Shown one piece after another: positions 1 to 64,000 of a stretch of 64,000 nucleotides of DNA. The notes beneath the pieces were generated by a model, which saw only the letters and a program-made list of their open reading frames with translations, was not told the origin of the DNA and made no database searches. Source of the stretch: Flavobacterium sp. N502536 (GTDB lineage Bacteria > Bacteroidota > Bacteroidia > Flavobacteriales > Flavobacteriaceae); the NCBI RefSeq assembly GCF_025947345.1, contig NZ_CP110011.1:992001-1056000 (forward strand), given 5' to 3'. The position numbers were made by a program, and so were the translations under genes. How positions within the stretch are numbered: position 1 is the first letter of the stretch; each line of letters begins with the position of its first letter.

Positions 1-73
1 ATCAGAAGGAAAACTAGCACATGATTATCTCGAAAGCCGAAAAAGTACCGGAAAGATCATTCTGATTCCTTAA
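1..73 (+). CDS. 3' end of a zinc-binding dehydrogenase / quinone oxidoreductase (partial)
   Basis: An open frame enters from the left edge (first full codon at base 2) and ends at the TAA at 71-73. The visible tail is about 23 residues and ends in GKIILIP. That ending is typical of NADPH:quinone oxidoreductases of the MDR (medium-chain dehydrogenase) family, where it closes the C-terminal cofactor-binding lobe. The assignment rests only on this short tail, so it is tentative. A strong hairpin terminator follows 8 bases after the stop, which supports a real gene end. Confidence 0.5.
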   Translation, partial: SEGKLAHDYLESRKSTGKIILIP

Positions 74-80
74 TTTTTTT

Positions 81-136
81 TGCCATGAATTCCCGAATCA
101 TTTAAAATAAATTCGGGAATTCGTGGCGATTTTTTT
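81..136 (+). terminator. Rho-independent terminator after the left-edge gene
   Basis: The arms at 81-98 and 111-128 form an 18-bp stem; the inner 12 bp (gaattcccgaat / attcgggaattc) are perfect and the outer part contains two G-U pairs. The loop is 12 nt. A run of seven T follows at 130-136, so the polarity suits the + strand gene that ends at base 73. The minus-strand gene ending at 161 could use the stem but would lack a U tail. Confidence 0.8.
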
Positions 137-160
137 AATGCAAAACCCAAGCGATCCCGC

Positions 161-1243
161 TTAAATCAACTTGTCAATTCCCATTTCGGTTATTTCAGAC
201 AATTCTAATATTCGGGTTACATCATTTTTATTTGCCACAAAAAACAGATAACTATCTCCTTTGGTATCATAACTCATTAATTCCAAGTCTTGCTTTGCCA
301 GCTCTTTTTGAATGTACGGAAACAAATCATGGCTGTACGTATCTTCAGGATATTCAAAACTAAAATCCTTTCCAATCATTTCGGATACAAAATATTCAAC
401 ATCTTCGGGATCAAATTTCCAGTCACTGTGCCAGGAGTTTATTCCCTCAAAAAAGTCAAATTCATAATCATAATCTTCATCCCCTTCCTCTATTCCAAAA
501 TTATCAAAAAGCACCTGAGACTGATTTTCCAGCAACTCCTCTTCGATTTCCCCTCTCGAAATTAATTCCAAAAACTCTCTAAAATGATCTATTGAAACTT
601 CATCTGCCATTAAACTTTCAGCAGAAGGCCGAACGATTGTCGAGGGCAATTCAATTTCCATATACTCACAAATTCCCTGCAATACTGTTTTAAAATCTTT
701 AAAACCTATTTCTTCAATTTGGTTTTTAGGTGCTTCAATATCTATTGGTTCAGCTTCCAGAAGTCCTTTTGTATAATCAAAGAAATAGCTGTTAGAGTAT
801 AGTATTTTAAAATCGTTTGACTCTAAACTATTAGTACAACAAAAGACGATAATGAAATTTTGCAAAACATGCTTCAGATGCTTTTTCATCTCTGACGAAG
901 GCTCTGAGTAAAATTCAATATGAAGATAATTGTATGTTGGCTCCTCCAGCATTTCTTCATCAGAAAGCGGGGCAATATTTACTTTTTTGTACAATTCATT
1001 TAAAACTTCATATGCGTTTTTGAATCCGCTTTTTTCTATTTCACTTCTCCCATCTTCATGATCAAATGAACCCGGAAAAGAGTACATCGTCGCAGAAACG
1101 GTATCGTGAATTCCTTTCATTTTAAAATCCACACGACTTGACTCATTTTGCAAATAAGCATAAATAAGATCCAGAACATCAAAAGAAACAATTGATTCCG
1201 GATTGTTATTTCTTCCAAAGAAGTTAGAAAAGAAGTTTTTCAT
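161..1243 (-). CDS. Hypothetical acidic cytoplasmic protein
   Basis: A 360-residue protein that I do not recognise as a named family. It has no signal peptide or membrane segment. It is strongly acidic, with a Glu/Asp-dense stretch around residues 230-265. The layout suggests two similar-sized alpha/beta halves and a C-terminal stretch rich in Phe and Tyr. A possible Bacteroidota -7 box (TATGTTTG on the minus strand) lies about 40 bases upstream of the ATG, so it may be its own transcription unit. It faces convergently toward the partial gene at the left edge. No function can be assigned from sequence alone. Confidence 0.75.
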   Translation of the reverse strand: MKNFFSNFFGRNNNPESIVSFDVLDLIYAYLQNESSRVDFKMKGIHDTVSATMYSFPGSFDHEDGRSEIEKSGFKNAYEVLNELYKKVNIAPLSDEEMLEEPTYNYLHIEFYSEPSSEMKKHLKHVLQNFIIVFCCTNSLESNDFKILYSNSYFFDYTKGLLEAEPIDIEAPKNQIEEIGFKDFKTVLQGICEYMEIELPSTIVRPSAESLMADEVSIDHFREFLELISRGEIEEELLENQSQVLFDNFGIEEGDEDYDYEFDFFEGINSWHSDWKFDPEDVEYFVSEMIGKDFSFEYPEDTYSHDLFPYIQKELAKQDLELMSYDTKGDSYLFFVANKNDVTRILELSEITEMGIDKLI

Positions 1244-1280
1244 AAAAAATACTAGAGTATAAAGTTAAAAACACGCTTTA

Positions 1281-1288
1281 CAAACATA
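1281..1288 (-). promoter_or_regulatory. Possible Bacteroidota -7 promoter box for the acidic hypothetical
   Basis: The minus strand reads TATGTTTG here, matching the TAnnTTTG -7 consensus of Bacteroidota primary sigma factors. A start site about 7 nt further on would give a leader of roughly 30 nt before the ATG at 1243. No good TTTG -33 element is seen at the usual 19-21 nt distance. Confidence 0.4.
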
Positions 1289-1311
1289 CTACTTTTACTA
1301 TAAAAAGCATT

Positions 1312-2871
1312 CTATTTTAAAGCCTCAGCAATCATTAAAGCGCATTTTTCTCCATCAATGGCTGCAGAGATAATACCACCTGCATATCCGGCACCTTCTC
1401 CACACGGATATAGTCCTTTAATTTGTAAATGCTCATACGTTAAAGGATCTCTTGGGATTCGAACAGGAGATGATGTTCGGCTTTCCGGAGCATGTAAAAT
1501 AGCTTCATTGGTCAAATAACCACGCATTGATTTTCCAAATTCTTTAAAACCTTCACGCAGAATCTGCGACAAAAATCCCGGAAAAACCTGCCCCATTTCA
1601 ACCGAAGTCGTTCCGGGAACATAAGACGTTTTTGGAATATCAGCCGAAACTTTATTCTGTGTAAAGTCCACCATTCGTTGCGCCGGAACCTTCTGAGTTT
1701 CTCCAGCCAAATGCCAGGCTTTTTGTTCAATACTTTTTTGAAATTCTACCCCGGCCAAAGCTCCAAATTTTGCAAAGGGTTTAAAATCTTCCAATTTCAA
1801 TTCGATTACAATCCCTGAATTTGCGGTAACCTGATCGCGTTTTGATGGAGACCAGCCATTAGTGACTACTTCACCCGGACTCGTTGCACAAGGCGCAATT
1901 ACACCACCCGGACACATACAAAACGAATACATACCGCGACCGTTCACTTGTTTCACAATCGAATAGGGCGCAGGAGGCAAATGCTCACCACGATAATCGC
2001 AGCTGTACTGAATACTGTCAATTAATTGCTGTGAATGCTCTGCACGAACTCCTAAAGCAAAAGGTTTTGCTTCTATAAAAATTTTCTTTTTGTCCAGTAA
2101 TTCAAAAATATCACGAGCCGAATGTCCTGTGGCAAGAATTAATTTATTGGCCAGAATCTTGTCTCCGTTTTGAGTTACAATTCCTTCAACTTCATTATTC
2201 TTTACCAGTATATCAGTAACGCGCGTGTCAAATAAAACCTGACCGCCAAACTCTATGATTTTATTTCGAATATCTTCAATAATTTTTGGAAGCTTATTGG
2301 TTCCAATATGTGGATGTGCTTCTACCAGAATATCCTCTGAAGCTCCGAAAGCAACAAGAAGTTCTAAAATTCGGGTCACATCTCCACGTTTTTTTGAGCG
2401 CGTATACAATTTCCCATCCGAATAGGTTCCTGCTCCACCTTCTCCAAAACAATAATTAGAATCTTCGTTTACCAAATGATCCACATTTATCGCCTTCAAG
2501 TCCCGACGACGCCCTCTAACATCTTTTCCACGTTCAAGTACAATTGGCTTTAAACCTAATTCTATTAATTGCAGTGCTGCAAAAAGTCCGGCCGGACCCG
2601 CACCCACAACGATCACTTCTTGTGCCGATGAGACATCTTTATACACAGGCAACTCAATTTTAGTTTCCTGAAAAGGCTCACTCTGCAAATAAATAAGGAC
2701 TTTTAAATTGATTTTAATCGCTTTTTGACGTGCGTCAATCGATCGTTTCAGAATCGAAACATGTTGAATTTCTTTGGGAGAAACTTTTATTTGTTTAGAC
2801 AAATGGTCTTTCAGCAACAATTCGTTTGCTGCTATTTCCGGCGTTACCTGAAGTAAAAGTTCTCTTGGCAT
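1312..2871 (-). CDS. FAD-dependent oxidoreductase of the COG2509 type
   Basis: A 519-residue predicted flavoprotein. After an N-terminal domain of about 80 residues, the dinucleotide-binding glycine motif GAGPAG sits at residues 90-95 in a classic Rossmann start (VIVVGAGPAGLFAA). An acidic ERGKDVRGRR segment follows, of the kind that contacts the FAD adenosine. Near the C-terminus CGEGAGYAGGI matches the second FAD-binding signature of this group. Length and architecture fit the widespread uncharacterised NAD(FAD)-utilising dehydrogenases. The physiological substrate is unknown. It reads as a monocistronic gene between the acidic hypothetical and a divergent small gene. Confidence 0.85.
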   Translation of the reverse strand: MPRELLLQVTPEIAANELLLKDHLSKQIKVSPKEIQHVSILKRSIDARQKAIKINLKVLIYLQSEPFQETKIELPVYKDVSSAQEVIVVGAGPAGLFAALQLIELGLKPIVLERGKDVRGRRRDLKAINVDHLVNEDSNYCFGEGGAGTYSDGKLYTRSKKRGDVTRILELLVAFGASEDILVEAHPHIGTNKLPKIIEDIRNKIIEFGGQVLFDTRVTDILVKNNEVEGIVTQNGDKILANKLILATGHSARDIFELLDKKKIFIEAKPFALGVRAEHSQQLIDSIQYSCDYRGEHLPPAPYSIVKQVNGRGMYSFCMCPGGVIAPCATSPGEVVTNGWSPSKRDQVTANSGIVIELKLEDFKPFAKFGALAGVEFQKSIEQKAWHLAGETQKVPAQRMVDFTQNKVSADIPKTSYVPGTTSVEMGQVFPGFLSQILREGFKEFGKSMRGYLTNEAILHAPESRTSSPVRIPRDPLTYEHLQIKGLYPCGEGAGYAGGIISAAIDGEKCALMIAEALK

Positions 2872-2949
2872 TGTATTTTAATTTATTCAAATTAGCTTTT
2901 CTATTTATGAAAAGAACATGCAAAAATAACATTTTGATCTGAGACTTTG

Positions 2950-2957
2950 TACCTTTG
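2950..2957 (+). promoter_or_regulatory. Possible -7 box for the small hypothetical gene
   Basis: TACCTTTG matches TAnnTTTG and lies 28 bases before the ATG at 2986. The nearest TTTG (2933-2936) is only 13 nt upstream, shorter than the usual 19-21, so the assignment is weak. Confidence 0.3.
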
Positions 2958-2985
2958 CCCCTTTGAAACTTTGTACCTATAAATA

Positions 2986-3225
2986 ATGTCCAGAAAAATA
3001 AAACTAATTTGGGATTTCCGCGGGCCCGCTTCTGCTAAAACAGCCGAGCATCATGAAATCCATTTGAAAGAATATATCGCCATCGAAAAGCTTCCTTTAA
3101 ATATTACAGGATTTAAAATCATAAACGATATGCATGCGATCGCTTTTATGGTGGTTACCGACGAAAATATGATTGCAGTACGTGATGCGTTAAAACCACA
3201 TCGCGGGGAAGTATTTGAAGGATAA
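2986..3225 (+). CDS. Small conserved-looking hypothetical protein
   Basis: A 79-residue protein with no signal peptide and no membrane span. It has a mixed alpha/beta pattern: a basic N-terminus (KIKLIWDFRGP), a His-rich helix near residues 20-26 (AEHHEIH) and a C-terminal AVRDALKPHRGEVFEG. I do not recognise the family. It is supported as a real gene by a good ATG, a possible -7 box upstream and a hairpin downstream. Several His and Glu residues could bind metal, but this is only a thought. It is divergent from the FAD protein and convergent with recQ. Confidence 0.65.
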   Translation: MSRKIKLIWDFRGPASAKTAEHHEIHLKEYIAIEKLPLNITGFKIINDMHAIAFMVVTDENMIAVRDALKPHRGEVFEG

Positions 3226-3252
3226 ACTAGAATTTTTTAAATCCCAAATTTC

Positions 3253-3290
3253 AAATTCCAAACTCCAATAAAAATTCCAAACTCCAATAA
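3253..3290. repeat. Two tandem copies of a 19-bp AT-rich unit
   Basis: The unit aaattccaaactccaataa occurs exactly twice, at 3253-3271 and 3272-3290. Diverged partial copies lie on both sides (3244-3252 and 3294-3310). It sits between two convergent genes and merges into the hairpin that follows. It is probably slippage-derived intergenic sequence. Confidence 0.75.
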
Positions 3291-3296
3291 AAAAAA

Positions 3297-3333
3297 TCCA
3301 AATTCCAAACTGGTTAAACAATTGGAATTTGGA
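3297..3333. terminator. Hairpin between convergent genes (small hypothetical and recQ)
   Basis: A perfect 12-bp inverted repeat: tccaaattccaa at 3297-3308 and ttggaatttgga at 3322-3333, with a 13-nt loop. The flanks are A-rich on the left and T-rich on the right, so it could act on both strands. The stem is weak in GC, so efficiency is uncertain. Confidence 0.5.
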
Positions 3334-3355
3334 ATTTATATTTTGAATTTTAACT

Positions 3356-5551
3356 TTAGTTCGCTACCTCGCTGATAAACTTAATCCTCATCAGACGCAG
3401 TTCGTCAATATCATAATCGCCATCAAACTCTTTAAGTGCGTCCTCGATTTTATCGGATTCCGATTCCATGAAATAATCATGAATTTCTTCCTGCTGATCG
3501 TCATCAAGCATATCGTCTAACCAGTATTTGATATTCAGTTTCGTACCCGAGTACACGATTTGTTCCATTTCTTTAATCAAAGCATCCATGGAAAGTCCTT
3601 TTGCAGAAGCAATATCACTTAAAGGTAATTTTCTGTCGATATTCTGAATGATGTATAGTTTATTGGCCGAATTGACTCCGGTAGATTTCACAACCAGATC
3701 ATCCGGACGAACAATATCATTGTCTTCCACATATCTGCTGATTAAAGACACAAACTCACCTCCATATTTTTTAGCCTTTCCTTCACCTACACCATGAATA
3801 TTGAACAATTCGGTTAAACTAATCGGATATTTCAAAGCCATATCTTCAAGAGAAGGATCCTGAAAAACAACAAAAGGAGGCACTCCCAATTTCTTGGCTA
3901 CTTTTTTACGCAATTCACGCAACATACCCATTAAAACTTCATCGGCCGTACCTGATGATTTTGCTGCAGTTACGATAGCTTCATCTTCAGACTCATTGTA
4001 TTCATGATCTTCAGACATAAGAAATGAAACCGGTTTTTTAATGAAGTTCAATCCTTCTTTAGTGATTTTCACTACACCATAAGTTTCAATATCTTTTGAC
4101 AGATATCCTGCCACTAAAACTTGTCGAAGCAGGGCCATCCAGTATTTTTCATCGTGATCTGAACCTGATCCAAAAAACGATTGTGTATCGGTTTTGTGTG
4201 CTTTAATGACCGCATTTACGCGACCAATTAAAGTAAACACAATTTCTTTTGATTTGTAAATGTGTTTGGTATCCCGAACAATTTCCAACAATTTAACGAC
4301 CTGATCTTTGGCTTCAATTCTTGTTTTAGGATTGCGAACGTTGTCATCCATATCCGCACCTTCACCCGTTTCACTGTCAAATTCTTCACCAAAGTAATGC
4401 AACAGGAATTTTCGGCGTGACATCGAAGTTTCGGCATAGGCTACCACTTCCTGCAAAAGAGCAAATCCTATTTCCTGTTCTGCCACTGGTTTTCCTGACA
4501 TGAATTTCTCCAGTTTCTCTACATCTTTATAGGAGTAATACGCCAGGCAATGCCCTTCTCCACCATCACGTCCGGCACGACCCGTTTCCTGATAGTAACT
4601 TTCAAGTGACTTTGGAATATCGTGGTGAATTACAAAACGAACATCAGGCTTATCAATTCCCATTCCAAAAGCAATGGTTGCCACTACCACATCTACGTCT
4701 TCCATCAGGAACATATCCTGATGTTTGGCACGGGTTTTAGCATCTAAACCGGCATGGTACGGCACAGCGCTGATACCATTAACTTGTAAAACTTCGGCAA
4801 TCGACTCTACTTTTTTCCGGCTAAGGCAGTAAATAATTCCAGATTTGCCTTTATGTTGTTTGATAAATCGAATGATATCCGATTCTATATTTTTTGTTTT
4901 TGTGCGAACTTCGTAGTACAAATTCGCTCTGTTGAATGACGCTTTGAAAGTATTAGCGTCAGCCATTTCAAGGTTTTTCAGTATATCTTCCTGAACTTTT
5001 GGGGTTGCAGTTGCGGTAAGTCCAATAATAGGCACTTTCCCTAATTGTTTGATTATATTTTTCAGATTGCGGTATTCCGGTCTAAAGTCATGTCCCCATT
5101 CAGAAATACAATGGGCTTCGTCAATAGCTACAAATGAAATGGGCACACTCTGTAAAAAGGCCACATATTCTTCTTTTGTCAACGATTCAGGCGCTACATA
5201 TAAAAGTTTGGTCAGACCTGAAGTGATGTCTTTTTTTACTTGGGCAATTTCTGTTTTGGTAAGAGAGGAATTTAGCACGTGGGCGATTCCGTTTTCTGAA
5301 GAAAGGCTTCGAATAGCATCAACCTGATTTTTCATCAAAGCGATCAGAGGAGAAACAACAATGGCTGTTCCATCCTGAATTAAAGCGGGTAATTGATAAC
5401 AAAGAGACTTTCCACCGCCAGTTGGCATAATTACAAAAGTATTCTTCTTATCTAAAATACTCGTAATGACTTGCTCCTGCAAGCCCTTAAATTGGCTAAA
5501 GCCGAAATACTTCTTTAATTCCTTGTGTATTTCAATTTCGTTTGAATTCAT
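3356..5551 (-). CDS. recQ: ATP-dependent DNA helicase RecQ
   Basis: A 731-residue 3'-5' superfamily 2 helicase for recombination and fork repair. Walker A is PTGGGKS (43-49), motif II is DEAH (144-147), motif III is TATA at about 179-182, and motif VI is QETGRAGRDG (321-330). An RQC-type region follows, then an HRDC domain (about 535-610, with the HGVGEGKAKKYG segment). A C-terminal tail of about 120 residues is of the length seen in Bacteroidota RecQ. Oddly, the four zinc-binding cysteines expected after the helicase core are absent: the conserved C-R-R-K reads SRRK at 378-381, and no CxxC follows in 382-410. It is divergent from kdsD. Confidence 0.95.
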   Translation of the reverse strand: MNSNEIEIHKELKKYFGFSQFKGLQEQVITSILDKKNTFVIMPTGGGKSLCYQLPALIQDGTAIVVSPLIALMKNQVDAIRSLSSENGIAHVLNSSLTKTEIAQVKKDITSGLTKLLYVAPESLTKEEYVAFLQSVPISFVAIDEAHCISEWGHDFRPEYRNLKNIIKQLGKVPIIGLTATATPKVQEDILKNLEMADANTFKASFNRANLYYEVRTKTKNIESDIIRFIKQHKGKSGIIYCLSRKKVESIAEVLQVNGISAVPYHAGLDAKTRAKHQDMFLMEDVDVVVATIAFGMGIDKPDVRFVIHHDIPKSLESYYQETGRAGRDGGEGHCLAYYSYKDVEKLEKFMSGKPVAEQEIGFALLQEVVAYAETSMSRRKFLLHYFGEEFDSETGEGADMDDNVRNPKTRIEAKDQVVKLLEIVRDTKHIYKSKEIVFTLIGRVNAVIKAHKTDTQSFFGSGSDHDEKYWMALLRQVLVAGYLSKDIETYGVVKITKEGLNFIKKPVSFLMSEDHEYNESEDEAIVTAAKSSGTADEVLMGMLRELRKKVAKKLGVPPFVVFQDPSLEDMALKYPISLTELFNIHGVGEGKAKKYGGEFVSLISRYVEDNDIVRPDDLVVKSTGVNSANKLYIIQNIDRKLPLSDIASAKGLSMDALIKEMEQIVYSGTKLNIKYWLDDMLDDDQQEEIHDYFMESESDKIEDALKEFDGDYDIDELRLMRIKFISEVAN

Positions 5552-5576
5552 TCTTTATATTAATGGATATTTTGTA

Positions 5577-5584
5577 TAAATTTG
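5577..5584 (+). promoter_or_regulatory. Probable -7 box for the kdsD-tatC operon
   Basis: TAAATTTG matches the Bacteroidota TAnnTTTG -7 element. It would place the transcript start near 5590. That makes the in-frame TTG at 5582 fall inside the promoter and favours the TTG at 5639 as the kdsD start. A clear TTTG -33 element is not seen at 19-21 nt. Confidence 0.45.
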
Positions 5585-5638
5585 CAACACATAAAGATAC
5601 AACTTTCTTTTATACATACAAATTTTAAATATTCTGTT

Positions 5639-6604
5639 TTGATCACAAAAGAAAATATATTGGCGATCGCCAAAAAAACCATACTATCTGAAAGTGAAGC
5701 AATTACAAAGCTAATTGATTTTCTGGACGAAAATTTCTACGAAGCTGTCCAACGCATTTACGAAACTAAGGGCCGATTAGTGGTTACAGGCATCGGAAAA
5801 AGTGCCATTATTGCTCAAAAAATGGTCGCTACTTTTAACTCAACCGGCACGCCATCTATGTTCCTTCACGCCTCAGAAGCCATCCATGGCGACTTGGGAA
5901 TGATACAAAACGACGACATTGTAATCTGCATTTCAAAAAGCGGAAACAGTCCTGAAATAAAAGTATTGGTTCCTCTATTAAAACGTTTTGGAAACATTTT
6001 AATCGGAATAACCGGAAATGTAACTTCATTTTTAGCTAAAGGTTCTGATTATGTTCTGAATACCACTGTTGAAATGGAGGCCTGCCCGATAAATTTGGCA
6101 CCAACAAACAGCACCACTGCTCAACTTGTTATGGGTGATGCTTTAGCTGTTTGTTTGATGGAAATGCGTGATTTTAAACCTGAAGATTTTGCAGTTTATC
6201 ATCCTGGTGGCGCTTTAGGAAAAAAATTACTCCTTCGCGTTAAAGACATGATTGAACATTCGTTAAAACCAATGGTAAGTCCGGACACCTCAATCAAAAA
6301 AGCTATTTTTGAGATCTCTGAAAAAAGACTGGGAGTAACCGCAGTAATCGAAAACGATAAAATTGTAGGCATCATTACCGATGGAGACATCCGAAGAATG
6401 TTAAACGACAGAGATTCTATTGCTGATTTAACGGCAAAAGATATTATGTCTAAAAATCCTAAATTCGTATCTTCAGAAACAATGGCGGTTGACGCTTTGA
6501 ATATTTTAGAAGATTTTTCGATAACACAACTTATCGTTGCTGATAATGGAGAGTACAAAGGCGTATTACATTTACATGACATTTTAAAAGAAGGAATCGT
6601 ATAA
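5639..6604 (+). CDS. kdsD: D-arabinose 5-phosphate isomerase, KpsF/GutQ family
   Basis: Interconverts ribulose 5-phosphate and arabinose 5-phosphate, the first step toward Kdo for lipopolysaccharide. An N-terminal SIS domain contains VVTGIGKSAIIAQKM and the phosphosugar-binding CISKSGNSPE. Two C-terminal CBS domains follow; GIITDGDIRRML is the classic loop. The frame opens further upstream (TTG at 5582), but that codon overlaps a probable promoter. I take the TTG at 5639 (protein begins ITKENILAIAKK), giving 321 residues, the normal family length. Its stop overlaps the tatC start by one base, so the two are co-transcribed. Confidence 0.9.
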   Translation: MITKENILAIAKKTILSESEAITKLIDFLDENFYEAVQRIYETKGRLVVTGIGKSAIIAQKMVATFNSTGTPSMFLHASEAIHGDLGMIQNDDIVICISKSGNSPEIKVLVPLLKRFGNILIGITGNVTSFLAKGSDYVLNTTVEMEACPINLAPTNSTTAQLVMGDALAVCLMEMRDFKPEDFAVYHPGGALGKKLLLRVKDMIEHSLKPMVSPDTSIKKAIFEISEKRLGVTAVIENDKIVGIITDGDIRRMLNDRDSIADLTAKDIMSKNPKFVSSETMAVDALNILEDFSITQLIVADNGEYKGVLHLHDILKEGIV

Positions 6605-7419
6605 TGGCAAAAAAAAACCTTGGCGAGATGTCGTTTCTGGATCATCTTGAAGAATTAAGATGGTTACTGGTTAGAAGTACAATTGCAATTATGATAATGG
6701 CATTTGTAACCTATTTTGTAAGTGATTATTTGTTTGATGAAATTATCCTGGGGCCAACCAGACCTACTTTTTTTACCTATATCTGGTTTTGTGATTTGTC
6801 GCACCAGCTTGGTTTCGCTGACAGTATCTGCATTACGCAGCTGAATTTTATTATCCAAAATACGGAAATGGAAGGTCAGGTAAATATTTTTGTCTGGATG
6901 TGTATTTTAGCCGGTTTTATTTTGAGTTTCCCCTATATTTTATGGGAAATCTGGAAATTTATCAGCCCTGCTTTATATGAAAAAGAGCGAAAAAATGCCA
7001 AAGTATTCATCTTCACTTCCTCTTTACTTTTTTTCTTAGGAGTATTGTTCGGATATTTTGTAGTTATTCCAATGTCTGTAAATTTCGTAGCTACTTTCTC
7101 TGTGAGTGATGTTGTAAAAAATCAATTCACGCTGGACTCTTATATGGGTATGGTAAAAACAAGTATATTGGGTAGTGCGATCTTTTTTGAATTGCCAATC
7201 GCCATTTACTTCTTAACCAAACTAGGATTAGTAACTCCTGAATTTCTGAGAAAATACTGGAAATATGCCGTAATCATCATTTTGATTATTGCCGCTATCG
7301 TAACCCCTCCAGATGTAGTAAGCCAGACTATCGTGGCCATACCAATGTTGCTTATTTACGAAGTCAGTATCCTGATTTCTAAGATTGTTTATCGAAATAA
7401 AATGAAAGAAAATGTCTGA
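6604..7419 (+). CDS. tatC: Sec-independent protein translocase subunit TatC
   Basis: A 271-residue inner-membrane protein with six hydrophobic segments. It is the signal-peptide receptor of the twin-arginine translocase for folded proteins. The N-terminal cytoplasmic signature MSFLDHLEELRWLLVRS is typical. Between the first two membrane spans is a longer loop (about residues 40-90) than in E. coli TatC, as often seen in Bacteroidota. The conserved FISPALYEKERK segment leads into span 3. TatA genes are not in the window. It overlaps kdsD by 1 nt and the next gene by 8 nt. Confidence 0.95.
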   Translation: MAKKNLGEMSFLDHLEELRWLLVRSTIAIMIMAFVTYFVSDYLFDEIILGPTRPTFFTYIWFCDLSHQLGFADSICITQLNFIIQNTEMEGQVNIFVWMCILAGFILSFPYILWEIWKFISPALYEKERKNAKVFIFTSSLLFFLGVLFGYFVVIPMSVNFVATFSVSDVVKNQFTLDSYMGMVKTSILGSAIFFELPIAIYFLTKLGLVTPEFLRKYWKYAVIIILIIAAIVTPPDVVSQTIVAIPMLLIYEVSILISKIVYRNKMKENV

Positions 7420-7762
7420 TATCATACAAGAATTTAATGATTACCGTTCTAAAATGAACGAAAAATTATTGGCCGACAACAATAAAATTGTAAAAAGAAT
7501 TTTCAATCTTGATACGAATGCTTACGCTCCGGGAGCTCTTGATGTAAAAACAAAAGAGCTTTTAGGATTAGTAGCTTCGGCGGTTTTGCGTTGTGACGAC
7601 TGTGTAAAATACCACCTCGAAACCAGCCATAAAGAAGGAGTTACCAAAGAAGAAATGATGGAAGCAATGGGAATCGCAACTTTAGTTGGCGGAACCATCG
7701 TAATTCCGCATTTGAGAAGAGCTTATGAATTTTGGGAAGCTTTAGAAGAGCAAGGGAATTAG
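7412..7762 (+). CDS. Carboxymuconolactone decarboxylase / AhpD-like protein
   Basis: A 116-residue all-alpha protein with the CxxC-type redox motif CDDCVKYH at about residues 59-66, followed by the EGVTKEEMMEAMGIATLVGG helix typical of the CMD/AhpD fold. Members with the CxxC-x3-H motif act as small alkylhydroperoxidases or thiol relay proteins. Its true partner is unknown. The start codon overlaps tatC by 8 nt, so it is translated from the same mRNA. A link with Tat export is not established. Confidence 0.85.
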   Translation: MSDIIQEFNDYRSKMNEKLLADNNKIVKRIFNLDTNAYAPGALDVKTKELLGLVASAVLRCDDCVKYHLETSHKEGVTKEEMMEAMGIATLVGGTIVIPHLRRAYEFWEALEEQGN

Positions 7763-7903
7763 AAAATGAGACAATTATTCAATTAGATAATTTTCTTGAC
7801 AATATGTTAATTCACTTATTCTATTGATTTATTTTCTTTTATTTTGCCCATTGGAGATATAATTATCTCATTATCAAATTGACACATTATCTAATTAAAA
7901 AAA

Positions 7904-8644
7904 ATGAAGCTAAGAGCCGATAATTTAATCAAAACCTATAAAGGACGTAGTGTTGTAAAAGGGATTTCTGTTGAAGTTAATCAAGGGGAAATCGTTGGTC
8001 TTTTAGGGCCTAATGGTGCAGGAAAAACGACTTCGTTTTACATGATTGTGGGATTGGTAAAACCAAACTCAGGTAATATTTATCTGGACGATCTGAACAT
8101 TACCGATTATCCTATGTACAAACGTGCCCAACAAGGAATTGGTTATTTGGCGCAGGAAGCTTCTGTTTTTAGAAAATTAAGCATAGAAGACAATATCCTG
8201 AGTGTTTTGCAATTGACGAAACTATCGAAAGAAGAACAGATTGCAAAAATGGAGAGCTTAATTGAAGAATTCAGCTTAGAACACATTCGTACCAACAGAG
8301 GAGATTTACTTTCAGGGGGAGAACGTCGTCGTACGGAAATTGCCCGTGCTTTGGCAACCGATCCAAAATTTATTTTATTGGATGAGCCTTTTGCAGGAGT
8401 TGACCCGGTTGCAGTGGAAGACATTCAGAGAATTGTAGCGCAGCTAAAAAACAAAAATATTGGAATTTTAATTACCGACCACAACGTCCAGGAAACTTTG
8501 GCCATTACCGATAAAACCTACCTAATGTTTGAAGGAGGAATTTTGAAAGCCGGAATTCCTGAAGAATTGGTTGAGGACGAAATGGTTCGTCGTGTTTATC
8601 TGGGACAAAACTTTGAGCTTCGTAAAAAGAAACTTGAATTTTAA
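7904..8644 (+). CDS. lptB: LPS export ABC transporter ATPase LptB
   Basis: A 246-residue ATPase that powers extraction of lipopolysaccharide from the inner membrane through LptFG. Walker A is GPNGAGKT (35-42), the ABC signature is LSGGERRR and Walker B is FILLDEPFAGVD; the switch His lies in LITDHNVQET. The DEPFAGVDP run and the normal LptB length separate it from general ABC ATPases. A 141-nt AT-rich gap separates it from the AhpD-like gene, so it may have its own promoter. A perfect 20-bp hairpin follows the stop. kdsD, four genes upstream, also serves LPS synthesis. Confidence 0.92.
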   Translation: MKLRADNLIKTYKGRSVVKGISVEVNQGEIVGLLGPNGAGKTTSFYMIVGLVKPNSGNIYLDDLNITDYPMYKRAQQGIGYLAQEASVFRKLSIEDNILSVLQLTKLSKEEQIAKMESLIEEFSLEHIRTNRGDLLSGGERRRTEIARALATDPKFILLDEPFAGVDPVAVEDIQRIVAQLKNKNIGILITDHNVQETLAITDKTYLMFEGGILKAGIPEELVEDEMVRRVYLGQNFELRKKKLEF

Positions 8645-8646
8645 GG

Positions 8647-8696
8647 AAGTTTTCAGTCGCAGTTTTCAGTCACAGTAAAACTGCGACTGAAAACTT
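8647..8696. terminator. Bidirectional terminator between lptB and the GH25 gene
   Basis: A perfect 20-bp inverted repeat with arms at 8647-8666 and 8677-8696 and a 10-nt loop. Arm ends are rich in A and T, giving a U tract on either strand. The right arm overlaps two bases of the GH25 stop codon (TAA, minus strand, 8695-8697). It serves two convergent genes only 50 bases apart. Confidence 0.85.
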
Positions 8697-9555
8697 ATTC
8701 TACAGTAATAAACTGTAACTGCTCTAAATCTCCATTGTAGATATTCACATCCACACTGTGTTTAATTCCCGGCAAAGAAGCTTTTTCTGTAAACTGCCAA
8801 AATAGCCAGTCTTCTTCAATCTTCTCTCTGTAGAAATTATAGTTGGCAATCCAGAATAAATATTCTCCAAATTCTTCTTTCAGGAAATCACCATAGTAAC
8901 GTTCTCCGGTATAAATAATCGGGCGCACCTGATAATGTGCTTCAACCTTATTCAGCCAACGTTTCAGGCCTTTTTTCAAACTGTCCAGCGACTGATTTTT
9001 AGGCAATCTTTCAATATCTAAAACGGGCGGTAAATCCCCTTTTTGCAGTTTTACGGTTTTTATAAAAAGATCCGCCTGCTCTATCGAGTTTTCGTTAGGA
9101 CGATAGTAATGATAGGCTCCGCGTATAATCTTGTGCTTTTTTGCCCCTAACCAGTTGTGCATAAACTGCCTGTCTACTTTATCATTCCCTGCCGTAGCAC
9201 GAATAAAAACAAACTGAACCGGGTATTTTTCCTCCAAAACCTCAACTTCACCCCAATGTACGGTTCCTTGAAATTCAGAAACATCAATACCAATCACTTT
9301 TCCTTTATGGTTTTCCAGAACCTGAACATTTCTAACATCTGAAAGACGTTTTTCCACAGCATCCTCTTCTAAAACTTTATTTGATTTAAAGCCAAGATAA
9401 TAAGCCAGTCCATCACGATAATGATAAACTGTTGCAAAAAAAAGCAATACTAAAAAAGAATAAATGATAAAGCGAAGTCCACTTGCCAGAATCGACCTCT
9501 GAGGTTTCGATTTGCGGGAATAAGAAGTTCTTCGGGTAGTCGTTTTTCTTGCCAT
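8695..9555 (-). CDS. GH25-family lysozyme (muramidase), membrane-anchored
   Basis: A 286-residue protein. A basic N-terminus (KTTTRRTSYSRKSK) precedes one hydrophobic span at about residues 27-43, so it is probably a type II anchor facing the periplasm. The GH25 domain follows from about residue 87: VIGIDVSEFQG, FIRATAGNDK, GAYHYYRP, then PPVLDIER with the catalytic Asp-x-Glu pair, IIYTGERYYG, and LFWQFTEKA near the end. The family cleaves the MurNAc-GlcNAc bond of peptidoglycan. It is 10 nt downstream of pssA on the same strand, so the two are probably one operon. Confidence 0.9.
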   Translation of the reverse strand: MARKTTTRRTSYSRKSKPQRSILASGLRFIIYSFLVLLFFATVYHYRDGLAYYLGFKSNKVLEEDAVEKRLSDVRNVQVLENHKGKVIGIDVSEFQGTVHWGEVEVLEEKYPVQFVFIRATAGNDKVDRQFMHNWLGAKKHKIIRGAYHYYRPNENSIEQADLFIKTVKLQKGDLPPVLDIERLPKNQSLDSLKKGLKRWLNKVEAHYQVRPIIYTGERYYGDFLKEEFGEYLFWIANYNFYREKIEEDWLFWQFTEKASLPGIKHSVDVNIYNGDLEQLQFITVE

Positions 9556-9565
9556 TCCAATAAAA

Positions 9566-10282
9566 CTACTTTTTCAAAAACACATTATTTACCACTGAAA
9601 GCAGTACATAAATAATAATAATCAACGGAATCGCGATATAATGAAGCAACAAAAGCAAAACTACAGCAATTAGCAAAAATACGATTTGCAGCCCGTTATC
9701 TTTTAGAGTAAACTTTTTAACTTTTAAGGCAAACAACGGAATTTCGGCATTCAAAATATAAGCACTGCACAAAGTAATTCCCAATAAAACCCAATGGTTG
9801 GTTAATATTTCAAACACCAATAAAGAATCTGAAAACTTCAGAACCATAGGCAAGCTCAGAATAAAAAGAGCATTTGCCGGTGTTGGCAAACCAATAAAAG
9901 AATCGGTCTGACGGGTATCAATATTAAAATTTGCCAATCGGTAACAAGAACCTAAGGTTACTATAAATCCTAAAAAAGGAATAAAAACCGAACCAATTAC
10001 TTCATGAGGGTTGGCGCTTTTCAGAAACATGGTATACATTACATAACCAGGTACCACTCCGCTGGTAACCATATCGGCCAACGAGTCTAACTGCAATCCA
10101 AGCGGACTGGAAACATTGAACAATCTGGCAAAAAAACCATCAAAAAAATCAAAGAAGATTCCCAAACAAACCATGTAAAAAGCCATTTCGTAATTGGCTT
10201 CCGAAACAAAAACAACCGCGATACAACCGCAGAATAAATTGATTAATGTGATTAAATTAGGAATGTGTTTTTTAATATTCAT
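9566..10282 (-). CDS. pssA: CDP-diacylglycerol-serine O-phosphatidyltransferase
   Basis: A 238-residue integral membrane enzyme that makes phosphatidylserine, the precursor of phosphatidylethanolamine. The CDP-alcohol phosphatidyltransferase signature D-G-x2-A-R-x8-G-x3-D-x3-D is complete (DGFFAR ... GLQLDSLAD). About seven hydrophobic spans are visible. The N-terminal MNIKKHIPNLITLINLFCG is characteristic of this subfamily. It is upstream of and co-oriented with the GH25 gene, and divergent from the PorV-like gene. Confidence 0.93.
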   Translation of the reverse strand: MNIKKHIPNLITLINLFCGCIAVVFVSEANYEMAFYMVCLGIFFDFFDGFFARLFNVSSPLGLQLDSLADMVTSGVVPGYVMYTMFLKSANPHEVIGSVFIPFLGFIVTLGSCYRLANFNIDTRQTDSFIGLPTPANALFILSLPMVLKFSDSLLVFEILTNHWVLLGITLCSAYILNAEIPLFALKVKKFTLKDNGLQIVFLLIAVVLLLLLHYIAIPLIIIIYVLLSVVNNVFLKK

Positions 10283-10420
10283 GATTTATAATTTTGACAA
10301 ATGTTGAACGGCAAATTTCGTATAAATAAGCGACATTAACAGAAATTTTTTCTATTAAAATGCTATTCCCTCAAAAGCATTGTAAACATTTTTATATGAA
10401 AAATTTAAGTTTTACAATAA

Positions 10421-10453
10421 TTTGAATTAGATGACTAAAATATTATATTTTTG
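10421..10453 (+). promoter_or_regulatory. Bacteroidota promoter of the PorV-like gene, with a leader hairpin
   Basis: TTTG at 10421-10424 and TATTTTTG at 10446-10453 are separated by 21 nt, an excellent match to the TTTG-N19-21-TAnnTTTG consensus. The predicted start is near 10460. Between it and the TTG start codon at 10495 lies a 6-bp hairpin, cagact/agtctg (10467-10480). This is the clearest promoter in the window. Confidence 0.7.
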
Positions 10454-10494
10454 ATAAAAATTAAAACAGACTTCAGTCTGCTAAAAAATATCCG

Positions 10495-11562
10495 TTGAAG
10501 AAAATCTTTGTGTTTTTATTATTTTGTAGTTGCACGATTCAGTATGCACAAACCGTTCGAAAGTATTCGAATGAGTTTATGAATATTGGTGTTGACGCAG
10601 CTGCTTTAGGAATGTCGGGTGCTGTAGTTTCTTCTACAAATGATGTTAATTCCGTTTATTGGAACCCAGCCGGTCTGACGCATCTTGAAGATCATCAAAT
10701 TTCACTGATGCACGCCAATTATTTTGCCAATATTGCGCAATACGACTACATTGGATATGCAAGTCCGATTGACGACAGAAGTGCCTGGGGAATCTCGATG
10801 ATTCGTTTTGGCGTCGATGACATTATGGACACGACCCAGTTGATCGACAATCAGGGGAATATCGATTACAATCGAATCAGGCTGTTCTCTACTGCAGATT
10901 ATGGTTTTACTTTTTCGTACGCAAGAAAATTACCGGTAGATGGTTTTCAATATGGAGTGAATGCAAAAGTAATCCGACGAGTGATTGGAAAATTTGCCAA
11001 TTCCTGGGGTTTTGGTTTTGACTTTGGACTTCAATTTGAAAGAAATGGCTGGAATTTTGGTTTGATGCTTCGCGATATTACCACTACTTACAATGTATGG
11101 AATATTAATGAAGAGGAATACAAGAAAATTGCCAATGCTATTCCGGGAGAAAACAACGAATTACCAGAAAGTACTGAGATTACTCTACCAAAAGCGCAGC
11201 TGGGAATTTCTAAAAAAATTGAATTTCACAACGATTACAGTCTTTTGATTGCAACCAATTTGAATATGCGCTTTGAGCAAACCAATGATATTATTTCGAC
11301 AAAAGCAGTCAGTATCGATCCTGCTCTGGGTTTTGAGTTTGGTTATACCGATCTTGTTTTTTTAAGAGCAGGAGCAGGAAATTTTCAAAATGTAACGCAA
11401 TTAGACAACACTGAAAAACTAAACTTCCAGCCTAATATAGGGCTTGGTTTTAAGTACAAAGGTATTCAGGTCGACTATGCTTTGACAGATTTAGGAAATC
11501 AAAGTACAGCTTTGTATTCTAATATTTTTTCTTTAAAAGTAGATTTAGGTATCTTTAGATAA
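10495..11562 (+). CDS. PorV/PorQ-family outer-membrane beta-barrel protein
   Basis: A 355-residue exported protein. It begins at a TTG with a signal peptide (KKIFVFLLFCSCTIQYAQ; cleavage expected after AQ, near residue 19). The mature N-terminus contains MNIGVDAAALGMSGA and SVYWNPAGL, the FadL-like hatch signature shared by the type IX secretion proteins PorV and PorQ and their paralogues. The rest shows repeated amphipathic strands ending in a C-terminal VDLGIFR. It may be PorV itself or a paralogue; the window holds no other T9SS gene. A consensus promoter lies upstream, and a DUF4105 gene follows 37 nt downstream. Confidence 0.82.
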   Translation: MKKIFVFLLFCSCTIQYAQTVRKYSNEFMNIGVDAAALGMSGAVVSSTNDVNSVYWNPAGLTHLEDHQISLMHANYFANIAQYDYIGYASPIDDRSAWGISMIRFGVDDIMDTTQLIDNQGNIDYNRIRLFSTADYGFTFSYARKLPVDGFQYGVNAKVIRRVIGKFANSWGFGFDFGLQFERNGWNFGLMLRDITTTYNVWNINEEEYKKIANAIPGENNELPESTEITLPKAQLGISKKIEFHNDYSLLIATNLNMRFEQTNDIISTKAVSIDPALGFEFGYTDLVFLRAGAGNFQNVTQLDNTEKLNFQPNIGLGFKYKGIQVDYALTDLGNQSTALYSNIFSLKVDLGIFR

Positions 11563-11599
11563 TATTTGTTAATCCTCAAACTTCTTAACATTTTAAATT

Positions 11600-12736
11600 A
11601 TGAAAAATGTCCTTTTCAAAAAAACACTTTTTAGTTTACTATTATTACTAAGTTTCCTGGGGTTTAGCCAGAATATCCCTTTAACAAAAGAGGCTAAAAT
11701 AAGTGTTATTACCTGCGGATTGGGTAATGAAAGTTATACTTATTTTGGTCATACTGCAATTCGCGTCGCTGACCCGGCTAACAACATTGATGTTGTTTAC
11801 AATTATGGTAATTTTGACTTTAGAACACCCAATTTTGTTGCCAAGTTTGCAAAAGGTGATCTGCAATATTTTGTAAGCGTTAGATCCTATCCTGAATTTG
11901 TAAACGATTATACAACTGAGAAGAGAAGTGTTTTTGAACAGGAGCTCATGATACCTCAGAACCTAAAGCAAACCCTTTTTAATAACTTAAATGCAACGGC
12001 ACTCTCTGAAGATCGTTATTACACCTATAAGTTTATTGATAAAAACTGTACTTCAATGGTCGTTGATGTCATCAATAAATCGCTCAATGGAGATGTTGTC
12101 ACTAAAAAAGGAGACACAACTGAAACGTACCGATCCATTCTGTTTCCTTATTTCGATGAGCATTTTTACGATCAGTTAGGAACCAGCATTATCTTCGGAA
12201 CAAAAGTAGACCAACCGGGAACCAAGATCTTTTTACCTTTCGAATTAAAAAGCAGCTTAGAGAAAACTACTTTTCAAAATCATCCTTTAGTAGGCCAAAG
12301 CAAAACTGTGCTTAATTTTGAAAAAGAAAAACCAAGTTCATGGTGGAATAACATTTACACTTATCTCCTCATACTGGCTTTTGTTGTTTTGGCGCACAAT
12401 AAAGTAGTTGATAAAATCTATCTTTTGATCTTATCTCTTATAGGAATCTTTTTTGTTACTATTGGATTCTATTCGCTGCACCAGGAACTGGCAATGAACT
12501 ACAATGTACTTTTACTTAGTCCGCTTTTGCTGGTATTAATCCTCTTTTCAATCTTAAAAAACAAAAGATGGACGTACCGCTTTGCCGTTATACATTTACT
12601 ATTTTTGGTAGTTTACGCTATTTTCATGATCAACAAAGCTCATTTCTTCATTGTTTTGCCAATGATAATTACAAGCGGATTTGTTTTAGTGAGAGTCGCT
12701 ATTCGAAATAAAAAACGTATTCCGATTATTATTTAA
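11600..12736 (+). CDS. DUF4105 membrane protein, Lnb-like (possible lipoprotein N-acyltransferase)
   Basis: A 378-residue protein with a signal peptide (to about residue 23, FSQN). The periplasmic DUF4105 domain (about 25-200) carries TYFGHTAIRV with a conserved His and FIDKNCTSMVVD with a conserved Cys, the probable catalytic pair. About five membrane spans follow (about 255-375). The same architecture is described for Bacteroides Lnb, which adds the third acyl chain to lipoprotein N-termini. That role is transferred by family only. It sits 37 nt after the PorV-like gene. Its stop codon is one base from the stop of the convergent sugar transferase. Confidence 0.78.
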   Translation: MKNVLFKKTLFSLLLLLSFLGFSQNIPLTKEAKISVITCGLGNESYTYFGHTAIRVADPANNIDVVYNYGNFDFRTPNFVAKFAKGDLQYFVSVRSYPEFVNDYTTEKRSVFEQELMIPQNLKQTLFNNLNATALSEDRYYTYKFIDKNCTSMVVDVINKSLNGDVVTKKGDTTETYRSILFPYFDEHFYDQLGTSIIFGTKVDQPGTKIFLPFELKSSLEKTTFQNHPLVGQSKTVLNFEKEKPSSWWNNIYTYLLILAFVVLAHNKVVDKIYLLILSLIGIFFVTIGFYSLHQELAMNYNVLLLSPLLLVLILFSILKNKRWTYRFAVIHLLFLVVYAIFMINKAHFFIVLPMIITSGFVLVRVAIRNKKRIPIII

Positions 12737-12737
12737 A

Positions 12738-14132
12738 TTACTGTCCGCGATAAAACAAAACTGTAGTAATCGTTTTAAAAGTAATACTTAAATCCAGAAA
12801 TATGCTGCGGTGTTTGATGTAGTATAAGTCGTATTGCAGCTTTATCAAACTCTCATCGATAGATTCTCCGTAAGAATAATTTACTTGTGCCCAACCGGTC
12901 AGTCCCGGTTTCACAACGTGTCGTGTCTCATAAAAAGGCATGATTCGGGCTATTTCATCCACAAAAAATGGTCGTTCAGGTCTAGGGCCAATAACAGCCA
13001 TATCACCTTTTAAAACATTAAAAAACTGCGGTAATTCGTCGATTCTTGATTTACGCATCATTTTACCAAAAGGAGTAATTCTTTTATCATTTGAACTAGC
13101 AAAAACAATCCCATTAGACTCTGAGTTTTCTACCATGGTTCTGAACTTATAGATTTTAAAAACAACTCCGTTTTTACCTACACGCTCCTGTGTGTAAAAC
13201 AAAGTTCCTTTATTAGCTACCAGATTCGTAATAAAAATAAAAGGAATAAAAAGGAAGCAAATAAGCAATCCCGTAATTGAAAACAAAAATTCTAAGAGGC
13301 GAACAAAAAACAGGTAGAGCTTATTGTTATTATTTCTACTAAAGGGGAAAAATCTATAAAAATCGCGGGCTATATAATGAACCGGAATACGTTGGGTTTT
13401 ACTTTCGTACACCTGCGTATATTCCCGAATAATATTTCCTGATTCTAATAAATGAAGTAATTGCTGGTAAAGATCGGCTGTAATTCCATCTGTTTTTTGA
13501 GAAGCAATAACAATCTCTGAAACCTGATTCCGAATTACAAACTCTTCTAAGTCTTTCTTTTTAATTTCTTTTACGTAGTGGAAGTTTAAATCTTCTTCTG
13601 AAATTGCATCTGAATTTACAAAGCCAATAATTCTATAATGCGGATCAACATTTTCAAGTCCCAAAACCAATTCTTCTACTTGATTTTGATCACATATTAA
13701 AACTACATTTTGAGAAAAACGGTGTGATGCCAGAAAGAAGACATAAAACAAACGCCACAATAGTAAAGTGCCCAGTATTGTAAAATAGAATATGACTATA
13801 ACTAATCGTTGTTTGGGCAAGACTGGAGATAAAACCGGTGTAAACAAATAAGCCACACTTGAAGCTGTAGCCGTAAAAATCACACTTTGAAGAATCTGTA
13901 ACTGACTGCTGGCGACCTGTAAATTGTACATTTCAAATATTACCCCAAAAGCATATACATAACTGAGGAGCAATATTATACTTAGAAAATTGCTTTTATC
14001 AAAAACAAAGTAATTATAATGAAATAGTAAACTTAGGAGATATAATGCAGACAAAATAAAAACAACATCAAAAAGAAGAAGCAAAACTTTCCTTTCCGAA
14101 ATTTCGAAATGCATTTTAGATTTTAAAAACAT
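12738..14132 (-). CDS. Polyprenyl glycosylphosphotransferase (WcaJ/WbaP type), initiating enzyme
   Basis: A 464-residue membrane enzyme that transfers a sugar-1-phosphate to undecaprenyl phosphate to start a glycan. Four N-terminal hydrophobic spans (about 15-125) are followed by a cytosolic CoA-binding-like domain. After a fifth span near 280, the catalytic bacterial sugar transferase domain shows KIYKFRTMV, SRIDELPQFFNVLKGDM, GPRPERPFF and KPGLTGWAQVNY. It is the left-most gene of the polysaccharide locus. It is one of two initiating enzymes here; the other, WecA-like, is at 50,810. Confidence 0.92.
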   Translation of the reverse strand: MFLKSKMHFEISERKVLLLLFDVVFILSALYLLSLLFHYNYFVFDKSNFLSIILLLSYVYAFGVIFEMYNLQVASSQLQILQSVIFTATASSVAYLFTPVLSPVLPKQRLVIVIFYFTILGTLLLWRLFYVFFLASHRFSQNVVLICDQNQVEELVLGLENVDPHYRIIGFVNSDAISEEDLNFHYVKEIKKKDLEEFVIRNQVSEIVIASQKTDGITADLYQQLLHLLESGNIIREYTQVYESKTQRIPVHYIARDFYRFFPFSRNNNNKLYLFFVRLLEFLFSITGLLICFLFIPFIFITNLVANKGTLFYTQERVGKNGVVFKIYKFRTMVENSESNGIVFASSNDKRITPFGKMMRKSRIDELPQFFNVLKGDMAVIGPRPERPFFVDEIARIMPFYETRHVVKPGLTGWAQVNYSYGESIDESLIKLQYDLYYIKHRSIFLDLSITFKTITTVLFYRGQ

Positions 14133-14188
14133 TTATTCTATTGTTTAGGGGCTTAAACGTGAGGCAAATGTATTATAAAAAACAGAAT

Positions 14189-15544
14189 TTAGCTGACGGA
14201 AATTTCTTCTTTTTCAGGAATTTTAATCTGAACAAAAAGAAGCGATAATCCGTACACAAAAGCAGGCGCAGCTGTTCTCATAGCAGCGTGATTTATGGTT
14301 AATAACCAAAAAATGAAAAATGAAAAAAAGTATAAATGCTGTCGATTGTTAACATACAACATTATAGGTACAGTTAAAAGTAATACGAGTCCCAAAACAC
14401 CAAATAAACCATGCTCACTTATCATACGGGTACTTTCGTTGTGTGAAGCTGCAGCTTCTCCAGAGGCTTCTTTTCTGATTTGTTTACCCATTCCAACTCC
14501 AACACCCAAAACTGGATTTTCGATGAAAAGCTTTAACTCTTCATTCATAATCTGCTCTCTGCCTCCCAAACGATCTTTCTTCTGTCTACCTCTGGCATCC
14601 TGATTCGCATAACGTTTTTCAATAAGTCCTTTCGTCTGAAAAGAAGAGTACACCCACACTCCCATACCTAATAATCCGGTTAGAATAAAAACCGATACAA
14701 ACTTTCTTCTTCCCCTGTTATTAGAAAAACGGTATAGAAAAAATAATAAACAAATAATCATGGCTATCGCCGTTATAATTCCTCCCCTTGAAAAGGTCAC
14801 GATCCCTCGGTAAGTCAAAAAAACTAACAATGCACCATTTAAAATCATCATTTTTTTCGATTTAGAGAATAGTATCAGTTGCGTAAAAAATATAAAGATC
14901 CCTAATCCGAGTATCGTTGAAACCTGATTTGGTCCAAACCCTCCGGAGGTCTCAAAATTAGATTGGGTCCCCGTTACCACATCTCTAACACTTGGATTGT
15001 ATAAAAACAAATAAACAGTTGTACTAACGATTGGCAACCCCATTGCGATTAAAACAGTTTGCAGATCGGCAAATAAGATCTTTCTTTTATACATATAGAT
15101 AGAAGATATTGCCAGACAGACCGGTCCCGATAAGTTGAAAACTAATGATTTCTTAATATCGACAGAAACACTGAAAACGGTAGAAGTAATTAAAATACCC
15201 GGAATTAATAAAATAAGAAAGAAAAAATACACAAATGCATTGGAAGAAAAATTACTGTACACCATTCCCACTAACATGAAAAAAATCACATTAATCTTTA
15301 CAAACTCATTATTAAAATTTCCTCCGGTCATTCTTAAAAACACCTCCACTCCAACTAGGTAAGCTGCTACAAGAAGAACTTCGTTATTCCTATTCTTGCT
15401 TCGATAAACAATAAAAAAACCGACAATTGGAATTAATAATGCGTACATTTTTGACAAAAAGGGTACAGCAAAGACAGCCAAGGCAATAGCAGCATGAATT
15501 AAAAGCAGATTGCTATAAGACAGTTTTATGTTTTTCATCCCCAT
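14189..15544 (-). CDS. O-antigen ligase / polymerase family membrane protein (Wzy_C)
   Basis: A 451-residue polytopic protein with about 12 hydrophobic segments. The large periplasmic loop (about 300-380) includes NPVLGVGVGMGKQIRKE and AASHNESTRMISEHG. The H-N-E(S/T) pattern before a long helix is typical of WaaL/Wzy_C proteins, which join glycans at the periplasmic face. Ligase and polymerase cannot be separated by sequence alone. It lies 56 nt upstream of the WcaJ-type gene in transcription order, consistent with one operon. Confidence 0.85.
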   Translation of the reverse strand: MGMKNIKLSYSNLLLIHAAIALAVFAVPFLSKMYALLIPIVGFFIVYRSKNRNNEVLLVAAYLVGVEVFLRMTGGNFNNEFVKINVIFFMLVGMVYSNFSSNAFVYFFFLILLIPGILITSTVFSVSVDIKKSLVFNLSGPVCLAISSIYMYKRKILFADLQTVLIAMGLPIVSTTVYLFLYNPSVRDVVTGTQSNFETSGGFGPNQVSTILGLGIFIFFTQLILFSKSKKMMILNGALLVFLTYRGIVTFSRGGIITAIAMIICLLFFLYRFSNNRGRRKFVSVFILTGLLGMGVWVYSSFQTKGLIEKRYANQDARGRQKKDRLGGREQIMNEELKLFIENPVLGVGVGMGKQIRKEASGEAAASHNESTRMISEHGLFGVLGLVLLLTVPIMLYVNNRQHLYFFSFFIFWLLTINHAAMRTAAPAFVYGLSLLFVQIKIPEKEEISVS

Positions 15545-15553
15545 TTAATATTT

Positions 15554-16642
15554 TTAAATCGCAAAAGTAATCAAAGATTCCAGCCATAAACGATACTCTG
15601 CAATAATACTTTTTTTACTAAAATTCAACTGAACCTTTTCATATAGTTTTAAAGCAAGTTTATCCCGAAATTTTTCATCAATAATAATTCTTTCGAGTGC
15701 TTCCACAAAGCCATTTAGATCATCGGATTCTACAATTAAACCCTCGATCTCTGAATCAATTACTTTTGAGACATCGCCCACATTTGTTGCTACTACAGGT
15801 AATTTTGAGAGCCCGTATTCTAAGATAGCCAATGGAAGTCCTTCTGAAAATGACGTCAAAATACCAATCTGACTTTGCATTAATGCTGAACCGGCATTAT
15901 TAGTTGAACCATAAAAAAAAACTACTTCCTGTAATTCTAAATCTACAACCTTCTTTTTCAATTCTTCAGAATAGGAATCCTGAAAGTCTTTTCCAAACAA
16001 ATGAAAGCTCCAATCCGGGAATTTATTTCTAATCCTATTGGCTGCATTTATTAGCAGTTCGTGATTCTTTTGCGGCCGCAAATTAGCAACACAAATAATT
16101 CTTTTCCCTTCTGATCCTTTTAAAACTACTTGCTCTTTTGAAATAGGAGATTCAGAGATAAAATTAGACAAATAAATAATGTCCGGGCACCATAAATAAC
16201 TTTTTGCCCAATCTTTTAAAACTTCACTTACTGAGATGATACCCGTAAAAAAAAGTGAACTTACTTTTAAAACTAAATCTTTTCTGGAGGTCAAATCTTG
16301 CGAAATTCCATAGTGATCGTGCCAGATAATTTTAATTCCTGGTAAAGTTAATTTAACTAAAACTGCAATAAAAAAAGAAGAACTGTGTGCATGAATTACA
16401 TCAACCTGATTCTTCTTTAAATATTTACGCAATATGGAAACTGCATTAAAATCAATTATTTTCCTTTTCTTTAAAAATAAATAACTAACATTCTCGTCAA
16501 TCTGATTGAATAACAATCCTTCTCTCCGTGATACAATTAAGCCAGAAAACTCGGCTTCACCAGCCAAAGCATTAGCATAGTTGACTGCCATGCGTTCTGC
16601 TCCTCCAGGCTCTAAAGAGTCAATTATTTGTACAATTCTCAT
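15554..16642 (-). CDS. Glycosyltransferase family 4 (GT-B)
   Basis: A 362-residue cytosolic or membrane-associated retaining glycosyltransferase. The N-terminal half has IDSLEPGGAERMAVNYA, the typical GT4 acceptor-side Gly-Gly loop. The C-terminal half has ICVANLRPQKNHELLI for nucleotide contact and SFSEGLPLAILEYGLSKLPV, the E-x7-E donor motif, followed by VVATNVGD. Donor and acceptor are unknown. Start and stop overlap or abut both neighbours (4-nt ATGA overlap with the upstream gene), so it is translated within the large operon. Confidence 0.88.
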   Translation of the reverse strand: MRIVQIIDSLEPGGAERMAVNYANALAGEAEFSGLIVSRREGLLFNQIDENVSYLFLKKRKIIDFNAVSILRKYLKKNQVDVIHAHSSSFFIAVLVKLTLPGIKIIWHDHYGISQDLTSRKDLVLKVSSLFFTGIISVSEVLKDWAKSYLWCPDIIYLSNFISESPISKEQVVLKGSEGKRIICVANLRPQKNHELLINAANRIRNKFPDWSFHLFGKDFQDSYSEELKKKVVDLELQEVVFFYGSTNNAGSALMQSQIGILTSFSEGLPLAILEYGLSKLPVVATNVGDVSKVIDSEIEGLIVESDDLNGFVEALERIIIDEKFRDKLALKLYEKVQLNFSKKSIIAEYRLWLESLITFAI

Positions 16643-17757
16643 TCTAATAATAGCTTTTTAAGTTCTGATTCAAAAAGATCTGTAGTATAATTTTGCGACC
16701 ACTCAATAGCTAATTCTCTTTTTTTATGTAAATTTTGCTCCTCTTTTAACATTTCATTTATCTGATTTACGTCTTTCACTAAATCCATTTCCAGCAAAAT
16801 ACCTCTCTGCCCATAATCTAATATAAAAGGTACACAGGAAACTTTACTAGCAATTGGAATACTGCCCCAGAACATTCCTTCAGCAATAGCTTTAGGCCAG
16901 CCTTCACTTTTAGATGGTAAAATAACAAAATGGCTATTTTGATATGCTTTTTTTATTGTGTCCTGATTTTGATTTCCATTCAAGATGACAAATCTTCCTA
17001 AATCATTTTCCTTAATATAATCTTCCAAATAAACCCGATCCGGGCCTTCTCCGTACAAACTCAGAATTATTTTATTTCCTTTATTTATTAAATGATGAAT
17101 TATTTTTAACGCATAAACAGAATTTTTACCCGAGACTAAACTGCCGACAAAAACAAAATTTAATGTACCATTGAAATCTTTTTCCTTAATGGTTGTTTTT
17201 TCAGATTCGGAGTAAGTTGCGGTAAAAAAAGACTTTATATTTTTGGATTGGTTTTCCCATTTCCCATAAACTAATACGGTCATGTTCCGAGTCAAAAAAG
17301 TATTATTTAAAATCCATTTTTGCATTTTATAGGAGAATGGCTGTTTACTTTTAGGATCCCAATTGCCCGCATATTTAGCTGTTTTACTTTTTCGGGGAAA
17401 TAATATCTGAACAAAACAGCCCAATAGCCCCATATTCCCGGGACACCTCAAATGAATATGGTCAGCATTTTTCATCGCTAAAAATAGATTCCACAAAACA
17501 ATTGGCAATTTAATAATTGAAATAAAGCTATTCCTAATATCAATAAAATTAAAATTTGGAACTTGTCTAAAATCAATTTTATTGTGCTGGTATGGGATAT
17601 CAATTGCGGTTCGCTCCCCTTTTTGTAGTGGGGCAACAATAAGTACTTCATCTACAAACTTAAACCAAATGTTCATTTCCCGAACATAAGGAGCATAAGC
17701 TAAAAATTCATTCTCATGCTGAATATGGACAACATGGGTTACAATTAAAAACTTCAT
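16639..17757 (-). CDS. Glycosyltransferase family 4 (GT-B)
   Basis: A 372-residue GT4-type protein. The N-terminal Rossmann half includes IHLRCPGNMGLLGCFVQ. The C-terminal half has FVFVGSLVSGKNSVYALKII and SKSEGWPKAIAEGMFWGSIPI, with the E-x7-E donor-binding element. No membrane span is seen. The sugar is not predictable. It overlaps both neighbours by 4 nt, as is usual in this operon. Confidence 0.87.
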   Translation of the reverse strand: MKFLIVTHVVHIQHENEFLAYAPYVREMNIWFKFVDEVLIVAPLQKGERTAIDIPYQHNKIDFRQVPNFNFIDIRNSFISIIKLPIVLWNLFLAMKNADHIHLRCPGNMGLLGCFVQILFPRKSKTAKYAGNWDPKSKQPFSYKMQKWILNNTFLTRNMTVLVYGKWENQSKNIKSFFTATYSESEKTTIKEKDFNGTLNFVFVGSLVSGKNSVYALKIIHHLINKGNKIILSLYGEGPDRVYLEDYIKENDLGRFVILNGNQNQDTIKKAYQNSHFVILPSKSEGWPKAIAEGMFWGSIPIASKVSCVPFILDYGQRGILLEMDLVKDVNQINEMLKEEQNLHKKRELAIEWSQNYTTDLFESELKKLLLE

Positions 17758-18755
17758 GAGTTTATTTTTGGTTTATTAATGAATAAACTCAAAAAACCAA
17801 TACTTCTTCCCAAGGCTTCGGTAAAGGCTTCTTTTTTCTTTTGTTCTGTAAGAACATTTGTAAAGCGAATTAAGATTAAAAGTACTGTTATTAAATTCCA
17901 TTTTAAACGGTCTTTAAAAACTGGAGCTGGGTTTTTAACTCTCCAAACATACCATCCGTTTCTAACTACCATTTTTCCGTATTTGTACTTATTTGGACGA
18001 CCCGACTCGGCATGAAAATGAGATAAACGTGCATTTGTATTGATTACATTTTGACCAAACTGCAAAGCTCTTAAACTAAAATCAGCATCTTCATACAAAC
18101 CATATCCTTCAAAATATCCAGAAAACTTAATTTGATCTAAAACTTGTTTTTTGAATGACATGGACATTCCTATTAATAAATCTACTTCATAAGTCTTTCC
18201 TGTCAGCGGAAATCCTGAGGTTCTGCCATGTGAATAATTTGGCATTTTACCGGATCCTAAAGTAGAGTTTAGCTTTAAGTAATTCCTAACAACATTCCGC
18301 AAACCTTCTTTGTAATAAAAGCCCTCAAACAAATAGTTTTTTTTCTGATCATACAAAACGTCAGGATCCTGTTTTTTCCAACCGTACTCATTAACTGCAA
18401 TCCCTCCTACGCCAGCTATAGCCGAATTTACATTGAATGTTTCGATAACCTGCTTAAAGTAATCCGGTTCTAAAACTGTATCGTCATCCAGAAAGCAAAC
18501 AATTTCACAGTCTGTATTTACTTTTGAAACGCCATAGTTTCGTTGTCTTGTAAGGCCTCTATTATCTTTAGAAACCAGGAAATATTCTAAATTCTGAAAC
18601 TTGTTTTCTTCTACAACAGTTTTGGTCTCATTATTAATGGAACCATCGATAATAAGGATTTGATTTGGATACAATAATTGCTTTTGAATCGACTGCAATA
18701 AAGCTTGCAATGATTCAGGGCGCATATAAGTACAAATAATTAGCGAAAAATTCAT
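17754..18755 (-). CDS. Glycosyltransferase family 2 (GT-A)
   Basis: A 333-residue inverting glycosyltransferase. It opens with FSLIICTYMRPESLQALLQS, the GT2 nucleotide-binding start. The metal-binding motif is CFLDDDTVLEPDYF near residue 90. GYGLYEDADFSLRA (about 225) supplies the acceptor-side ED motif. The C-terminus has a short hydrophobic stretch (about 290-305) that may touch the membrane. It ends within the next gene by the 4-nt ATGA overlap. Confidence 0.87.
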   Translation of the reverse strand: MNFSLIICTYMRPESLQALLQSIQKQLLYPNQILIIDGSINNETKTVVEENKFQNLEYFLVSKDNRGLTRQRNYGVSKVNTDCEIVCFLDDDTVLEPDYFKQVIETFNVNSAIAGVGGIAVNEYGWKKQDPDVLYDQKKNYLFEGFYYKEGLRNVVRNYLKLNSTLGSGKMPNYSHGRTSGFPLTGKTYEVDLLIGMSMSFKKQVLDQIKFSGYFEGYGLYEDADFSLRALQFGQNVINTNARLSHFHAESGRPNKYKYGKMVVRNGWYVWRVKNPAPVFKDRLKWNLITVLLILIRFTNVLTEQKKKEAFTEALGRSIGFLSLFINKPKINS

Positions 18756-18761
18756 TAAATT

Positions 18762-19502
18762 CTATTTAGAAGCTATAAATATTAAATTGTTGTATCCTTT
18801 TTTTCTATTGTACAACTGTCCTTTCATAGCATGAAATTCCTCTATTGAATAAACTTCTATATCCCTAAATCCTGATTCTTTTAGATCTGTAATTAATCCT
18901 TTTTTCGTATAATAATATCCTGAAACTTTAAAACCTTTAAACCCGGTGTTTCTGTTTCCTACTTTTTCTCCTAAAAAAAGAGAAAAAAGTCCTCGTAATT
19001 TAAAATACATCGTTTTCCTCAAAGCTCCAATTTGGTTATGAACTGTACCCAATAGAACACCATCCTCAGCCAAAATTTGACGGGCATTTTTAAAAATTGT
19101 CAGACGGTCTTTACGAACAGGCACATAGGTTAACATACTGTTTAATATGGTTACCAACTCAAACTCATTCGCAACTTTATTAAAATCCTTTGCGTCACCA
19201 ACAATAGTACTGGTAATTGTATCAATACCCCAAACTTTTAAATTTTGGTTGCATTTCTCAATCATATTATCCGAAATATCAGAGGCAACAATTTGATTTG
19301 GTTTATAAAACTTTGCAATGCCACTAAGTTCTCTTCCGGTTCCGCAGCCAAAAACTTTTATACGATCTATTTTCCCTATCTTATCATAACGCTTTAAACT
19401 ACTTTCGAACATAAAATGCTCAAAATCTGAAATTGATGTCATTACCTCTTGTGTAGCGATAATATCTTCTCTTTCCCAAAAAGATTTATTTTCTACTTTC
19501 AT
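18762..19502 (-). CDS. Class I SAM-dependent methyltransferase
   Basis: A 246-residue enzyme of the Rossmann methyltransferase fold. Motif I is reduced (KVFGCGTGRELSG), followed by the acidic AdoMet-contacting ASDISDNMIEKC and then VGDAKDF and FELVTILNSMLTY. It probably methylates a sugar hydroxyl or carries out a similar late modification; the target is unknown. Its start overlaps the end of the FemAB-like gene by 17 nt, which ties the two together in translation. Confidence 0.82.
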   Translation of the reverse strand: MKVENKSFWEREDIIATQEVMTSISDFEHFMFESSLKRYDKIGKIDRIKVFGCGTGRELSGIAKFYKPNQIVASDISDNMIEKCNQNLKVWGIDTITSTIVGDAKDFNKVANEFELVTILNSMLTYVPVRKDRLTIFKNARQILAEDGVLLGTVHNQIGALRKTMYFKLRGLFSLFLGEKVGNRNTGFKGFKVSGYYYTKKGLITDLKESGFRDIEVYSIEEFHAMKGQLYNRKKGYNNLIFIASK

Positions 19503-20568
19503 TTTTTAACCTTTTAATTGATGCTAAAATTTTTGCCATTGCTCTTTTATGTGGTTTCATATATTTTTCAAAAAAAACATAGATCGAAAATAACAAACTA
19601 TTATTAATTAAATAATAAGCTGAATCTTCAGCTAAAATCTGTTTTGTATTAAAACCATTTTTAAAATCTTGTACCCCCTTAGAGCCTCCTAATGACAGAT
19701 TATATCCTTTATTCTTTTCCAAAAAAGATAACTTTATTGCTTCCCATTGTAATAAATGTCCAACAAGCAGATCTGGTTTCTCTTTTTTAGTACCTCCCAA
19801 AATATAGGTATAATAACCTCCCGCTTTTATTATAAAAATCGCTCCTTTTACTTCATTGTCTTTAGTTCCTACAATAAATTTAGCAATCCCTTTTTCAATT
19901 AAATCTACTATTGTTTCTTTAATATCATTCCAATCTCTAAGTCCGTAATTTGCCTTTTGTGCATTCTCTAAACATATTTCATATGCTCGTTCTATTTCAT
20001 TATAAGCCACAGCATAACTAATTAGGACTCCCTTTCTTTCTGCACTTCTGACATCTCGCCGCACCGATGACTTAAAATCTAATATCAGATCATCAATTGT
20101 ATTGTATTTACTTAAATCTAACCAATTTAATCCTGTGAAAGAAAATACATATTTAAAACGATTCCCTTTTTTAAAATTGTGCTTTTTCAAATATTTACTA
20201 TAATATATATCTTTCTCAAATTTTAAAAGAGAAGGAGACCCTATTTGCAAACAACTTGTTTTAAGAAAATTAGACCTATTAATTGCTGCTTCTATGATTT
20301 GGGGCAAAACTAAGTTATTCTCATTTAGAAGTAATGGTACATAAGGAATAATATAAAATTTAAAGAACGATAATTTCGGAATTACTGCACCGTAGCCTCC
20401 AATTATTTCTTCATTTTCAATATATAATCCTACCTCAAAATCAAAACCATATGATTGATAAGACTTAAGCCAATCTGAAAGCACTAAATGACTTCCGTTA
20501 CTATTTGCGATAACAAATTCATCCCATTTGTCAAGCCAATATTTTTCTTTAGTAAAAAGGATTTTCAT
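19486..20568 (-). CDS. FemAB / GNAT-like acyltransferase
   Basis: A 360-residue protein with the FemAB-type double GNAT layout. The basic pattern SSVRRDVRSAERKGVLIS at about residues 150-167 is typical of the group, as is the C-terminal YNLSLGGSKGVQDFKNGF. FemAB enzymes attach amino acids to lipid II, but members in polysaccharide loci probably add acyl or aminoacyl groups to glycans. Here a glycan target is inferred only from position between a methyltransferase and a NodB-like protein. It shares one base with the upstream gene. Confidence 0.78.
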   Translation of the reverse strand: MKILFTKEKYWLDKWDEFVIANSNGSHLVLSDWLKSYQSYGFDFEVGLYIENEEIIGGYGAVIPKLSFFKFYIIPYVPLLLNENNLVLPQIIEAAINRSNFLKTSCLQIGSPSLLKFEKDIYYSKYLKKHNFKKGNRFKYVFSFTGLNWLDLSKYNTIDDLILDFKSSVRRDVRSAERKGVLISYAVAYNEIERAYEICLENAQKANYGLRDWNDIKETIVDLIEKGIAKFIVGTKDNEVKGAIFIIKAGGYYTYILGGTKKEKPDLLVGHLLQWEAIKLSFLEKNKGYNLSLGGSKGVQDFKNGFNTKQILAEDSAYYLINNSLLFSIYVFFEKYMKPHKRAMAKILASIKRLKNESRK

Positions 20569-22184
20569 TAGGTAAATTTTCTAAAAGTTAGATCAGATTT
20601 ACTCTTCATAAAAATAACACCTTCAGCATCAACATCTAAAACAACTTTTTCAAAACCCTGCCAATACTCAATTAACTGTGTAAGTGTTGGATTCCAGATT
20701 TTATTATTTTTAATTTTATCGGAAAGACTTTTAAATCTTTCATCCACTTTCTTGTCTATTTGTACTGGAGACGAAAATAATTTCCCTGCATGGTATTCCA
20801 TAGGAACCGAAAAATAGGTATGTGCTATAAAAACACCTTTTTCACTTATTAATAACTGTATATTTTCTTCTGATAATGATTTTCTAAAATCCAACATTTC
20901 TAATGTCTGGAAAATATAAAACTCTTCCTCCGCAATGTTATGTTTAAATAAGATTGGGGAATATTGTGCTAATTTATATGCCTTCCCCTTATTGGTTTTC
21001 CATGACATAAAAACCTTCAAGACAGAAACACTTAACTTAAAAAAGTCTTTAACTAACGGAAAAAATGACTTTAATCGTTTTTGAAAAAATACTTTTTTGA
21101 AGTTTGCTGCCGCATCTTTGTATCTTAAAATCATCTTTTCATCATTATAATAATGGAAAAAAATGTTTTTAATCATCAACTGTATTTTCTTAATTAAGCG
21201 GCTATCCTTATTGCCTTTTAAAAAACTTGACAGCGTAAAATGCTTTGTATTTAATTGATTTATTACGCCATTTGTAGTAGTACCCGTGTCAATATAATTC
21301 CAAAGAACATTAATCTTTTTACCTTTTAAAAGACTACTAAAGTTTTCTTCAGGAATATTATTATTTTCAAAAAGCGAAAAATTGTAGGGCTGAAATCCGT
21401 GATCGATCCAGACTTTCAAATCCTCTAATGGTGGAACAAATTGTTCAAAATCCTCAAAACTTTCAACGTTTGGTTTGATAGATTGTGAAAGTGAATGGTA
21501 ACACAACTCGTGCCCTTCCTCATACCATTTTAAAAGTTCCTCTTTCTGATTTTGAAAAGATGCATTTTCTTCCCGCTTTGAGAAATGATTTAAAAAAAAA
21601 CTTTTTGTTACTTTTATATTGTGTTCTTTGAAAAAATGCCTTTGAAGGACTAAATTTTCAGCAGTGTCAAAATCACAGTGATCTGTAAAACAAGCAATCG
21701 CAATAAAGGGTTCTCTGGATCGGCTTAATTCAATAGCTTCGTTTTGAGGAAATAATAAAGCAGGGATTTCAACAAAATTAAACTTTTGTTTGGCCGCTAT
21801 TATAGTCTTTCTATTTTGACTCCCCAAATAATTTGTAATAGGAGATGCTGATTCGGGATTGAATCTCCATAGTAAAACTGTTGGATCATGATGATCAATT
21901 TCCCAAATTCCACTCGTTATGTTTGCCTGAACAACTTTATCATTCTGAAATTTTACAATTTTGGGACTAAACTCATTTGCGATAAAATTAGTTTTTAATT
22001 TTTGCCATGTATAATCGTGGCTGCGAAACTGTGTTACCGGTTTTGAAAAAACAATTTTTATATCGAATGAATTACAGTCTGAAAGATTAACCTGAGCGAG
22101 ATCAATACTCACTTTGCGTGATTGACTATCAAACACAAGTGTCTGACTTTGCAAAGGTTTTATAATAGTTATAGATTCTATCAA
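20568..22184 (-). CDS. Divergent NodB-like polysaccharide deacetylase-fold protein
   Basis: A 538-residue protein of unusual build. An N-terminal beta-rich region of about 155 residues is followed by a NodB-like section with IACFTDHCDFDTAE (164-177) and EEGHELCYHSLSQS (222-235). The usual H-S/T-x-x-H zinc motif has Gln at the second His (H230, Q234), and the TFDDG motif is also altered. Catalysis as a deacetylase is therefore doubtful. The remaining 300 residues, which include a basic Phe/Lys-rich section (330-395), match nothing I know. It has no signal peptide, so it is probably cytosolic. Confidence 0.6.
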   Translation of the reverse strand: MIESITIIKPLQSQTLVFDSQSRKVSIDLAQVNLSDCNSFDIKIVFSKPVTQFRSHDYTWQKLKTNFIANEFSPKIVKFQNDKVVQANITSGIWEIDHHDPTVLLWRFNPESASPITNYLGSQNRKTIIAAKQKFNFVEIPALLFPQNEAIELSRSREPFIAIACFTDHCDFDTAENLVLQRHFFKEHNIKVTKSFFLNHFSKREENASFQNQKEELLKWYEEGHELCYHSLSQSIKPNVESFEDFEQFVPPLEDLKVWIDHGFQPYNFSLFENNNIPEENFSSLLKGKKINVLWNYIDTGTTTNGVINQLNTKHFTLSSFLKGNKDSRLIKKIQLMIKNIFFHYYNDEKMILRYKDAAANFKKVFFQKRLKSFFPLVKDFFKLSVSVLKVFMSWKTNKGKAYKLAQYSPILFKHNIAEEEFYIFQTLEMLDFRKSLSEENIQLLISEKGVFIAHTYFSVPMEYHAGKLFSSPVQIDKKVDERFKSLSDKIKNNKIWNPTLTQLIEYWQGFEKVVLDVDAEGVIFMKSKSDLTFRKFT

Positions 22185-22190
22185 GTCTTT

Positions 22191-23726
22191 TTATTTACTA
22201 ATTAATTCATTTGCCCAATACAAGCTTTGTTTCCACTGCTTTTGGAAGTTTCTATAATAATGTAATGGATTTTTAATTGACTGGGCCTTATAAAATTTGA
22301 AAAACAAGATTACTTTATATCCGCTTATTTGCTCTTCTGTTAAGTGTAATTGCTTATACAACATGATTGTAGGCGAAGGTTTAGGCTGAACTAGATCATC
22401 TTTCCAGGCTAAAACAGGTTTTGTTCGAAATCCTCCCATCGGGGCACTTAAATGTAAAATTTCAGGACTAGGAAAATATACAACGTCTGCTCCTATATTG
22501 CGCAATTGCATTCCAAAATCAGTATCCTCTCCATAACCAAATTCAAACCCCATTCTAAAAGAAACTTTTTTAAGCAATACACTAGTCATAAAACTATTCC
22601 CTGACCCAAATATTGAGGACTGATTTACGACATCAAGTTCTTTTGTTTCGTTTTTCTTTAAGTAACTGTTATTTACAACTGTTACGCCAAATTTTTTACA
22701 TTTCTTTAAAGTTTTTTCTATCAAATCAGGAGCAAACCTGTTATCATCATCATTCAAAAAAACCCATTCGCTCTTGACTTGTGCTAATGCCAGATTTCTT
22801 GCATTACAAGCTCCTGCCTGGTGTGTAAATGTATGTTTAATTTCAAATGGCCAACTTTCAGTTTGAAGATAATCAAGTTCTGATACACTTTCTACATTTG
22901 TATTCTGTTCTACAATTATAACGTTTTTAGGCAAATGGGTCTGTACTGATAAATCTTTTAAAACATCGTACAAATATTGTTTTCGTCCAATAGTTGGAAT
23001 TATTACATCAATAGTTTCTGTACTGGATATATGCTTTGATGAATAAACCTCAATATGCTCTAATAAATCATCTTCCAATTTTCGTCTTCGATAAATAAGA
23101 CAATACAGCAATGGAAGAATGCTTAGTTTTCTTTTAAACAGCAACATATTCAAAAACAGCAGAAATACCCAACGGGTTCTATAATGTTGTTTTACAAATC
23201 GAAATAACGTGTAAAGCTGCGTTTCCTGCTCTTTTAATTCTACAGTGGTATCAATCAATAATGCTGGCTCTGAATAGCAAAAAAGGCCTTTTTCCATGGT
23301 CAATTTTGCCAAAGAATGCAAAAAATAATCGAAATTATAAGTAGTTTTAATTTTCCCGCTCAGTGCTAATAAAACAGAGGCATTAAGACCGCCAACAATG
23401 CTGCTTGTCTGCCAGGTTGGATAATTAACTTTTTTATTAATTTTTACAAATGGCGACTCCTCGACATAACCTATAGAATCTGACAAGAACGATTTTGAAA
23501 ATGGATTGTAAGACGCCATTATTTTAGAATGATGGAAAACATCCTGAAATTTTGAAATATTTAAATTTGATTTAAAATCAATATGACACCAAGTTATTAA
23601 ACTTTTGGGATGCAGGGCAGCCATTTCAAATAGTGTTTTTGCAATATTGACTTGCGAAAAATGCACTATTTTCTTTTCGAACTCTACCTCAACGACCTTA
23701 TTTTTTTTATGATAAATAATTATCAT
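22191..23726 (-). CDS. Two-part protein with a C-terminal GT2 glycosyltransferase domain
   Basis: A 511-residue protein. The first 240 residues resemble no family I recognise: they look like a degenerate GT-A-like alpha/beta region with a hydrophobic, basic linker at 187-215. The GT2 domain starts at about residue 243 (DVIIPTIGRKQYLYDVLKDL) and carries WVFLNDDDNRFAPD as metal site. GFEFGYGEDTDFGMQLR is the acceptor-side ED motif. It may be a duplicated or two-domain transferase. It overlaps its upstream neighbour by 4 nt. Confidence 0.8.
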   Translation of the reverse strand: MIIIYHKKNKVVEVEFEKKIVHFSQVNIAKTLFEMAALHPKSLITWCHIDFKSNLNISKFQDVFHHSKIMASYNPFSKSFLSDSIGYVEESPFVKINKKVNYPTWQTSSIVGGLNASVLLALSGKIKTTYNFDYFLHSLAKLTMEKGLFCYSEPALLIDTTVELKEQETQLYTLFRFVKQHYRTRWVFLLFLNMLLFKRKLSILPLLYCLIYRRRKLEDDLLEHIEVYSSKHISSTETIDVIIPTIGRKQYLYDVLKDLSVQTHLPKNVIIVEQNTNVESVSELDYLQTESWPFEIKHTFTHQAGACNARNLALAQVKSEWVFLNDDDNRFAPDLIEKTLKKCKKFGVTVVNNSYLKKNETKELDVVNQSSIFGSGNSFMTSVLLKKVSFRMGFEFGYGEDTDFGMQLRNIGADVVYFPSPEILHLSAPMGGFRTKPVLAWKDDLVQPKPSPTIMLYKQLHLTEEQISGYKVILFFKFYKAQSIKNPLHYYRNFQKQWKQSLYWANELISK

Positions 23727-24898
23727 TGCGGCTTTAAATTTTGGTTTATTATTTTTTTATAAAATTCAATATTCTCTAGTACTATTTTATTAATATCAAA
23801 TTTAGCTTCTACTCTTTCTCTGGCTTGTTCTCCTATCTTTAAGCAAAGCGATTCTTCTTTAAGCAATGCTGTAATTCTATTGGCAAATAAATCATGATCT
23901 GCAGGATGTACCAGATAACCGCTTTCTCCGTCAACTATAAGTTCTTGCGCCCAGCCAATATTACTATTAACTACTCCTTTTTTCATTGCCATAGATTCTA
24001 TCGTAACCATTCCTAATGTTTCGGCAAAGGTTGGAAATACACAAACATTCGCTTTCTTTATGTAGTTCTGCACTTCATTATATGGAATTTTACCCAGATA
24101 TTCTACATTATTCAAATCCTCCTTTTTAAACTGATTTTGCATCAATTGCCAGGTAGAGATTGAGTTTGTTTTGATATCTCCGGAGTCACTACCAATTAAA
24201 ACTAGTTTTGCGTCGGGGAAATCTTTTCGCACTTTGTTAAAAATAGCAGGCAGTTCTAAAACTCCCTTTTTACGAATTAAGGTTCCAACATACAAAATCA
24301 ACCCTTTTTCGTAAATCGCCGGGGAATCGTTTGTAAAGTTTTGCAGTTTTAATCCGTAATGAATTGTTTTTATTTCTTTATTCTTTAAGTTAAATATTTT
24401 CTTCGAAAGCGCTCCGGCAAAAGTTGTTGGTGCTATAAATCCTTTTGCTCTTTTTAGTGCTAATTTTTCTGACCAGTAATTTTTTAGTTTCTGCTTTCTT
24501 TCTTCTAAATGACAGAAATAAGCATCACTGCCATGAAATCTAATTACTAATGGAATTTTAAAATTCATAAGCGCTGTTATTCCGGTCCAATCCGGCGCTT
24601 CAATAATATCAATCTCTCTTTTAGTAATGGTTTCGTTTATGACTTTTTCGATTTTTTTTCTGTTAAAATAAAATTTCAAAAAACGTATTCTACTATCAGT
24701 TAAACTATAAATCGTTACATTTTCTTCTTCAAGAATAAACTCTTCTTTTTGACCGTATATAAAAACCGAAACTTTAATTCCCAAAACATTAAGTTTCTCC
24801 ACTAGGTTATAAACACTTGTACCTAAGCCTCCATCATGACCAAATGCCTTATGCGGATAATGCGACACTATGTATGCTATATGTAATTTATCTGCCAT
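23723..24898 (-). CDS. Glycosyltransferase family 4 (GT-B)
   Basis: A 391-residue GT4 protein. The acceptor-side loop is HDGGLGTSVYNLVEKL. The donor half has GLILYVGTLIRKKGVLELPA and FPTFAETLGMVTIESMAMKKGV with the E-x7-E motif, then a typical C-terminal GESGYLVHPADHDLFANRI. This late signature is strongly GT4. The donor sugar is unknown. It lies 4 nt from the GT11 gene and overlaps the next by 4 nt. Confidence 0.9.
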   Translation of the reverse strand: MADKLHIAYIVSHYPHKAFGHDGGLGTSVYNLVEKLNVLGIKVSVFIYGQKEEFILEEENVTIYSLTDSRIRFLKFYFNRKKIEKVINETITKREIDIIEAPDWTGITALMNFKIPLVIRFHGSDAYFCHLEERKQKLKNYWSEKLALKRAKGFIAPTTFAGALSKKIFNLKNKEIKTIHYGLKLQNFTNDSPAIYEKGLILYVGTLIRKKGVLELPAIFNKVRKDFPDAKLVLIGSDSGDIKTNSISTWQLMQNQFKKEDLNNVEYLGKIPYNEVQNYIKKANVCVFPTFAETLGMVTIESMAMKKGVVNSNIGWAQELIVDGESGYLVHPADHDLFANRITALLKEESLCLKIGEQARERVEAKFDINKIVLENIEFYKKIINQNLKPQ

Positions 24899-24901
24899 AA
24901 T

Positions 24902-26224
24902 TTATTTTATCGAAAGCATTTTTTTGATTCTCTTTTTTAGTTGTATTTTTTTTCGTCTTACATATTTTTTAAGACTATAGCTGTATCCGCCTATGTCTAA
25001 GAATTTCCCAGCAAAAAAACACAATACAATGTCAGCTGAAAAAACATCATCTGATTCTTGCAGTTTATATTTGTTTCGCTGCAAATAGCTATCATAATTA
25101 TGTTTGCTTGTTGTTACTGTTTTTGGAAATGAGAAGATTTTCGAAAACAGGCCAAAATCTTTTTGAACTAAAAACTCATTGTAATTAAATGCTTTTGAAA
25201 CTTTGAACGTTTTAACAACGCTATTAATAACGTTTTTACTTCCTGATTTTTTAAGCTCTAGCCAGCTTGCATACAATAAAAAAGGAGGTAAAAAATAATC
25301 TTTCTTCAAAAAATAGATATCCTCTTGTGTATCTATTTCCTTTTTTTCAAAAACAATATTCACATCAAAATAATCACTAATGTAGTTTTTAATCGTTTCT
25401 CTATTCTTTTTTGTTTCGATGTAAAAAGCTAAATTTTCCAGTTTAGGTTTATCACCAATATGATTGTAATTTATCCAGTTCTCCGGATAATAATCTTTAT
25501 CATCTAGTTCTAAACTTTTTAATCCATCGAAATTTTTATGGGGCCTTACTATTTTTGAGTTTTTCTTTTGTCCTAACCATGCTGACCACCATGAAAAGGT
25601 AGAATTACTAATTATGAAATCGTCGCATAGTGATCCTAAACATAATTGTTCGGCTTCATTTAGCTGATCTCCAAAAAAAGCATTTTCTAGAAATGAAAAA
25701 TGGAATTTGCAGTAGTTGATATCATCACTTAAAACAATCAAATTGCGGGCTTGCCAATCAGGAAAAAAACGGGCTAAACTATTTAGATAATAATGTATAG
25801 GTAATTGAAGGTAATCCGGATGATCTACAAAGTCCCCTCTTCGGATTGAAATTAGGATTGTAGGTTTGGCAAAAGCCTCCTGATATTTTTTCTTTAGCCG
25901 GTCTGTTAAAACTTCTGAAAACTCAAAATAATGCTTCGCTAATTCTTTGTCAAAGTACTTTTCTGTCTGAAGCCAACCTAAAATATCATAGTTCTCTCTC
26001 CCTAATTCCCTTTTATAATAATTGTATTCTTTTTCTTCAACCTCGATAAAACTGAGCAGATCTGTTTCCAGCAATGGTAATTTGTTCTTAAAATAGGACT
26101 GATATTTCCAGTCTGGAAAAAGAAAATCTTGTCTGTTTTCAACCGCCAATCCTATAGTAGATGCAATTTGAAAAAGCTGATTCCCTAAATTTCCTTTCTT
26201 ACCCAGTTTGCTGTATGTAATCAT
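24902..26224 (-). CDS. GT11 family fucosyltransferase-like protein with a C-terminal extension
   Basis: A 440-residue protein. The first 290 residues match the alpha-1,2-fucosyltransferase family GT11: KGNLGNQLFQIASTIGLA at the start, ISIRRGDFVDHPDY (the RRGD donor motif), LVLSDDINYCK, and ISNSTFSWWSAWLG near residue 210. A GDP-fucose donor is expected from the family. The remaining 150 residues (from about 290) have no match I know and make it longer than usual GT11 proteins. No GDP-fucose synthesis genes are in the window. Confidence 0.82.
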   Translation of the reverse strand: MITYSKLGKKGNLGNQLFQIASTIGLAVENRQDFLFPDWKYQSYFKNKLPLLETDLLSFIEVEEKEYNYYKRELGRENYDILGWLQTEKYFDKELAKHYFEFSEVLTDRLKKKYQEAFAKPTILISIRRGDFVDHPDYLQLPIHYYLNSLARFFPDWQARNLIVLSDDINYCKFHFSFLENAFFGDQLNEAEQLCLGSLCDDFIISNSTFSWWSAWLGQKKNSKIVRPHKNFDGLKSLELDDKDYYPENWINYNHIGDKPKLENLAFYIETKKNRETIKNYISDYFDVNIVFEKKEIDTQEDIYFLKKDYFLPPFLLYASWLELKKSGSKNVINSVVKTFKVSKAFNYNEFLVQKDFGLFSKIFSFPKTVTTSKHNYDSYLQRNKYKLQESDDVFSADIVLCFFAGKFLDIGGYSYSLKKYVRRKKIQLKKRIKKMLSIK

Positions 26225-26258
26225 TTTGTAAAAATATGTACTGCTAGATTCCTTACAT

Positions 26259-27140
26259 TTATTTATTAAAAAAATCTTTTAGTATTGTAGCGGTAAACAT
26301 TTTAGATCCAGTACCATTCATGTGTCCACAAGAAGAAAAATATTTATTCTCTTTAACTACGTTTTCATAGTTATAAATTTCAGGATATGCCTTTTTTACC
26401 TTCTCGAAATAATTCATTCCAACAACATTTTCACACATAGGAGTCATCACAGTTATTAGATTGATATTATTTTTTTTGCATATCCTTTTAATTTCTTCAT
26501 AGTATTTATTGTGCGGCAAAGGGTTCAGATTAACAATATTATTTTTCATGTTCCCGTTTTCAACACCTACTAACTCATAATACCCTCCATTGTCTAAACT
26601 ACTGGTCCTTTTATGAATAATATTAAAGAACATTTCTCTAAATCCTATTTTAGTTTCAAATTTTATGTATCTGTAAAATGGAATATAATATAGTTCGTTA
26701 AAGTTTTTTTGTGTTTGAAAATGCTCTTTTACTACTTTGGAATTATGAATATAGGGCAAAAATGCAGCAGCAATTCCTTCGGACTGATCAATACTGGCAA
26801 GACTTAAATCTGCTTCAAGTATAATGTTCTTGATTTCATACTTCCTTTCTACCATCAGTTTTAGCATCAATGCAGCTTCAAATAAATGCGAACCACTCAT
26901 TCCGTAATTAAAGGTTTTTAAGCCTTTATCTTCAAACATCGAAGTGACAAAATGATTGTTTGCTCTTGATGAACCTAAAATTACAACATCGTATTTTCTT
27001 CCTTCCGAATTATAAACCTGATCTATTTTATTTCTGTTTTTACATTGTATGAACATTGCAGAATATAATCCATCTAACACAATTGCCAATAAAATTGTTA
27101 TCAGAACAATTTTGGATATAAAAATTAAAAATTGCTTCAT
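26259..27140 (-). CDS. SGNH/GDSL-like protein paired with MBOAT (glycan O-acetylation)
   Basis: A 293-residue protein with one N-terminal membrane span (about residues 5-27), probably facing the periplasm. The SGNH block I reads VVILGSSRANNHFV (Ser in GSSR). A later NYGMSGSHLFE and a C-terminal HMNGTGSKMF (His near residue 275) complete the likely catalytic residues. AlgJ/AlgX-type partners of MBOAT acyltransferases have this form. It overlaps the MBOAT gene by one base, which strongly couples them. Confidence 0.72.
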   Translation of the reverse strand: MKQFLIFISKIVLITILLAIVLDGLYSAMFIQCKNRNKIDQVYNSEGRKYDVVILGSSRANNHFVTSMFEDKGLKTFNYGMSGSHLFEAALMLKLMVERKYEIKNIILEADLSLASIDQSEGIAAAFLPYIHNSKVVKEHFQTQKNFNELYYIPFYRYIKFETKIGFREMFFNIIHKRTSSLDNGGYYELVGVENGNMKNNIVNLNPLPHNKYYEEIKRICKKNNINLITVMTPMCENVVGMNYFEKVKKAYPEIYNYENVVKENKYFSSCGHMNGTGSKMFTATILKDFFNK

Positions 27141-28573
27141 TAAAATTGAAAGTATATAAATTCTTTATAGTCTGAAAAAACTCCAAAAGCCAAAATCGCG
27201 AAAATAGCGAAACTCACTCTAAGCAGACTTCTTTTACCTGACAACGGTTCAACTCTATTACGATTATTCCATTCAACTAAAGCAAATAGAACTATAAATA
27301 TCAACAACTCGTAATTATAACGGTCATTTTCCAGGTATTGAAAACCAAAATCTCTGTTTGTAAAAATTCTTTTCAAATACAGAACTGCATCTGTTATCGT
27401 TTTAGATCTAAAGAATACCCAGGCTACACAAGTCAGTAGAAATGTATACAAAATGCTTAAAATTACTTTTGCAGAATCAAAATTCCATTTTAACACAATT
27501 GAATCCATATTGTTTCTGTTTTTATCCGACAATAATAGAGGCAGAAAATAAACGGCATTAATGAATCCCCAAGCGATATAAGTCCAATTGGCACCATGCC
27601 AAAACCCGCTTACAACAAAAATGATAAAAGTATTTCTAACTTTCATCCAAAGTCCGCCCTTACTTCCTCCTAATGGAATATACAGGTAATCCCGAAACCA
27701 CGATGAAAGCGAAATATGCCATCGACGCCAAAACTCTGCAATATCTCTTGAAAAATAAGGATAATTGAAATTTCGCAATAAATCTAATCCAAACAATTTT
27801 GAAACACCCAGTGCAATATCTGAGTATCCTGAGAAATCTCCATATATTTGAAAAGCAAAATAAATAGCTCCCATTATTAAAGAGAAAGAATTCATTATAG
27901 GATAATGATCAAAGATAGCATTAGCATAAGTAGCACAAGTATCTGCAATGACTACTTTTTTAACCAGTCCCCAAATAATTTGATAAACCCCTTCCTTCGC
28001 TTTTTCAAAATCAAACTCTCGTTTTACTTTTACCTGGGGCAATAAATGGGTAGCTCTTTCTATGGGGCCCGCAACCAAAAGCGGAAAGTAGCTTACAAAT
28101 AAAGAATAATCAACAAAATTATATTCTGCTTTAATGCGTTTGTAATAAATATCGATAACATATGATAATCCGTGGAAGGTATAAAATGAAATTCCGACCG
28201 GAAGAATTACGTTCAATAAAATTGGACTTGCCTTTAGTCCTGCCGAATTTAACAATTCTGCAAATGAAGAGGCAAAGAAGTTGTAGTATTTGAAGACTCC
28301 TAAAAATCCTAAATTGACTAAAATACTAAGCCAAAACCAGAATTTACGGCTTTTTTCAGATTTCCCTTTTTCAATCTGAATTCCAGTGTAGTAATCCAGA
28401 AAAGTTGAAAAAACTAATAAAAACAGAAATCTCCAGTCCCAACAGGAATAGAAATAGCAACTGGCAACAATTAATAAAGCATTTTGAGTGCTTTTGTTTT
28501 TATTAAAAACAAACCAATACAAGAAAAAAACGATTGGTAAAAAAATAGCAAAAGCTATTGAATTAAAAAACAT
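27140..28573 (-). CDS. MBOAT family O-acyltransferase (AlgI/DltB-like)
   Basis: A 477-residue polytopic membrane enzyme with about 10-11 spans. It opens with MFFNSIAFAIFLPIVFFLYW, typical of AlgI-like proteins. It contains SYVIDIYYK, SYFPLLVAGPIERA, RRWHISLSSWFRDYLYIPLGG and the catalytic-His motif FWHGANWTYIAWG. It brings acetyl groups across the membrane for O-acetylation of a polysaccharide or other surface molecule. The SGNH partner next door would perform the final transfer. Confidence 0.93.
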   Translation of the reverse strand: MFFNSIAFAIFLPIVFFLYWFVFNKNKSTQNALLIVASCYFYSCWDWRFLFLLVFSTFLDYYTGIQIEKGKSEKSRKFWFWLSILVNLGFLGVFKYYNFFASSFAELLNSAGLKASPILLNVILPVGISFYTFHGLSYVIDIYYKRIKAEYNFVDYSLFVSYFPLLVAGPIERATHLLPQVKVKREFDFEKAKEGVYQIIWGLVKKVVIADTCATYANAIFDHYPIMNSFSLIMGAIYFAFQIYGDFSGYSDIALGVSKLFGLDLLRNFNYPYFSRDIAEFWRRWHISLSSWFRDYLYIPLGGSKGGLWMKVRNTFIIFVVSGFWHGANWTYIAWGFINAVYFLPLLLSDKNRNNMDSIVLKWNFDSAKVILSILYTFLLTCVAWVFFRSKTITDAVLYLKRIFTNRDFGFQYLENDRYNYELLIFIVLFALVEWNNRNRVEPLSGKRSLLRVSFAIFAILAFGVFSDYKEFIYFQF

Positions 28574-28579
28574 AAAATT

Positions 28580-29977
28580 TTATTGTTTTAATATAGAATC
28601 AATATTGTCCCAGATTGTTTGTGATGACATAGTTGGATTCGTCCCTGCTACAATTTCATACCATCTTTTACCATCCGGAACATTCGATAATTTTCGATCC
28701 AGAATCTGTTTTACCTGGTTTTCTAAATCTGTTTTATTTGTACAGAATATTACTGCTTCCTGACTAGGCATACTTCTGAAATGGACATATTTGTAATTTT
28801 GACCTATATCTCTTATCCCCTTTTTTAACTGCGGTTGCTCATAATTAAAATAGATACAAGGTTTGTCATGTGCTACAAAATCAAATACAGTAGATGAACA
28901 TACATTAGCTACGAATTCTGAGTGAGCACAAACGTTGTGCAACGATGCCAGATCTTCTTTAGTTGGAAAAATCTCATTCCAATTTTTACCTATCGGTTTC
29001 CATAACGGATCCGAAACGGATATAACATCTCTATAAGAATCAAGTATACTGTCGTATCGATTTGTGGTGTCTACAGGGCATTTACGGTAAATAATACCCA
29101 CATTTTCTCCTTTAGCATTTAAACTTCGCACAGCATTTGCAAGATCTTCCAGATAATATTGATCTAAAGGCGATGTTGTTTCATCATCTCCCGAAAAACA
29201 AATGTATCTTTTGGAGCTATCTAAGTTGTTTTCATTTAAAAAAACTTCTCTGTTTTTAAACAAGTTTTTATCATAATGAGGCTCAAATTGCGGTGTTCCC
29301 GTTACAAAGACCTGAGATGACGTTACAAAAGGATAATATTTCAGAATCTCTTCTTTCATTAAATCACTCCAGACAAAATAATAGTCGGCTTCGACTACTT
29401 GCATTGCTTTAGGAACATTATCCCATGAATACACAAAAGCAACTACAGGAATCTTTAGATCTTTTGCTGCTAATAATGCACTAATCGATTGAGTCGCTCG
29501 CTGAGTCGTACAGAAAATTAAATCCGGTTTATTCTCTTCTAGTTGTGCTTTACAATATTGATATTTCGAAGTCGAACGTTCGAGAGCATTGATACGCTTT
29601 CTTATTCTTAAAATTCCTTTTTCAGATGAATTACAACCAATTAGTAATTTAATATAAGCTGTTTTTAAAGTATTCTTTAAACCGTTATAACTAAAAGGAA
29701 ATTTGTAGGTCTCATATACTTTATCGTTGAACTTTCTTTGTGAGACATTAAGCTCTATATGCTTTCGGACTCTTGAAAGAACGGGCGTTAAAGGATGAGT
29801 CTTATGATTTTCAATTTTAACTTCCTCATACCCCAACTCTTCTTCCAGAGAAAAAACCGTGTTATTCCAATAAACGATTTGATAATCTTTTTTTTCTCCA
29901 ATTTCTTTAAAAGGCGTAAACGCAAAATTTCGCAGTCCTACACCATCCGGAAGAAAAATAAATATTTTTTTTTTCAT
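28580..29977 (-). CDS. Putative GT-B-fold surface carbohydrate protein
   Basis: A 465-residue protein of two Rossmann-like halves. Recognisable pieces are FIFLPDGVGLRNFAF at the N-terminus, PVVAFVYSWDNVPK (about 195), VFVTGTPQFEPHY (about 245) and ANVCSSTVFDFVAHDKPCIY (about 380). The last resembles the donor region of CDP-glycerol or UDP-sugar transferases and epimerase-like GT-B proteins. Similar ORFs are common in LPS loci but not characterised. No membrane span. Function inferred only as glycan-related. Confidence 0.65.
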   Translation of the reverse strand: MKKKIFIFLPDGVGLRNFAFTPFKEIGEKKDYQIVYWNNTVFSLEEELGYEEVKIENHKTHPLTPVLSRVRKHIELNVSQRKFNDKVYETYKFPFSYNGLKNTLKTAYIKLLIGCNSSEKGILRIRKRINALERSTSKYQYCKAQLEENKPDLIFCTTQRATQSISALLAAKDLKIPVVAFVYSWDNVPKAMQVVEADYYFVWSDLMKEEILKYYPFVTSSQVFVTGTPQFEPHYDKNLFKNREVFLNENNLDSSKRYICFSGDDETTSPLDQYYLEDLANAVRSLNAKGENVGIIYRKCPVDTTNRYDSILDSYRDVISVSDPLWKPIGKNWNEIFPTKEDLASLHNVCAHSEFVANVCSSTVFDFVAHDKPCIYFNYEQPQLKKGIRDIGQNYKYVHFRSMPSQEAVIFCTNKTDLENQVKQILDRKLSNVPDGKRWYEIVAGTNPTMSSQTIWDNIDSILKQ

Positions 29978-30038
29978 TGTAATAAATCAAACCATTAAAA
30001 TCTATAAAAGATTTATCTTTTTACAAAAATGTCTTTTC

Positions 30039-30917
30039 TTAATTGATCTTTTTATTTTTAAGTTTTTCACGCTGCACCTGTTCAATAGGCAAAATATCCG
30101 TGTTTTTAAAAGTCATAGCACTATGCACTGCTTTTAAATCTCGTGCCAATTTTCGAAGTCCCATTGGTTCTAAAGATGCTGCATGGTCAGTTCCTTTCCA
30201 GGTTCTGTCAATTGTATAATGGCGTTCAATAACGGGCGCACCTAATGTATATGCTGCAATATCTACCGCAATTCCTAAATGATGTCCTGAAAAACCAATA
30301 TGTTTAACTATATCTCCATACTTCTGACTTAGAAAACTGATATCCAGCAAACACACATCTTCAAAAGGAACAGGATATCCTGATGTGCAATTGTATAAGA
30401 CCAAGTCTTTATTTCTGTTTTTTTCGACGAAATAATTTACTAAAGTATCTATCTCCTCTTTTGTAGTCATTCCGGTTGATATATGAATTTCTCCCGAATA
30501 ATTGTCACACAACCACTCCAACATCTCAAAATTATTATTGCAAGCTGAAGGAATTTTGATAAAAGCGGGATTTAGAGACGTAATCTCTTTAGCAGAAGTG
30601 GTATCCCAAACAGAAGTAGAATACAGTATCCCGATCTCTTCACAATATTGCTTTAATTCGGCATGCTGATCGACGTCAAATTCTAAATACTCACGGTGTT
30701 CTCCATATGTATCACCATAAGAATTAGATGCATTTGGATGCGGTGCGTTGTATTGCTCCTCCGTCAATAATTCCTTGTTATTACGTTTTTGAAACTTAAC
30801 TGCGTCAACATTACAAAAAATGGCTGCTATTTTTATCAACTCTTTTGCAATTTCCATATCTCCTTTATGGTTACAGCCTATTTCGGCAATTACAAAAGGC
30901 TTTTCAAATTTATTCAT
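30039..30917 (-). CDS. neuB: Nonulosonic acid synthase (NeuB family), catalytic domain only
   Basis: A 292-residue PEP-condensing TIM-barrel enzyme. It starts MNKFEKPFVIAEIGCNHKGD, with VDAVKFQKR, IKIPSACNNNF, HISTGMTT and SGHHLGIAVDIAAYTLGA. The frame opens 28 codons further upstream, but those residues do not belong to the family. I therefore use the ATG at 30,915-30,917, which overlaps the upstream CMP-sugar synthetase by 8 nt. Standard NeuB proteins run to about 340 residues with a C-terminal SAF domain; this one stops right after the barrel. The product may be Kdn, its 9-phosphate, or a related nonulosonate. Confidence 0.85.
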   Translation of the reverse strand: MNKFEKPFVIAEIGCNHKGDMEIAKELIKIAAIFCNVDAVKFQKRNNKELLTEEQYNAPHPNASNSYGDTYGEHREYLEFDVDQHAELKQYCEEIGILYSTSVWDTTSAKEITSLNPAFIKIPSACNNNFEMLEWLCDNYSGEIHISTGMTTKEEIDTLVNYFVEKNRNKDLVLYNCTSGYPVPFEDVCLLDISFLSQKYGDIVKHIGFSGHHLGIAVDIAAYTLGAPVIERHYTIDRTWKGTDHAASLEPMGLRKLARDLKAVHSAMTFKNTDILPIEQVQREKLKNKKIN

Positions 30918-32070
30918 ATCTATTATTGTACTTTTTAATAATATCGCATACTTCACGAATGGCGCCGTTCCCGGAATGATGAGACAATACAATATCTGCA
31001 TTCATTTTTACAATATCTACTGCGTTTGCTGGTGCAAAAGACCACCCGCAACTACAAATGTTTGTCAAATCATTTACGTCATCTCCTACATAGGCAACGG
31101 CCGCAAAACTACTATTTCTGTCCTTAATAAAATGCTTTAAAAAGGAGTATTTATCCTTAACACCTAAAAAAGTATTTTTAATTTGAAGTTTTTTCATTCT
31201 CTGTTCTACCAACTTTGAATTCTCTGAGGTTAATACTACAACCTCAACTCCATTTTGTCTTAAAATTTCGAGTCCCATTCCGTCACGCATATCAAACTTT
31301 TTGGCCATTTCGCCCTCTTTGTCATAATAAACCGAACCATCTGTAAAAACACCATCGACATCCAAAACTAAATATTCTATTTTTTGATTTTGCTTCAGTG
31401 CCTTCTGACGTCCTATTAAGAGCGTCTCTATACTATTCCAATCGGAAAGACTGTCTATTTCAATCAAAGTATCCTCAGACATCTCGACCAATCCAATCTT
31501 ACCGCTTATTCTGTTTTTCTTATCCAAAAAAGCTTCTTTAGTACTGCAATAAACAGCACCATTTTCTATTAACAGACCTTCGAAATCCTGCCTTCTTGGT
31601 CTATTAAAAATATCATAGTTCATTGGTTCACCTTGTTTATTCCAAATAAACCGATGTGTTTTTACAACACTAATTGCGGAGTCAAAAGACTCATTTGTTA
31701 TTCGCGAAAGTGCGGTATTAATATCAGCAGTTAATGTTAGCGGGGAAGTCGCCTGAAGCAGGCATATTATGTTGTAGTCATGATTAATTTTCTCTGAAAA
31801 CTCTAACATTGCACTCTCTGTTGAGGAAGTATCACTTGCATTTTCTTCGTTGCGCAATAATGGAATTACCTTATTGGTCCAGGTATATTCTTTTTCTATA
31901 AAGGCAATGATCTCTACATCATCGGTAAATACATATATCTGATCTAAATCAGAAAAAATAGCTTCCGTAAGAACCCATGAAAAAAGAGGACGCCCTACCA
32001 TTTTCTTTTTATTTTTTCCAACAATTCCTTTAGAACCTTTTCGAAGTGGAATAATTCCTATTTTTTTCAT
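30910..32070 (-). CDS. CMP-nonulosonate synthetase fused to a KdsC-like HAD phosphatase
   Basis: A 386-residue fusion. Residues 1-220 are an acylneuraminate cytidylyltransferase: IIPLRKGSKGIVGKN (CTP loop), YVFTDDVEI, LLQATSPL and DFEGLLIENGAVY. Residues 231-386 are a HAD phosphatase of the KdsC/YrbI type: LVLDVDGVFTDGSVYY (nucleophile D237, D239) and AYVGDDVNDLTNI. The fused form resembles vertebrate CMP-sialate synthetase. An active phosphatase domain would suit removal of a 9-phosphate before CMP activation, as in Kdn synthesis. It lies directly upstream of neuB. Confidence 0.88.
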   Translation of the reverse strand: MKKIGIIPLRKGSKGIVGKNKKKMVGRPLFSWVLTEAIFSDLDQIYVFTDDVEIIAFIEKEYTWTNKVIPLLRNEENASDTSSTESAMLEFSEKINHDYNIICLLQATSPLTLTADINTALSRITNESFDSAISVVKTHRFIWNKQGEPMNYDIFNRPRRQDFEGLLIENGAVYCSTKEAFLDKKNRISGKIGLVEMSEDTLIEIDSLSDWNSIETLLIGRQKALKQNQKIEYLVLDVDGVFTDGSVYYDKEGEMAKKFDMRDGMGLEILRQNGVEVVVLTSENSKLVEQRMKKLQIKNTFLGVKDKYSFLKHFIKDRNSSFAAVAYVGDDVNDLTNICSCGWSFAPANAVDIVKMNADIVLSHHSGNGAIREVCDIIKKYNNRYE

Positions 32071-32149
32071 AGCAGATTATATTAATCAATTTATAAAGAA
32101 TCCATTATTTCTAGTATTCTTAAACTATTTTATGTGTGATGTTTAAAAT

Positions 32150-33304
32150 CTAATTTTTTACTTTTTCAACAGAACTGTATAATTCTATTATCTTTAATCT
32201 GTTACTTTCTCTATCGTATCTTTCTTTTATGACATTGATATTATACGAAAAAGCATTTTCTATCATTGCAGGGTTTAAAATTGCCTTTTTTAGTAACTCT
32301 TCAATATGCTTAGCATTTAACGCATCTTGAATAAGTAATCCGTTCTGTCCATCGTTTATAAGTTCAGCTGTTGCATCGCCCGGATTAGACTGAATTGGAA
32401 AAGCCCCCATACCCATTGCTTCGATTAAAGAATTGGGCAATCCATCTGACAAACTATTACCAATGTAAATATAACTCTCTCCCATTATTCTCATTAGTTC
32501 GTTATTTTCGATAAATTCCGATCTTAAATAAACTGTGATTTGACTATTGGCAAATCGGCTATTATTTTGAATGTAATCTTTAATTTCCAAATCTGCTCCA
32601 AATACAACAATACGATACTCTTTGAGTAATAACAAAATTTCACTGTTTAAGGCTTTAACTACAGTAATTCCTTTACCAATTTCATTGTTATACCCTTTTA
32701 TCAAAATTGTTTTTCGGGATGCCGGAGGAATAATTCGTTCCTCTTTAAATTCAAATCCGCCATTACCTGGAAAAACTCCCAGAAATTTGTTTCCGAAGCC
32801 TTTTTCTGTGGCAATTTTAAAATCTCTAAAACAATCTGTTATTAAGTAATTGGTTCGTTTTAACGTTTTGGACATCAATACGTCTGAAATTCCAATCTGT
32901 TCTGAAAAAAACATATCACTGCCCCAAGAGGAATAAACCCATTGAATAGTAGAATATTTTTCCATTACTTCCAAAATTGGCAAACAAGAAAGCTGCATTT
33001 CGAAGCTATGGACTAAATCTGGCTTTATTTCCAGCAACTTTTCCTCAAAAATGGTCGCTGTGTTGTACTCATTAAATTGTTGTATAAAGTTATAGAAACT
33101 ACGAAATTTACTTTTTAAAAATTCACGTCCCGGGTAATTCCATCGCAGTTTCCATTCCACAATTTGATTTACCCAACTAATTCTTTCTACCTTTTTTTTA
33201 CTGTCCAAAACATCAAACCAATAGACTTCATGCCCTGCATTTTCAAGCTGTTCAACCCACCTGAAAAAATGCTGTGAAGCCATTGCAACCATTAGAATCT
33301 TCAT
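32150..33304 (-). CDS. Glycosyltransferase family 4 (GT-B)
   Basis: A 384-residue GT4 protein. It begins MKILMVAMASQHFFRWVEQL. The donor half has TILIKGYNNEIGKGITVVKAL, then SLSDGLPNSLIEAMGMGAFPI with the E-x7-E-like donor motif and LINDGQNGLLIQDALNA. No transmembrane segment. It lies upstream of the CMP-sugar synthetase gene with an 80-nt AT-rich gap between them, and only 2 nt from the next upstream gene. A role in attaching or extending near the nonulosonate is only suggested by position. Confidence 0.87.
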   Translation of the reverse strand: MKILMVAMASQHFFRWVEQLENAGHEVYWFDVLDSKKKVERISWVNQIVEWKLRWNYPGREFLKSKFRSFYNFIQQFNEYNTATIFEEKLLEIKPDLVHSFEMQLSCLPILEVMEKYSTIQWVYSSWGSDMFFSEQIGISDVLMSKTLKRTNYLITDCFRDFKIATEKGFGNKFLGVFPGNGGFEFKEERIIPPASRKTILIKGYNNEIGKGITVVKALNSEILLLLKEYRIVVFGADLEIKDYIQNNSRFANSQITVYLRSEFIENNELMRIMGESYIYIGNSLSDGLPNSLIEAMGMGAFPIQSNPGDATAELINDGQNGLLIQDALNAKHIEELLKKAILNPAMIENAFSYNINVIKERYDRESNRLKIIELYSSVEKVKN

Positions 33305-33306
33305 AA

Positions 33307-34377
33307 CTATAATTTAATTTTTAAATTAATAGTTTGTTCCAATTTTGAATACTCATATTGATAAGGCTGGTTTCTTAAAGAAGAAACGATAGTTAGCAAA
33401 ATGGCATCATTAATTGTATCAAAGGAAAGAAACTGAAAATGTTTTTTTCCTATTATTCTTTTACATTCATTTTTGAAACTATTGCAAAGTACATGTTTTT
33501 CAATATCAACATTTATCACAACATCTTTTAAGTTTACTAGTGTTCCTGATAAAAATGCTTCAATATCATTTTTTTCGTTGGTTATTTTCAAACTGTAATC
33601 CGGCTGATTCAAACTAAGATAATCCTGATTTACAGGCAAAATACCCCAAGTAGAATTACGATTTGCTTGAATAACCTTCATTTTTTGTATCTGCTGGATG
33701 TACTGATGATTTATTTTCTCAAGCCTACTATGAAAGGGTTCGAGACTACTTTTGTTTCTATAAGTTTTAGGATGCCATTGATGCAGAATATAGAGATCGT
33801 CATCGTAAAAGTTGACTTTAACTTTTTTGTTTTGCAGCCGAATATGAACATCCGTATCTTCTGCTCCCCAACCATGATAAAATTCATCATAGCCGTTTAT
33901 ACTTTTTAACATCACACTCGAATACAATGTCATTCCTGTCGCTTCTTTACCGGATAAGTGATTTACTTTATACGTCTTAAAAGATTTGCTTTTTTTTGAT
34001 TCTTCCTGATCTAAAAAACCAACTTGAAAATAGGTAATTTCATCTTCACTCTTAAGCCCGTTTAATTTTTCAATAAAGTCCTCTCGAAAAATCATATCAA
34101 TATCTCCAACAAAAAAGTAAGTAGTAGTGCATTGCAATAAAGCAATGTTTATCGCTCTTGCCTTATTCCAGAGTTGTTTTTTCACGGGGCATGAAATAAG
34201 CTGTACAAAAGAATAATCCCCTACAAATTTACTTAAAGCAAGTGCATTAGAGTCTTCACTTCCATAATCGATTAAAATAACTTTAAAAGATAGATTAGAT
34301 TGATCCTTCAAAGAGTCCAAACAATTTTGAACTATCTTTAAATCCCGATTTCTATAGGTCAATACTATTGTTATCAT
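33307..34377 (-). CDS. GT2/GT7-like galactosyltransferase-type GT-A protein
   Basis: A 356-residue GT-A protein. The N-terminus ITIVLTYRNRDLKIVQNCLD is GT2-like; the metal site is FFVGDIDMIFRED near residue 95. GYDEFYHGWGAEDTDVHIRL (about 165-185) is the GT7 W-G-x-E-D element found in galactosyltransferases and chondroitin-type synthases. The last 140 residues lack a recognised domain. It overlaps the upstream GT4 gene by 4 nt. Confidence 0.8.
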   Translation of the reverse strand: MITIVLTYRNRDLKIVQNCLDSLKDQSNLSFKVILIDYGSEDSNALALSKFVGDYSFVQLISCPVKKQLWNKARAINIALLQCTTTYFFVGDIDMIFREDFIEKLNGLKSEDEITYFQVGFLDQEESKKSKSFKTYKVNHLSGKEATGMTLYSSVMLKSINGYDEFYHGWGAEDTDVHIRLQNKKVKVNFYDDDLYILHQWHPKTYRNKSSLEPFHSRLEKINHQYIQQIQKMKVIQANRNSTWGILPVNQDYLSLNQPDYSLKITNEKNDIEAFLSGTLVNLKDVVINVDIEKHVLCNSFKNECKRIIGKKHFQFLSFDTINDAILLTIVSSLRNQPYQYEYSKLEQTINLKIKL

Positions 34378-35603
34378 TTCTGAAAGATATGTTCGTTCTT
34401 TAAATCAGTTTGTCTGAATAGTAACTTTTTATAACTATCATTAAACTTTTGGATTTGAAAATTGTTATGGGCATATAAATATGCATTTTGTGCTATTTTC
34501 TCCCTGTAATTGTTATTCACTATCAACTCTGCGATAGAGGCCGTAAATTTTTCTACAATGATTTGCTCATCGGTATCATCAATTACAATTCCGTTCTCAT
34601 CATTTACGATATGCTCCGTAATACCGCCTACATTAGTTGTAATGGGTACAACACCATGCGCCATTGCTTCCATAATTACCATTGGAAACCCTTCTCTACT
34701 GGAAGTAATAAGAAGAAAAGTCATATTCTTATAGATTTCTTTCAAAGAATCTTTATTGGTTACCTCTCCTAAAAATAGAACGCCTGCGGAGTCAATGCTT
34801 TTTTTATTACTTTTCATTCCGGTTCCCAGCATTTCAAACTGAGCATTTGGAAAGTTCGGAATAACATTTTTTGCAATCTGAAGAAACAACTCGGGTCTTT
34901 TTTCATGTGCCCATCGACCTACAAAGCCAATTTTAATCTTACCCGCATCCTTCTGATAAAAACTATCGGCATCTATCTCAATACCATTTTCAATTTTTAT
35001 AATTCTTTCATTATATGCAGAATCAATATTATTAGTCTTGTATTGACTAATTAAATCGAGTTTTGTTTTTTCATTTATAACTACTCGATAATCTAAATAT
35101 TCTACAGCAGAAATACTATCGTCCTCAATACCCAAATCGGGATATGAAAAAGCATGAATTAAATCTATTTTGTTGATTCTCTGATCCAGAAAAGGTAACA
35201 ATTCATAAAAAAAAGTAGCATTTGAACTAAATACAGTTTCTAGATTATGATTTTTATTGAGTGATTTAATTATTATCTTTTTTAAAACCTTAATGAGAAG
35301 CTTGTTTTTTTTAGTGACAATTTTATTGATTAAGATAACTTCTGAAAGCTTCTGAAAGCTTGCTAAAAAATTAACTGTATTTGAATTTTGTGTAAAAAGC
35401 ACACAGCTTTTCTTGCCTTGAACTGATTTAACAATATTGAGATGTACTCTTTCGGCACCACCCGTATGATAAACCGGAAAAAAGAAAACGATATCTGATT
35501 TCCTTATTTTTCTATTTTCAAAAAGGCAGAATAAAAGCAAATAGTATAATGCACTAAAAAAATTTAATGTTTTCCTTGCCTTTTTTTTCAATACTTTTTT
35601 CAC
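34374..35603 (-). CDS. Glycosyltransferase family 4 (GT-B)
   Basis: A 409-residue protein with a basic, hydrophobic N-terminus (residues 1-40) that may anchor it at the membrane. FFPVYHTGGAERVHLNIV is the acceptor-side Gly-Gly loop. The donor side has KIGFVGRWAHEKRPELFL, then SSREGFPMVIMEAMAHGVVPI with the E-x7-E motif and TNVGGITEHIVNDENGIV. This is textbook GT4; the sugar is unknown. Confidence 0.9.
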   Translation of the reverse strand: MKKVLKKKARKTLNFFSALYYLLLFCLFENRKIRKSDIVFFFPVYHTGGAERVHLNIVKSVQGKKSCVLFTQNSNTVNFLASFQKLSEVILINKIVTKKNKLLIKVLKKIIIKSLNKNHNLETVFSSNATFFYELLPFLDQRINKIDLIHAFSYPDLGIEDDSISAVEYLDYRVVINEKTKLDLISQYKTNNIDSAYNERIIKIENGIEIDADSFYQKDAGKIKIGFVGRWAHEKRPELFLQIAKNVIPNFPNAQFEMLGTGMKSNKKSIDSAGVLFLGEVTNKDSLKEIYKNMTFLLITSSREGFPMVIMEAMAHGVVPITTNVGGITEHIVNDENGIVIDDTDEQIIVEKFTASIAELIVNNNYREKIAQNAYLYAHNNFQIQKFNDSYKKLLFRQTDLKNEHIFQK

Positions 35604-35639
35604 GTTTGTTTTCTTAATGTACTTAATAATAAGAGATCT

Positions 35640-36584
35640 TTACTCCTTTTTATTCCTCAAAAGAGCTTTCTTTAAGGAATACAAGTACAATTTCGTCAAA
35701 GATAATTTCTCCTTTTCTTTTCTGAATAACTGACCGAATAATTTAAATGCTTTTTTAAATTTTCGCTCTCGATTGTAGGCAAGAACCAATCCACATTCTT
35801 TTTCAAAAATACATTTTAAGACCGTTTCCCTATACTTTTTAAAATGGGTATCGTTCAGGATATTTCTTCTGATTTTTAAATCTTCTGTATACCAGTCTTT
35901 CAGCTTATACGATATCCCTATATTTTTTCTGTAAACAGCCGTAACATCTTGTATATAATGTATTTTGCCTCCTTCTTTCAGAGTCCATAAATATGTTGGC
36001 CAATCTCCATAGGGATATTGATCAATCCATTGAGGAAGCGGCTCCTTAAATTGTATATTTCTGAAAAGAGCTGTAACGGAGAAAATAAAATTAGCATAAA
36101 TCAAATCATTAAAATCTTTGCAATCTGATTGATTAGAATCTGAAAAAACATTAAATTCCCCATTAGGAGATAAGAATTCCAAAGCGGTATGGACAATCGA
36201 GTATTCTAAATTATTTTCTAAGAAATCAACTTGTTTTTGAAGCTTAAAAGGATCAGTCCAGTAGTCATCGCCATCACATATTGCAATGTATTTTCCATCA
36301 CATTCTTTTATAGTTCGCATATAATTAGCAATAAGCCCTATATTTTTTTCAGGACTTGGGAGCAATTTTATCTTATCTCCATGACAACGAACAAATTCTT
36401 CGCAAACGGCTCTGGTGTTGTCAGAACTACAATCTTCTCCTATCACCAATTGAAAAGGAAAATTTAGTTTTTGACTCAAAATACTTTCAATAGTCTGCGC
36501 GACAAACTTTTCCTGATTATAGGTAAGTATAAAAACACTAACCATAATTTGTTTCTCACCAACCATCTTTTTCTCCTCCTTCAT
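35640..36584 (-). CDS. Glycosyltransferase family 2 (GT-A)
   Basis: A 314-residue GT2 protein. The nucleotide-binding start is VSVFILTYNQEKFVAQTIES, the DXD-type metal site is ICDGDDYWTDPFKLQKQ. The true start may be an internal Met at residue 7 or 14, since the domain begins at about residue 14. It shares the GDDYW...KLQKQVD block with the genes at 37,579 and 38,499, which marks the three as paralogues. The C-terminus is basic. Confidence 0.87.
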   Translation of the reverse strand: MKEEKKMVGEKQIMVSVFILTYNQEKFVAQTIESILSQKLNFPFQLVIGEDCSSDNTRAVCEEFVRCHGDKIKLLPSPEKNIGLIANYMRTIKECDGKYIAICDGDDYWTDPFKLQKQVDFLENNLEYSIVHTALEFLSPNGEFNVFSDSNQSDCKDFNDLIYANFIFSVTALFRNIQFKEPLPQWIDQYPYGDWPTYLWTLKEGGKIHYIQDVTAVYRKNIGISYKLKDWYTEDLKIRRNILNDTHFKKYRETVLKCIFEKECGLVLAYNRERKFKKAFKLFGQLFRKEKEKLSLTKLYLYSLKKALLRNKKE

Positions 36585-36646
36585 TAAATTTAATATGCTC
36601 TACGTGCTTATATACTTTTTTTGATAAAATCTCACCCAATGTAAAA

Positions 36647-37579
36647 TTATAACCTATTTGAAATAAATTTAAAGCTGATCAGCCTCTGAAATATCTTTTT
36701 AAAAAATGGTAAAACACCTATTTTTAGTGCCATTTTTTTAAAAAAAAGACCTAATTTGTAGGTGTTTGAATCTTTACACAATGCTAATTTGTATCTATAA
36801 TCTAAACTAGATTTATAAAACCTTGAAATCAGAACAACTGACAATCTGTTATATTCTTTCGGAGTAAGTATAGTCTCTAAATACTCGATCGCTTTTATAA
36901 ACTCCGGAAATAAGTTTTCATTTTTAGTCATACTCTTTGGATTTCTTCTATAATAAGCCAAAGATTCATCTTTAAAAAAAATCTTATTTGTCTTCTGAAA
37001 CAAACTTACCCACATCACCCAATCTTCTTTTGCTCTTAAATTTTCGGGAAATCGAAAGTTCTGAAAGAGCGAAGATTCAAAAATACCACAATGAATCGGT
37101 ATCGTAAAAGAATCTTCCCATTGGTACAAAATCGATTCTAAATTAAAAAGTTCTGCTTTTAAATCACAATAAGGACTTGACAGAGTGTTGATGTCTTCGT
37201 CGAACATTTTAAAATTAGATATAACAATTCTTAAATCTTTATTTTTTAATGAATTAAAGGATTGAAGAGAATTTTCTAATTTTAATTTATCTAAACAATC
37301 ATCAGAATCTAAGAACTGTATGTAATCGCCTTTTACAAAATCTAATCCAAAATTTCTGGCACTACTTAATCCGCCATTCTCTTTATGATAATATTTAAAT
37401 CGACTATCAATGTCACACCACTTTTTAGCTATTTCATGGGTATTATCAGGACTCCCGTCGTCAACTATAATACATTCCCAGTTCCTGTATGATTGATTTA
37501 AAACAGACTGTAACGTTTCATCCAGATAATGAGCCTGGTTGTAACAAGGAACTATAATGGAAACTAAAGACTCGCTCAT
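36647..37579 (-). CDS. Glycosyltransferase family 2 (GT-A)
   Basis: A 310-residue GT2 protein. It begins VSIIVPCYNQAHYLDETLQS, then CIIVDDGSPDNTHEIAKKW and the metal site IQFLDSDDCLDKLKL. RAKEDWVMWVSLF supplies the ED motif near residue 195. The C-terminal region is basic and may sit on the membrane. Its ATG overlaps the upstream stop codon by one base. Confidence 0.88.
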   Translation of the reverse strand: MSESLVSIIVPCYNQAHYLDETLQSVLNQSYRNWECIIVDDGSPDNTHEIAKKWCDIDSRFKYYHKENGGLSSARNFGLDFVKGDYIQFLDSDDCLDKLKLENSLQSFNSLKNKDLRIVISNFKMFDEDINTLSSPYCDLKAELFNLESILYQWEDSFTIPIHCGIFESSLFQNFRFPENLRAKEDWVMWVSLFQKTNKIFFKDESLAYYRRNPKSMTKNENLFPEFIKAIEYLETILTPKEYNRLSVVLISRFYKSSLDYRYKLALCKDSNTYKLGLFFKKMALKIGVLPFFKKIFQRLISFKFISNRL

Positions 37580-38502
37580 TATTTCTGTAAATAGTTATAT
37601 TTTATAGCACTGAGATATTTTTTAAGAGGCATTCTAAAACTGCAATTTCTAAAATTACTTATTACGGTTCTAAATGATTCCAAATACATATTCTCCTCTA
37701 ACATCAGTCTGAATTTTTTAATAAAAAAATCATTTAAAAGATGGTAGTTTTTGGGATACCTTTTTTTATCTCCTAAATAATTATAAATGGAATTAATTTG
37801 AAAAATATGAGTGTTATAATAATCTAATTTCGTCAAACCTGACATTACTCCTCCTTCATGAATTCTATAAACTGAAAACAGTTCTGTCGATCTGTAAGTT
37901 TTCGATTTGGTAGTGTTCATCAAAATAAGATACAAAAACCAATCTCCAAAAGTTACTTTTTTAAAACTGTCGGGAAATTGAACTTTAACATTCCTAAACA
38001 ATACCGTACAGGTTATAATATTATTATGGAATAAGAAATCGTCTAATACAAACACACTGTCGTTCTTATCTTTTATAATTGGTCCCTCTTCGCTTTTTAA
38101 ATTTCTTTTTAGTTCTAAGGCGTTTGCACTATGAATTACAAAATCTGGATTTGCCTCTAAAAAATCAACTTGCTTCTGAAGTTTTAAAGGATCAATCCAA
38201 TAATCATCACCTTCGCATATTGCAATATAAGTTCCGGAGCATTGATTTAAGGCAAAAATAAAATTAGGCATCATTCTTAAATTACTTTCATGCCTGAAGT
38301 ATTTAATCCATGATTTTTTAGGATGATTTTCTAAAATTTCCTGAATAACTGTATCTGTTTGATCCGGAGAACAGTCATTCGCAATAATTAGCTCTACTTC
38401 AAAATTACATTCTTGCATCAAAATTCCTTCAATAGCTTCCCGAATGTAATTTTGATGACCATAGGTAATCATGCAAACACTAACAGTAGGTTTTTTTTTC
38501 AT
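37579..38502 (-). CDS. Glycosyltransferase family 2 (GT-A), tandem paralogue
   Basis: About 307 residues from the ATG at 38,500-38,502 (MKKKPTVSVCMITYGHQNYI). The frame continues 19 codons upstream into the previous gene, but those residues are not family-like and the chosen start gives the ATGA overlap used elsewhere in the operon. The metal site is ICEGDDYWIDPLKLQKQ. The first 115 residues are very close to the next gene (38,499): both contain MQEC-FEVELIIANDCSPD, a clear sign of duplication. Confidence 0.86.
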   Translation of the reverse strand: MKKKPTVSVCMITYGHQNYIREAIEGILMQECNFEVELIIANDCSPDQTDTVIQEILENHPKKSWIKYFRHESNLRMMPNFIFALNQCSGTYIAICEGDDYWIDPLKLQKQVDFLEANPDFVIHSANALELKRNLKSEEGPIIKDKNDSVFVLDDFLFHNNIITCTVLFRNVKVQFPDSFKKVTFGDWFLYLILMNTTKSKTYRSTELFSVYRIHEGGVMSGLTKLDYYNTHIFQINSIYNYLGDKKRYPKNYHLLNDFFIKKFRLMLEENMYLESFRTVISNFRNCSFRMPLKKYLSAIKYNYLQK

Positions 38503-39485
38503 CTCAATTTCTGTCTTAAAACACCCAGTCCAACAAATGATAAAAGAAGTTTTAACCAAATATCAGCTTTCATTTTTTTCCTAAAAACACTCCAACTACA
38601 AAATTTAAAGGTTTCTAAAATTAATAGATTTTTCAGCAATTTTAAAGTATCTGAATATTTCTTAGATACAAAAGCGGTATTTATTAATCCTCTATTCGTA
38701 TTACAAATAGAATCTGACAGCCAAATTCTGTTTAAATTATTTCGTTCAACAAAACTCTTCCTGCAAAAATAGGTATCTTTTAATGCAAAAATGTATTTCT
38801 CAATTTCTTTAGGATGACTTGCACTACCTTCAAGAATTCTGTATACTGCTGTTGTTTCGTTTAAATGATACAATCTTGATCTATATACCGTTTCAAGGAT
38901 TATTCTGGTGTCGCCTATTACTTTACCTTCAAGCTCTTTACGGAGTATTTTTATAACCTTGTCTAAAATTGTTTTCCTAAAAACGGTGGAAGCAAATTCA
39001 ACAAATTTACTTTTTAGCATTTCAGGAATCACCTCTTCCTCGCTTTGCACAAATCTTGCTGGTGCTTCTATAAATTGTCCCGTTTTCTCAATAAATTGCT
39101 TTGTATTAGAGTATACTAAACCTACTTCTTTATTCTTTTCTAAAATATCAACCTGTTTTTGAAGTTTGTCTTTAGTGATCCAGTAATCGTCTCCTTCGCA
39201 CATTGCAACATAAGTTCCTGAACATTGTTCCAAAGCAAAAAATAAATTTGACATTATCCCTTTATTCTGGGCATAATTAAAGTACTTAACCCATGATCTT
39301 CTGGGATGGTTTTTTAAGACGTTCTGTACGACTAAATCTGTTTTATCAGGGGAACAGTCATTAGCGATAATCAACTCAACTTCAAAATCACATTCCTGCA
39401 TTAAAACTCCCTCTATAGCCTGAAGAATAAACTTCTCATGACCATAAGTAATCATACAAACACTAACTTTTAGATTTCGATTCAT
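38499..39485 (-). CDS. Glycosyltransferase family 2 (GT-A), tandem paralogue
   Basis: A 328-residue GT2 protein: VSVCMITYGHEKFILQAIEG, IIANDCSPDKTDLVVQN, then the metal site MCEGDDYWITKDKLQKQ. It shares long near-identical blocks with the gene at 37,579 over the first 115 residues and diverges after that, so the donor domain is kept while the acceptor half changed. The C-terminal Lys/Leu-rich stretch is hydrophobic and may touch the membrane. Confidence 0.87.
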   Translation of the reverse strand: MNRNLKVSVCMITYGHEKFILQAIEGVLMQECDFEVELIIANDCSPDKTDLVVQNVLKNHPRRSWVKYFNYAQNKGIMSNLFFALEQCSGTYVAMCEGDDYWITKDKLQKQVDILEKNKEVGLVYSNTKQFIEKTGQFIEAPARFVQSEEEVIPEMLKSKFVEFASTVFRKTILDKVIKILRKELEGKVIGDTRIILETVYRSRLYHLNETTAVYRILEGSASHPKEIEKYIFALKDTYFCRKSFVERNNLNRIWLSDSICNTNRGLINTAFVSKKYSDTLKLLKNLLILETFKFCSWSVFRKKMKADIWLKLLLSFVGLGVLRQKLR

Positions 39486-39487
39486 TA

Positions 39488-40135
39488 TTAAAATCGTAAT
39501 TCCTCTAGTTCTTTAATAATTTTACCTGGTATTCCAACAATTAGACAATTGTCAGGAACGTCTTTAGTAACAACAGCACCTGCGCCAACAACGACATTTT
39601 TACCTATTCTGACTTTAGGTAAAACAGTTGCATTAGTTCCTAAAACAGTATAGTCACCAAGGACACAATTTCCGGATATATTCACTCCTGGGGATAATTC
39701 TACAAATTCACCTATAATACAATCATGGCCGATTGTACAATTTAAATTTATTAAAGAACCTTTTTTAACAATAACATCAGCTGTGATTACCGTTCCGGTC
39801 ATGATGTTGGACCCTACTCCAATTTCATTACCAAAATTACCAATAACAGCAAGTGGACTGATTGTAGAAGTAAAAACACCACCTAACGCCGTAAATTTAT
39901 CATAAAGCTGTTTTCTTAATACTGGATTACCAATTCCTATTGTAAACCTGTTATCTATGGTCGTAAAATATGTAGCTGCATCGTGAAGAGTTTTTAAAAC
40001 GGGAAATTTATTAAATAAAAATCCATTTATATCATCATTCACATCATCATAAAACGCCAAGTTATCCGTTTGATTTAATTGATGTACTACTTCCAGAACT
40101 TCTTTTGCAAAACCTTTAGCTCCTATAATTAACAT
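39488..40135 (-). CDS. NeuD/PglD/VioB-family sugar O/N-acyltransferase
   Basis: A 215-residue left-handed beta-helix acyltransferase with an N-terminal Rossmann-like domain (MLIIGAKGFAKEVLEVV). Hexapeptide repeats run from about residue 90. IGHDCIIGEFVELSPGVNI carries the probable catalytic His; the coenzyme A end is VVVGAGAVVTKDVPDN. Family members acetylate the 4-amino group of UDP-bacillosamine precursors (PglD) or dTDP-Qui4N (VioB). It overlaps the aminotransferase upstream by 7 nt, which points to a 4-acetamido-4,6-dideoxyhexose product. Confidence 0.87.
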   Translation of the reverse strand: MLIIGAKGFAKEVLEVVHQLNQTDNLAFYDDVNDDINGFLFNKFPVLKTLHDAATYFTTIDNRFTIGIGNPVLRKQLYDKFTALGGVFTSTISPLAVIGNFGNEIGVGSNIMTGTVITADVIVKKGSLINLNCTIGHDCIIGEFVELSPGVNISGNCVLGDYTVLGTNATVLPKVRIGKNVVVGAGAVVTKDVPDNCLIVGIPGKIIKELEELRF

Positions 40136-41205
40136 AAACTGGTATTAATAATTGAAATAATTTTTTCTAACTCCGCTAATTGTAGACCTACATACAATGG
40201 TAAACACATTATACGAGACGCTACACTTTCAGAAACAGGCATTTTAGCACTATTAACATACTCAATAGTATTTAAAGATGGGTAAAAATATCGTCGTGGA
40301 AAAATTTCATTTTCATTTAAGACTTTTTGAGTCTTAAGTAGTTGTTCTTCATTCTCAAAAATTAAAGGATAATAACTATAATTCCAATCTGTATTCTCTC
40401 TAATCTTAATAGAATATACTTTACTAAAATCCAGATTATCGTTATAAAAATGGACTAGATTTTTTCTCTCTCTAATTATTTGATCCATATAAGGAAAAAC
40501 GGCCAATCCCATAGCAGCCTGCAGTTCCGATATTTTACCATTGATTCCTAAACCATGAAACGCTAATGGTCCATTATGTCCAAAATTATGAGAATAAAAT
40601 AATTTATGCCTTAAATCTAAATCATTAGCAAACATAGCCCCACCTTCTCCTGTATGAAATAACTTGGTAGCATGAAAGCTACAAGTACTAATATCTCCAT
40701 AATTAAAAATAGACTTGTTATTAAACTGCATACCAAAACAATGTGCCGCATCATAAATAACCTTCAAATTATACTTTTTTGCAATAGCTTCAATAGCGAT
40801 AACATTGCATGGATTACCAAAAACATGAGTCGCTAATATTGCCGTCGTTTTTGACGTAATAGCCTCCTCTATCTTCGTTTCATCTATGGTTAAATATTCT
40901 GGATGAATATCTACAAAAACTGGTGTACAATTTTCCCAAACTATTGATGCCGTTGTTGCTACATAACTAAATGGTGTGGTTATAATTTCACCTTTATTTC
41001 CTAACAACTTCAAAGCAATTTGCAGGGGTACTGTTCCATTGTTAGTAATTATAATATTTGAAATATCCAGATACTCTTTCAATTTTTCTTCAAGTTCCAA
41101 CACGAGTTCACCTCTATTGGTTAACCATTCATTATCCCAGGCGCGCTGAATTTGTTTTGTATATTCGGGTAAGGGGGGTAGAAAAGCTTTGGTTACGTTT
41201 ATCAT
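40129..41205 (-). CDS. DegT/DnrJ/EryC1 aminotransferase, VioA-like
   Basis: A 358-residue PLP enzyme of fold type I. The internal-aldimine Lys is in CSFHATKLFHTGEGGA near residue 185; VIYDAAHCFGM (about 155) holds the Asp that contacts the PLP nitrogen; TTPFSYVATTASIVW lies near residue 80. The overall pattern is close to VioA-type dTDP-4-keto-6-deoxyglucose 4-aminotransferases, from memory of the family. With the acyltransferase it overlaps, it would give dTDP-Qui4NAc or a similar sugar. PglE- and WecE-type activity are alternatives. Confidence 0.85.
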   Translation of the reverse strand: MINVTKAFLPPLPEYTKQIQRAWDNEWLTNRGELVLELEEKLKEYLDISNIIITNNGTVPLQIALKLLGNKGEIITTPFSYVATTASIVWENCTPVFVDIHPEYLTIDETKIEEAITSKTTAILATHVFGNPCNVIAIEAIAKKYNLKVIYDAAHCFGMQFNNKSIFNYGDISTCSFHATKLFHTGEGGAMFANDLDLRHKLFYSHNFGHNGPLAFHGLGINGKISELQAAMGLAVFPYMDQIIRERKNLVHFYNDNLDFSKVYSIKIRENTDWNYSYYPLIFENEEQLLKTQKVLNENEIFPRRYFYPSLNTIEYVNSAKMPVSESVASRIMCLPLYVGLQLAELEKIISIINTSLC

Positions 41206-41206
41206 A

Positions 41207-42448
41207 TTATTTTTGGGCTATTTCATTCTGTAACAAAGAAATCCTTGGTTTCATCTGGATTTCATTAGAATAAACTTTAAGAAATTTTTGCTGACCATTT
41301 TGAGAAATAGAATATAATTTTTCAGGGTTTTCAATTAAATCGATAATATGATTCCTAATAGAATCAGAATTACTATCTATCAAAATTAAATCTACATTTG
41401 GAATAAAAGTACTATTCTGTTTAAGTTCATCAGTAATTAAAACCGTAACACCATTTAAAGCCGCTTCGACAACCGTACCTAACGGAAATCCATCGAACGC
41501 GCCCTTACTTAATACAAATGCTTTATTTGGAGAAATCAACACATCCATATTTTGATAAATGACACCTAAAGTTTCAAAATTTTGATATCCGTAAAACTTT
41601 ATTTTTCCTTTAAGTTTTGAAACGTCAATATCATTTTCATCAAAACCTCCAATGATGTGAAAATTTATAAAATCATATTTATCAACTATGGTTTTGGCAA
41701 ACTCTATAAATACATCGTAACCTTTATCTTCTCCTTTTGGGCTGTATTTAGCCGCGCAAAAACAAATATCGAATGTCAACTTATTCACTAAATAAGTTTT
41801 TTTATTTGTTAGATCTTTATTTAAGGATATTTGCGGGACAACCCCTCCAAAAATAAATTCTATTTTCTGCGAACTACAAAAGTTTTTCTCAATTAAATAA
41901 TTCTGGGTTATTTTTTGAGTTGTGATAACTTTACGAAATAACGGCGATTCAAGAACTTTTTTTAATTTTTCATCACTTATCGTGTTATCTAATTGAAATC
42001 CTCCTCCAGGATACAAAGTAAAAGCAAACGGAATTTTGTATTTCTCTAACCACCATAAATTTTTATAAATATTATTTAGGAAAACACAATAAAACAAGTT
42101 TGTATTTATATTGACCAATTTCTTTTTACGTACTATTTTCTTTTTTAATGATACGTTTTGCAATATAAATTCCGAAATGTGTTTTTGATGGTTTTCAATT
42201 GGAGTATTTACAATCGCATATGATGTTGGTTCGACTATAATTTTAGATTTTTTAAAATGCTTTAATAGTACCGTAAATTCTTCATACCTAAAACCAGATA
42301 TCGGATGCGGAAATATATCATCAAAAATTAATAGATCAGTATTCTTCAAACCCTTATAAAACATATAATCATCACTACAAAAGCTTCTTGCAATCGAAAA
42401 AACATTCTGCACTTTATTTTTAATAATTTGAATAATATCCACTATCAT
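41207..42448 (-). CDS. Putative GT-B glycosyltransferase
   Basis: A 413-residue protein. The C-terminal half has ICFCAAKYSPKGEDKGYDVF, FYGYQNFETLGVIYQ, and SKGAFDGFPLGTVVEAALNG, whose E motif follows the GT4 donor pattern. The N-terminal half is divergent (LLIFDDIFPHPISGFRYEEF). It lies 1 nt after the VioA-like gene in genomic order, overlaps wzt by 4 nt, and so is probably part of the ABC-exported glycan pathway. Donor unknown. Confidence 0.8.
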   Translation of the reverse strand: MIVDIIQIIKNKVQNVFSIARSFCSDDYMFYKGLKNTDLLIFDDIFPHPISGFRYEEFTVLLKHFKKSKIIVEPTSYAIVNTPIENHQKHISEFILQNVSLKKKIVRKKKLVNINTNLFYCVFLNNIYKNLWWLEKYKIPFAFTLYPGGGFQLDNTISDEKLKKVLESPLFRKVITTQKITQNYLIEKNFCSSQKIEFIFGGVVPQISLNKDLTNKKTYLVNKLTFDICFCAAKYSPKGEDKGYDVFIEFAKTIVDKYDFINFHIIGGFDENDIDVSKLKGKIKFYGYQNFETLGVIYQNMDVLISPNKAFVLSKGAFDGFPLGTVVEAALNGVTVLITDELKQNSTFIPNVDLILIDSNSDSIRNHIIDLIENPEKLYSISQNGQQKFLKVYSNEIQMKPRISLLQNEIAQK

Positions 42449-43731
42449 CTATTAATTTGAATATTTTCCCAATTTAAATAAGGCCTTACAACCCCTCCCC
42501 AATAACCAAAATAATCTTTCCTATGAGTTCCTTCCTCTTCCAGATCAACTGAAATTATTTTGTCAAGTTGTGCGATTATCTCAAAATTATTACCAACTAA
42601 GATTATAGTAAAGTAATATTTCCCTTTATTTAAAAGGTTCTCAGGAATTACACAAACACTTCTATAAGTTCCTTTTCCTAAAGGAACTCGTTGTAAATTA
42701 GGTGATGCTAAGACGTAAGATTCTTTATCATCAAAAATTGAAATTGAGCAATTAATTGAATGGTTATCTATAAAATTGACATACTCTATTTCCAGGCTTA
42801 TTTGATCTTCAATAAGAAAAAATGAATTATCTGATTTAAGTTTGATAGAAGTTATTCTGGCATTTAAGTTTCCAGGTGCATCTTCAATTTTCCACCCTAC
42901 ATTAGTAACACATTCATATGAATCTGAATTGTAAACATCTAAAGCTTCATTAATATTTCCCTGAAATTTAATCATCCCTTGTTCTAGAACAATTCCTCTG
43001 GTACACAATTGTTTCACTGCAGCCATATTATGGCTCACAAATAAAACAGTTCTTCCCTCACCTTTAGAAATATCCTGCATCTTTCCAATAGCCTTTTTCT
43101 GAAACTCGGCATCACCAACGGCTAAAACCTCATCAATAACCAATATTTCAGGTTCCAAAAAAGCAGCTACAGCAAAGGCTAAACGAACTGTCATTCCAGA
43201 ACTATATCTTTTTACGGGTGTGTCTATATAACGTTCACAACCTGAAAAATCAATAATTTCATCGAGCCTAGAAGAAATTTCTTTTTTAGTCATTCCAAGA
43301 ATGGCTCCATTTAAAAAAATATTTTCTCTTCCCGTCATCTCACCATTAAAACCCGTTCCTACTTCAAGAAGTGAGGCAATACGGCCACGAGATTTTATAC
43401 TACCGGTAGTTGGAGCTGTTACTTTTGACAGTATCTTTAAAAGTGTTGATTTTCCTGCTCCGTTTTTACCAATAATTCCGAGAACTTCTCCTCGCTCAAC
43501 TTCAAAACTAATGTCTTGCAAAGCCCAAACATAATCTGAATTACCTTTAGTTGAGCGGTCATTAGTATCTCCAATTTTTAAATAAGGATTCTCTTTGCCT
43601 CTTATCTTGTGCCACCATCTATTGATGTCATGACTCAAGGTCCCTGTACCTACTTGTCCTAAACGATATTGTTTAGAAACGTTTTCAGCTTTTAATATTA
43701 TATCTTTTTCCAATTGTGAATCGTGAATCAT
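42445..43731 (-). CDS. wzt: Polysaccharide ABC exporter ATPase with C-terminal glycan-binding domain (Wzt)
   Basis: A 428-residue protein. Residues 10-255 form an ABC ATPase: Walker A GKNGAGKS (88-95), TGRENIFLNG, signature YSSGMTVRLAFAVA, Walker B ILVIDEVLAVGD, and switch VSHNMAAV. The remaining 150 residues are a beta-sandwich of the Wzt-C type, which binds the modified end of the O-chain and makes the ATPase specific. The long form implies a terminal modification on the exported glycan. It is 3 nt downstream of the permease gene. Confidence 0.93.
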   Translation of the reverse strand: MIHDSQLEKDIILKAENVSKQYRLGQVGTGTLSHDINRWWHKIRGKENPYLKIGDTNDRSTKGNSDYVWALQDISFEVERGEVLGIIGKNGAGKSTLLKILSKVTAPTTGSIKSRGRIASLLEVGTGFNGEMTGRENIFLNGAILGMTKKEISSRLDEIIDFSGCERYIDTPVKRYSSGMTVRLAFAVAAFLEPEILVIDEVLAVGDAEFQKKAIGKMQDISKGEGRTVLFVSHNMAAVKQLCTRGIVLEQGMIKFQGNINEALDVYNSDSYECVTNVGWKIEDAPGNLNARITSIKLKSDNSFFLIEDQISLEIEYVNFIDNHSINCSISIFDDKESYVLASPNLQRVPLGKGTYRSVCVIPENLLNKGKYYFTIILVGNNFEIIAQLDKIISVDLEEEGTHRKDYFGYWGGVVRPYLNWENIQINR

Positions 43732-43734
43732 GAA

Positions 43735-44601
43735 TTAAACAGTATCTATAAAACTTTTCTCCGTTTTATTAAAAACCAAAAGTCCAATAAAAAATACTGT
43801 TATAGTAACAACTAAAGTATAGACTAATCCTAAAACCGAAATTCCTCCAACGTTCAATAACATAAAACGGGCGGTCTCAATAATATAAGCTAATGGATTA
43901 TATTCGACTAGCCAACCATAACTAGGTAATTTATCTTTAATAAGCTCCATAGGATACATAACTGCCGACAAGTACATCAATAATTGTATCCCAAAACCAA
44001 TTAAATGACTAAAATCTCGATATTTTGTCACCATTGCAGAGATAAGCATTCCTAAGCCCAATCCTAAAATTCCCATTATGATTATTAAAATAGGGAAAAA
44101 TAAAACTAGACTATTTAAACTCAAATCAGCTCCTTGGAAATAATAGAAAATATAAAATCCAACAAAAATCAGAAATTGAATTCCGAATTTTACAAGATTT
44201 GAAATTACAACCGATAGAGGGGTAATTATTCTCGGAAAATATACTTTCCCAAAAATAGCAGCATTCGCCTTAAAAGTATCCGACGTCCCGGTCAGGCAAG
44301 TTGTAAAATAATTCCAAACTGTTATTCCTGCCAGATTAAATAAAAATGGCGGAACCTTTCCTGTATCAATACCTGCAACATTATTAAATATTATTGTAAA
44401 GGTTACAGAAGTAAATAATGGCTGAATGAGATACCAAAGCGGGCCTAAAACAGTTTGTTTATATACCGTGATGACATCACGTTTTACGAAAAGAAATAAT
44501 AAGTCACGATACTGCCAAACTTCTTTTAAATTTAGCGAAAAGAACTTATTCTTAGGTGTTATTTCAAACAACCAATCATTGGGGCTATTATTGTTGTTCA
44601 T
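43735..44601 (-). CDS. wzm: Polysaccharide ABC exporter permease (Wzm)
   Basis: A 288-residue membrane protein of the ABC-2 permease family with six hydrophobic spans. LKEVWQYRDLLFLFVKRDV and KQTVLGPLWYLIQPLF form the amphipathic gate helix and its follow-on, and PMELIKDKLPSYGWLVEYNPLAYII is split over the typical loop before span 5. With Wzt it moves undecaprenyl-linked glycan to the periplasm. It is the first gene after a terminator-like hairpin, so it may begin a separate transcript. Confidence 0.92.
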   Translation of the reverse strand: MNNNNSPNDWLFEITPKNKFFSLNLKEVWQYRDLLFLFVKRDVITVYKQTVLGPLWYLIQPLFTSVTFTIIFNNVAGIDTGKVPPFLFNLAGITVWNYFTTCLTGTSDTFKANAAIFGKVYFPRIITPLSVVISNLVKFGIQFLIFVGFYIFYYFQGADLSLNSLVLFFPILIIIMGILGLGLGMLISAMVTKYRDFSHLIGFGIQLLMYLSAVMYPMELIKDKLPSYGWLVEYNPLAYIIETARFMLLNVGGISVLGLVYTLVVTITVFFIGLLVFNKTEKSFIDTV

Positions 44602-44740
44602 TTTATTATTGTTAGAAACAATCTACAACTATATCATTGATAAAATTATTCCTCAAAATTTCATTACTTTTTTAAACCTCGAATAACTACACTTGTTTAA
44701 TTAACAAGATTTTTATGCTTCAAAAAACATTTTAAAAGCA

Positions 44741-44772
44741 AAAAAGGTGTTTTCTAAAAAAACACCCTTTTT
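44741..44772 (-). terminator. Terminator-like hairpin between the WbpM-like gene and wzm
   Basis: On the minus strand an imperfect stem (gggtgtttt / aaaacacc) has a short AT loop, then a run of seven T. The plus strand shows ggtgtttt at 44,746-44,753 and aaaacaccc at about 44,759-44,767. It lies after the stop of the 44,811 gene and 140 nt before wzm. No consensus promoter was found in the rest of that gap (44,602-44,740). Confidence 0.6.
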
Positions 44773-44810
44773 ATAGTATAGAATTAAACCTTAATTCAAA
44801 TATTGCGAAA

Positions 44811-46781
44811 TTACTTATCCAAAACCTCAAAAGTAGAATTCATACTTTTAAATTCAGGAACAATTTTTTTCATTTTAGCAACAATATCTTCATTATCATA
44901 AAAATCAGCTATTCCGATAAGCTCATCGATCTCGATATGCAGGTTTTCGTACTCATCTTGAATTTCCTGAGCAATCATAATCTTATTATGATAAGTTGGT
45001 AATGTTTTAGAAGTATCATTTAATAACTCTTCATAGAGTTTCTCTCCAGGTCGCAAACCAACAATTTTAATCTTTATTTCCTTATCCGGAATAAAACCTG
45101 CCAGTTTAATCATCTTTTTAGCCAAATCTATAATCTTTACAGGCTTACCCATATCAAAAATATAAATCTCACCTCCGTTACCCATTGCACCAGCTTCTAA
45201 AACTAATTGGCAAGCTTCGGGAATAGTCATAAAATAACGAATAATATCCTGATGCGTTATAGTAACCGGACCACCCTCAGCAATTTGTTTGGTAAACAAC
45301 GGGACTACTGATCCATTGGATCCTAAAACGTTTCCGAAACGCGTCGTGATAAATTTAGTAACGCTTTCCCCTCCATTTTCTCTCTGATTTTTCAAGAACA
45401 AGGATTGAACATACTTTTCAGCAATTCTTTTACTCGCTCCCATAACATTGCTAGGATTCACCGCTTTATCTGTTGAAACCATGACAAATTTTTTGACGTG
45501 ATATTTACAGGATAAATCTGCTAAGTTCTTAGTTCCTTTAATATTGGTATGAATTGCCTGTGCAGGATTTTCTTCCATTAACGGAACATGTTTGTATGCG
45601 GCTGCATGAAAAACAACATGAGGGCTATAATTTTTGAAAACTTTTTCCAGTGCTTTTTTGCTTCTTACATCCGCAATTACTGCCACTATTTTTGATTCAG
45701 AACCTAACGTCAATGTTTCCAAACACAAATTATGAAGCGGGGTTTCGGCATGATCTAAAATGACTACCATTTTAGGGTTAAAACCAAGAACCTGTCTCAC
45801 TATTTCACTACCTATAGATCCCGCTGCCCCGGTAATTAAAACGGTTTTGTCTTTTAATTGTTTAGAAATTGATTTACTATCTAAAACAATAGGTTTTCTT
45901 TCTAATAAATCTTCAATCTGAATATTTTTTACTTTTTGAGAAATTTCTTTTTGATTCTCCCAATCCGAAATCAATGGAACTGTATATACTCTATAATTGA
46001 ACTCCAAACATTGATCTACAATGATTAATTGTTCATCTTTAGATAAACTCTTATCAGCAATAATAACACCTTCGGCAGCCACAGAACGCATTAGAGCCGG
46101 CAATTTTTTTCTTAAAATCAGAATAGGCAAATCCAGCATTCTCTTAGATGCATTCTGATTGTTTTTATCTACAAAACCTACAATTTTAAATCGCGAAGGA
46201 GTTTCAAACTTCAGTGCATTAGCAACCGAAATTGCATTGGCATCTGTTCCATAAATTACTGTGCGAATTAACTTTGTGGTTGTTTTTTCAGAGAAATAAA
46301 GTTCGAATGTTTGCTTAACAATCACCCTATATAAAAACAACCCACAAAACGACAATACTAAATTGATAAAAAGAGCCGTATTTAAAAATGCTTTATGCCC
46401 TGTATATAATTCAAAAACTAAATTGAAAAATAAGAAAAACACTAAAACTGACATTTGCGAAAACAGCAATTTTATAGCATCAATATAAGAGGAGTGTCTA
46501 ATAATACCCGAATAAGTTCTAAACAACCAAAAGAAAAATATATTGGTAACAATTAAACTCGAAACAAAGAAAAACTGATGAGAAGTAACGATATAACCCA
46601 GTGCTGTACCTTCAAACAGCATATAGGTAAAAGTAAACGAGAAAATCAGTACCATTATATCTATGGCAACAATAATCCATCTCGGCAAGTAACTAAGGTT
46701 ATTAATACTCGCTCGTAAATTCCTAGGTGAGAATAAATTAAGCAATAAAGAAGCTATTTTGGTTTGTTTATCTGTATCCAA
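44811..46781 (-). CDS. Membrane-bound NDP-sugar 4,6-dehydratase (WbpM/PglF/CapD type)
   Basis: A 656-residue enzyme. Four N-terminal membrane spans (about 35-150) precede a first Rossmann domain (about 165-285) and the catalytic SDR domain from about 310 (VLITGAAGSIGSEIVRQ). The active site shows VMVSTDKAVNPSNVMGASKR: Tyr of YxxxK is replaced by Met, as in WbpM and PglF. These make UDP-4-keto-6-deoxy-GlcNAc (bacillosamine, QuiNAc and FucNAc lines). RFGNVLGSNGSVVPLF is a further family mark. It has a possible -7 box upstream. Confidence 0.93.
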   Translation of the reverse strand: MDTDKQTKIASLLLNLFSPRNLRASINNLSYLPRWIIVAIDIMVLIFSFTFTYMLFEGTALGYIVTSHQFFFVSSLIVTNIFFFWLFRTYSGIIRHSSYIDAIKLLFSQMSVLVFFLFFNLVFELYTGHKAFLNTALFINLVLSFCGLFLYRVIVKQTFELYFSEKTTTKLIRTVIYGTDANAISVANALKFETPSRFKIVGFVDKNNQNASKRMLDLPILILRKKLPALMRSVAAEGVIIADKSLSKDEQLIIVDQCLEFNYRVYTVPLISDWENQKEISQKVKNIQIEDLLERKPIVLDSKSISKQLKDKTVLITGAAGSIGSEIVRQVLGFNPKMVVILDHAETPLHNLCLETLTLGSESKIVAVIADVRSKKALEKVFKNYSPHVVFHAAAYKHVPLMEENPAQAIHTNIKGTKNLADLSCKYHVKKFVMVSTDKAVNPSNVMGASKRIAEKYVQSLFLKNQRENGGESVTKFITTRFGNVLGSNGSVVPLFTKQIAEGGPVTITHQDIIRYFMTIPEACQLVLEAGAMGNGGEIYIFDMGKPVKIIDLAKKMIKLAGFIPDKEIKIKIVGLRPGEKLYEELLNDTSKTLPTYHNKIMIAQEIQDEYENLHIEIDELIGIADFYDNEDIVAKMKKIVPEFKSMNSTFEVLDK

Positions 46782-46819
46782 TTTGGTTTCGTTTAATTTT
46801 ATAAACTTTATATAGCTTA

Positions 46820-46827
46820 CAAAAATA
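46820..46827 (-). promoter_or_regulatory. Possible -7 box upstream of the WbpM-like gene
   Basis: The minus strand reads TATTTTTG, a match to TAnnTTTG, 38 bases before the start codon at 46,781. No clear TTTG lies 19-21 nt further upstream, so this is tentative. Confidence 0.35.
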
Positions 46828-46865
46828 CAAATTAAAGGTTTTAAAAAATTATTTTCAGTAGTAAT

Positions 46866-47750
46866 TTAGACTTTAACACCTCTTTTCTTTTGTTTTAATA
46901 ATTCTATCAAATAAGACCCGTATCCAGATTTGACCAGAGGCTTTGCAAGTTCCTCCAATTCGGCATCATTTAAGAATCCTTGTCGCCATGCAACCTCTTC
47001 TATACAGCCAACCTTAAGCCCCTGTCTGTCCTCCAAAACCTGAACAAATTGTCCTGCCTGCATTAAACTATTAAAAGTTCCTGTATCCAACCAGGCTGTT
47101 CCTCTACTTAAGATACCTACTTTTAAAGAGTCCCTGTCCAAATAAACCTTATTTACATCCGTAATTTCATACTCTCCACGAGCACTTGGAGCAATATTCT
47201 TAGCAATTTCTACAACTGAATTATCATAAAAATACAAACCAGGAACTGCGTAATTTGATTTAGGCTCTATTGGTTTTTCTTCAATAGAAATTGCATTTAA
47301 GTCATTATCAAATTCAACAACACCATAACGTTCCGGATCAGAAACATGATAAGCAAATACAACACCTCCTTTAGGTTTTGTATTCGACTTCAAAAGATCT
47401 TGCATATTAGAGCCGAAAAAGATATTATCTCCTAGTATTAAGGCAACATCATCTTTACCTATAAATTCTTCTCCAATAACAAAAGCCTGCGCTAATCCAT
47501 TTGGGATCGCTTGTTCAGCATAGCTAAACTTACAACCTAAACTTGATCCATCACCTAATAATTTTTTAAAATTAGGCAAATCATGCGGTGTCGATATAAT
47601 TAAGATTTCATTGATTCCTGACATCATCAGGGTAGATAATGGATAATAAATCATTGGTTTGTCATAAACAGGCATCATCTGCTTACTCATTGCCAATGTT
47701 AATGGATGTAATCTTGTGCCGGAGCCTCCTGCTAAAATAATTCCTTTCAT
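46866..47750 (-). CDS. rmlA: Glucose-1-phosphate thymidylyltransferase
   Basis: A 294-residue nucleotidyltransferase that makes dTDP-glucose, first step of dTDP-L-rhamnose and other dTDP-sugars. The start [18 protein letters not shown] contains the GGSGTRL phosphate loop; [23 protein letters not shown] and [20 protein letters not shown] (in two segments) are typical. The C-terminus is of the standard long form. It is 81 nt downstream of rmlD; the gap holds a 7-bp tandem repeat. Confidence 0.96.
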
Positions 47751-47757
47751 AAATCTT

Positions 47758-47790
47758 GATTTTAGATTTTAGATTTTAGATTTTAGATTT
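47758..47790. repeat. Short tandem repeat, 7-bp unit gatttta (about 4.7 copies)
   Basis: The run gattttagattttagatttt continues to 47,790. It lies 8 bases upstream of the rmlA start codon on the minus strand, within the leader. Copy number could vary by slippage and alter the leader length. Confidence 0.85.
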
Positions 47791-47831
47791 CATTTAGCTG
47801 AAATACTATATATCAAATCTTTAAACCAAAT

Positions 47832-48677
47832 TTATATAAATATCTTTTTTAAACTTTGTTTATAATTAGGAATTTCTAAATTGTAAAGAGTTTTTATTTT
47901 TTTCTTATCTAATAATGAAAATTTCGGGCGTTTTGCAGGAGTTAGATAGGAAGAGGATGAAATCCCACCAACATTACAATTATACCCCCCTAATTCTTTT
48001 ATACTCAACGCAAATTCATACCAACTTACTTCGTCTTCATTTGAATAATTGTAAATTCCAGGAATCCAATCAGACGATTCTAAAATAACCATCATTGCTT
48101 GGGCTAAATCAGCAGCATATGTTGGTGAACCAATTTGATCATTTACAACATTTATTGTATCTCTTTCTTGCATCAATCTTTGCATCGTTTTGACAAAATT
48201 ATTCCCAAACTTACTATACACCCAAGAGGTTCGTATAATAATTGAATCTGGATTCTCTCTTAAGCACGCAATTTCTCCGGCTAATTTGCTCTCTCCATAA
48301 ACATTTATAGGATTTGTTTTTGCCTCTTCATTTAAAGCAGAAGAAGAAGACCCATCAAATACATAATCTGTTGAAATATGGATTAGTTTTACATTATTCT
48401 CGAACGTATATTTTGCAATTAATTCTACAGCTAGATTATTTATCGTAAAAGCCAGTTCTCTTTCAGTTTCTGCTTTATCAACTGCTGTATAAGCGCCGCA
48501 ATTAAAAATAATATTAGGCTTAATTTCATTTAGCTGATCATTAAGCAACTCCAAATTATCTAATGTGATTTTTGTCCGATCTGCAAAAATCCATTCAAAT
48601 TCCGGATAAGATACTGACAGAACTGAAAGTTCAGATCCTAGTTGTCCATTTGCTCCTGTAACAAGTATTTTTCTCAT
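47832..48677 (-). CDS. rmlD: dTDP-4-dehydrorhamnose reductase
   Basis: A 281-residue SDR enzyme, last step to dTDP-L-rhamnose. ILVTGANGQLGSEL is the NADPH-binding start; HISTDYVFDGSS follows, and the catalytic YxxxK is NVYGESKLAGE near residue 130. FNCGAYTAVDKAE is a strong RmlD signature. It shares one base with rmlC and precedes rmlA in the direction of transcription. rmlB, needed between RmlA and RmlC, is not in the window. Confidence 0.95.
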   Translation of the reverse strand: MRKILVTGANGQLGSELSVLSVSYPEFEWIFADRTKITLDNLELLNDQLNEIKPNIIFNCGAYTAVDKAETERELAFTINNLAVELIAKYTFENNVKLIHISTDYVFDGSSSSALNEEAKTNPINVYGESKLAGEIACLRENPDSIIIRTSWVYSKFGNNFVKTMQRLMQERDTINVVNDQIGSPTYAADLAQAMMVILESSDWIPGIYNYSNEDEVSWYEFALSIKELGGYNCNVGGISSSSYLTPAKRPKFSLLDKKKIKTLYNLEIPNYKQSLKKIFI

Positions 48678-49225
48678 TAAAATAGGCTATTACAATTCTC
48701 TATAAAAGGAAGAATCTGGTCTTTCTCAGAAACAATAGCTTCTTTTAGATTTATTCCCCAATCAATATTTAAAGAAGGATCATCAAATCTAATTCCGCCT
48801 TCAGAGACTTTATCATAAAACTGATCACATTTATACATTACGGAAGCCGTTTCGCTAATAACCGAAAAACCATGTGCAAAACCTTGCGGCACTAATAATT
48901 GCTTCTTATTTTCGGCCGACAGTAAAACACTAAATGATTTTCCATATGTGGGAGAATCTCTTCTTAAATCTACTGCTACATCAACAATTTCTCCTTCTAA
49001 AACGCGAACTAATTTGGTTTGCGAAAAAGGAGGGTTCTGGTAATGCAAGCCACGTAATGTTCCTTTTTTTGAAAATGATTGATTATCCTGAACGAAATCG
49101 ATATTTATTCCTAAGTCTGCAAATTTTGCTTTACTGTAAGATTCAAAAAAGTAACCTCTTTCATCTCCAAAAACAGTTGGCTCAATAATTAATAAATCCT
49201 CTATAAAAGTTTTTTCTGATTTCAT
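48677..49225 (-). CDS. rmlC: dTDP-4-dehydrorhamnose 3,5-epimerase
   Basis: A 182-residue cupin, normal family length. ESYSKAKFADLGINIDFVQD and FSKKGTLRGLHYQNPPF carry the catalytic His in GLHYQ; LLVPQGFAHGFSVIS and the Tyr in YKCDQFYD complete the site. The C-terminal segment FDDPSLNIDWGI matches the family. It forms a compact rmlC-rmlD-rmlA run, one base overlapping rmlD. Confidence 0.95.
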   Translation of the reverse strand: MKSEKTFIEDLLIIEPTVFGDERGYFFESYSKAKFADLGINIDFVQDNQSFSKKGTLRGLHYQNPPFSQTKLVRVLEGEIVDVAVDLRRDSPTYGKSFSVLLSAENKKQLLVPQGFAHGFSVISETASVMYKCDQFYDKVSEGGIRFDDPSLNIDWGINLKEAIVSEKDQILPFIENCNSLF

Positions 49226-49250
49226 CTAATAAACAATAATACTTTAAACT

Positions 49251-50386
49251 TTATTTAAAAAACACATCTAAAACATTCTTAATTCTTAATCTATCGTCGT
49301 CACTCAAATTAGATCCCGAAGGTAAACATAATCCTTTTTCAAATAAATTCTCTGCAATATTATTTCCATAATACGGATATTTCAAAAATATGGGTTGCAA
49401 ATGCATCGGTTTCCATAAAGCGCGGGATTCAATACCTGCATTTTTAAAAGCCAATCTTAAAGCCTCATTGCCTTTCTCCTTATCGTCAGTTTCGATTAGG
49501 ATTGTAGTTAACCAATAATTAGAAAAATAATCTTTGTTTGGTTCTTGAAAAACGGTTACCTCATCTATCTCTTGAAATATATCTTTATAAAAATTGTGTA
49601 CTTTTCTGCGTAAAACGATATTTTCTTCTAGAACTTCCATTTGCCCGCAACCAATACCGGCACATATATTACTCATTCTGTAATTATATCCTATTTCACT
49701 GTGTTGGTAATGTGATGTGTCATCCCTGGATTGAGTAGCATAAAAAATAGCCCGTTGTTTTAATTTCTCAGAAACGGTCACGAGTACGCCACCGCCAGAA
49801 GTCGTAATTATTTTATTACCATTAAAAGAAAAAATTCCAAAATCGCCAAATGTTCCACATTTTTTTCCTTTATAACTGCTCCCTAAGGCTTCTGCACTAT
49901 CTTCAATTATCGGAATTCCGTAATTTCTAGCAATTGCATGAATCTCATCTATTTTATAAGGCATTCCATATAAATGGACTGTAATAATGGCTTTAGGCTT
50001 TTTACCCTTTAAAATTCTGTCTTTAATTGCGATTTCAAGAGAATCCGGACAAATATTCCATGTGTCTAATTCACTATCCACAAAGACGGGATTGCTCCTT
50101 GATACAATATTGGATTTGCGGAGGCAGAAAATGTCATACTTTGACAAATTACTTCGTCACCAGTTTTTACTCCCAACAAAATCAATGCTAAATGAATAGC
50201 TGCAGTACCCGAATTTAAAGCGCTTATAAAAACACTATTACCCAAATAATTTTCTAACTTATTCTCAAATTCATCGACATTAGGCCCTCCAGAAGTAATC
50301 CAGGAGTCTTTGAGTGCTTTTTGAATATAATTTTCTTCAAATCCGCTTTGCTTTGGTAATGATAAAAAAATTTTTTTTTTATTCAT
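49251..50386 (-). pseudogene. DegT/DnrJ/EryC1 aminotransferase (PglE/EpsN-like), single frameshift
   Basis: Two reading frames (49,251-50,147 and 50,066-50,386) together make one aminotransferase of about 378 residues. The 5' part reads KKIFLSLPKQSGFEENYIQK ... SWITSGGPNVDEFE; the 3' part has PIIEDSAEALGSSYKG and the PLP-Lys segment FGIFSFNGNKIITTSGGG. The join falls at the GGG of 50,088-50,090 (CCC on the coding strand). Restoring one C gives AIPVFVDSELDTW in frame. The overall type resembles UDP-4-keto sugar aminotransferases of bacillosamine lines. It may be intact in the organism if the missing base is a sequencing error. Confidence 0.85.
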
Positions 50387-50804
50387 TTATCTTCCAATAG
50401 TCTGAATCATACCGAACATCATCATCACATACCTTTGTCAGTGGCAAAGTCGAAAATGAAATCAATTTAGCATCTTTTTCCAATGATTCTATTGCATTCG
50501 CATATCCCGCCGGTATATGAACAATTTTGCTATCCGTATCTGAAACCAATACGGTTTCAACAAGTAAATCTTTTGAAGGAAATTCCCAATTATCAATTTT
50601 TACAAAATGAATTTTAAATGATCCTCTAATACAATAAAAGTTTTTAGCGTCTAATTTATGTCCCTGCCAGGCACGAATAGGATTTTCTTCTGAATTACTA
50701 ATAATGTAAAACCGTTCAATACCATCAAAATCAAAATCATTTACATAAGAAATAGTACCTCTTTTATCTGAAAAGATATTACCTTGAATTGTTTTGGGTG
50801 TCAT
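50379..50804 (-). CDS. RmlC/FdtA-like sugar-nucleotide cupin
   Basis: A 141-residue single-cupin protein. IRAWQGHKLDAKNFYCIRG resembles the GWHGHK metal/active-site strand of RmlC-like and FdtA/WxcM-like enzymes; VHIPAGYANAIESLE closes the barrel. Such proteins are 3,4-ketoisomerases or epimerases of dTDP-6-deoxy-keto sugars. It overlaps the frameshifted aminotransferase by 8 nt, the arrangement seen for ketoisomerase plus aminotransferase pairs. The exact reaction is uncertain. Confidence 0.75.
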   Translation of the reverse strand: MTPKTIQGNIFSDKRGTISYVNDFDFDGIERFYIISNSEENPIRAWQGHKLDAKNFYCIRGSFKIHFVKIDNWEFPSKDLLVETVLVSDTDSKIVHIPAGYANAIESLEKDAKLISFSTLPLTKVCDDDVRYDSDYWKINE

Positions 50805-50809
50805 AAATT

Positions 50810-51763
50810 TTATCTTATTTTATTATGTAACAGGTAAAATTTACCTGAATAAATGAGCAGTAGGGGAATAATAACAATACCAAATAATGTAATATCCTGA
50901 ACTTTCTGATATAAAAAAATAACTACGATTGAGACACTCATCTGAACTATAGCATAATATAATGAAACTAATCTATGGGGAATTTTGTACTCATTACTTA
51001 ACACTTGATACAAATGTAAACGGTGAGCTTCAAAAATATTTTGCTTTAAATACAAACGATGTATAATTGTACAAATGCTATCAACTCCATAAACAGCCAA
51101 AAATAATAGCCAAATGAGCGAGTTTGTTCTTAATATAAGTTGTAAAACCAAATAAATTATCCAAAAAGCTATAGCTATACTTCCTACATCTCCAGCAAAA
51201 CATTTTGCTTTTTTTCTATAATTAAAAAATAAGAAAACCAAGCTGGCAATTATAGGATACTTTATAAAATCATTATTACTAAACAATTGAATGTTATTAT
51301 TCACATAAAGCAAAGATCCCATTACCACAAAAGTGTATAAACCTGTTATGCCATTAATACCATCCATAAAATTATAGGCATTAATTAATCCTATTGCAAG
51401 AATATAAGTAATCATGATACCCCATAAAGGGAATAAAGAAAATAACCCTAGATTAAAGAATATCAATGTAATGGCAATAAAATGCACAGCAATTCTAATC
51501 TTGTTAGATAAGTTTTGTATATCATCCCAAAAACTAACTAAACTAACCAAAGTTATTCCTGCGAAGAAAAAATAATTCGTTTGTGAATTCTGAACAAAAT
51601 ACAAAAATGCTGAGAACCAAAAAATAATACCACCACCTCTCAAGGTAATTTCTGTATGGGAGCTTCTTTCGTTGGGTTTATCAATAATGTTAAATCGGTT
51701 AGCTACTTTAAAATAAAGCAGCATTATAATCATTAAAAGGATTCCTACTATTGTATAATTCAT
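50810..51763 (-). CDS. Polyprenyl-phosphate HexNAc-1-phosphate transferase (WecA/WbpL/MraY family)
   Basis: About 318 residues from the ATG at 51,761-51,763 (MNYTIVGILLMIIMLLYFKV). An in-frame ATG 14 codons upstream is possible but adds hydrophilic residues ahead of span 1. About ten membrane spans. DKPNERSSHTEITLRGGG, LINAYNFMDGINGI and KCFAGDVGSIAIAF are the signature loops of the family. It starts a glycan by loading GlcNAc-, QuiNAc- or FucNAc-1-phosphate on undecaprenyl phosphate. It is the second initiating enzyme of the locus. Confidence 0.9.
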   Translation of the reverse strand: MNYTIVGILLMIIMLLYFKVANRFNIIDKPNERSSHTEITLRGGGIIFWFSAFLYFVQNSQTNYFFFAGITLVSLVSFWDDIQNLSNKIRIAVHFIAITLIFFNLGLFSLFPLWGIMITYILAIGLINAYNFMDGINGITGLYTFVVMGSLLYVNNNIQLFSNNDFIKYPIIASLVFLFFNYRKKAKCFAGDVGSIAIAFWIIYLVLQLILRTNSLIWLLFLAVYGVDSICTIIHRLYLKQNIFEAHRLHLYQVLSNEYKIPHRLVSLYYAIVQMSVSIVVIFLYQKVQDITLFGIVIIPLLLIYSGKFYLLHNKIR

Positions 51764-51830
51764 ATAATTTGTTGTTATCAAAATCGACCGAAAATGCGTA
51801 ATCATTTTCGTACATATTCAATCTTTATTA

Positions 51831-51865
51831 TCGTAGTTGATATTAATTAGTTTCAAGAACTACGA
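51831..51865. repeat. 8-bp inverted repeat in the 228-bp gap upstream of the WecA-like gene
   Basis: tcgtagtt (51,831-51,838) and aactacga (51,858-51,865) with a 19-nt loop. No T tract follows on either strand, so it is not a clear terminator; an operator or mRNA structure is possible. The rest of the gap 51,764-51,991 is AT-rich without a recognisable feature. Confidence 0.4.
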
Positions 51866-51991
51866 AAAATAATATCTTTCCGTTCGTTTAATTTTAATTT
51901 GAACTAATAACTTATTAAAATCGTGCTCATAAAAAAATTAATAATAAATAATCATAAAAGGTTAACTGAATTTAATTTAATTAGACTGCAT

Positions 51992-53086
51992 TTAATTTAT
52001 ATTCTTTGCATTATTGCAATTTTCATTTAGGAATGACCATAAAATATTTTTATAAGGTATAAATTTGGGCATATTAATATTCTGTCGGTCAAAATCTTTT
52101 TTTAATCCAACTAAAAAAGCACTAAAATAAAGAGCATAGAAAAATAAAAAAATAATACTTCTTTTACGCCCGCTTTCAAGAAAAATTAACTTTGTCAAAA
52201 CTATGATCTCAAAGATTCTGAAGTATGTAGCAATCCTGGTTGAGTCAGAGTTTTTAGAGCATAGATTGACAAAAACAATAGAAAAGCAATATATGATCAA
52301 TAAGTGTTTATCATAAAACCTTTTTTCTTTAACATATTGAAAATAAAATAAAATAAAAATCCCCTCCAGATTTATAATAATTAATTTTATTAATTCAACT
52401 TGTTGCTCTTTATTTGAAAAATAATAGAGATATCTGTTATTTTCAAATAGTATTCTAAAAATCTGAATAAAATCAAATCTGGATAAAATAAAGGAACCTA
52501 TGATTAATCCAAGTAAATGTGTTGTTTTGAATTTGTCATAAAACTTAAAAACAAAAAGAAAAACAAAAAAAGGAATTAGACAACTTCGATGAATAGATAC
52601 ACCTAAGAACATTAATAAAAAATAAAATAAATATCTTTTATTAATTAAATAATAGAATGCATAAAAGCTAACTGCTACAGCAAAAGATTGTCTAACTAAA
52701 CTAAATGACGTAAGATACAAACTTGGAATCAGGACATAAAATAATAATGCGATACTAGAATTTGCTGTATAATTCTTTATTCCTAAAATAACAAAGTAAC
52801 AAGTAAAAAAAGAAAAAAAGAAAAAAAGATGAGAAGGACTGAGACCAAGCCATCTAAACAAGTTCATAATAGCAACAAATCCGAATTCAAAATCAGAATC
52901 GCGAGTTTTCTGAAAATACCAAGAAACATAACTATTATAGTCAACGCCTATTTTTTCTCTAAATCCCGCTACTAAAATAAGTACTGTGAACGTCAAATAT
53001 TCAAATATTTTTATCTTCCATTGATAAAAATATTGTATCAACAATAGGAATGTAATAAGTAAGAGAAATGCAATATAAAAAATCAC
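51992..53086 (-). CDS. EpsG-family membrane protein (probable polysaccharide polymerase)
   Basis: A 364-residue polytopic protein with about 9-10 spans. LVAGFREKIGVDYNSYVSWY is the EpsG-family mark (the R-x-x-x-G-x-D-Y-x-x-Y pattern). FGFVAIMNLFRWLG and SVSFYAFYYLINKRYLFYF with a His in GVSIHRSCLIPF also fit. EpsG/Wzy-like proteins polymerise repeat units in the periplasm. It is one of three polymerase or ligase candidates in the locus. Confidence 0.82.
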   Translation of the reverse strand: MIFYIAFLLLITFLLLIQYFYQWKIKIFEYLTFTVLILVAGFREKIGVDYNSYVSWYFQKTRDSDFEFGFVAIMNLFRWLGLSPSHLFFFFSFFTCYFVILGIKNYTANSSIALLFYVLIPSLYLTSFSLVRQSFAVAVSFYAFYYLINKRYLFYFLLMFLGVSIHRSCLIPFFVFLFVFKFYDKFKTTHLLGLIIGSFILSRFDFIQIFRILFENNRYLYYFSNKEQQVELIKLIIINLEGIFILFYFQYVKEKRFYDKHLLIIYCFSIVFVNLCSKNSDSTRIATYFRIFEIIVLTKLIFLESGRKRSIIFLFFYALYFSAFLVGLKKDFDRQNINMPKFIPYKNILWSFLNENCNNAKNIN

Positions 53087-53194
53087 AATTTAAAGCTTAA
53101 AAATTATATTTGAAATGAATACTAAAATCAGTTTCAGTTTTTAACCTTCTCATTTATCTCTTCTTAATACTCTTCTATAAGGTATGAAAATTTA

Positions 53195-54084
53195 CTAAAA
53201 AAGCTTTTCTCTCTTAAGATAATCCAAAACTGGTTCGGGATCCCAATTTAATAATGCTCTTGCTTTTGAATCATTAAAAGTTAAGTCTGATATTATTTTT
53301 TCTACCTTCAACGAAGTAATTGGAGATCTATCTCCTAAAAAATCTCCTATTTTCCAATAAACTTGGCTAAACTCAATGGCAAGTTAAAAGATTTTTTTCC
53401 CAATATCGCTAAACTTAATTGATTAAAACTAGGATTAGCTCCATCTGTAAGATTATAAATTCCGCCTACAGCAGCAACAGTTGGTATAAATTTAGCCACA
53501 TCACGAGCTAAAACCATACTTTTTTTTGCTTTCCCTCCATTTATGTTAAAATAATACCCTAACTCGATTGCTTTTATCATAGCCCCTAAATTACCTGGCG
53601 GGTTCTTTCCTACTAATAATGGCAATCTCAAAATAGTGCATTTAACATCATTATCCAGGCACCATTTCTCAACTAATTTCTCGGCTTTAATTTTACTAAT
53701 GCCGTAAGGATCTTTGGCTAGTAGTGAGTGTCCCTCAAGAATATCACTCCCTGTTTCTTGTCCATATACAGAAACTGAACTTATAAAAACAAATTGTTTA
53801 GGCAACTCTGATACTTCTAAACTTTTAAGTAAGTTTTCTGTCCCTGTAACATTTACTTCATGAAAAGCCCTTATTTCTCTTTCAGTTTTAGGCAAAGAAT
53901 GAGCTTTGCCTGCTGAATGAATTACCAAATCAAAAGATTCCGTAAATTTAATTATTCCCTCCTCTAATACAGCCTTATAATTTCCTGATTTACGAGATAG
54001 CTCAATAATTTGATGCTCATTTTTAATTGTTTCAAGAATAATCTTACCCAGAAACCCAGTAGATCCAGTTAGTAATACTTTCAT
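53195..54084 (-). pseudogene. NAD-dependent epimerase/reductase (WbpV-like), single frameshift near the 3' end
   Basis: The open frame gives 245 residues (VLLTGSTGFLGKIILETI; FISSVSVYGQETGS; catalytic Tyr-Lys in DPYGISKIKAEKLVEKW) and stops early after LAKFIGK. One extra A in the coding-strand run at 53,350-53,353 lets the frame continue about 50 residues (IGDFLGDRSPITSLKVEKI ... ALLNWDPEPVLDYLKREK) to a TAG at 53,195. The length is then about 296, normal for WbpV/WreQ-type 4-reductases or 4-epimerases. These accompany WecA-like transferases. Whether the enzyme is truncated or merely misread is open. Confidence 0.85.
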
Positions 54085-54121
54085 TTTTAAGTTTTATTTT
54101 AATCCGGAAATTTTATTCAAA

Positions 54122-54877
54122 TCATTTAACATACTTAAAAAAAGATTTACTCAGTGCAATTATTAAATAATACAAAGTTTGTAATACTGAAAGATTTTCA
54201 TTCTTACGATAAATTGCATAATACCATTTAATAACTTTAAATTTATTCGAGGAAACTGAGGATTTTCTAACGCGGTATTTAGCGAGAACATGCCCCACAT
54301 TTTTGGCTATATATCCTTTTTTTAGTATACTTAACCAAAAAGCATAATCTTCATGTCCTTGCTTTGTAAAATAGATCTTGCTTAGTTTTTCGCTATCAAA
54401 AACCACTGTTAAACAAGCTATTACATTTCCCTTTAATAACTCTTTATAACTAACCTGATTTGGTGCAATTATGAATCTTTCATCAGACTGTCCTTCTTCA
54501 TTTATTTTTTCATAATCGGAAAAAACAATACCTACTTTTTGATCATTAAATAATGGAATCTGCAATTGGAGTTTATTAGAATTCCATAAATCATCACTAT
54601 CCAAGAAAGCTATAAATCTACCGGAAGCCATTTCTATACCAATATTTCTGGGAATAGTGGGTGACCCTGATGGCGAGCTTGTCTTAAAATATTTTATTCT
54701 ATCATCATGCTTAGCAAAATCTTCAATTATAGATTTGGAATTATCTGTTGAACAATCATCAACAATTAACATTTCCCAGTTATTATATGTTTGAGCTAAT
54801 ACTGATTGGATTGTTTCCGCGATAAAACTTTCGGAATTATATAAAGGAGTTATAATTGATACTTTATGGCTCTGCAT
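54122..54877 (-). CDS. Glycosyltransferase family 2 (GT-A)
   Basis: A 251-residue GT2 protein. VSIITPLYNSESFIAETIQS starts the domain; MLIVDDCSTDNSKSII and the metal site FIAFLDSDDLWNSNKLQLQ follow; GHEDYAFWLSILKKGYIA is the ED motif near residue 175. This short form with a C-terminal hydrophobic helix is very common in O-antigen loci. It is intact although it lies among broken genes. Confidence 0.9.
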   Translation of the reverse strand: MQSHKVSIITPLYNSESFIAETIQSVLAQTYNNWEMLIVDDCSTDNSKSIIEDFAKHDDRIKYFKTSSPSGSPTIPRNIGIEMASGRFIAFLDSDDLWNSNKLQLQIPLFNDQKVGIVFSDYEKINEEGQSDERFIIAPNQVSYKELLKGNVIACLTVVFDSEKLSKIYFTKQGHEDYAFWLSILKKGYIAKNVGHVLAKYRVRKSSVSSNKFKVIKWYYAIYRKNENLSVLQTLYYLIIALSKSFFKYVK

Positions 54878-54917
54878 AAGAAAAGATATGAAAATATGCT
54901 AAAAAAATAATAATGTA

Positions 54918-55981
54918 TTAAGAGGCTAAAAAACTTTCGAACTTATTATATCCAAATTCAGCTGAAAAATTACTTAAATAATAATTACGAGATCTCAAAT
55001 TAAATTTTCACTGTCTAAATTCTCTATACAGCTAATGAATTCTTCTGATTGGTTACAAACATAACCCGCCCAAATTTCTCGATGTTTTCTATACCTGCAA
55101 ATGCTTCCTGTGTCCCTACAATGGTCTTTCCGTACATTAAGGCTTCAATAGTTTTAGTTTTCATCCCTGATCCTAATCTTACAGGTTTATAACAAAACTA
55201 GCCCCTTCATAATAGGGTCCCAAATCATCTACAAAACCATGAATTTCTAAATTTGAATTTCCTGCATGCTGTTCAAGTAACACCTCCATTCCAGTACCTA
55301 TTACTACTAATTTTGACTTAACAAAAGGTAATAATCTTTAATGTACCAATTTACAGCATCAATATTGCAAAAAATGAGCTCCCTACAAATAAGTGATAAC
55401 CATCTTTGATTTCTAGCTGACTAAAGCTTTTAATTTATCTGCAATTGTTATTGGAATAGTAAGATCTGCATTTCTTCCATAAATTGATTTTAACAAATTA
55501 CTATCAATATCGGTAAGACAAATAATTTTATTTGCATACTTTATTATCTTTTCTTCATTCCTTTTGGCATAACCAACCATCAGGTTATTTAAAAAACCAT
55601 CTACTAAAACCTTATCTTTATAATACTTAACCTCAACATTATGAAAAAAGGCAATTATTTCAACATTAAAACTTTTTAAAAGACTTGCAAAGCCACCAAG
55701 TAATGAGTGATCAATAAATATATAAGAAACATCATTTGATAGTATTGCTTCCTTAATACTATTATAAACCTTATGAGAGTACCCCCAAGATTGCCAAGCA
55801 GAATATTAAAAAATTTGTGAAAAATTTTTTATCTGACAAATAAAATTCAATAATTTTTCCGTCGCTCATTTTCTTCATATTTCAATATTTCGCCCATCTT
55901 GAAACAACTGCTCCGCCATCTACCGAATTTAATGTTCTTCCGATATAAATAATATTTTTTTTTCAATTTATTCTGCAACAT
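54918..55981 (-). pseudogene. GT4-type glycosyltransferase broken by many one-base deletions
   Basis: From ATG 55,979-55,981 to TAA 54,918-54,920 the three minus frames together spell one GT-B protein of about 360 residues. Pieces in order: YIGRTLNSVDGGAVVSRWAK, GKIIEFYLSDKKFFTNF, SNDVSYIFIDHSLLGGFASL, EIIAFFHNVEVKYYKDKV, IICLTDIDSNLLKSIYG, GYHLFVGSSFF, LVVIGTGMEVLLEQH, LGSGMKTKTIEALMYGKTIV and GYVCNQSEEFISCIENL. Breaks lie near 55,955-55,963, 55,804-55,813, 55,782-55,786, 55,433, 55,365, 55,330, 55,184, 55,072 and 55,000, plus an in-frame TGA at 55,882-55,884. Nearly all are explained by one base missing from a run. Confidence 0.85.
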
Positions 55982-56018
55982 ATTTAAAATCCTATTTAAA
56001 AAAATATTGAAATCCGGC

Positions 56019-57041
56019 TCAAGCAAGTTTATTTTTGAAGTAATTCTCATTACTGTTATTATTCAAATTATCAATAATTTGAATTAACTCTTCTATGTTT
56101 GAAAAAAAAGGATCATAATTAAAAAACTCAGTAAACGATTCTAACATGTCAATTCGAGAAACTGCACAGGGTTATTATTAGCAATACACTCTAATAAGAC
56201 TCCACTAACTCTGTATCTAAAACTTTCAGGATAAGCTAAGAGTATAATATTAGACTTCAGAAATAAATAATCATAAGCTTTCTGACTTAAATAACCATTA
56301 ATTGCAATAATATTTGGCTTGTTTTTTAGCACATCATTTTTATAAACAAATAATATGCTCTCATCTTCAAGATATTTGATAAAATTACTAGATTCTATTA
56401 GTTCATTTATAAAAGCTTTATCAGAACTACTCTCAGAAGGAGAGAATATTATTTTTTATATTTTTTAAATTCTTCTATTATATAAAAATGTGAATCTTCT
56501 TTTATTTCATCATTAAATAATTTTGAGCCAGGGAGACCGTGCGGCAACATATGTATGTCATAATTCCCCTTTGCGGATAAATATTTTTTGTTTTTTCATC
56601 AAGAACAATTAACGAATTGGCTCTTAAAACCCGATTTAAAAAGAAAAATTTAGCTTTGCTTTCATACGAGTTACTTACGTTTATATGATTAATTAAATAG
56701 CTTTTAGTTATACCAGAAAATGCAAAAGATATCTCTTCAAAGCTTGAAAAAATTACAAAATCATACTTTTTAAAGTTAACAAACATTTTTATGAGGAACA
56801 ATCCATATAAATAAGCAATCCTATTAATTAATTTACCATAATCTTTTTTAAATAAAGCTTTAGGGATTGAATATATAACTTTCGATTTATCAATATCTAA
56901 TTTATCCTCATAGTCTTTAACAAAAATGAATTCCAAATCATATCCGGCTTTCGCTAAGCTTTTAATATATATATTATTAAAATTAACATGACCATTTTGC
57001 AATAAAGGATCAATGTATAAAACTCTATTGTGCTTGTTCAT
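56019..57041 (-). pseudogene. GT-B glycosyltransferase with three one-base deletions
   Basis: The frame from 57,041 is intact to about 56,590 (HNRVLYIDPLLQNGHVNFNN; FVIFSSFEEISFAFSG; ANSLIVLDEKTKN). It then needs one extra A in the runs at 56,584-56,589 and 56,452-56,457 and one base at 56,159-56,161. The repaired 3' half reads GNYDIHMLPHGLPGSKLFND, IIFSPSESSSDKAFINELIE, LKSNIILLAYPESFRYRVSG, VLLECIANNNPVQFSRIDML, ending at TGA 56,019. This is a complete GT-B protein of about 340 residues. Its start overlaps the Wzy-like gene by 17 nt. Confidence 0.83.
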
Positions 57042-58467
57042 TTTTGGGTTTTAAATAAAATTCTGAACTAAAAAGAAGTAACATCGCAATAATACCAAAT
57101 TGAACATTATAATAAAATGTAAATGCTAACCATGGTATCGCCGCATATGCCATGAAGTTATGTTTGATCATTTTTGCATATTTAATAGTCAGCCTAAAAA
57201 TCAAAAAAAGTCCGACTAAGCCATTTGCCAATGGTATACTTGAAAATGAATCATGAACACCACCATATTTATTGTTACTTATCTCTACTGCTTTGTAAGC
57301 ATTTACCAAATCTAAACCAGACAGTAATTTGAAATCATCTGAAAAATAGGAGCCATATCCTTTACCAAAGAGTAAATAAACTGGATTACTAAAAAGTTCA
57401 TTAAAAATACTCATGACCTCAATGATTCGTACTCGTGGTGATTCAGGAATTAAATAAATCCCATCAAATCCCTGGAAAACATTTATTAATAATGTAACAT
57501 TCTCTAATTTATATAAAAATAAATTATACTCCGAATCTTCAATGTATGAAGCAAACTTAATAACTACAAATATTAAAATTGGAATCATTGCAAAACGAAG
57601 TGCACGTTTTCGCTTAGCGATATTTATACCGGTTGTATGTTTATTAAAAGCTGTCAATAAAAACATTATTAAAACAACCCCCATAAATATGATCCCTTTT
57701 CCTCCCATTCCTCCATCCATTAGAAAAAAACCGGTTAATAAGAACGAAAATAAAGGCAAAAAATAATTTTTTAAATGATAGTATGCAAATATTAAAGCCA
57801 TACTAAAATAAACCGCTTCTATAATTATTGACACATCGTCTGTTCCGTATTGAGATGAAAATCCTAGTATGTAAACAATTAATGCGGCTATTGGTGCCGC
57901 GATCATCACCTCTAACAACATCTTATATAATTTACCAACAAATGAATAAAAAGGCATTCTAATTAAAACAAATGCAGTAAAAAATAACGTTAAAATATAA
58001 GAAGTATATAATACAAAATACTCAATATAATATCCTAAAAATATTAAGCCAAACATTCCAAGCAGAATTCCGGATACTCCAATAAATATTATAGTTTTAT
58101 AAAGCGAATAGAAAACAGAATTGATTGGAACCTGAACCTTTAATCGTAATGTTCGTATAAAAAAACTAAACATGATTAGATGATAAATGCCAATGGGCCC
58201 AATAAGTTTTAATTTGGAATAATTGAAAAGTCCATAATGACTATCTTCAGGATTAGTTATCTGTGAAAATGGTATAGCGAGACATGTTATTGTAAAAACG
58301 ATATGAAAAAAAAATGCTTTCTCCGTATTCCCTCTAGAAATAAAATAAACTACAGCTATTATTTCAGGAAAAGATACTAAAATACCTGTTATTTTTTCAT
58401 GCGTCAATGAATTCCCAATAATTAATAGTATATACAAAAATACATTTCTATACGAAAATTCACTCAT
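57025..58467 (-). CDS. O-antigen polymerase candidate (Wzy-like)
   Basis: A 480-residue polytopic membrane protein with about 11-12 spans. No strict family motif, but it has a long periplasmic loop (about 330-405) containing LLFGKGYGSYFS and SNNKYGGVHDSFSSIPLANG; the G-K-G-Y-G / H-(D/N)-S arrangement is typical of Wzy and WaaL proteins. Wedged between glycosyltransferases and close to the flippase, it is the best Wzy candidate. It overlaps both neighbours (17 nt and 4 nt) and is intact. Confidence 0.75.
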   Translation of the reverse strand: MSEFSYRNVFLYILLIIGNSLTHEKITGILVSFPEIIAVVYFISRGNTEKAFFFHIVFTITCLAIPFSQITNPEDSHYGLFNYSKLKLIGPIGIYHLIMFSFFIRTLRLKVQVPINSVFYSLYKTIIFIGVSGILLGMFGLIFLGYYIEYFVLYTSYILTLFFTAFVLIRMPFYSFVGKLYKMLLEVMIAAPIAALIVYILGFSSQYGTDDVSIIIEAVYFSMALIFAYYHLKNYFLPLFSFLLTGFFLMDGGMGGKGIIFMGVVLIMFLLTAFNKHTTGINIAKRKRALRFAMIPILIFVVIKFASYIEDSEYNLFLYKLENVTLLINVFQGFDGIYLIPESPRVRIIEVMSIFNELFSNPVYLLFGKGYGSYFSDDFKLLSGLDLVNAYKAVEISNNKYGGVHDSFSSIPLANGLVGLFLIFRLTIKYAKMIKHNFMAYAAIPWLAFTFYYNVQFGIIAMLLLFSSEFYLKPKNEQAQ

Positions 58468-59616
58468 GAGTTAATTTTAAAATTCTTTTCTAGAACTGTT
58501 AACACTTCATCGTGCTTCACATTCTGAAAAACTTTTACAGGTAGCATTTTAAATTTATACTTGATTTTTTGCACAATAAACCCTGCTATTTTTTTGCAAA
58601 GCTCTATTCCAAAGACCAAATAATTTAAAGGATTATATCTACAATATTTCAAAATGTAATTTAAAATTTTAGGCTCTAAGAATGGTTCGTACACCAACAT
58701 TGCAGCATACAATGCAATTAAATTTAATTTCTTATTAATGCCATAGGCTTTTAAAACTTCACTTGTTGTTTGAGGATAAATTGTCTTTTCAGACCATATT
58801 CTTGGAATAAGTGGATTCCAATTATTCTTAATTTCTGGTCTAAGAAATGGCAACTTATCTACATCTCCAAAATGTTTTTTTAATGCTGTCCAACCTCCGC
58901 CACTATTTTTTGAAGCACCAAAAATACTTACTGGATAATTTAAATGATAATATTCTTCAATATTTATAGCTAAAGATACTGCAAAATCAATATCTGGGCA
59001 AGATCCCACTATATATCTACCTATTCTAGATTGTAATTTATCAAGTTCAGATCTTAATACTATTCCATGATAAAATCGAGGTAGCATGTCATAGGCCATA
59101 GCCCCTTTTGATAGGGTTTTATTTAGCTCAAACATTGGGTCAAGCTTCGTAAACTCAAGCTTTTCGTATGCATCTGGCAGCCAGAGATTACACGATTTAT
59201 GATAGTAATTTTCCTTTGAAATATTACAGACTCCCACCAGTACGAGCCGGGATTATATATTAAACATTTTATAGATCTATTATCTACTATATCAACAATT
59301 TCAAGTATATCCGGGCAGATAAAATCATCATCTCCAATAAAAACTAGATATTTACCTACTGAATTAATTATAGCTAATTCTGTATTATCAGCAATAGGAA
59401 TAGATTCTTTATTATAAAAATATTTTATTTGTTGATTATTTTTTTTAGAAAGATATTGTAAACAAAGTTCGTTATTATCGGAGTTATCTTGTACAATTAC
59501 TTCGTAAGTATATTCTTTACTTAAATTATCTACAATTGAATCTAAAACAGGTAAAAGGGTTGAATACCTATTTTAGTAGGTATAATTATAGAAAGTAAAA
59601 TTTTATGCTTCTCCAT
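58464..59616 (-). pseudogene. GT2 glycosyltransferase with two one-base deletions
   Basis: The open 257-residue frame at 58,464-59,237 is only the C-terminal part (CPDIDFAVSLAINIEEYYHL, PVSIFGASKNSGGGWTALKK). Upstream, other frames give MEKHKILLSIIIPTKNR, LPVLDSIVDNLSKEYTYEVI, VQDNSDNNELC and YLVFIGDDDFICPDILEIV, the N-terminal GT2 domain with its DDD metal site. Joining needs one base in the TTTT at 59,571-59,574 and one in the CCC at 59,233-59,235. The ATG at 59,614-59,616 overlaps the repaired flippase end by 14 nt. Repaired length is about 384. Confidence 0.85.
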
Positions 59617-61089
59617 TATTTATTAATTGTCTTGTATTTATCTTATATTCTGGATTCATTTTATTGAAGACCATTAGGTTCACGGCTAAAGAAATAAGCC
59701 CAATAATTGTAGAATACAAAAACACAAAATATCCTTTTTGCAAATTGATTGTTAAAATATAACCTATAGTACCAACTAAGACTGTTACTAATAAGGGAAT
59801 TACTGTACCATTTATTAACCATCTCCTAAACTCATTTTTAAAAATTTGGAAATTATAAAATACCCCAAATAAAAGTAAGCAAACACATTCATTATAAGCC
59901 ATGTATAAGTAGCGCCGATTAACCCGTATTGCTTAACAAAAAAGATTAGGGCCGGAATTATACAAATTACTGCCACGATACCTAACGTCACATTTGTCCT
60001 TGTATGACCATTTGCGATTGCAAGATAATATGGCATATACTGAAAAGATAAGAATACCGAACCAACTAAAAGTACTTTTGCAACATTTTCAATTTTACTA
60101 GCAATGATAATATCATGGGTCCAAATAAAAAGAAAATCTTTAGTAAAAAGAAACAATAACATCCCTCCTGTAGTTGCTAAAGTTGATAATATAAAAGTAT
60201 TTACATGAAATAGCTTTGTAATTTTATCTTTTTCAATATTTTCAGTATATTTCACCATTCTTGGTAATATAGCCACTGCAATAGGGGTAATTATTAATTC
60301 CGGTATTTGTGAAAGAATACCAGCAAGAGCATAATAACCAAATTCTTTTAATGATAATAATTTACTTATCACTAATTTATCAATTTGAGTGTTAAGAGAA
60401 GATATTATAGCCATTAACATCATTCCTCCGGCAAAACGTCCAACAGTTTTTAAAACATTCTTGTCAAACTTATACCTTAAATTAGTCTTAATATATTTCC
60501 ATAAGTTAAATCTTGCAATAAAAAAAAAGATAATATTTATTGAAACCTGCCATATAAAAAAAGTCAATAAGGTAGGGTAAAAATAAAGAGGTATAAGGAC
60601 AACTCCTGAACGGAAGAAACTACTCGCAACTTGAATTCCATTAGATAAAACTTGTTTCTCTAATCCAAGTAAACCACTAATTTGTAAAGTGGTAAATAGC
60701 TGAAAAGCAATACTCACTCCCATTAAACTTACGTATGTAGATAAATCGCTACTAGAAAGAATTTGGGAATTCAACCAATTCTCTGCAATAAGATTTGAAA
60801 AGCAAAAAACAAAAAGTATTATAAATAAACAAATGGCCATATACACCTTTTCAATTGTAAAAAGCATATTCCCAATATATTGTTTATCCTCATTTCTCGC
60901 AATTTCTCTATTAAGGGTCGCTGATAGTCCCCCATCTGCAAAATACATGATTGTTAAAATTACTGTATAGAAATTAATTACAGCATAAGACTCAATCCCT
61001 AATAATTTTATATAAAATGGAATAAAAACAAAGACAGATATAATTCCCCAAACTTTACCAACATAATTGGCTATTATGTTTTTAAACAT
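59603..61089 (-). pseudogene. wzx: Wzx-type polysaccharide flippase, single frameshift near the C-terminus
   Basis: The main frame (59,815-61,089) gives 424 residues with about 12 spans of the MATE/MVF-like flippase fold: MFKNIIANYVGKVWGIISVF, FADGGLSATLNREIARNED and LILEFGYYALAGIL-like KEFGYYALAGILSQIPEL. It ends in a false tail (MSLGDG). One extra A in the run at 59,835-59,839 joins it to the frame 59,603-59,902 (KNEFRRWLINGTVIPLLVTV ... NMVFNKMNP-like C-terminus), restoring two more spans and about 495 residues. Wzx moves lipid-linked repeat units to the periplasm. Confidence 0.86.
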
Positions 61090-61138
61090 ATTTTAATATA
61101 TAAACTTCTTTAATAATTAATAGCTTTCAATACAAAAA

Positions 61139-61867
61139 CTACTGAATTGAATATCCACCATCAATTACGAAACTTTGCCCTGTAATCCACCTTGAATTTT
61201 TAGATATGAGAAATAAAATAGTAGGTACTACATCTTCAACTTCACCAAAACCTAATGGATGCATATTTTCAATTTCCTTAATTTGATCGTCATTTATTTG
61301 ACTGAACAGCTTTTTAGTCATCGGAGTATTAATAATTCCAGGTAAAACTGCATTAATTCTTATTTTTCTCTTTGCAAATTCTAAAGCTCCTGATTTAACA
61401 ACTCCTAATACCGCTGCCTTCGTTGCACAATACCCAATTTTCCCAGGTTGTCCTAATATCCCCATTACTGATGACAAAAAAACAATACCCGCACCATCAT
61501 TACAGTATTTCTTTTTTGTGAAATGTCTTAATAATTCAATTCCCGAAAAAACATTTACATCAAATATATTTCTAACCTTACTTGTAGAATATAAAGACAA
61601 AGGAAGTGTTTCTTCAACTCCGGCACAGTGTACTAATGCATCAAATTTTTGATTTTCTAAATTAAATTTTGAAAACAACTCATCAATTTGGTCTACTTGA
61701 TTAAAGTCAAAGTTAAAGTTGAAAATCTGCGACTTATAATTTTGTATAAAAAAATCTATTTTTGAAAAATCTCTTCCAATAGCATATACTGTATGTCCAT
61801 CTGCAATCAACTGCTTTAATGTTTCGAAACCGATACCAGAAGTTGCTCCTGTTAGTAGTATAATCAT
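61139..61867 (-). CDS. Short-chain dehydrogenase/reductase (FabG-like)
   Basis: A 242-residue SDR enzyme. ILLTGATSGIGFETLKQL is the cofactor loop; ALVHCAGVEE is the NNAG-like motif; the catalytic Ser is in FLSSVMGILGQPGK and the YxxxK is GYCATKAAVLG. RINAVLPGIINTPMT and the end GQSFVIDGGYSIQ are standard. Directly next to an ACP and a KASIII, it probably reduces a 3-ketoacyl-ACP to 3-hydroxyacyl-ACP. It is 17 nt from the ACP gene. Confidence 0.88.
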   Translation of the reverse strand: MIILLTGATSGIGFETLKQLIADGHTVYAIGRDFSKIDFFIQNYKSQIFNFNFDFNQVDQIDELFSKFNLENQKFDALVHCAGVEETLPLSLYSTSKVRNIFDVNVFSGIELLRHFTKKKYCNDGAGIVFLSSVMGILGQPGKIGYCATKAAVLGVVKSGALEFAKRKIRINAVLPGIINTPMTKKLFSQINDDQIKEIENMHPLGFGEVEDVVPTILFLISKNSRWITGQSFVIDGGYSIQ

Positions 61868-61884
61868 TTTTTCAAACCCTATTT

Positions 61885-62115
61885 CTAGTTAAATTTATCT
61901 AAGCCAATTCTTTCCATTAAAGAATTTACTGTTGTTATACTTTCTATATCATCTGAATTCAAAGTCACAGAAAATTCTTCATTTACTAAACCAATTAAAA
62001 CCATTGCCGTCATAGAATCCCAGTCATCTAAGTCTTTAATATTGGTTTCACCATTTATTTCTGTTTCAAGTTCTAAATCTTCTTCTAATCTTAAAAAAAA
62101 ATGCTTTTTATTCAT
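61885..62115 (-). CDS. Acyl carrier protein
   Basis: A 76-residue acidic helical protein. The 4'-phosphopantetheine attachment Ser is S34 in DDWDSMTAMVLIG; housekeeping ACPs have DSLD at this place, so DSMT marks a specialised carrier. DDIESITTVNSLMERIG is helix III and IV. It lies between the KASIII (12 nt) and the SDR (17 nt), which implies a self-contained acyl synthesis line. Confidence 0.88.
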   Translation of the reverse strand: MNKKHFFLRLEEDLELETEINGETNIKDLDDWDSMTAMVLIGLVNEEFSVTLNSDDIESITTVNSLMERIGLDKFN

Positions 62116-62126
62116 CGTATATATTG

Positions 62127-63134
62127 TTACAAATTACTATCTATTGTTATTAAACCTCCTGCCCAAGATAATCCTACACCAAAGCCAACAATTGCTATAT
62201 TTTGATTTTTGAATTCCGAATCCTCTGAATACTTTTTGAGTGCAATTGGTATTGTACAGGAAACTGTATTTCCTCCATCCTCCAAATTTACATAAAATCT
62301 TTCACTGTCAATTTTGAGTCTTTTACGCATAAAATTTAACATAAATGAATTTGCTTGATGAAAAACAAATTGATTTACATCATTGATTTCTTTTTTATTT
62401 TTTGCCAAAACTTCTTTAGTGAAACCAGGAATAACTTCACTTGTAAAGTTAAAAACTTCGGGGCCGTTCATATACAAATGATTGTCCGTGTAAATATTAT
62501 TTGAACCATAGTTAATTTCTTTTGCTTCATTATTAAATGGAGCATTACTACATCCATTTTTCACAATTAACTTGTCATATCCCGAACCATCTGTTCCAAA
62601 TAAGAATTCTCCAATATGTTCTACATCTGAAAAAGAAATCAATGTTGCAGTAGCTGCATCTCCAAAAATAGCTCTGTTTGAACGATCATCTGGATGCAGA
62701 TATTTAGAATATGTTTCAGCTGTAACCAGTAAAATATTCTTTGCTTGACCTGAATTTATTAATCCTTTTGCCATACTAACTCCATAAACATACCCAGAAC
62801 AACCTAAATTAAAATCAAGGGCACCAATATCTTTTCTTAAACCTAAATGATTTTGTAAAACACAGGCTGTGGTTGGCAAAAAATATTCCGGACTTTGAGT
62901 ACAGTATAAAATATAATCAATTTCATTCTTATCTATTTTTTCAAACAATTTTTCACAAGCATTTTTTGCCAGATCAAATGCAGTTTCATTTTCAGCAACC
63001 CAATACCTATTTATTATCCCAACTTTATCCTCAAATTTTCCAAAATCATAATCTGGAAATTGATTACTTAAATCAGTATTAGTGATCTTTTGTTTAGGAA
63101 AAACATATTCTATATTCTTTATTACTGCCCCCAT
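62127..63134 (-). CDS. 3-oxoacyl-ACP synthase III-like ketosynthase (FabH family)
   Basis: A 335-residue thiolase-fold condensing enzyme. Catalytic Cys in ALDFNLGCSGYVYGVSMAKG, His in FVFHQANSFMLNFM, Asn in LEDGGNTVSCTIPIAL, and the C-terminal GFGVGLSWAGGLI. All three catalytic residues are present. FabH enzymes condense an acyl-CoA with malonyl-ACP. Its setting in a polysaccharide locus with ACP and SDR suggests synthesis of a short hydroxyacyl group rather than membrane lipid. It is 12 nt from the ACP gene. Confidence 0.92.
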   Translation of the reverse strand: MGAVIKNIEYVFPKQKITNTDLSNQFPDYDFGKFEDKVGIINRYWVAENETAFDLAKNACEKLFEKIDKNEIDYILYCTQSPEYFLPTTACVLQNHLGLRKDIGALDFNLGCSGYVYGVSMAKGLINSGQAKNILLVTAETYSKYLHPDDRSNRAIFGDAATATLISFSDVEHIGEFLFGTDGSGYDKLIVKNGCSNAPFNNEAKEINYGSNNIYTDNHLYMNGPEVFNFTSEVIPGFTKEVLAKNKKEINDVNQFVFHQANSFMLNFMRKRLKIDSERFYVNLEDGGNTVSCTIPIALKKYSEDSEFKNQNIAIVGFGVGLSWAGGLITIDSNL

Positions 63135-63191
63135 TTTTTTAGTTAAGTTCTTACTATAAGTAGATATTTATTATGACAAAAAGTAAAAAAT

Positions 63192-64000
63192 TTATTTAGA
63201 ATTAGGGATGAATCTTGCTTTGTTATTGTACAAAAACTTATAAATTGCTCTCTCGGATATCGAATTAGTTTTATTAAATGTTTTATCAAATAAATAAAAA
63301 ATACTCTGAGATAAATCAAGTGACTTAGTTTCTGATTTTGTAAAAATTACATTTTGATCTTCTTTCAAATTAAAAAGAATCAATTCACTTTTGTCTACTT
63401 CTAATGTAAAAATTTCCTCATTTAGCTCAACAAACTCATACAACCATAATTTTAGCATCTCAAACTTTTCATCTATCGTCTTTGGAAGGTAAAATTTAAC
63501 ATGCTCCATAATCTTTGCCGGACTCCCCGAATATGCTTTATCTGGCAATGTATCTTTTGTAATTACAGAATTAATTAAAGCTGTACTTCTTTTTCCAAGA
63601 ACAATTCCTGAACCAACAACACAACTGCCTACCAACCAAACATCATCATTTATGATTGTTTTTCTCTTAGCATAAAGTATACATCCTTCAATTTGTTCAC
63701 CACTTGCAACGTGTGTCCAAATTTGAGAATACATACCCACTCTTACGCCATTTCCAATTTCCAGTCCTCCCGCACCATCTAAAATTGTATTTTGTCCAAA
63801 CCAGCAATTATGTCCAATTCTCATTGAATCTTCTGGCATAATTAGCATATCATTATGAAAAACATTCCAATCTCCAACGATAAATTCACCATGAATAAAA
63901 ATTCTTGTGTTATCATTTATAATATTATTGTCTCCAATAATTGCAACTGTATCAGGATTATTTCCCAAAATTTCGATTACAACGTTTTTACCAATTCTAT
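63192..64000 (-). CDS. Left-handed beta-helix acyltransferase (partial, runs off the window)
   Basis: The frame is open to the right edge (RIGKNVVIEILGNNPDTVAI precedes the TTG at 63,968), so the true start lies beyond base 64,000. Hexapeptide repeats (VAIIGDNNIINDNTRIFIHG, IGHNCWFGQNTILDGAGG, GVRVGMYSQIWTHVASGEQI) cover the first 150 residues. A C-terminal domain of about 90 residues (KFEMLKLWLYEFVELNEEIF) is not recognised. A hexapeptide transferase beside the KASIII-ACP-SDR genes is a good candidate for moving the acyl group from ACP to an amino sugar. Confidence 0.82.
   Translation of the reverse strand, partial: RIGKNVVIEILGNNPDTVAIIGDNNIINDNTRIFIHGEFIVGDWNVFHNDMLIMPEDSMRIGHNCWFGQNTILDGAGGLEIGNGVRVGMYSQIWTHVASGEQIEGCILYAKRKTIINDDVWLVGSCVVGSGIVLGKRSTALINSVITKDTLPDKAYSGSPAKIMEHVKFYLPKTIDEKFEMLKLWLYEFVELNEEIFTLEVDKSELILFNLKEDQNVIFTKSETKSLDLSQSIFYLFDKTFNKTNSISERAIYKFLYNNKARFIPNSK

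Follow-up and report, generated by a model that had tools for sequence, protein, structure and literature searches.

Short-acyl lines for surface sugars are already known. In the Pseudomonas syringae vio island, vioS, acp, vioR and vioB are tied to N-(3-hydroxy-1-oxobutyl) viosamine, and the modified viosamine is lost in a vioR mutant (PMC3927599). The O-polysaccharide (O-PS) of F. psychrophilum carries a 3,5-dihydroxyhexanoyl group on Qui2NAc4N, alongside rhamnose and FucNAc, and its locus, with two 3-ketoacyl-ACP synthases (wfpC and wfpE) and a PglD homologue, is tied to that group (PMC6519341). In A. baumannii, the genes gdr, qhbA and qhbB (UDP-QuiNAc4NHb) are predicted to place acetyl or 3-hydroxybutyryl on a 4-amino sugar (PMC3628348), and Aeromonas flagellar glycan islands contain an AMP-dependent synthetase, an ACP and a reductase (PMC7874193). 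The locus described here is a variant of such lines, positioned behind an unusual sugar-making trio with a conserved DegT relative that lacks the PLP lysine. Among the paper titles listed in the literature searches, none concerns this Flavobacterium locus.

The window is the whole 64,000-nucleotide stretch of Flavobacterium sp. N502536 DNA that was analysed. Its main features, and one gene upstream, are given below in window numbering except where the L002 interval is named.

39488-46781: PglD-, PglE- and WbpM-like genes, labelled by eye, ~16 kb or more from the acyltransferase
46866..49225, minus strand: RmlA, RmlD and RmlC (rhamnose), identified by eye from their sequences and the known families
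57025..58467, minus strand: 480-aa protein with no Pfam match, whose place is taken in L114 by a gene of 477 aa and in L113 by one of 479 aa; a probable Wzy polymerase
59815..61089, minus strand: Wzx-type flippase, a 424-aa frame (relatives 495 aa), from Pfam and the relatives' loci
61139..61867, minus strand: SDR, probable 3-ketoacyl-ACP reductase, 242 aa (Pfam adh_short_C2)
61885..62115, minus strand: dedicated ACP, 76 aa, with Ser34 in DSM (Pfam PP-binding)
62127..63134, minus strand: KASIII-type ketosynthase (KAS), 335 aa, with Cys112-His259-Asn289 (Pfam ACP_syn_III and ACP_syn_III_C)
63192..64000, continuing to 64064 (L002:5193-6065), minus strand: hexapeptide (LbH) acyltransferase (AT), 290 aa (Pfam Hexapep, a 35-row alignment and homologues)
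L002:12935-13981, upstream of the window: RmlB-like gene, identified by eye in the same way

The four genes from AT to SDR are intact, with intergenic gaps of 57 bp (AT-KAS), 11 bp (KAS-ACP) and 17 bp (ACP-SDR), and the 5′ end of the AT gene falls outside the window. This bears out the initial annotation, which had described a complete KASIII, ACP and SDR adjoining a hexapeptide acyltransferase. The SDR sequence reads TGxxxGIG, Asn105, Ser132, Tyr146 and Lys150; from family knowledge, we take the Cys, His and Asn of the KASIII, Ser34 of the ACP and the Asn, Ser, Tyr and Lys of the SDR to be the catalytic residues. Against the FabG equivalog model the SDR scored 147.9 bits, below the cut-off of 297.75. 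The locus KAS clearly missed the FabH model (211 bits, cut-off 292) and narrowly missed the KAS3 subfamily model (245 bits, cut-off 249), the latter a threshold cleared by a small margin by P0117, its relative from F. psychrophilum (252.9 bits), while the ACP fell well short of the curated ACP model (23.6 bits, cut-off 66). The genome's KASIII adjoining rpmF- and accBC-like genes (L145), its two further KASIII proteins (L146 and L147) and an AcpP-like protein (L144) all score above their NCBIfam cut-offs. The locus KAS and ACP are thus separate from the housekeeping FabH and AcpP, in keeping with the earlier description of the locus ACP as non-housekeeping.

The run FnlA-DegT1-DegT2-AT-KAS-ACP-SDR-Wzx also occurs in L025, L027 (F. 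resistens) and L113. For relatives of the KAS, 8,000 candidates were scored and 120 listed; the census of 70 related loci leaves out L091, in which the KAS is broken. An ACP-like frame lies close to the KAS in 59 of these 70 loci, which, together with the same run in three relatives, places the association of AT, KAS, ACP and SDR beyond chance. A second ketosynthase lies nearby in 20 of the 70 (19 by the census thresholds, the difference being L094). In the KAS tree, the window sequence and those of L025, L027 and L113 form one clade (support 97/95), adjoined by P0117 (support 95/92). As P0117 is both a tree neighbour and 75% identical to the locus KAS, the KAS alone cannot separate a C4 from a C6 product. 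Loci with one and two ketosynthases are intermixed in this tree (five changes for the two-ketosynthase state, six for the one-ketosynthase state), which points to repeated gain and loss of the second enzyme.

The AT scored far below the cut-off of the NeuD/PglB/VioB model (28.7 against 160.8 bits). Its homologues include Acinetobacter and Elizabethkingia proteins, and across a class-wide genome sample it was found in 1 of 395, the window's own copy. The predicted structure is poor (mean pLDDT 69), and a fold search with this model gave 101 matches at E ≤ 10 and none at E ≤ 0.001.

The neighbours of the AT in the locus are FnlA, DegT1 and DegT2. FnlA scored 512 bits against the FnlA equivalog model, below the cut-off of 730, yet this is its best model; its two best solved relatives are the A. 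baumannii FnlA 4j2o (464 bits), annotated as a UDP-GlcNAc 4,6-dehydratase/5-epimerase, and CapE (455 bits). The top solved match of the L025 DegT1 is 4zwv, AtmS13 (259 bits). DegT1 is one whole frame in L025, L027 and L113 and two overlapping frames in this assembly, a split that may stem from assembly indels. The trio is present in 12 of 398 genomes of the genus, this one included. Across the 12 genus loci fetched, the gene 3′ of DegT2 is the AT in six and a GNAT match in three, of which one scores below cut-off. The remaining three loci have, one each, another hexapeptide enzyme with an ACP and a ligase, a GNAT-like protein that matches no Pfam family, and an unmatched protein with a formyltransferase after it. 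Inheritance of the acyl cassette along with the sugar core is unsupported by the DegT2 tree, where the cassette label needs two changes and L027, which has the KAS line, pairs with L115, which does not (support 95/91); the FnlA tree is compatible with one change of this label.

DegT2 carries Arg183 at the position of the PLP lysine in all 121 aligned rows (the query and its 120 best matches among 2,695), of which 119 are other proteins, since P0121 is the window's own DegT2 again. All 48 of the frames that were assigned to DegT1, DegT3 or PglE have lysine here, and as these rows were chosen by score and length only, they give the more trustworthy count; the 10 of 10 for DegT1 is circular, because those rows were chosen by a motif that includes the lysine. 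DegT2 scores 214 bits against PF01041, and among the 50 Foldseek matches listed its TM (query) is 0.76-0.82 to sugar aminotransferases and dehydrases. It has an invariant pocket (Ser81, Cys82, Asn86, Gln87, His126, His128, Cys130, Asp152, Asp153 and Glu156), and its phosphate loop has changed from GT to YN. By sequence, the solved structures closest to FnlA, DegT1 and DegT2 are CapE/FnlA and AtmS13/CalS13; the AtmS13/CalS13 aminotransferases have the catalytic lysine, whereas DegT2 does not. A DegT1 lysine at position 236 is, from family knowledge, expected to reach across the dimer; the DegT2 residue aligned with it is Gly in 70, Ala in 48 and Ser in 3 of the 121 rows, which weakens the idea that DegT1 and DegT2 form a heterodimer whose shared active site is normal. 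The 36 plasmid records of DegT2 are all below 60% identity, and a search of the open-licence literature with narrow terms found no paper on a lysine-less sugar aminotransferase.

This conserved protein is an unexplained member of an unusual trio. Tentatively, DegT2 could represent a new class of sugar-locus enzyme that keeps the DegT fold and the invariant pocket without PLP chemistry, and that works with DegT1, either as a hetero-oligomer partner or by acting on the FnlA product in a separate step such as epimerisation. The trio would be a fixed amino-sugar core behind which acyl cassettes are swapped.

The wider locus contains the rhamnose and 4-amino-sugar genes that had been proposed for it, as an rml set and PglD-, PglE- and WbpM-like genes (by-eye labels). 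Discovery of a flexirubin, lipid or natural-product cluster beyond 64 kb had been set beforehand as refuting; none was seen when the ORFs of the 34 kb that follow (L002 and L003) were read by eye, and the genes there are sugar, polysaccharide-export and ordinary ones. Several frames are split or short, namely those of DegT1, of the window DegT3, of Wzx and of a gene resembling a glycosyltransferase, and the splits may stem from indels in the assembly. A 99-aa frame at 59603-59902 overlaps the end of the Wzx frame.

We consider it probable that this locus acylates an amino sugar with 3-hydroxybutanoyl. The KASIII would make acetoacetyl-ACP by condensing acetyl-CoA and malonyl-ACP, using the dedicated ACP, and the SDR would reduce it to 3-hydroxybutanoyl-ACP. 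The CapE/FnlA-like dehydratase/5-epimerase, together with the aminotransferase DegT1 and the lysine-less DegT2, would convert UDP-GlcNAc to UDP-2-acetamido-4-amino-2,4,6-trideoxy-hexose (putatively in this strain, given its split DegT1), the AT would attach the acyl group at the 4-amino position of this sugar, and the product would enter a Wzx/Wzy-type repeat unit. The substrates, C4 chain length, acylated position, sugar configuration and every activity in this scheme are predicted; a C4 chain is most likely by analogy with the published one-KASIII line, which makes 3-hydroxybutanoyl. Like the vio island (with vioA), whose 3-oxoacyl-ACP reductase and N-acyltransferase are accompanied by a sugar aminotransferase, this locus has a single KASIII and a single ACP, here with a probable 3-ketoacyl-ACP reductase and a hexapeptide acyltransferase. 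The vio island concerns a dTDP-sugar for flagellin, whereas here FnlA-DegT1-DegT2 probably serve a UDP-sugar, the locus includes Wzx and there is an extra lysine-less DegT. The A. baumannii genes share the acetyl or 3-hydroxybutyryl prediction; the excerpt on them does not name a dedicated KAS-ACP-SDR line and likens the dehydratase to WbpM.

L115 and L137 have the AT but no KAS-ACP-SDR, which rules out an AT always bound to the ACP line and means that the AT need not use an ACP-bound donor. It could instead use another donor (e.g., acetyl from acetyl-CoA), with KAS-ACP-SDR serving another acyltransferase or glycan step. However, in this locus and in L025, L027 and L113 the AT lies immediately before the KAS and no further acyltransferase was identified from AT to Wzx, and we regard this explanation as unlikely. 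The split or short frames raise the prospect, compatible with the other readings, that the locus is non-functional and no modified sugar is made. This appears decidedly unlikely, as KAS, ACP, SDR, AT and DegT2 are whole, and AT and DegT2 are 96% and 92% identical to those of G276, where DegT1 is a single frame of 362 aa (locus L113).

Similar to wfpC, wfpD, wfpE, wfpF and wfpG of the F. psychrophilum R1 group, the locus combines a dedicated ketosynthase, ACP, reductase and acyltransferase with rhamnose genes. The initial annotation had drawn a parallel with the F. psychrophilum O-antigen; the R1 locus does not match in having two ketosynthases and a PglD homologue, where this locus has one ketosynthase and a different hexapeptide enzyme. 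A second-ketosynthase query from L029 found ≤32% identity in this genome, its best match being the locus KAS itself. The proposed dedicated line for a short 3-hydroxyacyl group on an amino sugar in a rhamnose-containing locus is supported, and the specific product named for it, 3,5-dihydroxyhexanoyl on Qui2NAc4N, is not. It is very unlikely that two rounds on one ACP yield that group here, despite the closeness of P0117, the rhamnose and FucNAc of the F. psychrophilum O-PS and the rml and PglD-/PglE-/WbpM-like genes, because the second ketosynthase is absent from the genome and the AT is not PglD-like and is grouped with FnlA-DegT1-DegT2.

For the C4 pathway itself, points against are that one KASIII could iterate, that the SDR and FnlA are below equivalog cut-offs, that DegT1 is split in the assembly and that the AT model is poor.

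If the 3-hydroxybutanoyl reading is right, the acyl group of a surface sugar would be predictable from genes: the number of ketosynthases would indicate chain length, and the Rieske oxygenase that some two-ketosynthase loci carry would add to the prediction. The conserved lysine-less DegT poses a clear biochemical question that is approachable with purified enzymes. If the amino-sugar core is indeed fixed and its acyl cassettes are exchangeable, this would be a simple route to new surface antigens.

The genome is a single contig of 5.05 Mb, with the window at G000:C1:992001-1056000. The acyl run lies on the minus strand, and the order of transcription is RmlB-like, SLBB/Wza-like, Wzz-like, FnlA, DegT1 (split), DegT2, the hexapeptide acyltransferase (AT), ketosynthase (KAS), acyl carrier protein (ACP), reductase (SDR) and Wzx, where gene names without an HMM test were assigned by eye. 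Four of these genes have the following places in L002, a region of the same genome that runs past the window edge (window number = L002 number + 57999):

L002:8230-9252, minus strand, FnlA
L002:7578-8222 and 7249-7593, minus strand, DegT1 as two overlapping frames
L002:6066-7142, minus strand, DegT2
L002:5193-6065, minus strand, AT (290 aa, extending 64 bp past the window edge)

Farther upstream, additional polysaccharide genes give way to some metabolic genes and, beyond them, to genes of ribosomal proteins. The flexirubin or other product cluster that would have spoken against the initial annotation was not seen in the 34 kb beyond the edge. Elsewhere in the genome, two regions rich in carrier-protein domains and with very long frames (G000:C1:3023607-3079300 and 4988748-5046224) are probably NRPS-type clusters. 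Split or short frames at window 49251-50386, 56141-57041 and 59603-61089 and at L002:7249-8222 comprise two DegT genes, a glycosyltransferase-like gene and Wzx; a carA-like gene past the edge (L003:9809-10753, 314 aa) also seems short for carA. Assembly indels are a likely cause. The region of the Wzx locus also contains the gene pair of an ABC-type polysaccharide exporter, an ABC2 membrane protein with an ATPase (window 42445-44601), which points to two neighbouring export routes.

The initial reading of a short hydroxyacyl line serving an amino sugar was right in general. The KASIII residues Cys112, His259 and Asn289, Ser34 of the ACP, and the glycine motif and Ser-Tyr-Lys of the SDR are all in place. 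A FabH-type KASIII adjoining rpmF- and accBC-like genes (L145), two other KASIII (L146, L147) and AcpP (L144) of this genome pass curated cut-offs that the locus KAS and ACP both miss, although one of the two KAS scores falls only just short (245 against 249). The genome has four paralogues of the locus KAS, which share 30-32% identity with it. The dedicated acyl line is real.

The chain that it makes is less certain. For the 3,5-dihydroxyhexanoyl group of F. psychrophilum, the published gene set comprises a pair of 3-ketoacyl-ACP synthases with a single ACP, a single reductase and a PglD homologue (PMC6519341). For the N-(3-hydroxy-1-oxobutyl) viosamine of P. syringae, the published set has a single KASIII along with an ACP, a reductase and VioB, and a vioR mutant is described as being without modified viosamine (PMC3927599). 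The window locus has one ketosynthase, like P. syringae and unlike F. psychrophilum, and the second ketosynthase of the two-KS locus L029 found nothing above 32% identity in this genome. Set against the published systems, these observations make C4 the better guess. The proposal of 3,5-dihydroxyhexanoyl on Qui2NAc4N is left unsupported, the AT moreover not being PglD-like (28.7 bits against a cut-off of 160.8). C4 nevertheless stays a guess, since the F. psychrophilum KAS (P0117) is 75% identical to the locus KAS and its neighbour in the KAS tree, loci with one KS and loci with two are interspersed there, and a single KASIII could iterate.

A KAS profile search of named genomes gave 70 loci; within the genus, 14 of 199 genomes carry KAS at E <= 1e-80, our own included. 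An ACP-like frame is nearby in 59 of the 70 loci and a second, more distant KASIII in 20 by neighbourhood listing (19 at the census thresholds), while eight additionally have a Rieske-type oxygenase (Pfam match for L029) and eight showed none of the other genes at the thresholds used. Several Flavobacterium loci read KAS-ACP-(KAS2)-SDR-PglD-DegT adjoining rhamnose genes, which the published gene content of F. psychrophilum resembles. The window's arrangement, AT with FnlA-DegT1-DegT2, recurs in two of the 70 (L025, L027); the genus search added L113. Some acyl lines combine a second KS with a Rieske/ring-hydroxylating oxygenase (L029:11305-12390, L028, L030, L032-L035, L092; also L117, L118), which may oxidise the acyl chain further; one of them has a ferredoxin-reductase-type gene as well (L035). 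Many Chryseobacterium species (L047-L067, L093) have KAS and ACP, mostly with SDR, in a different conserved neighbourhood, where the opposite strand carries hexapeptide genes that match weakly. Wide transfer is suggested by L045, a KAS-ACP-SDR-PglD line with one KS from a Bacillota MAG (Vallitalea).

The conserved neighbours of the AT are FnlA and DegT1. The best solved relatives of FnlA are 4j2o (UDP-GlcNAc 4,6-dehydratase/5-epimerase) and CapE, though it scores below the FnlA equivalog cut-off, and the DegT1 copy of L025 is closest to 4zwv, AtmS13. By analogy with the known CapE reaction, the product is likely a 4-amino-2-acetamido-2,4,6-trideoxy-L-hexose, with its configuration tentative.

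DegT2 was found at E <= 1e-90 in 12 of 398 genus genomes, our own counted; two, G217 and G053, were taken to be those of L025 and L027. FnlA, DegT1 and DegT2 are present in all 12 fetched loci, counting an FnlA cut by the contig end in L136 (where DegT1 is seven frames from DegT2) and the split DegT1 of our own genome. The genes that follow vary. AT directly follows DegT2 in six loci, with the KAS line in our own, L113, L114 and L116 and without it in L115 and L137. In L131 a different hexapeptide enzyme (LpxD-like by eye) precedes ACP, AMP-ligase and SDR, and in L133 a gene without a Pfam match precedes a formyltransferase. A protein of 165-166 aa occupies this place in L132, L134, L135 and L136, matching Pfam GNAT above cut-off, at cut-off, below it and not at all, respectively; that of L136 was grouped by length and likeness. 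The four KAS from AT-plus-KAS loci form one clade (support 97/95), yet on the DegT2 tree L027, with the KAS line, joins L115, without it (95/91). In this small sample, such a conflict fits an acyl line exchanged or lost over a retained sugar core; the FnlA tree was indecisive on this history.

In DegT2 the PLP-lysine position is Arg183 in all 121 aligned rows (the query and the best 120 of 2,695 matches, with identities of 68% or more; 119 of these matches are proteins other than that of the window). As a control, 61 distinct DegT frames of 320-450 aa were taken from the fetched loci without motif selection: lysine was present in 48/48 assigned to DegT1, DegT3 or PglE, and arginine in 12 of the 13 assigned to DegT2; the remaining one, from the distant L069 (94 bits), has lysine. 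The phosphate-loop GT is replaced by YN (of the 121 rows, 119 have the Tyr and 120 the Asn), and Gly, Ala or Ser aligns with a second DegT1 lysine. A decayed copy would hardly retain a pocket such as that of DegT2, where Ser81, Cys82, Ser85, Asn86, Gln87, His126, Asn127, His128, Cys130, Asp152, Asp153 and Glu156 are invariant in 121/121 rows; the structure model adopts the DegT fold, at a mean pLDDT of 79 with low values at 181-187. This conservation argues for a non-PLP or partner protein as the likely role. The dedicated acyl line as such is of a known kind; what is new here is its acyltransferase and sugar core, the cassette-like way in which the acyl genes vary, and a lysine-less DegT that is conserved.
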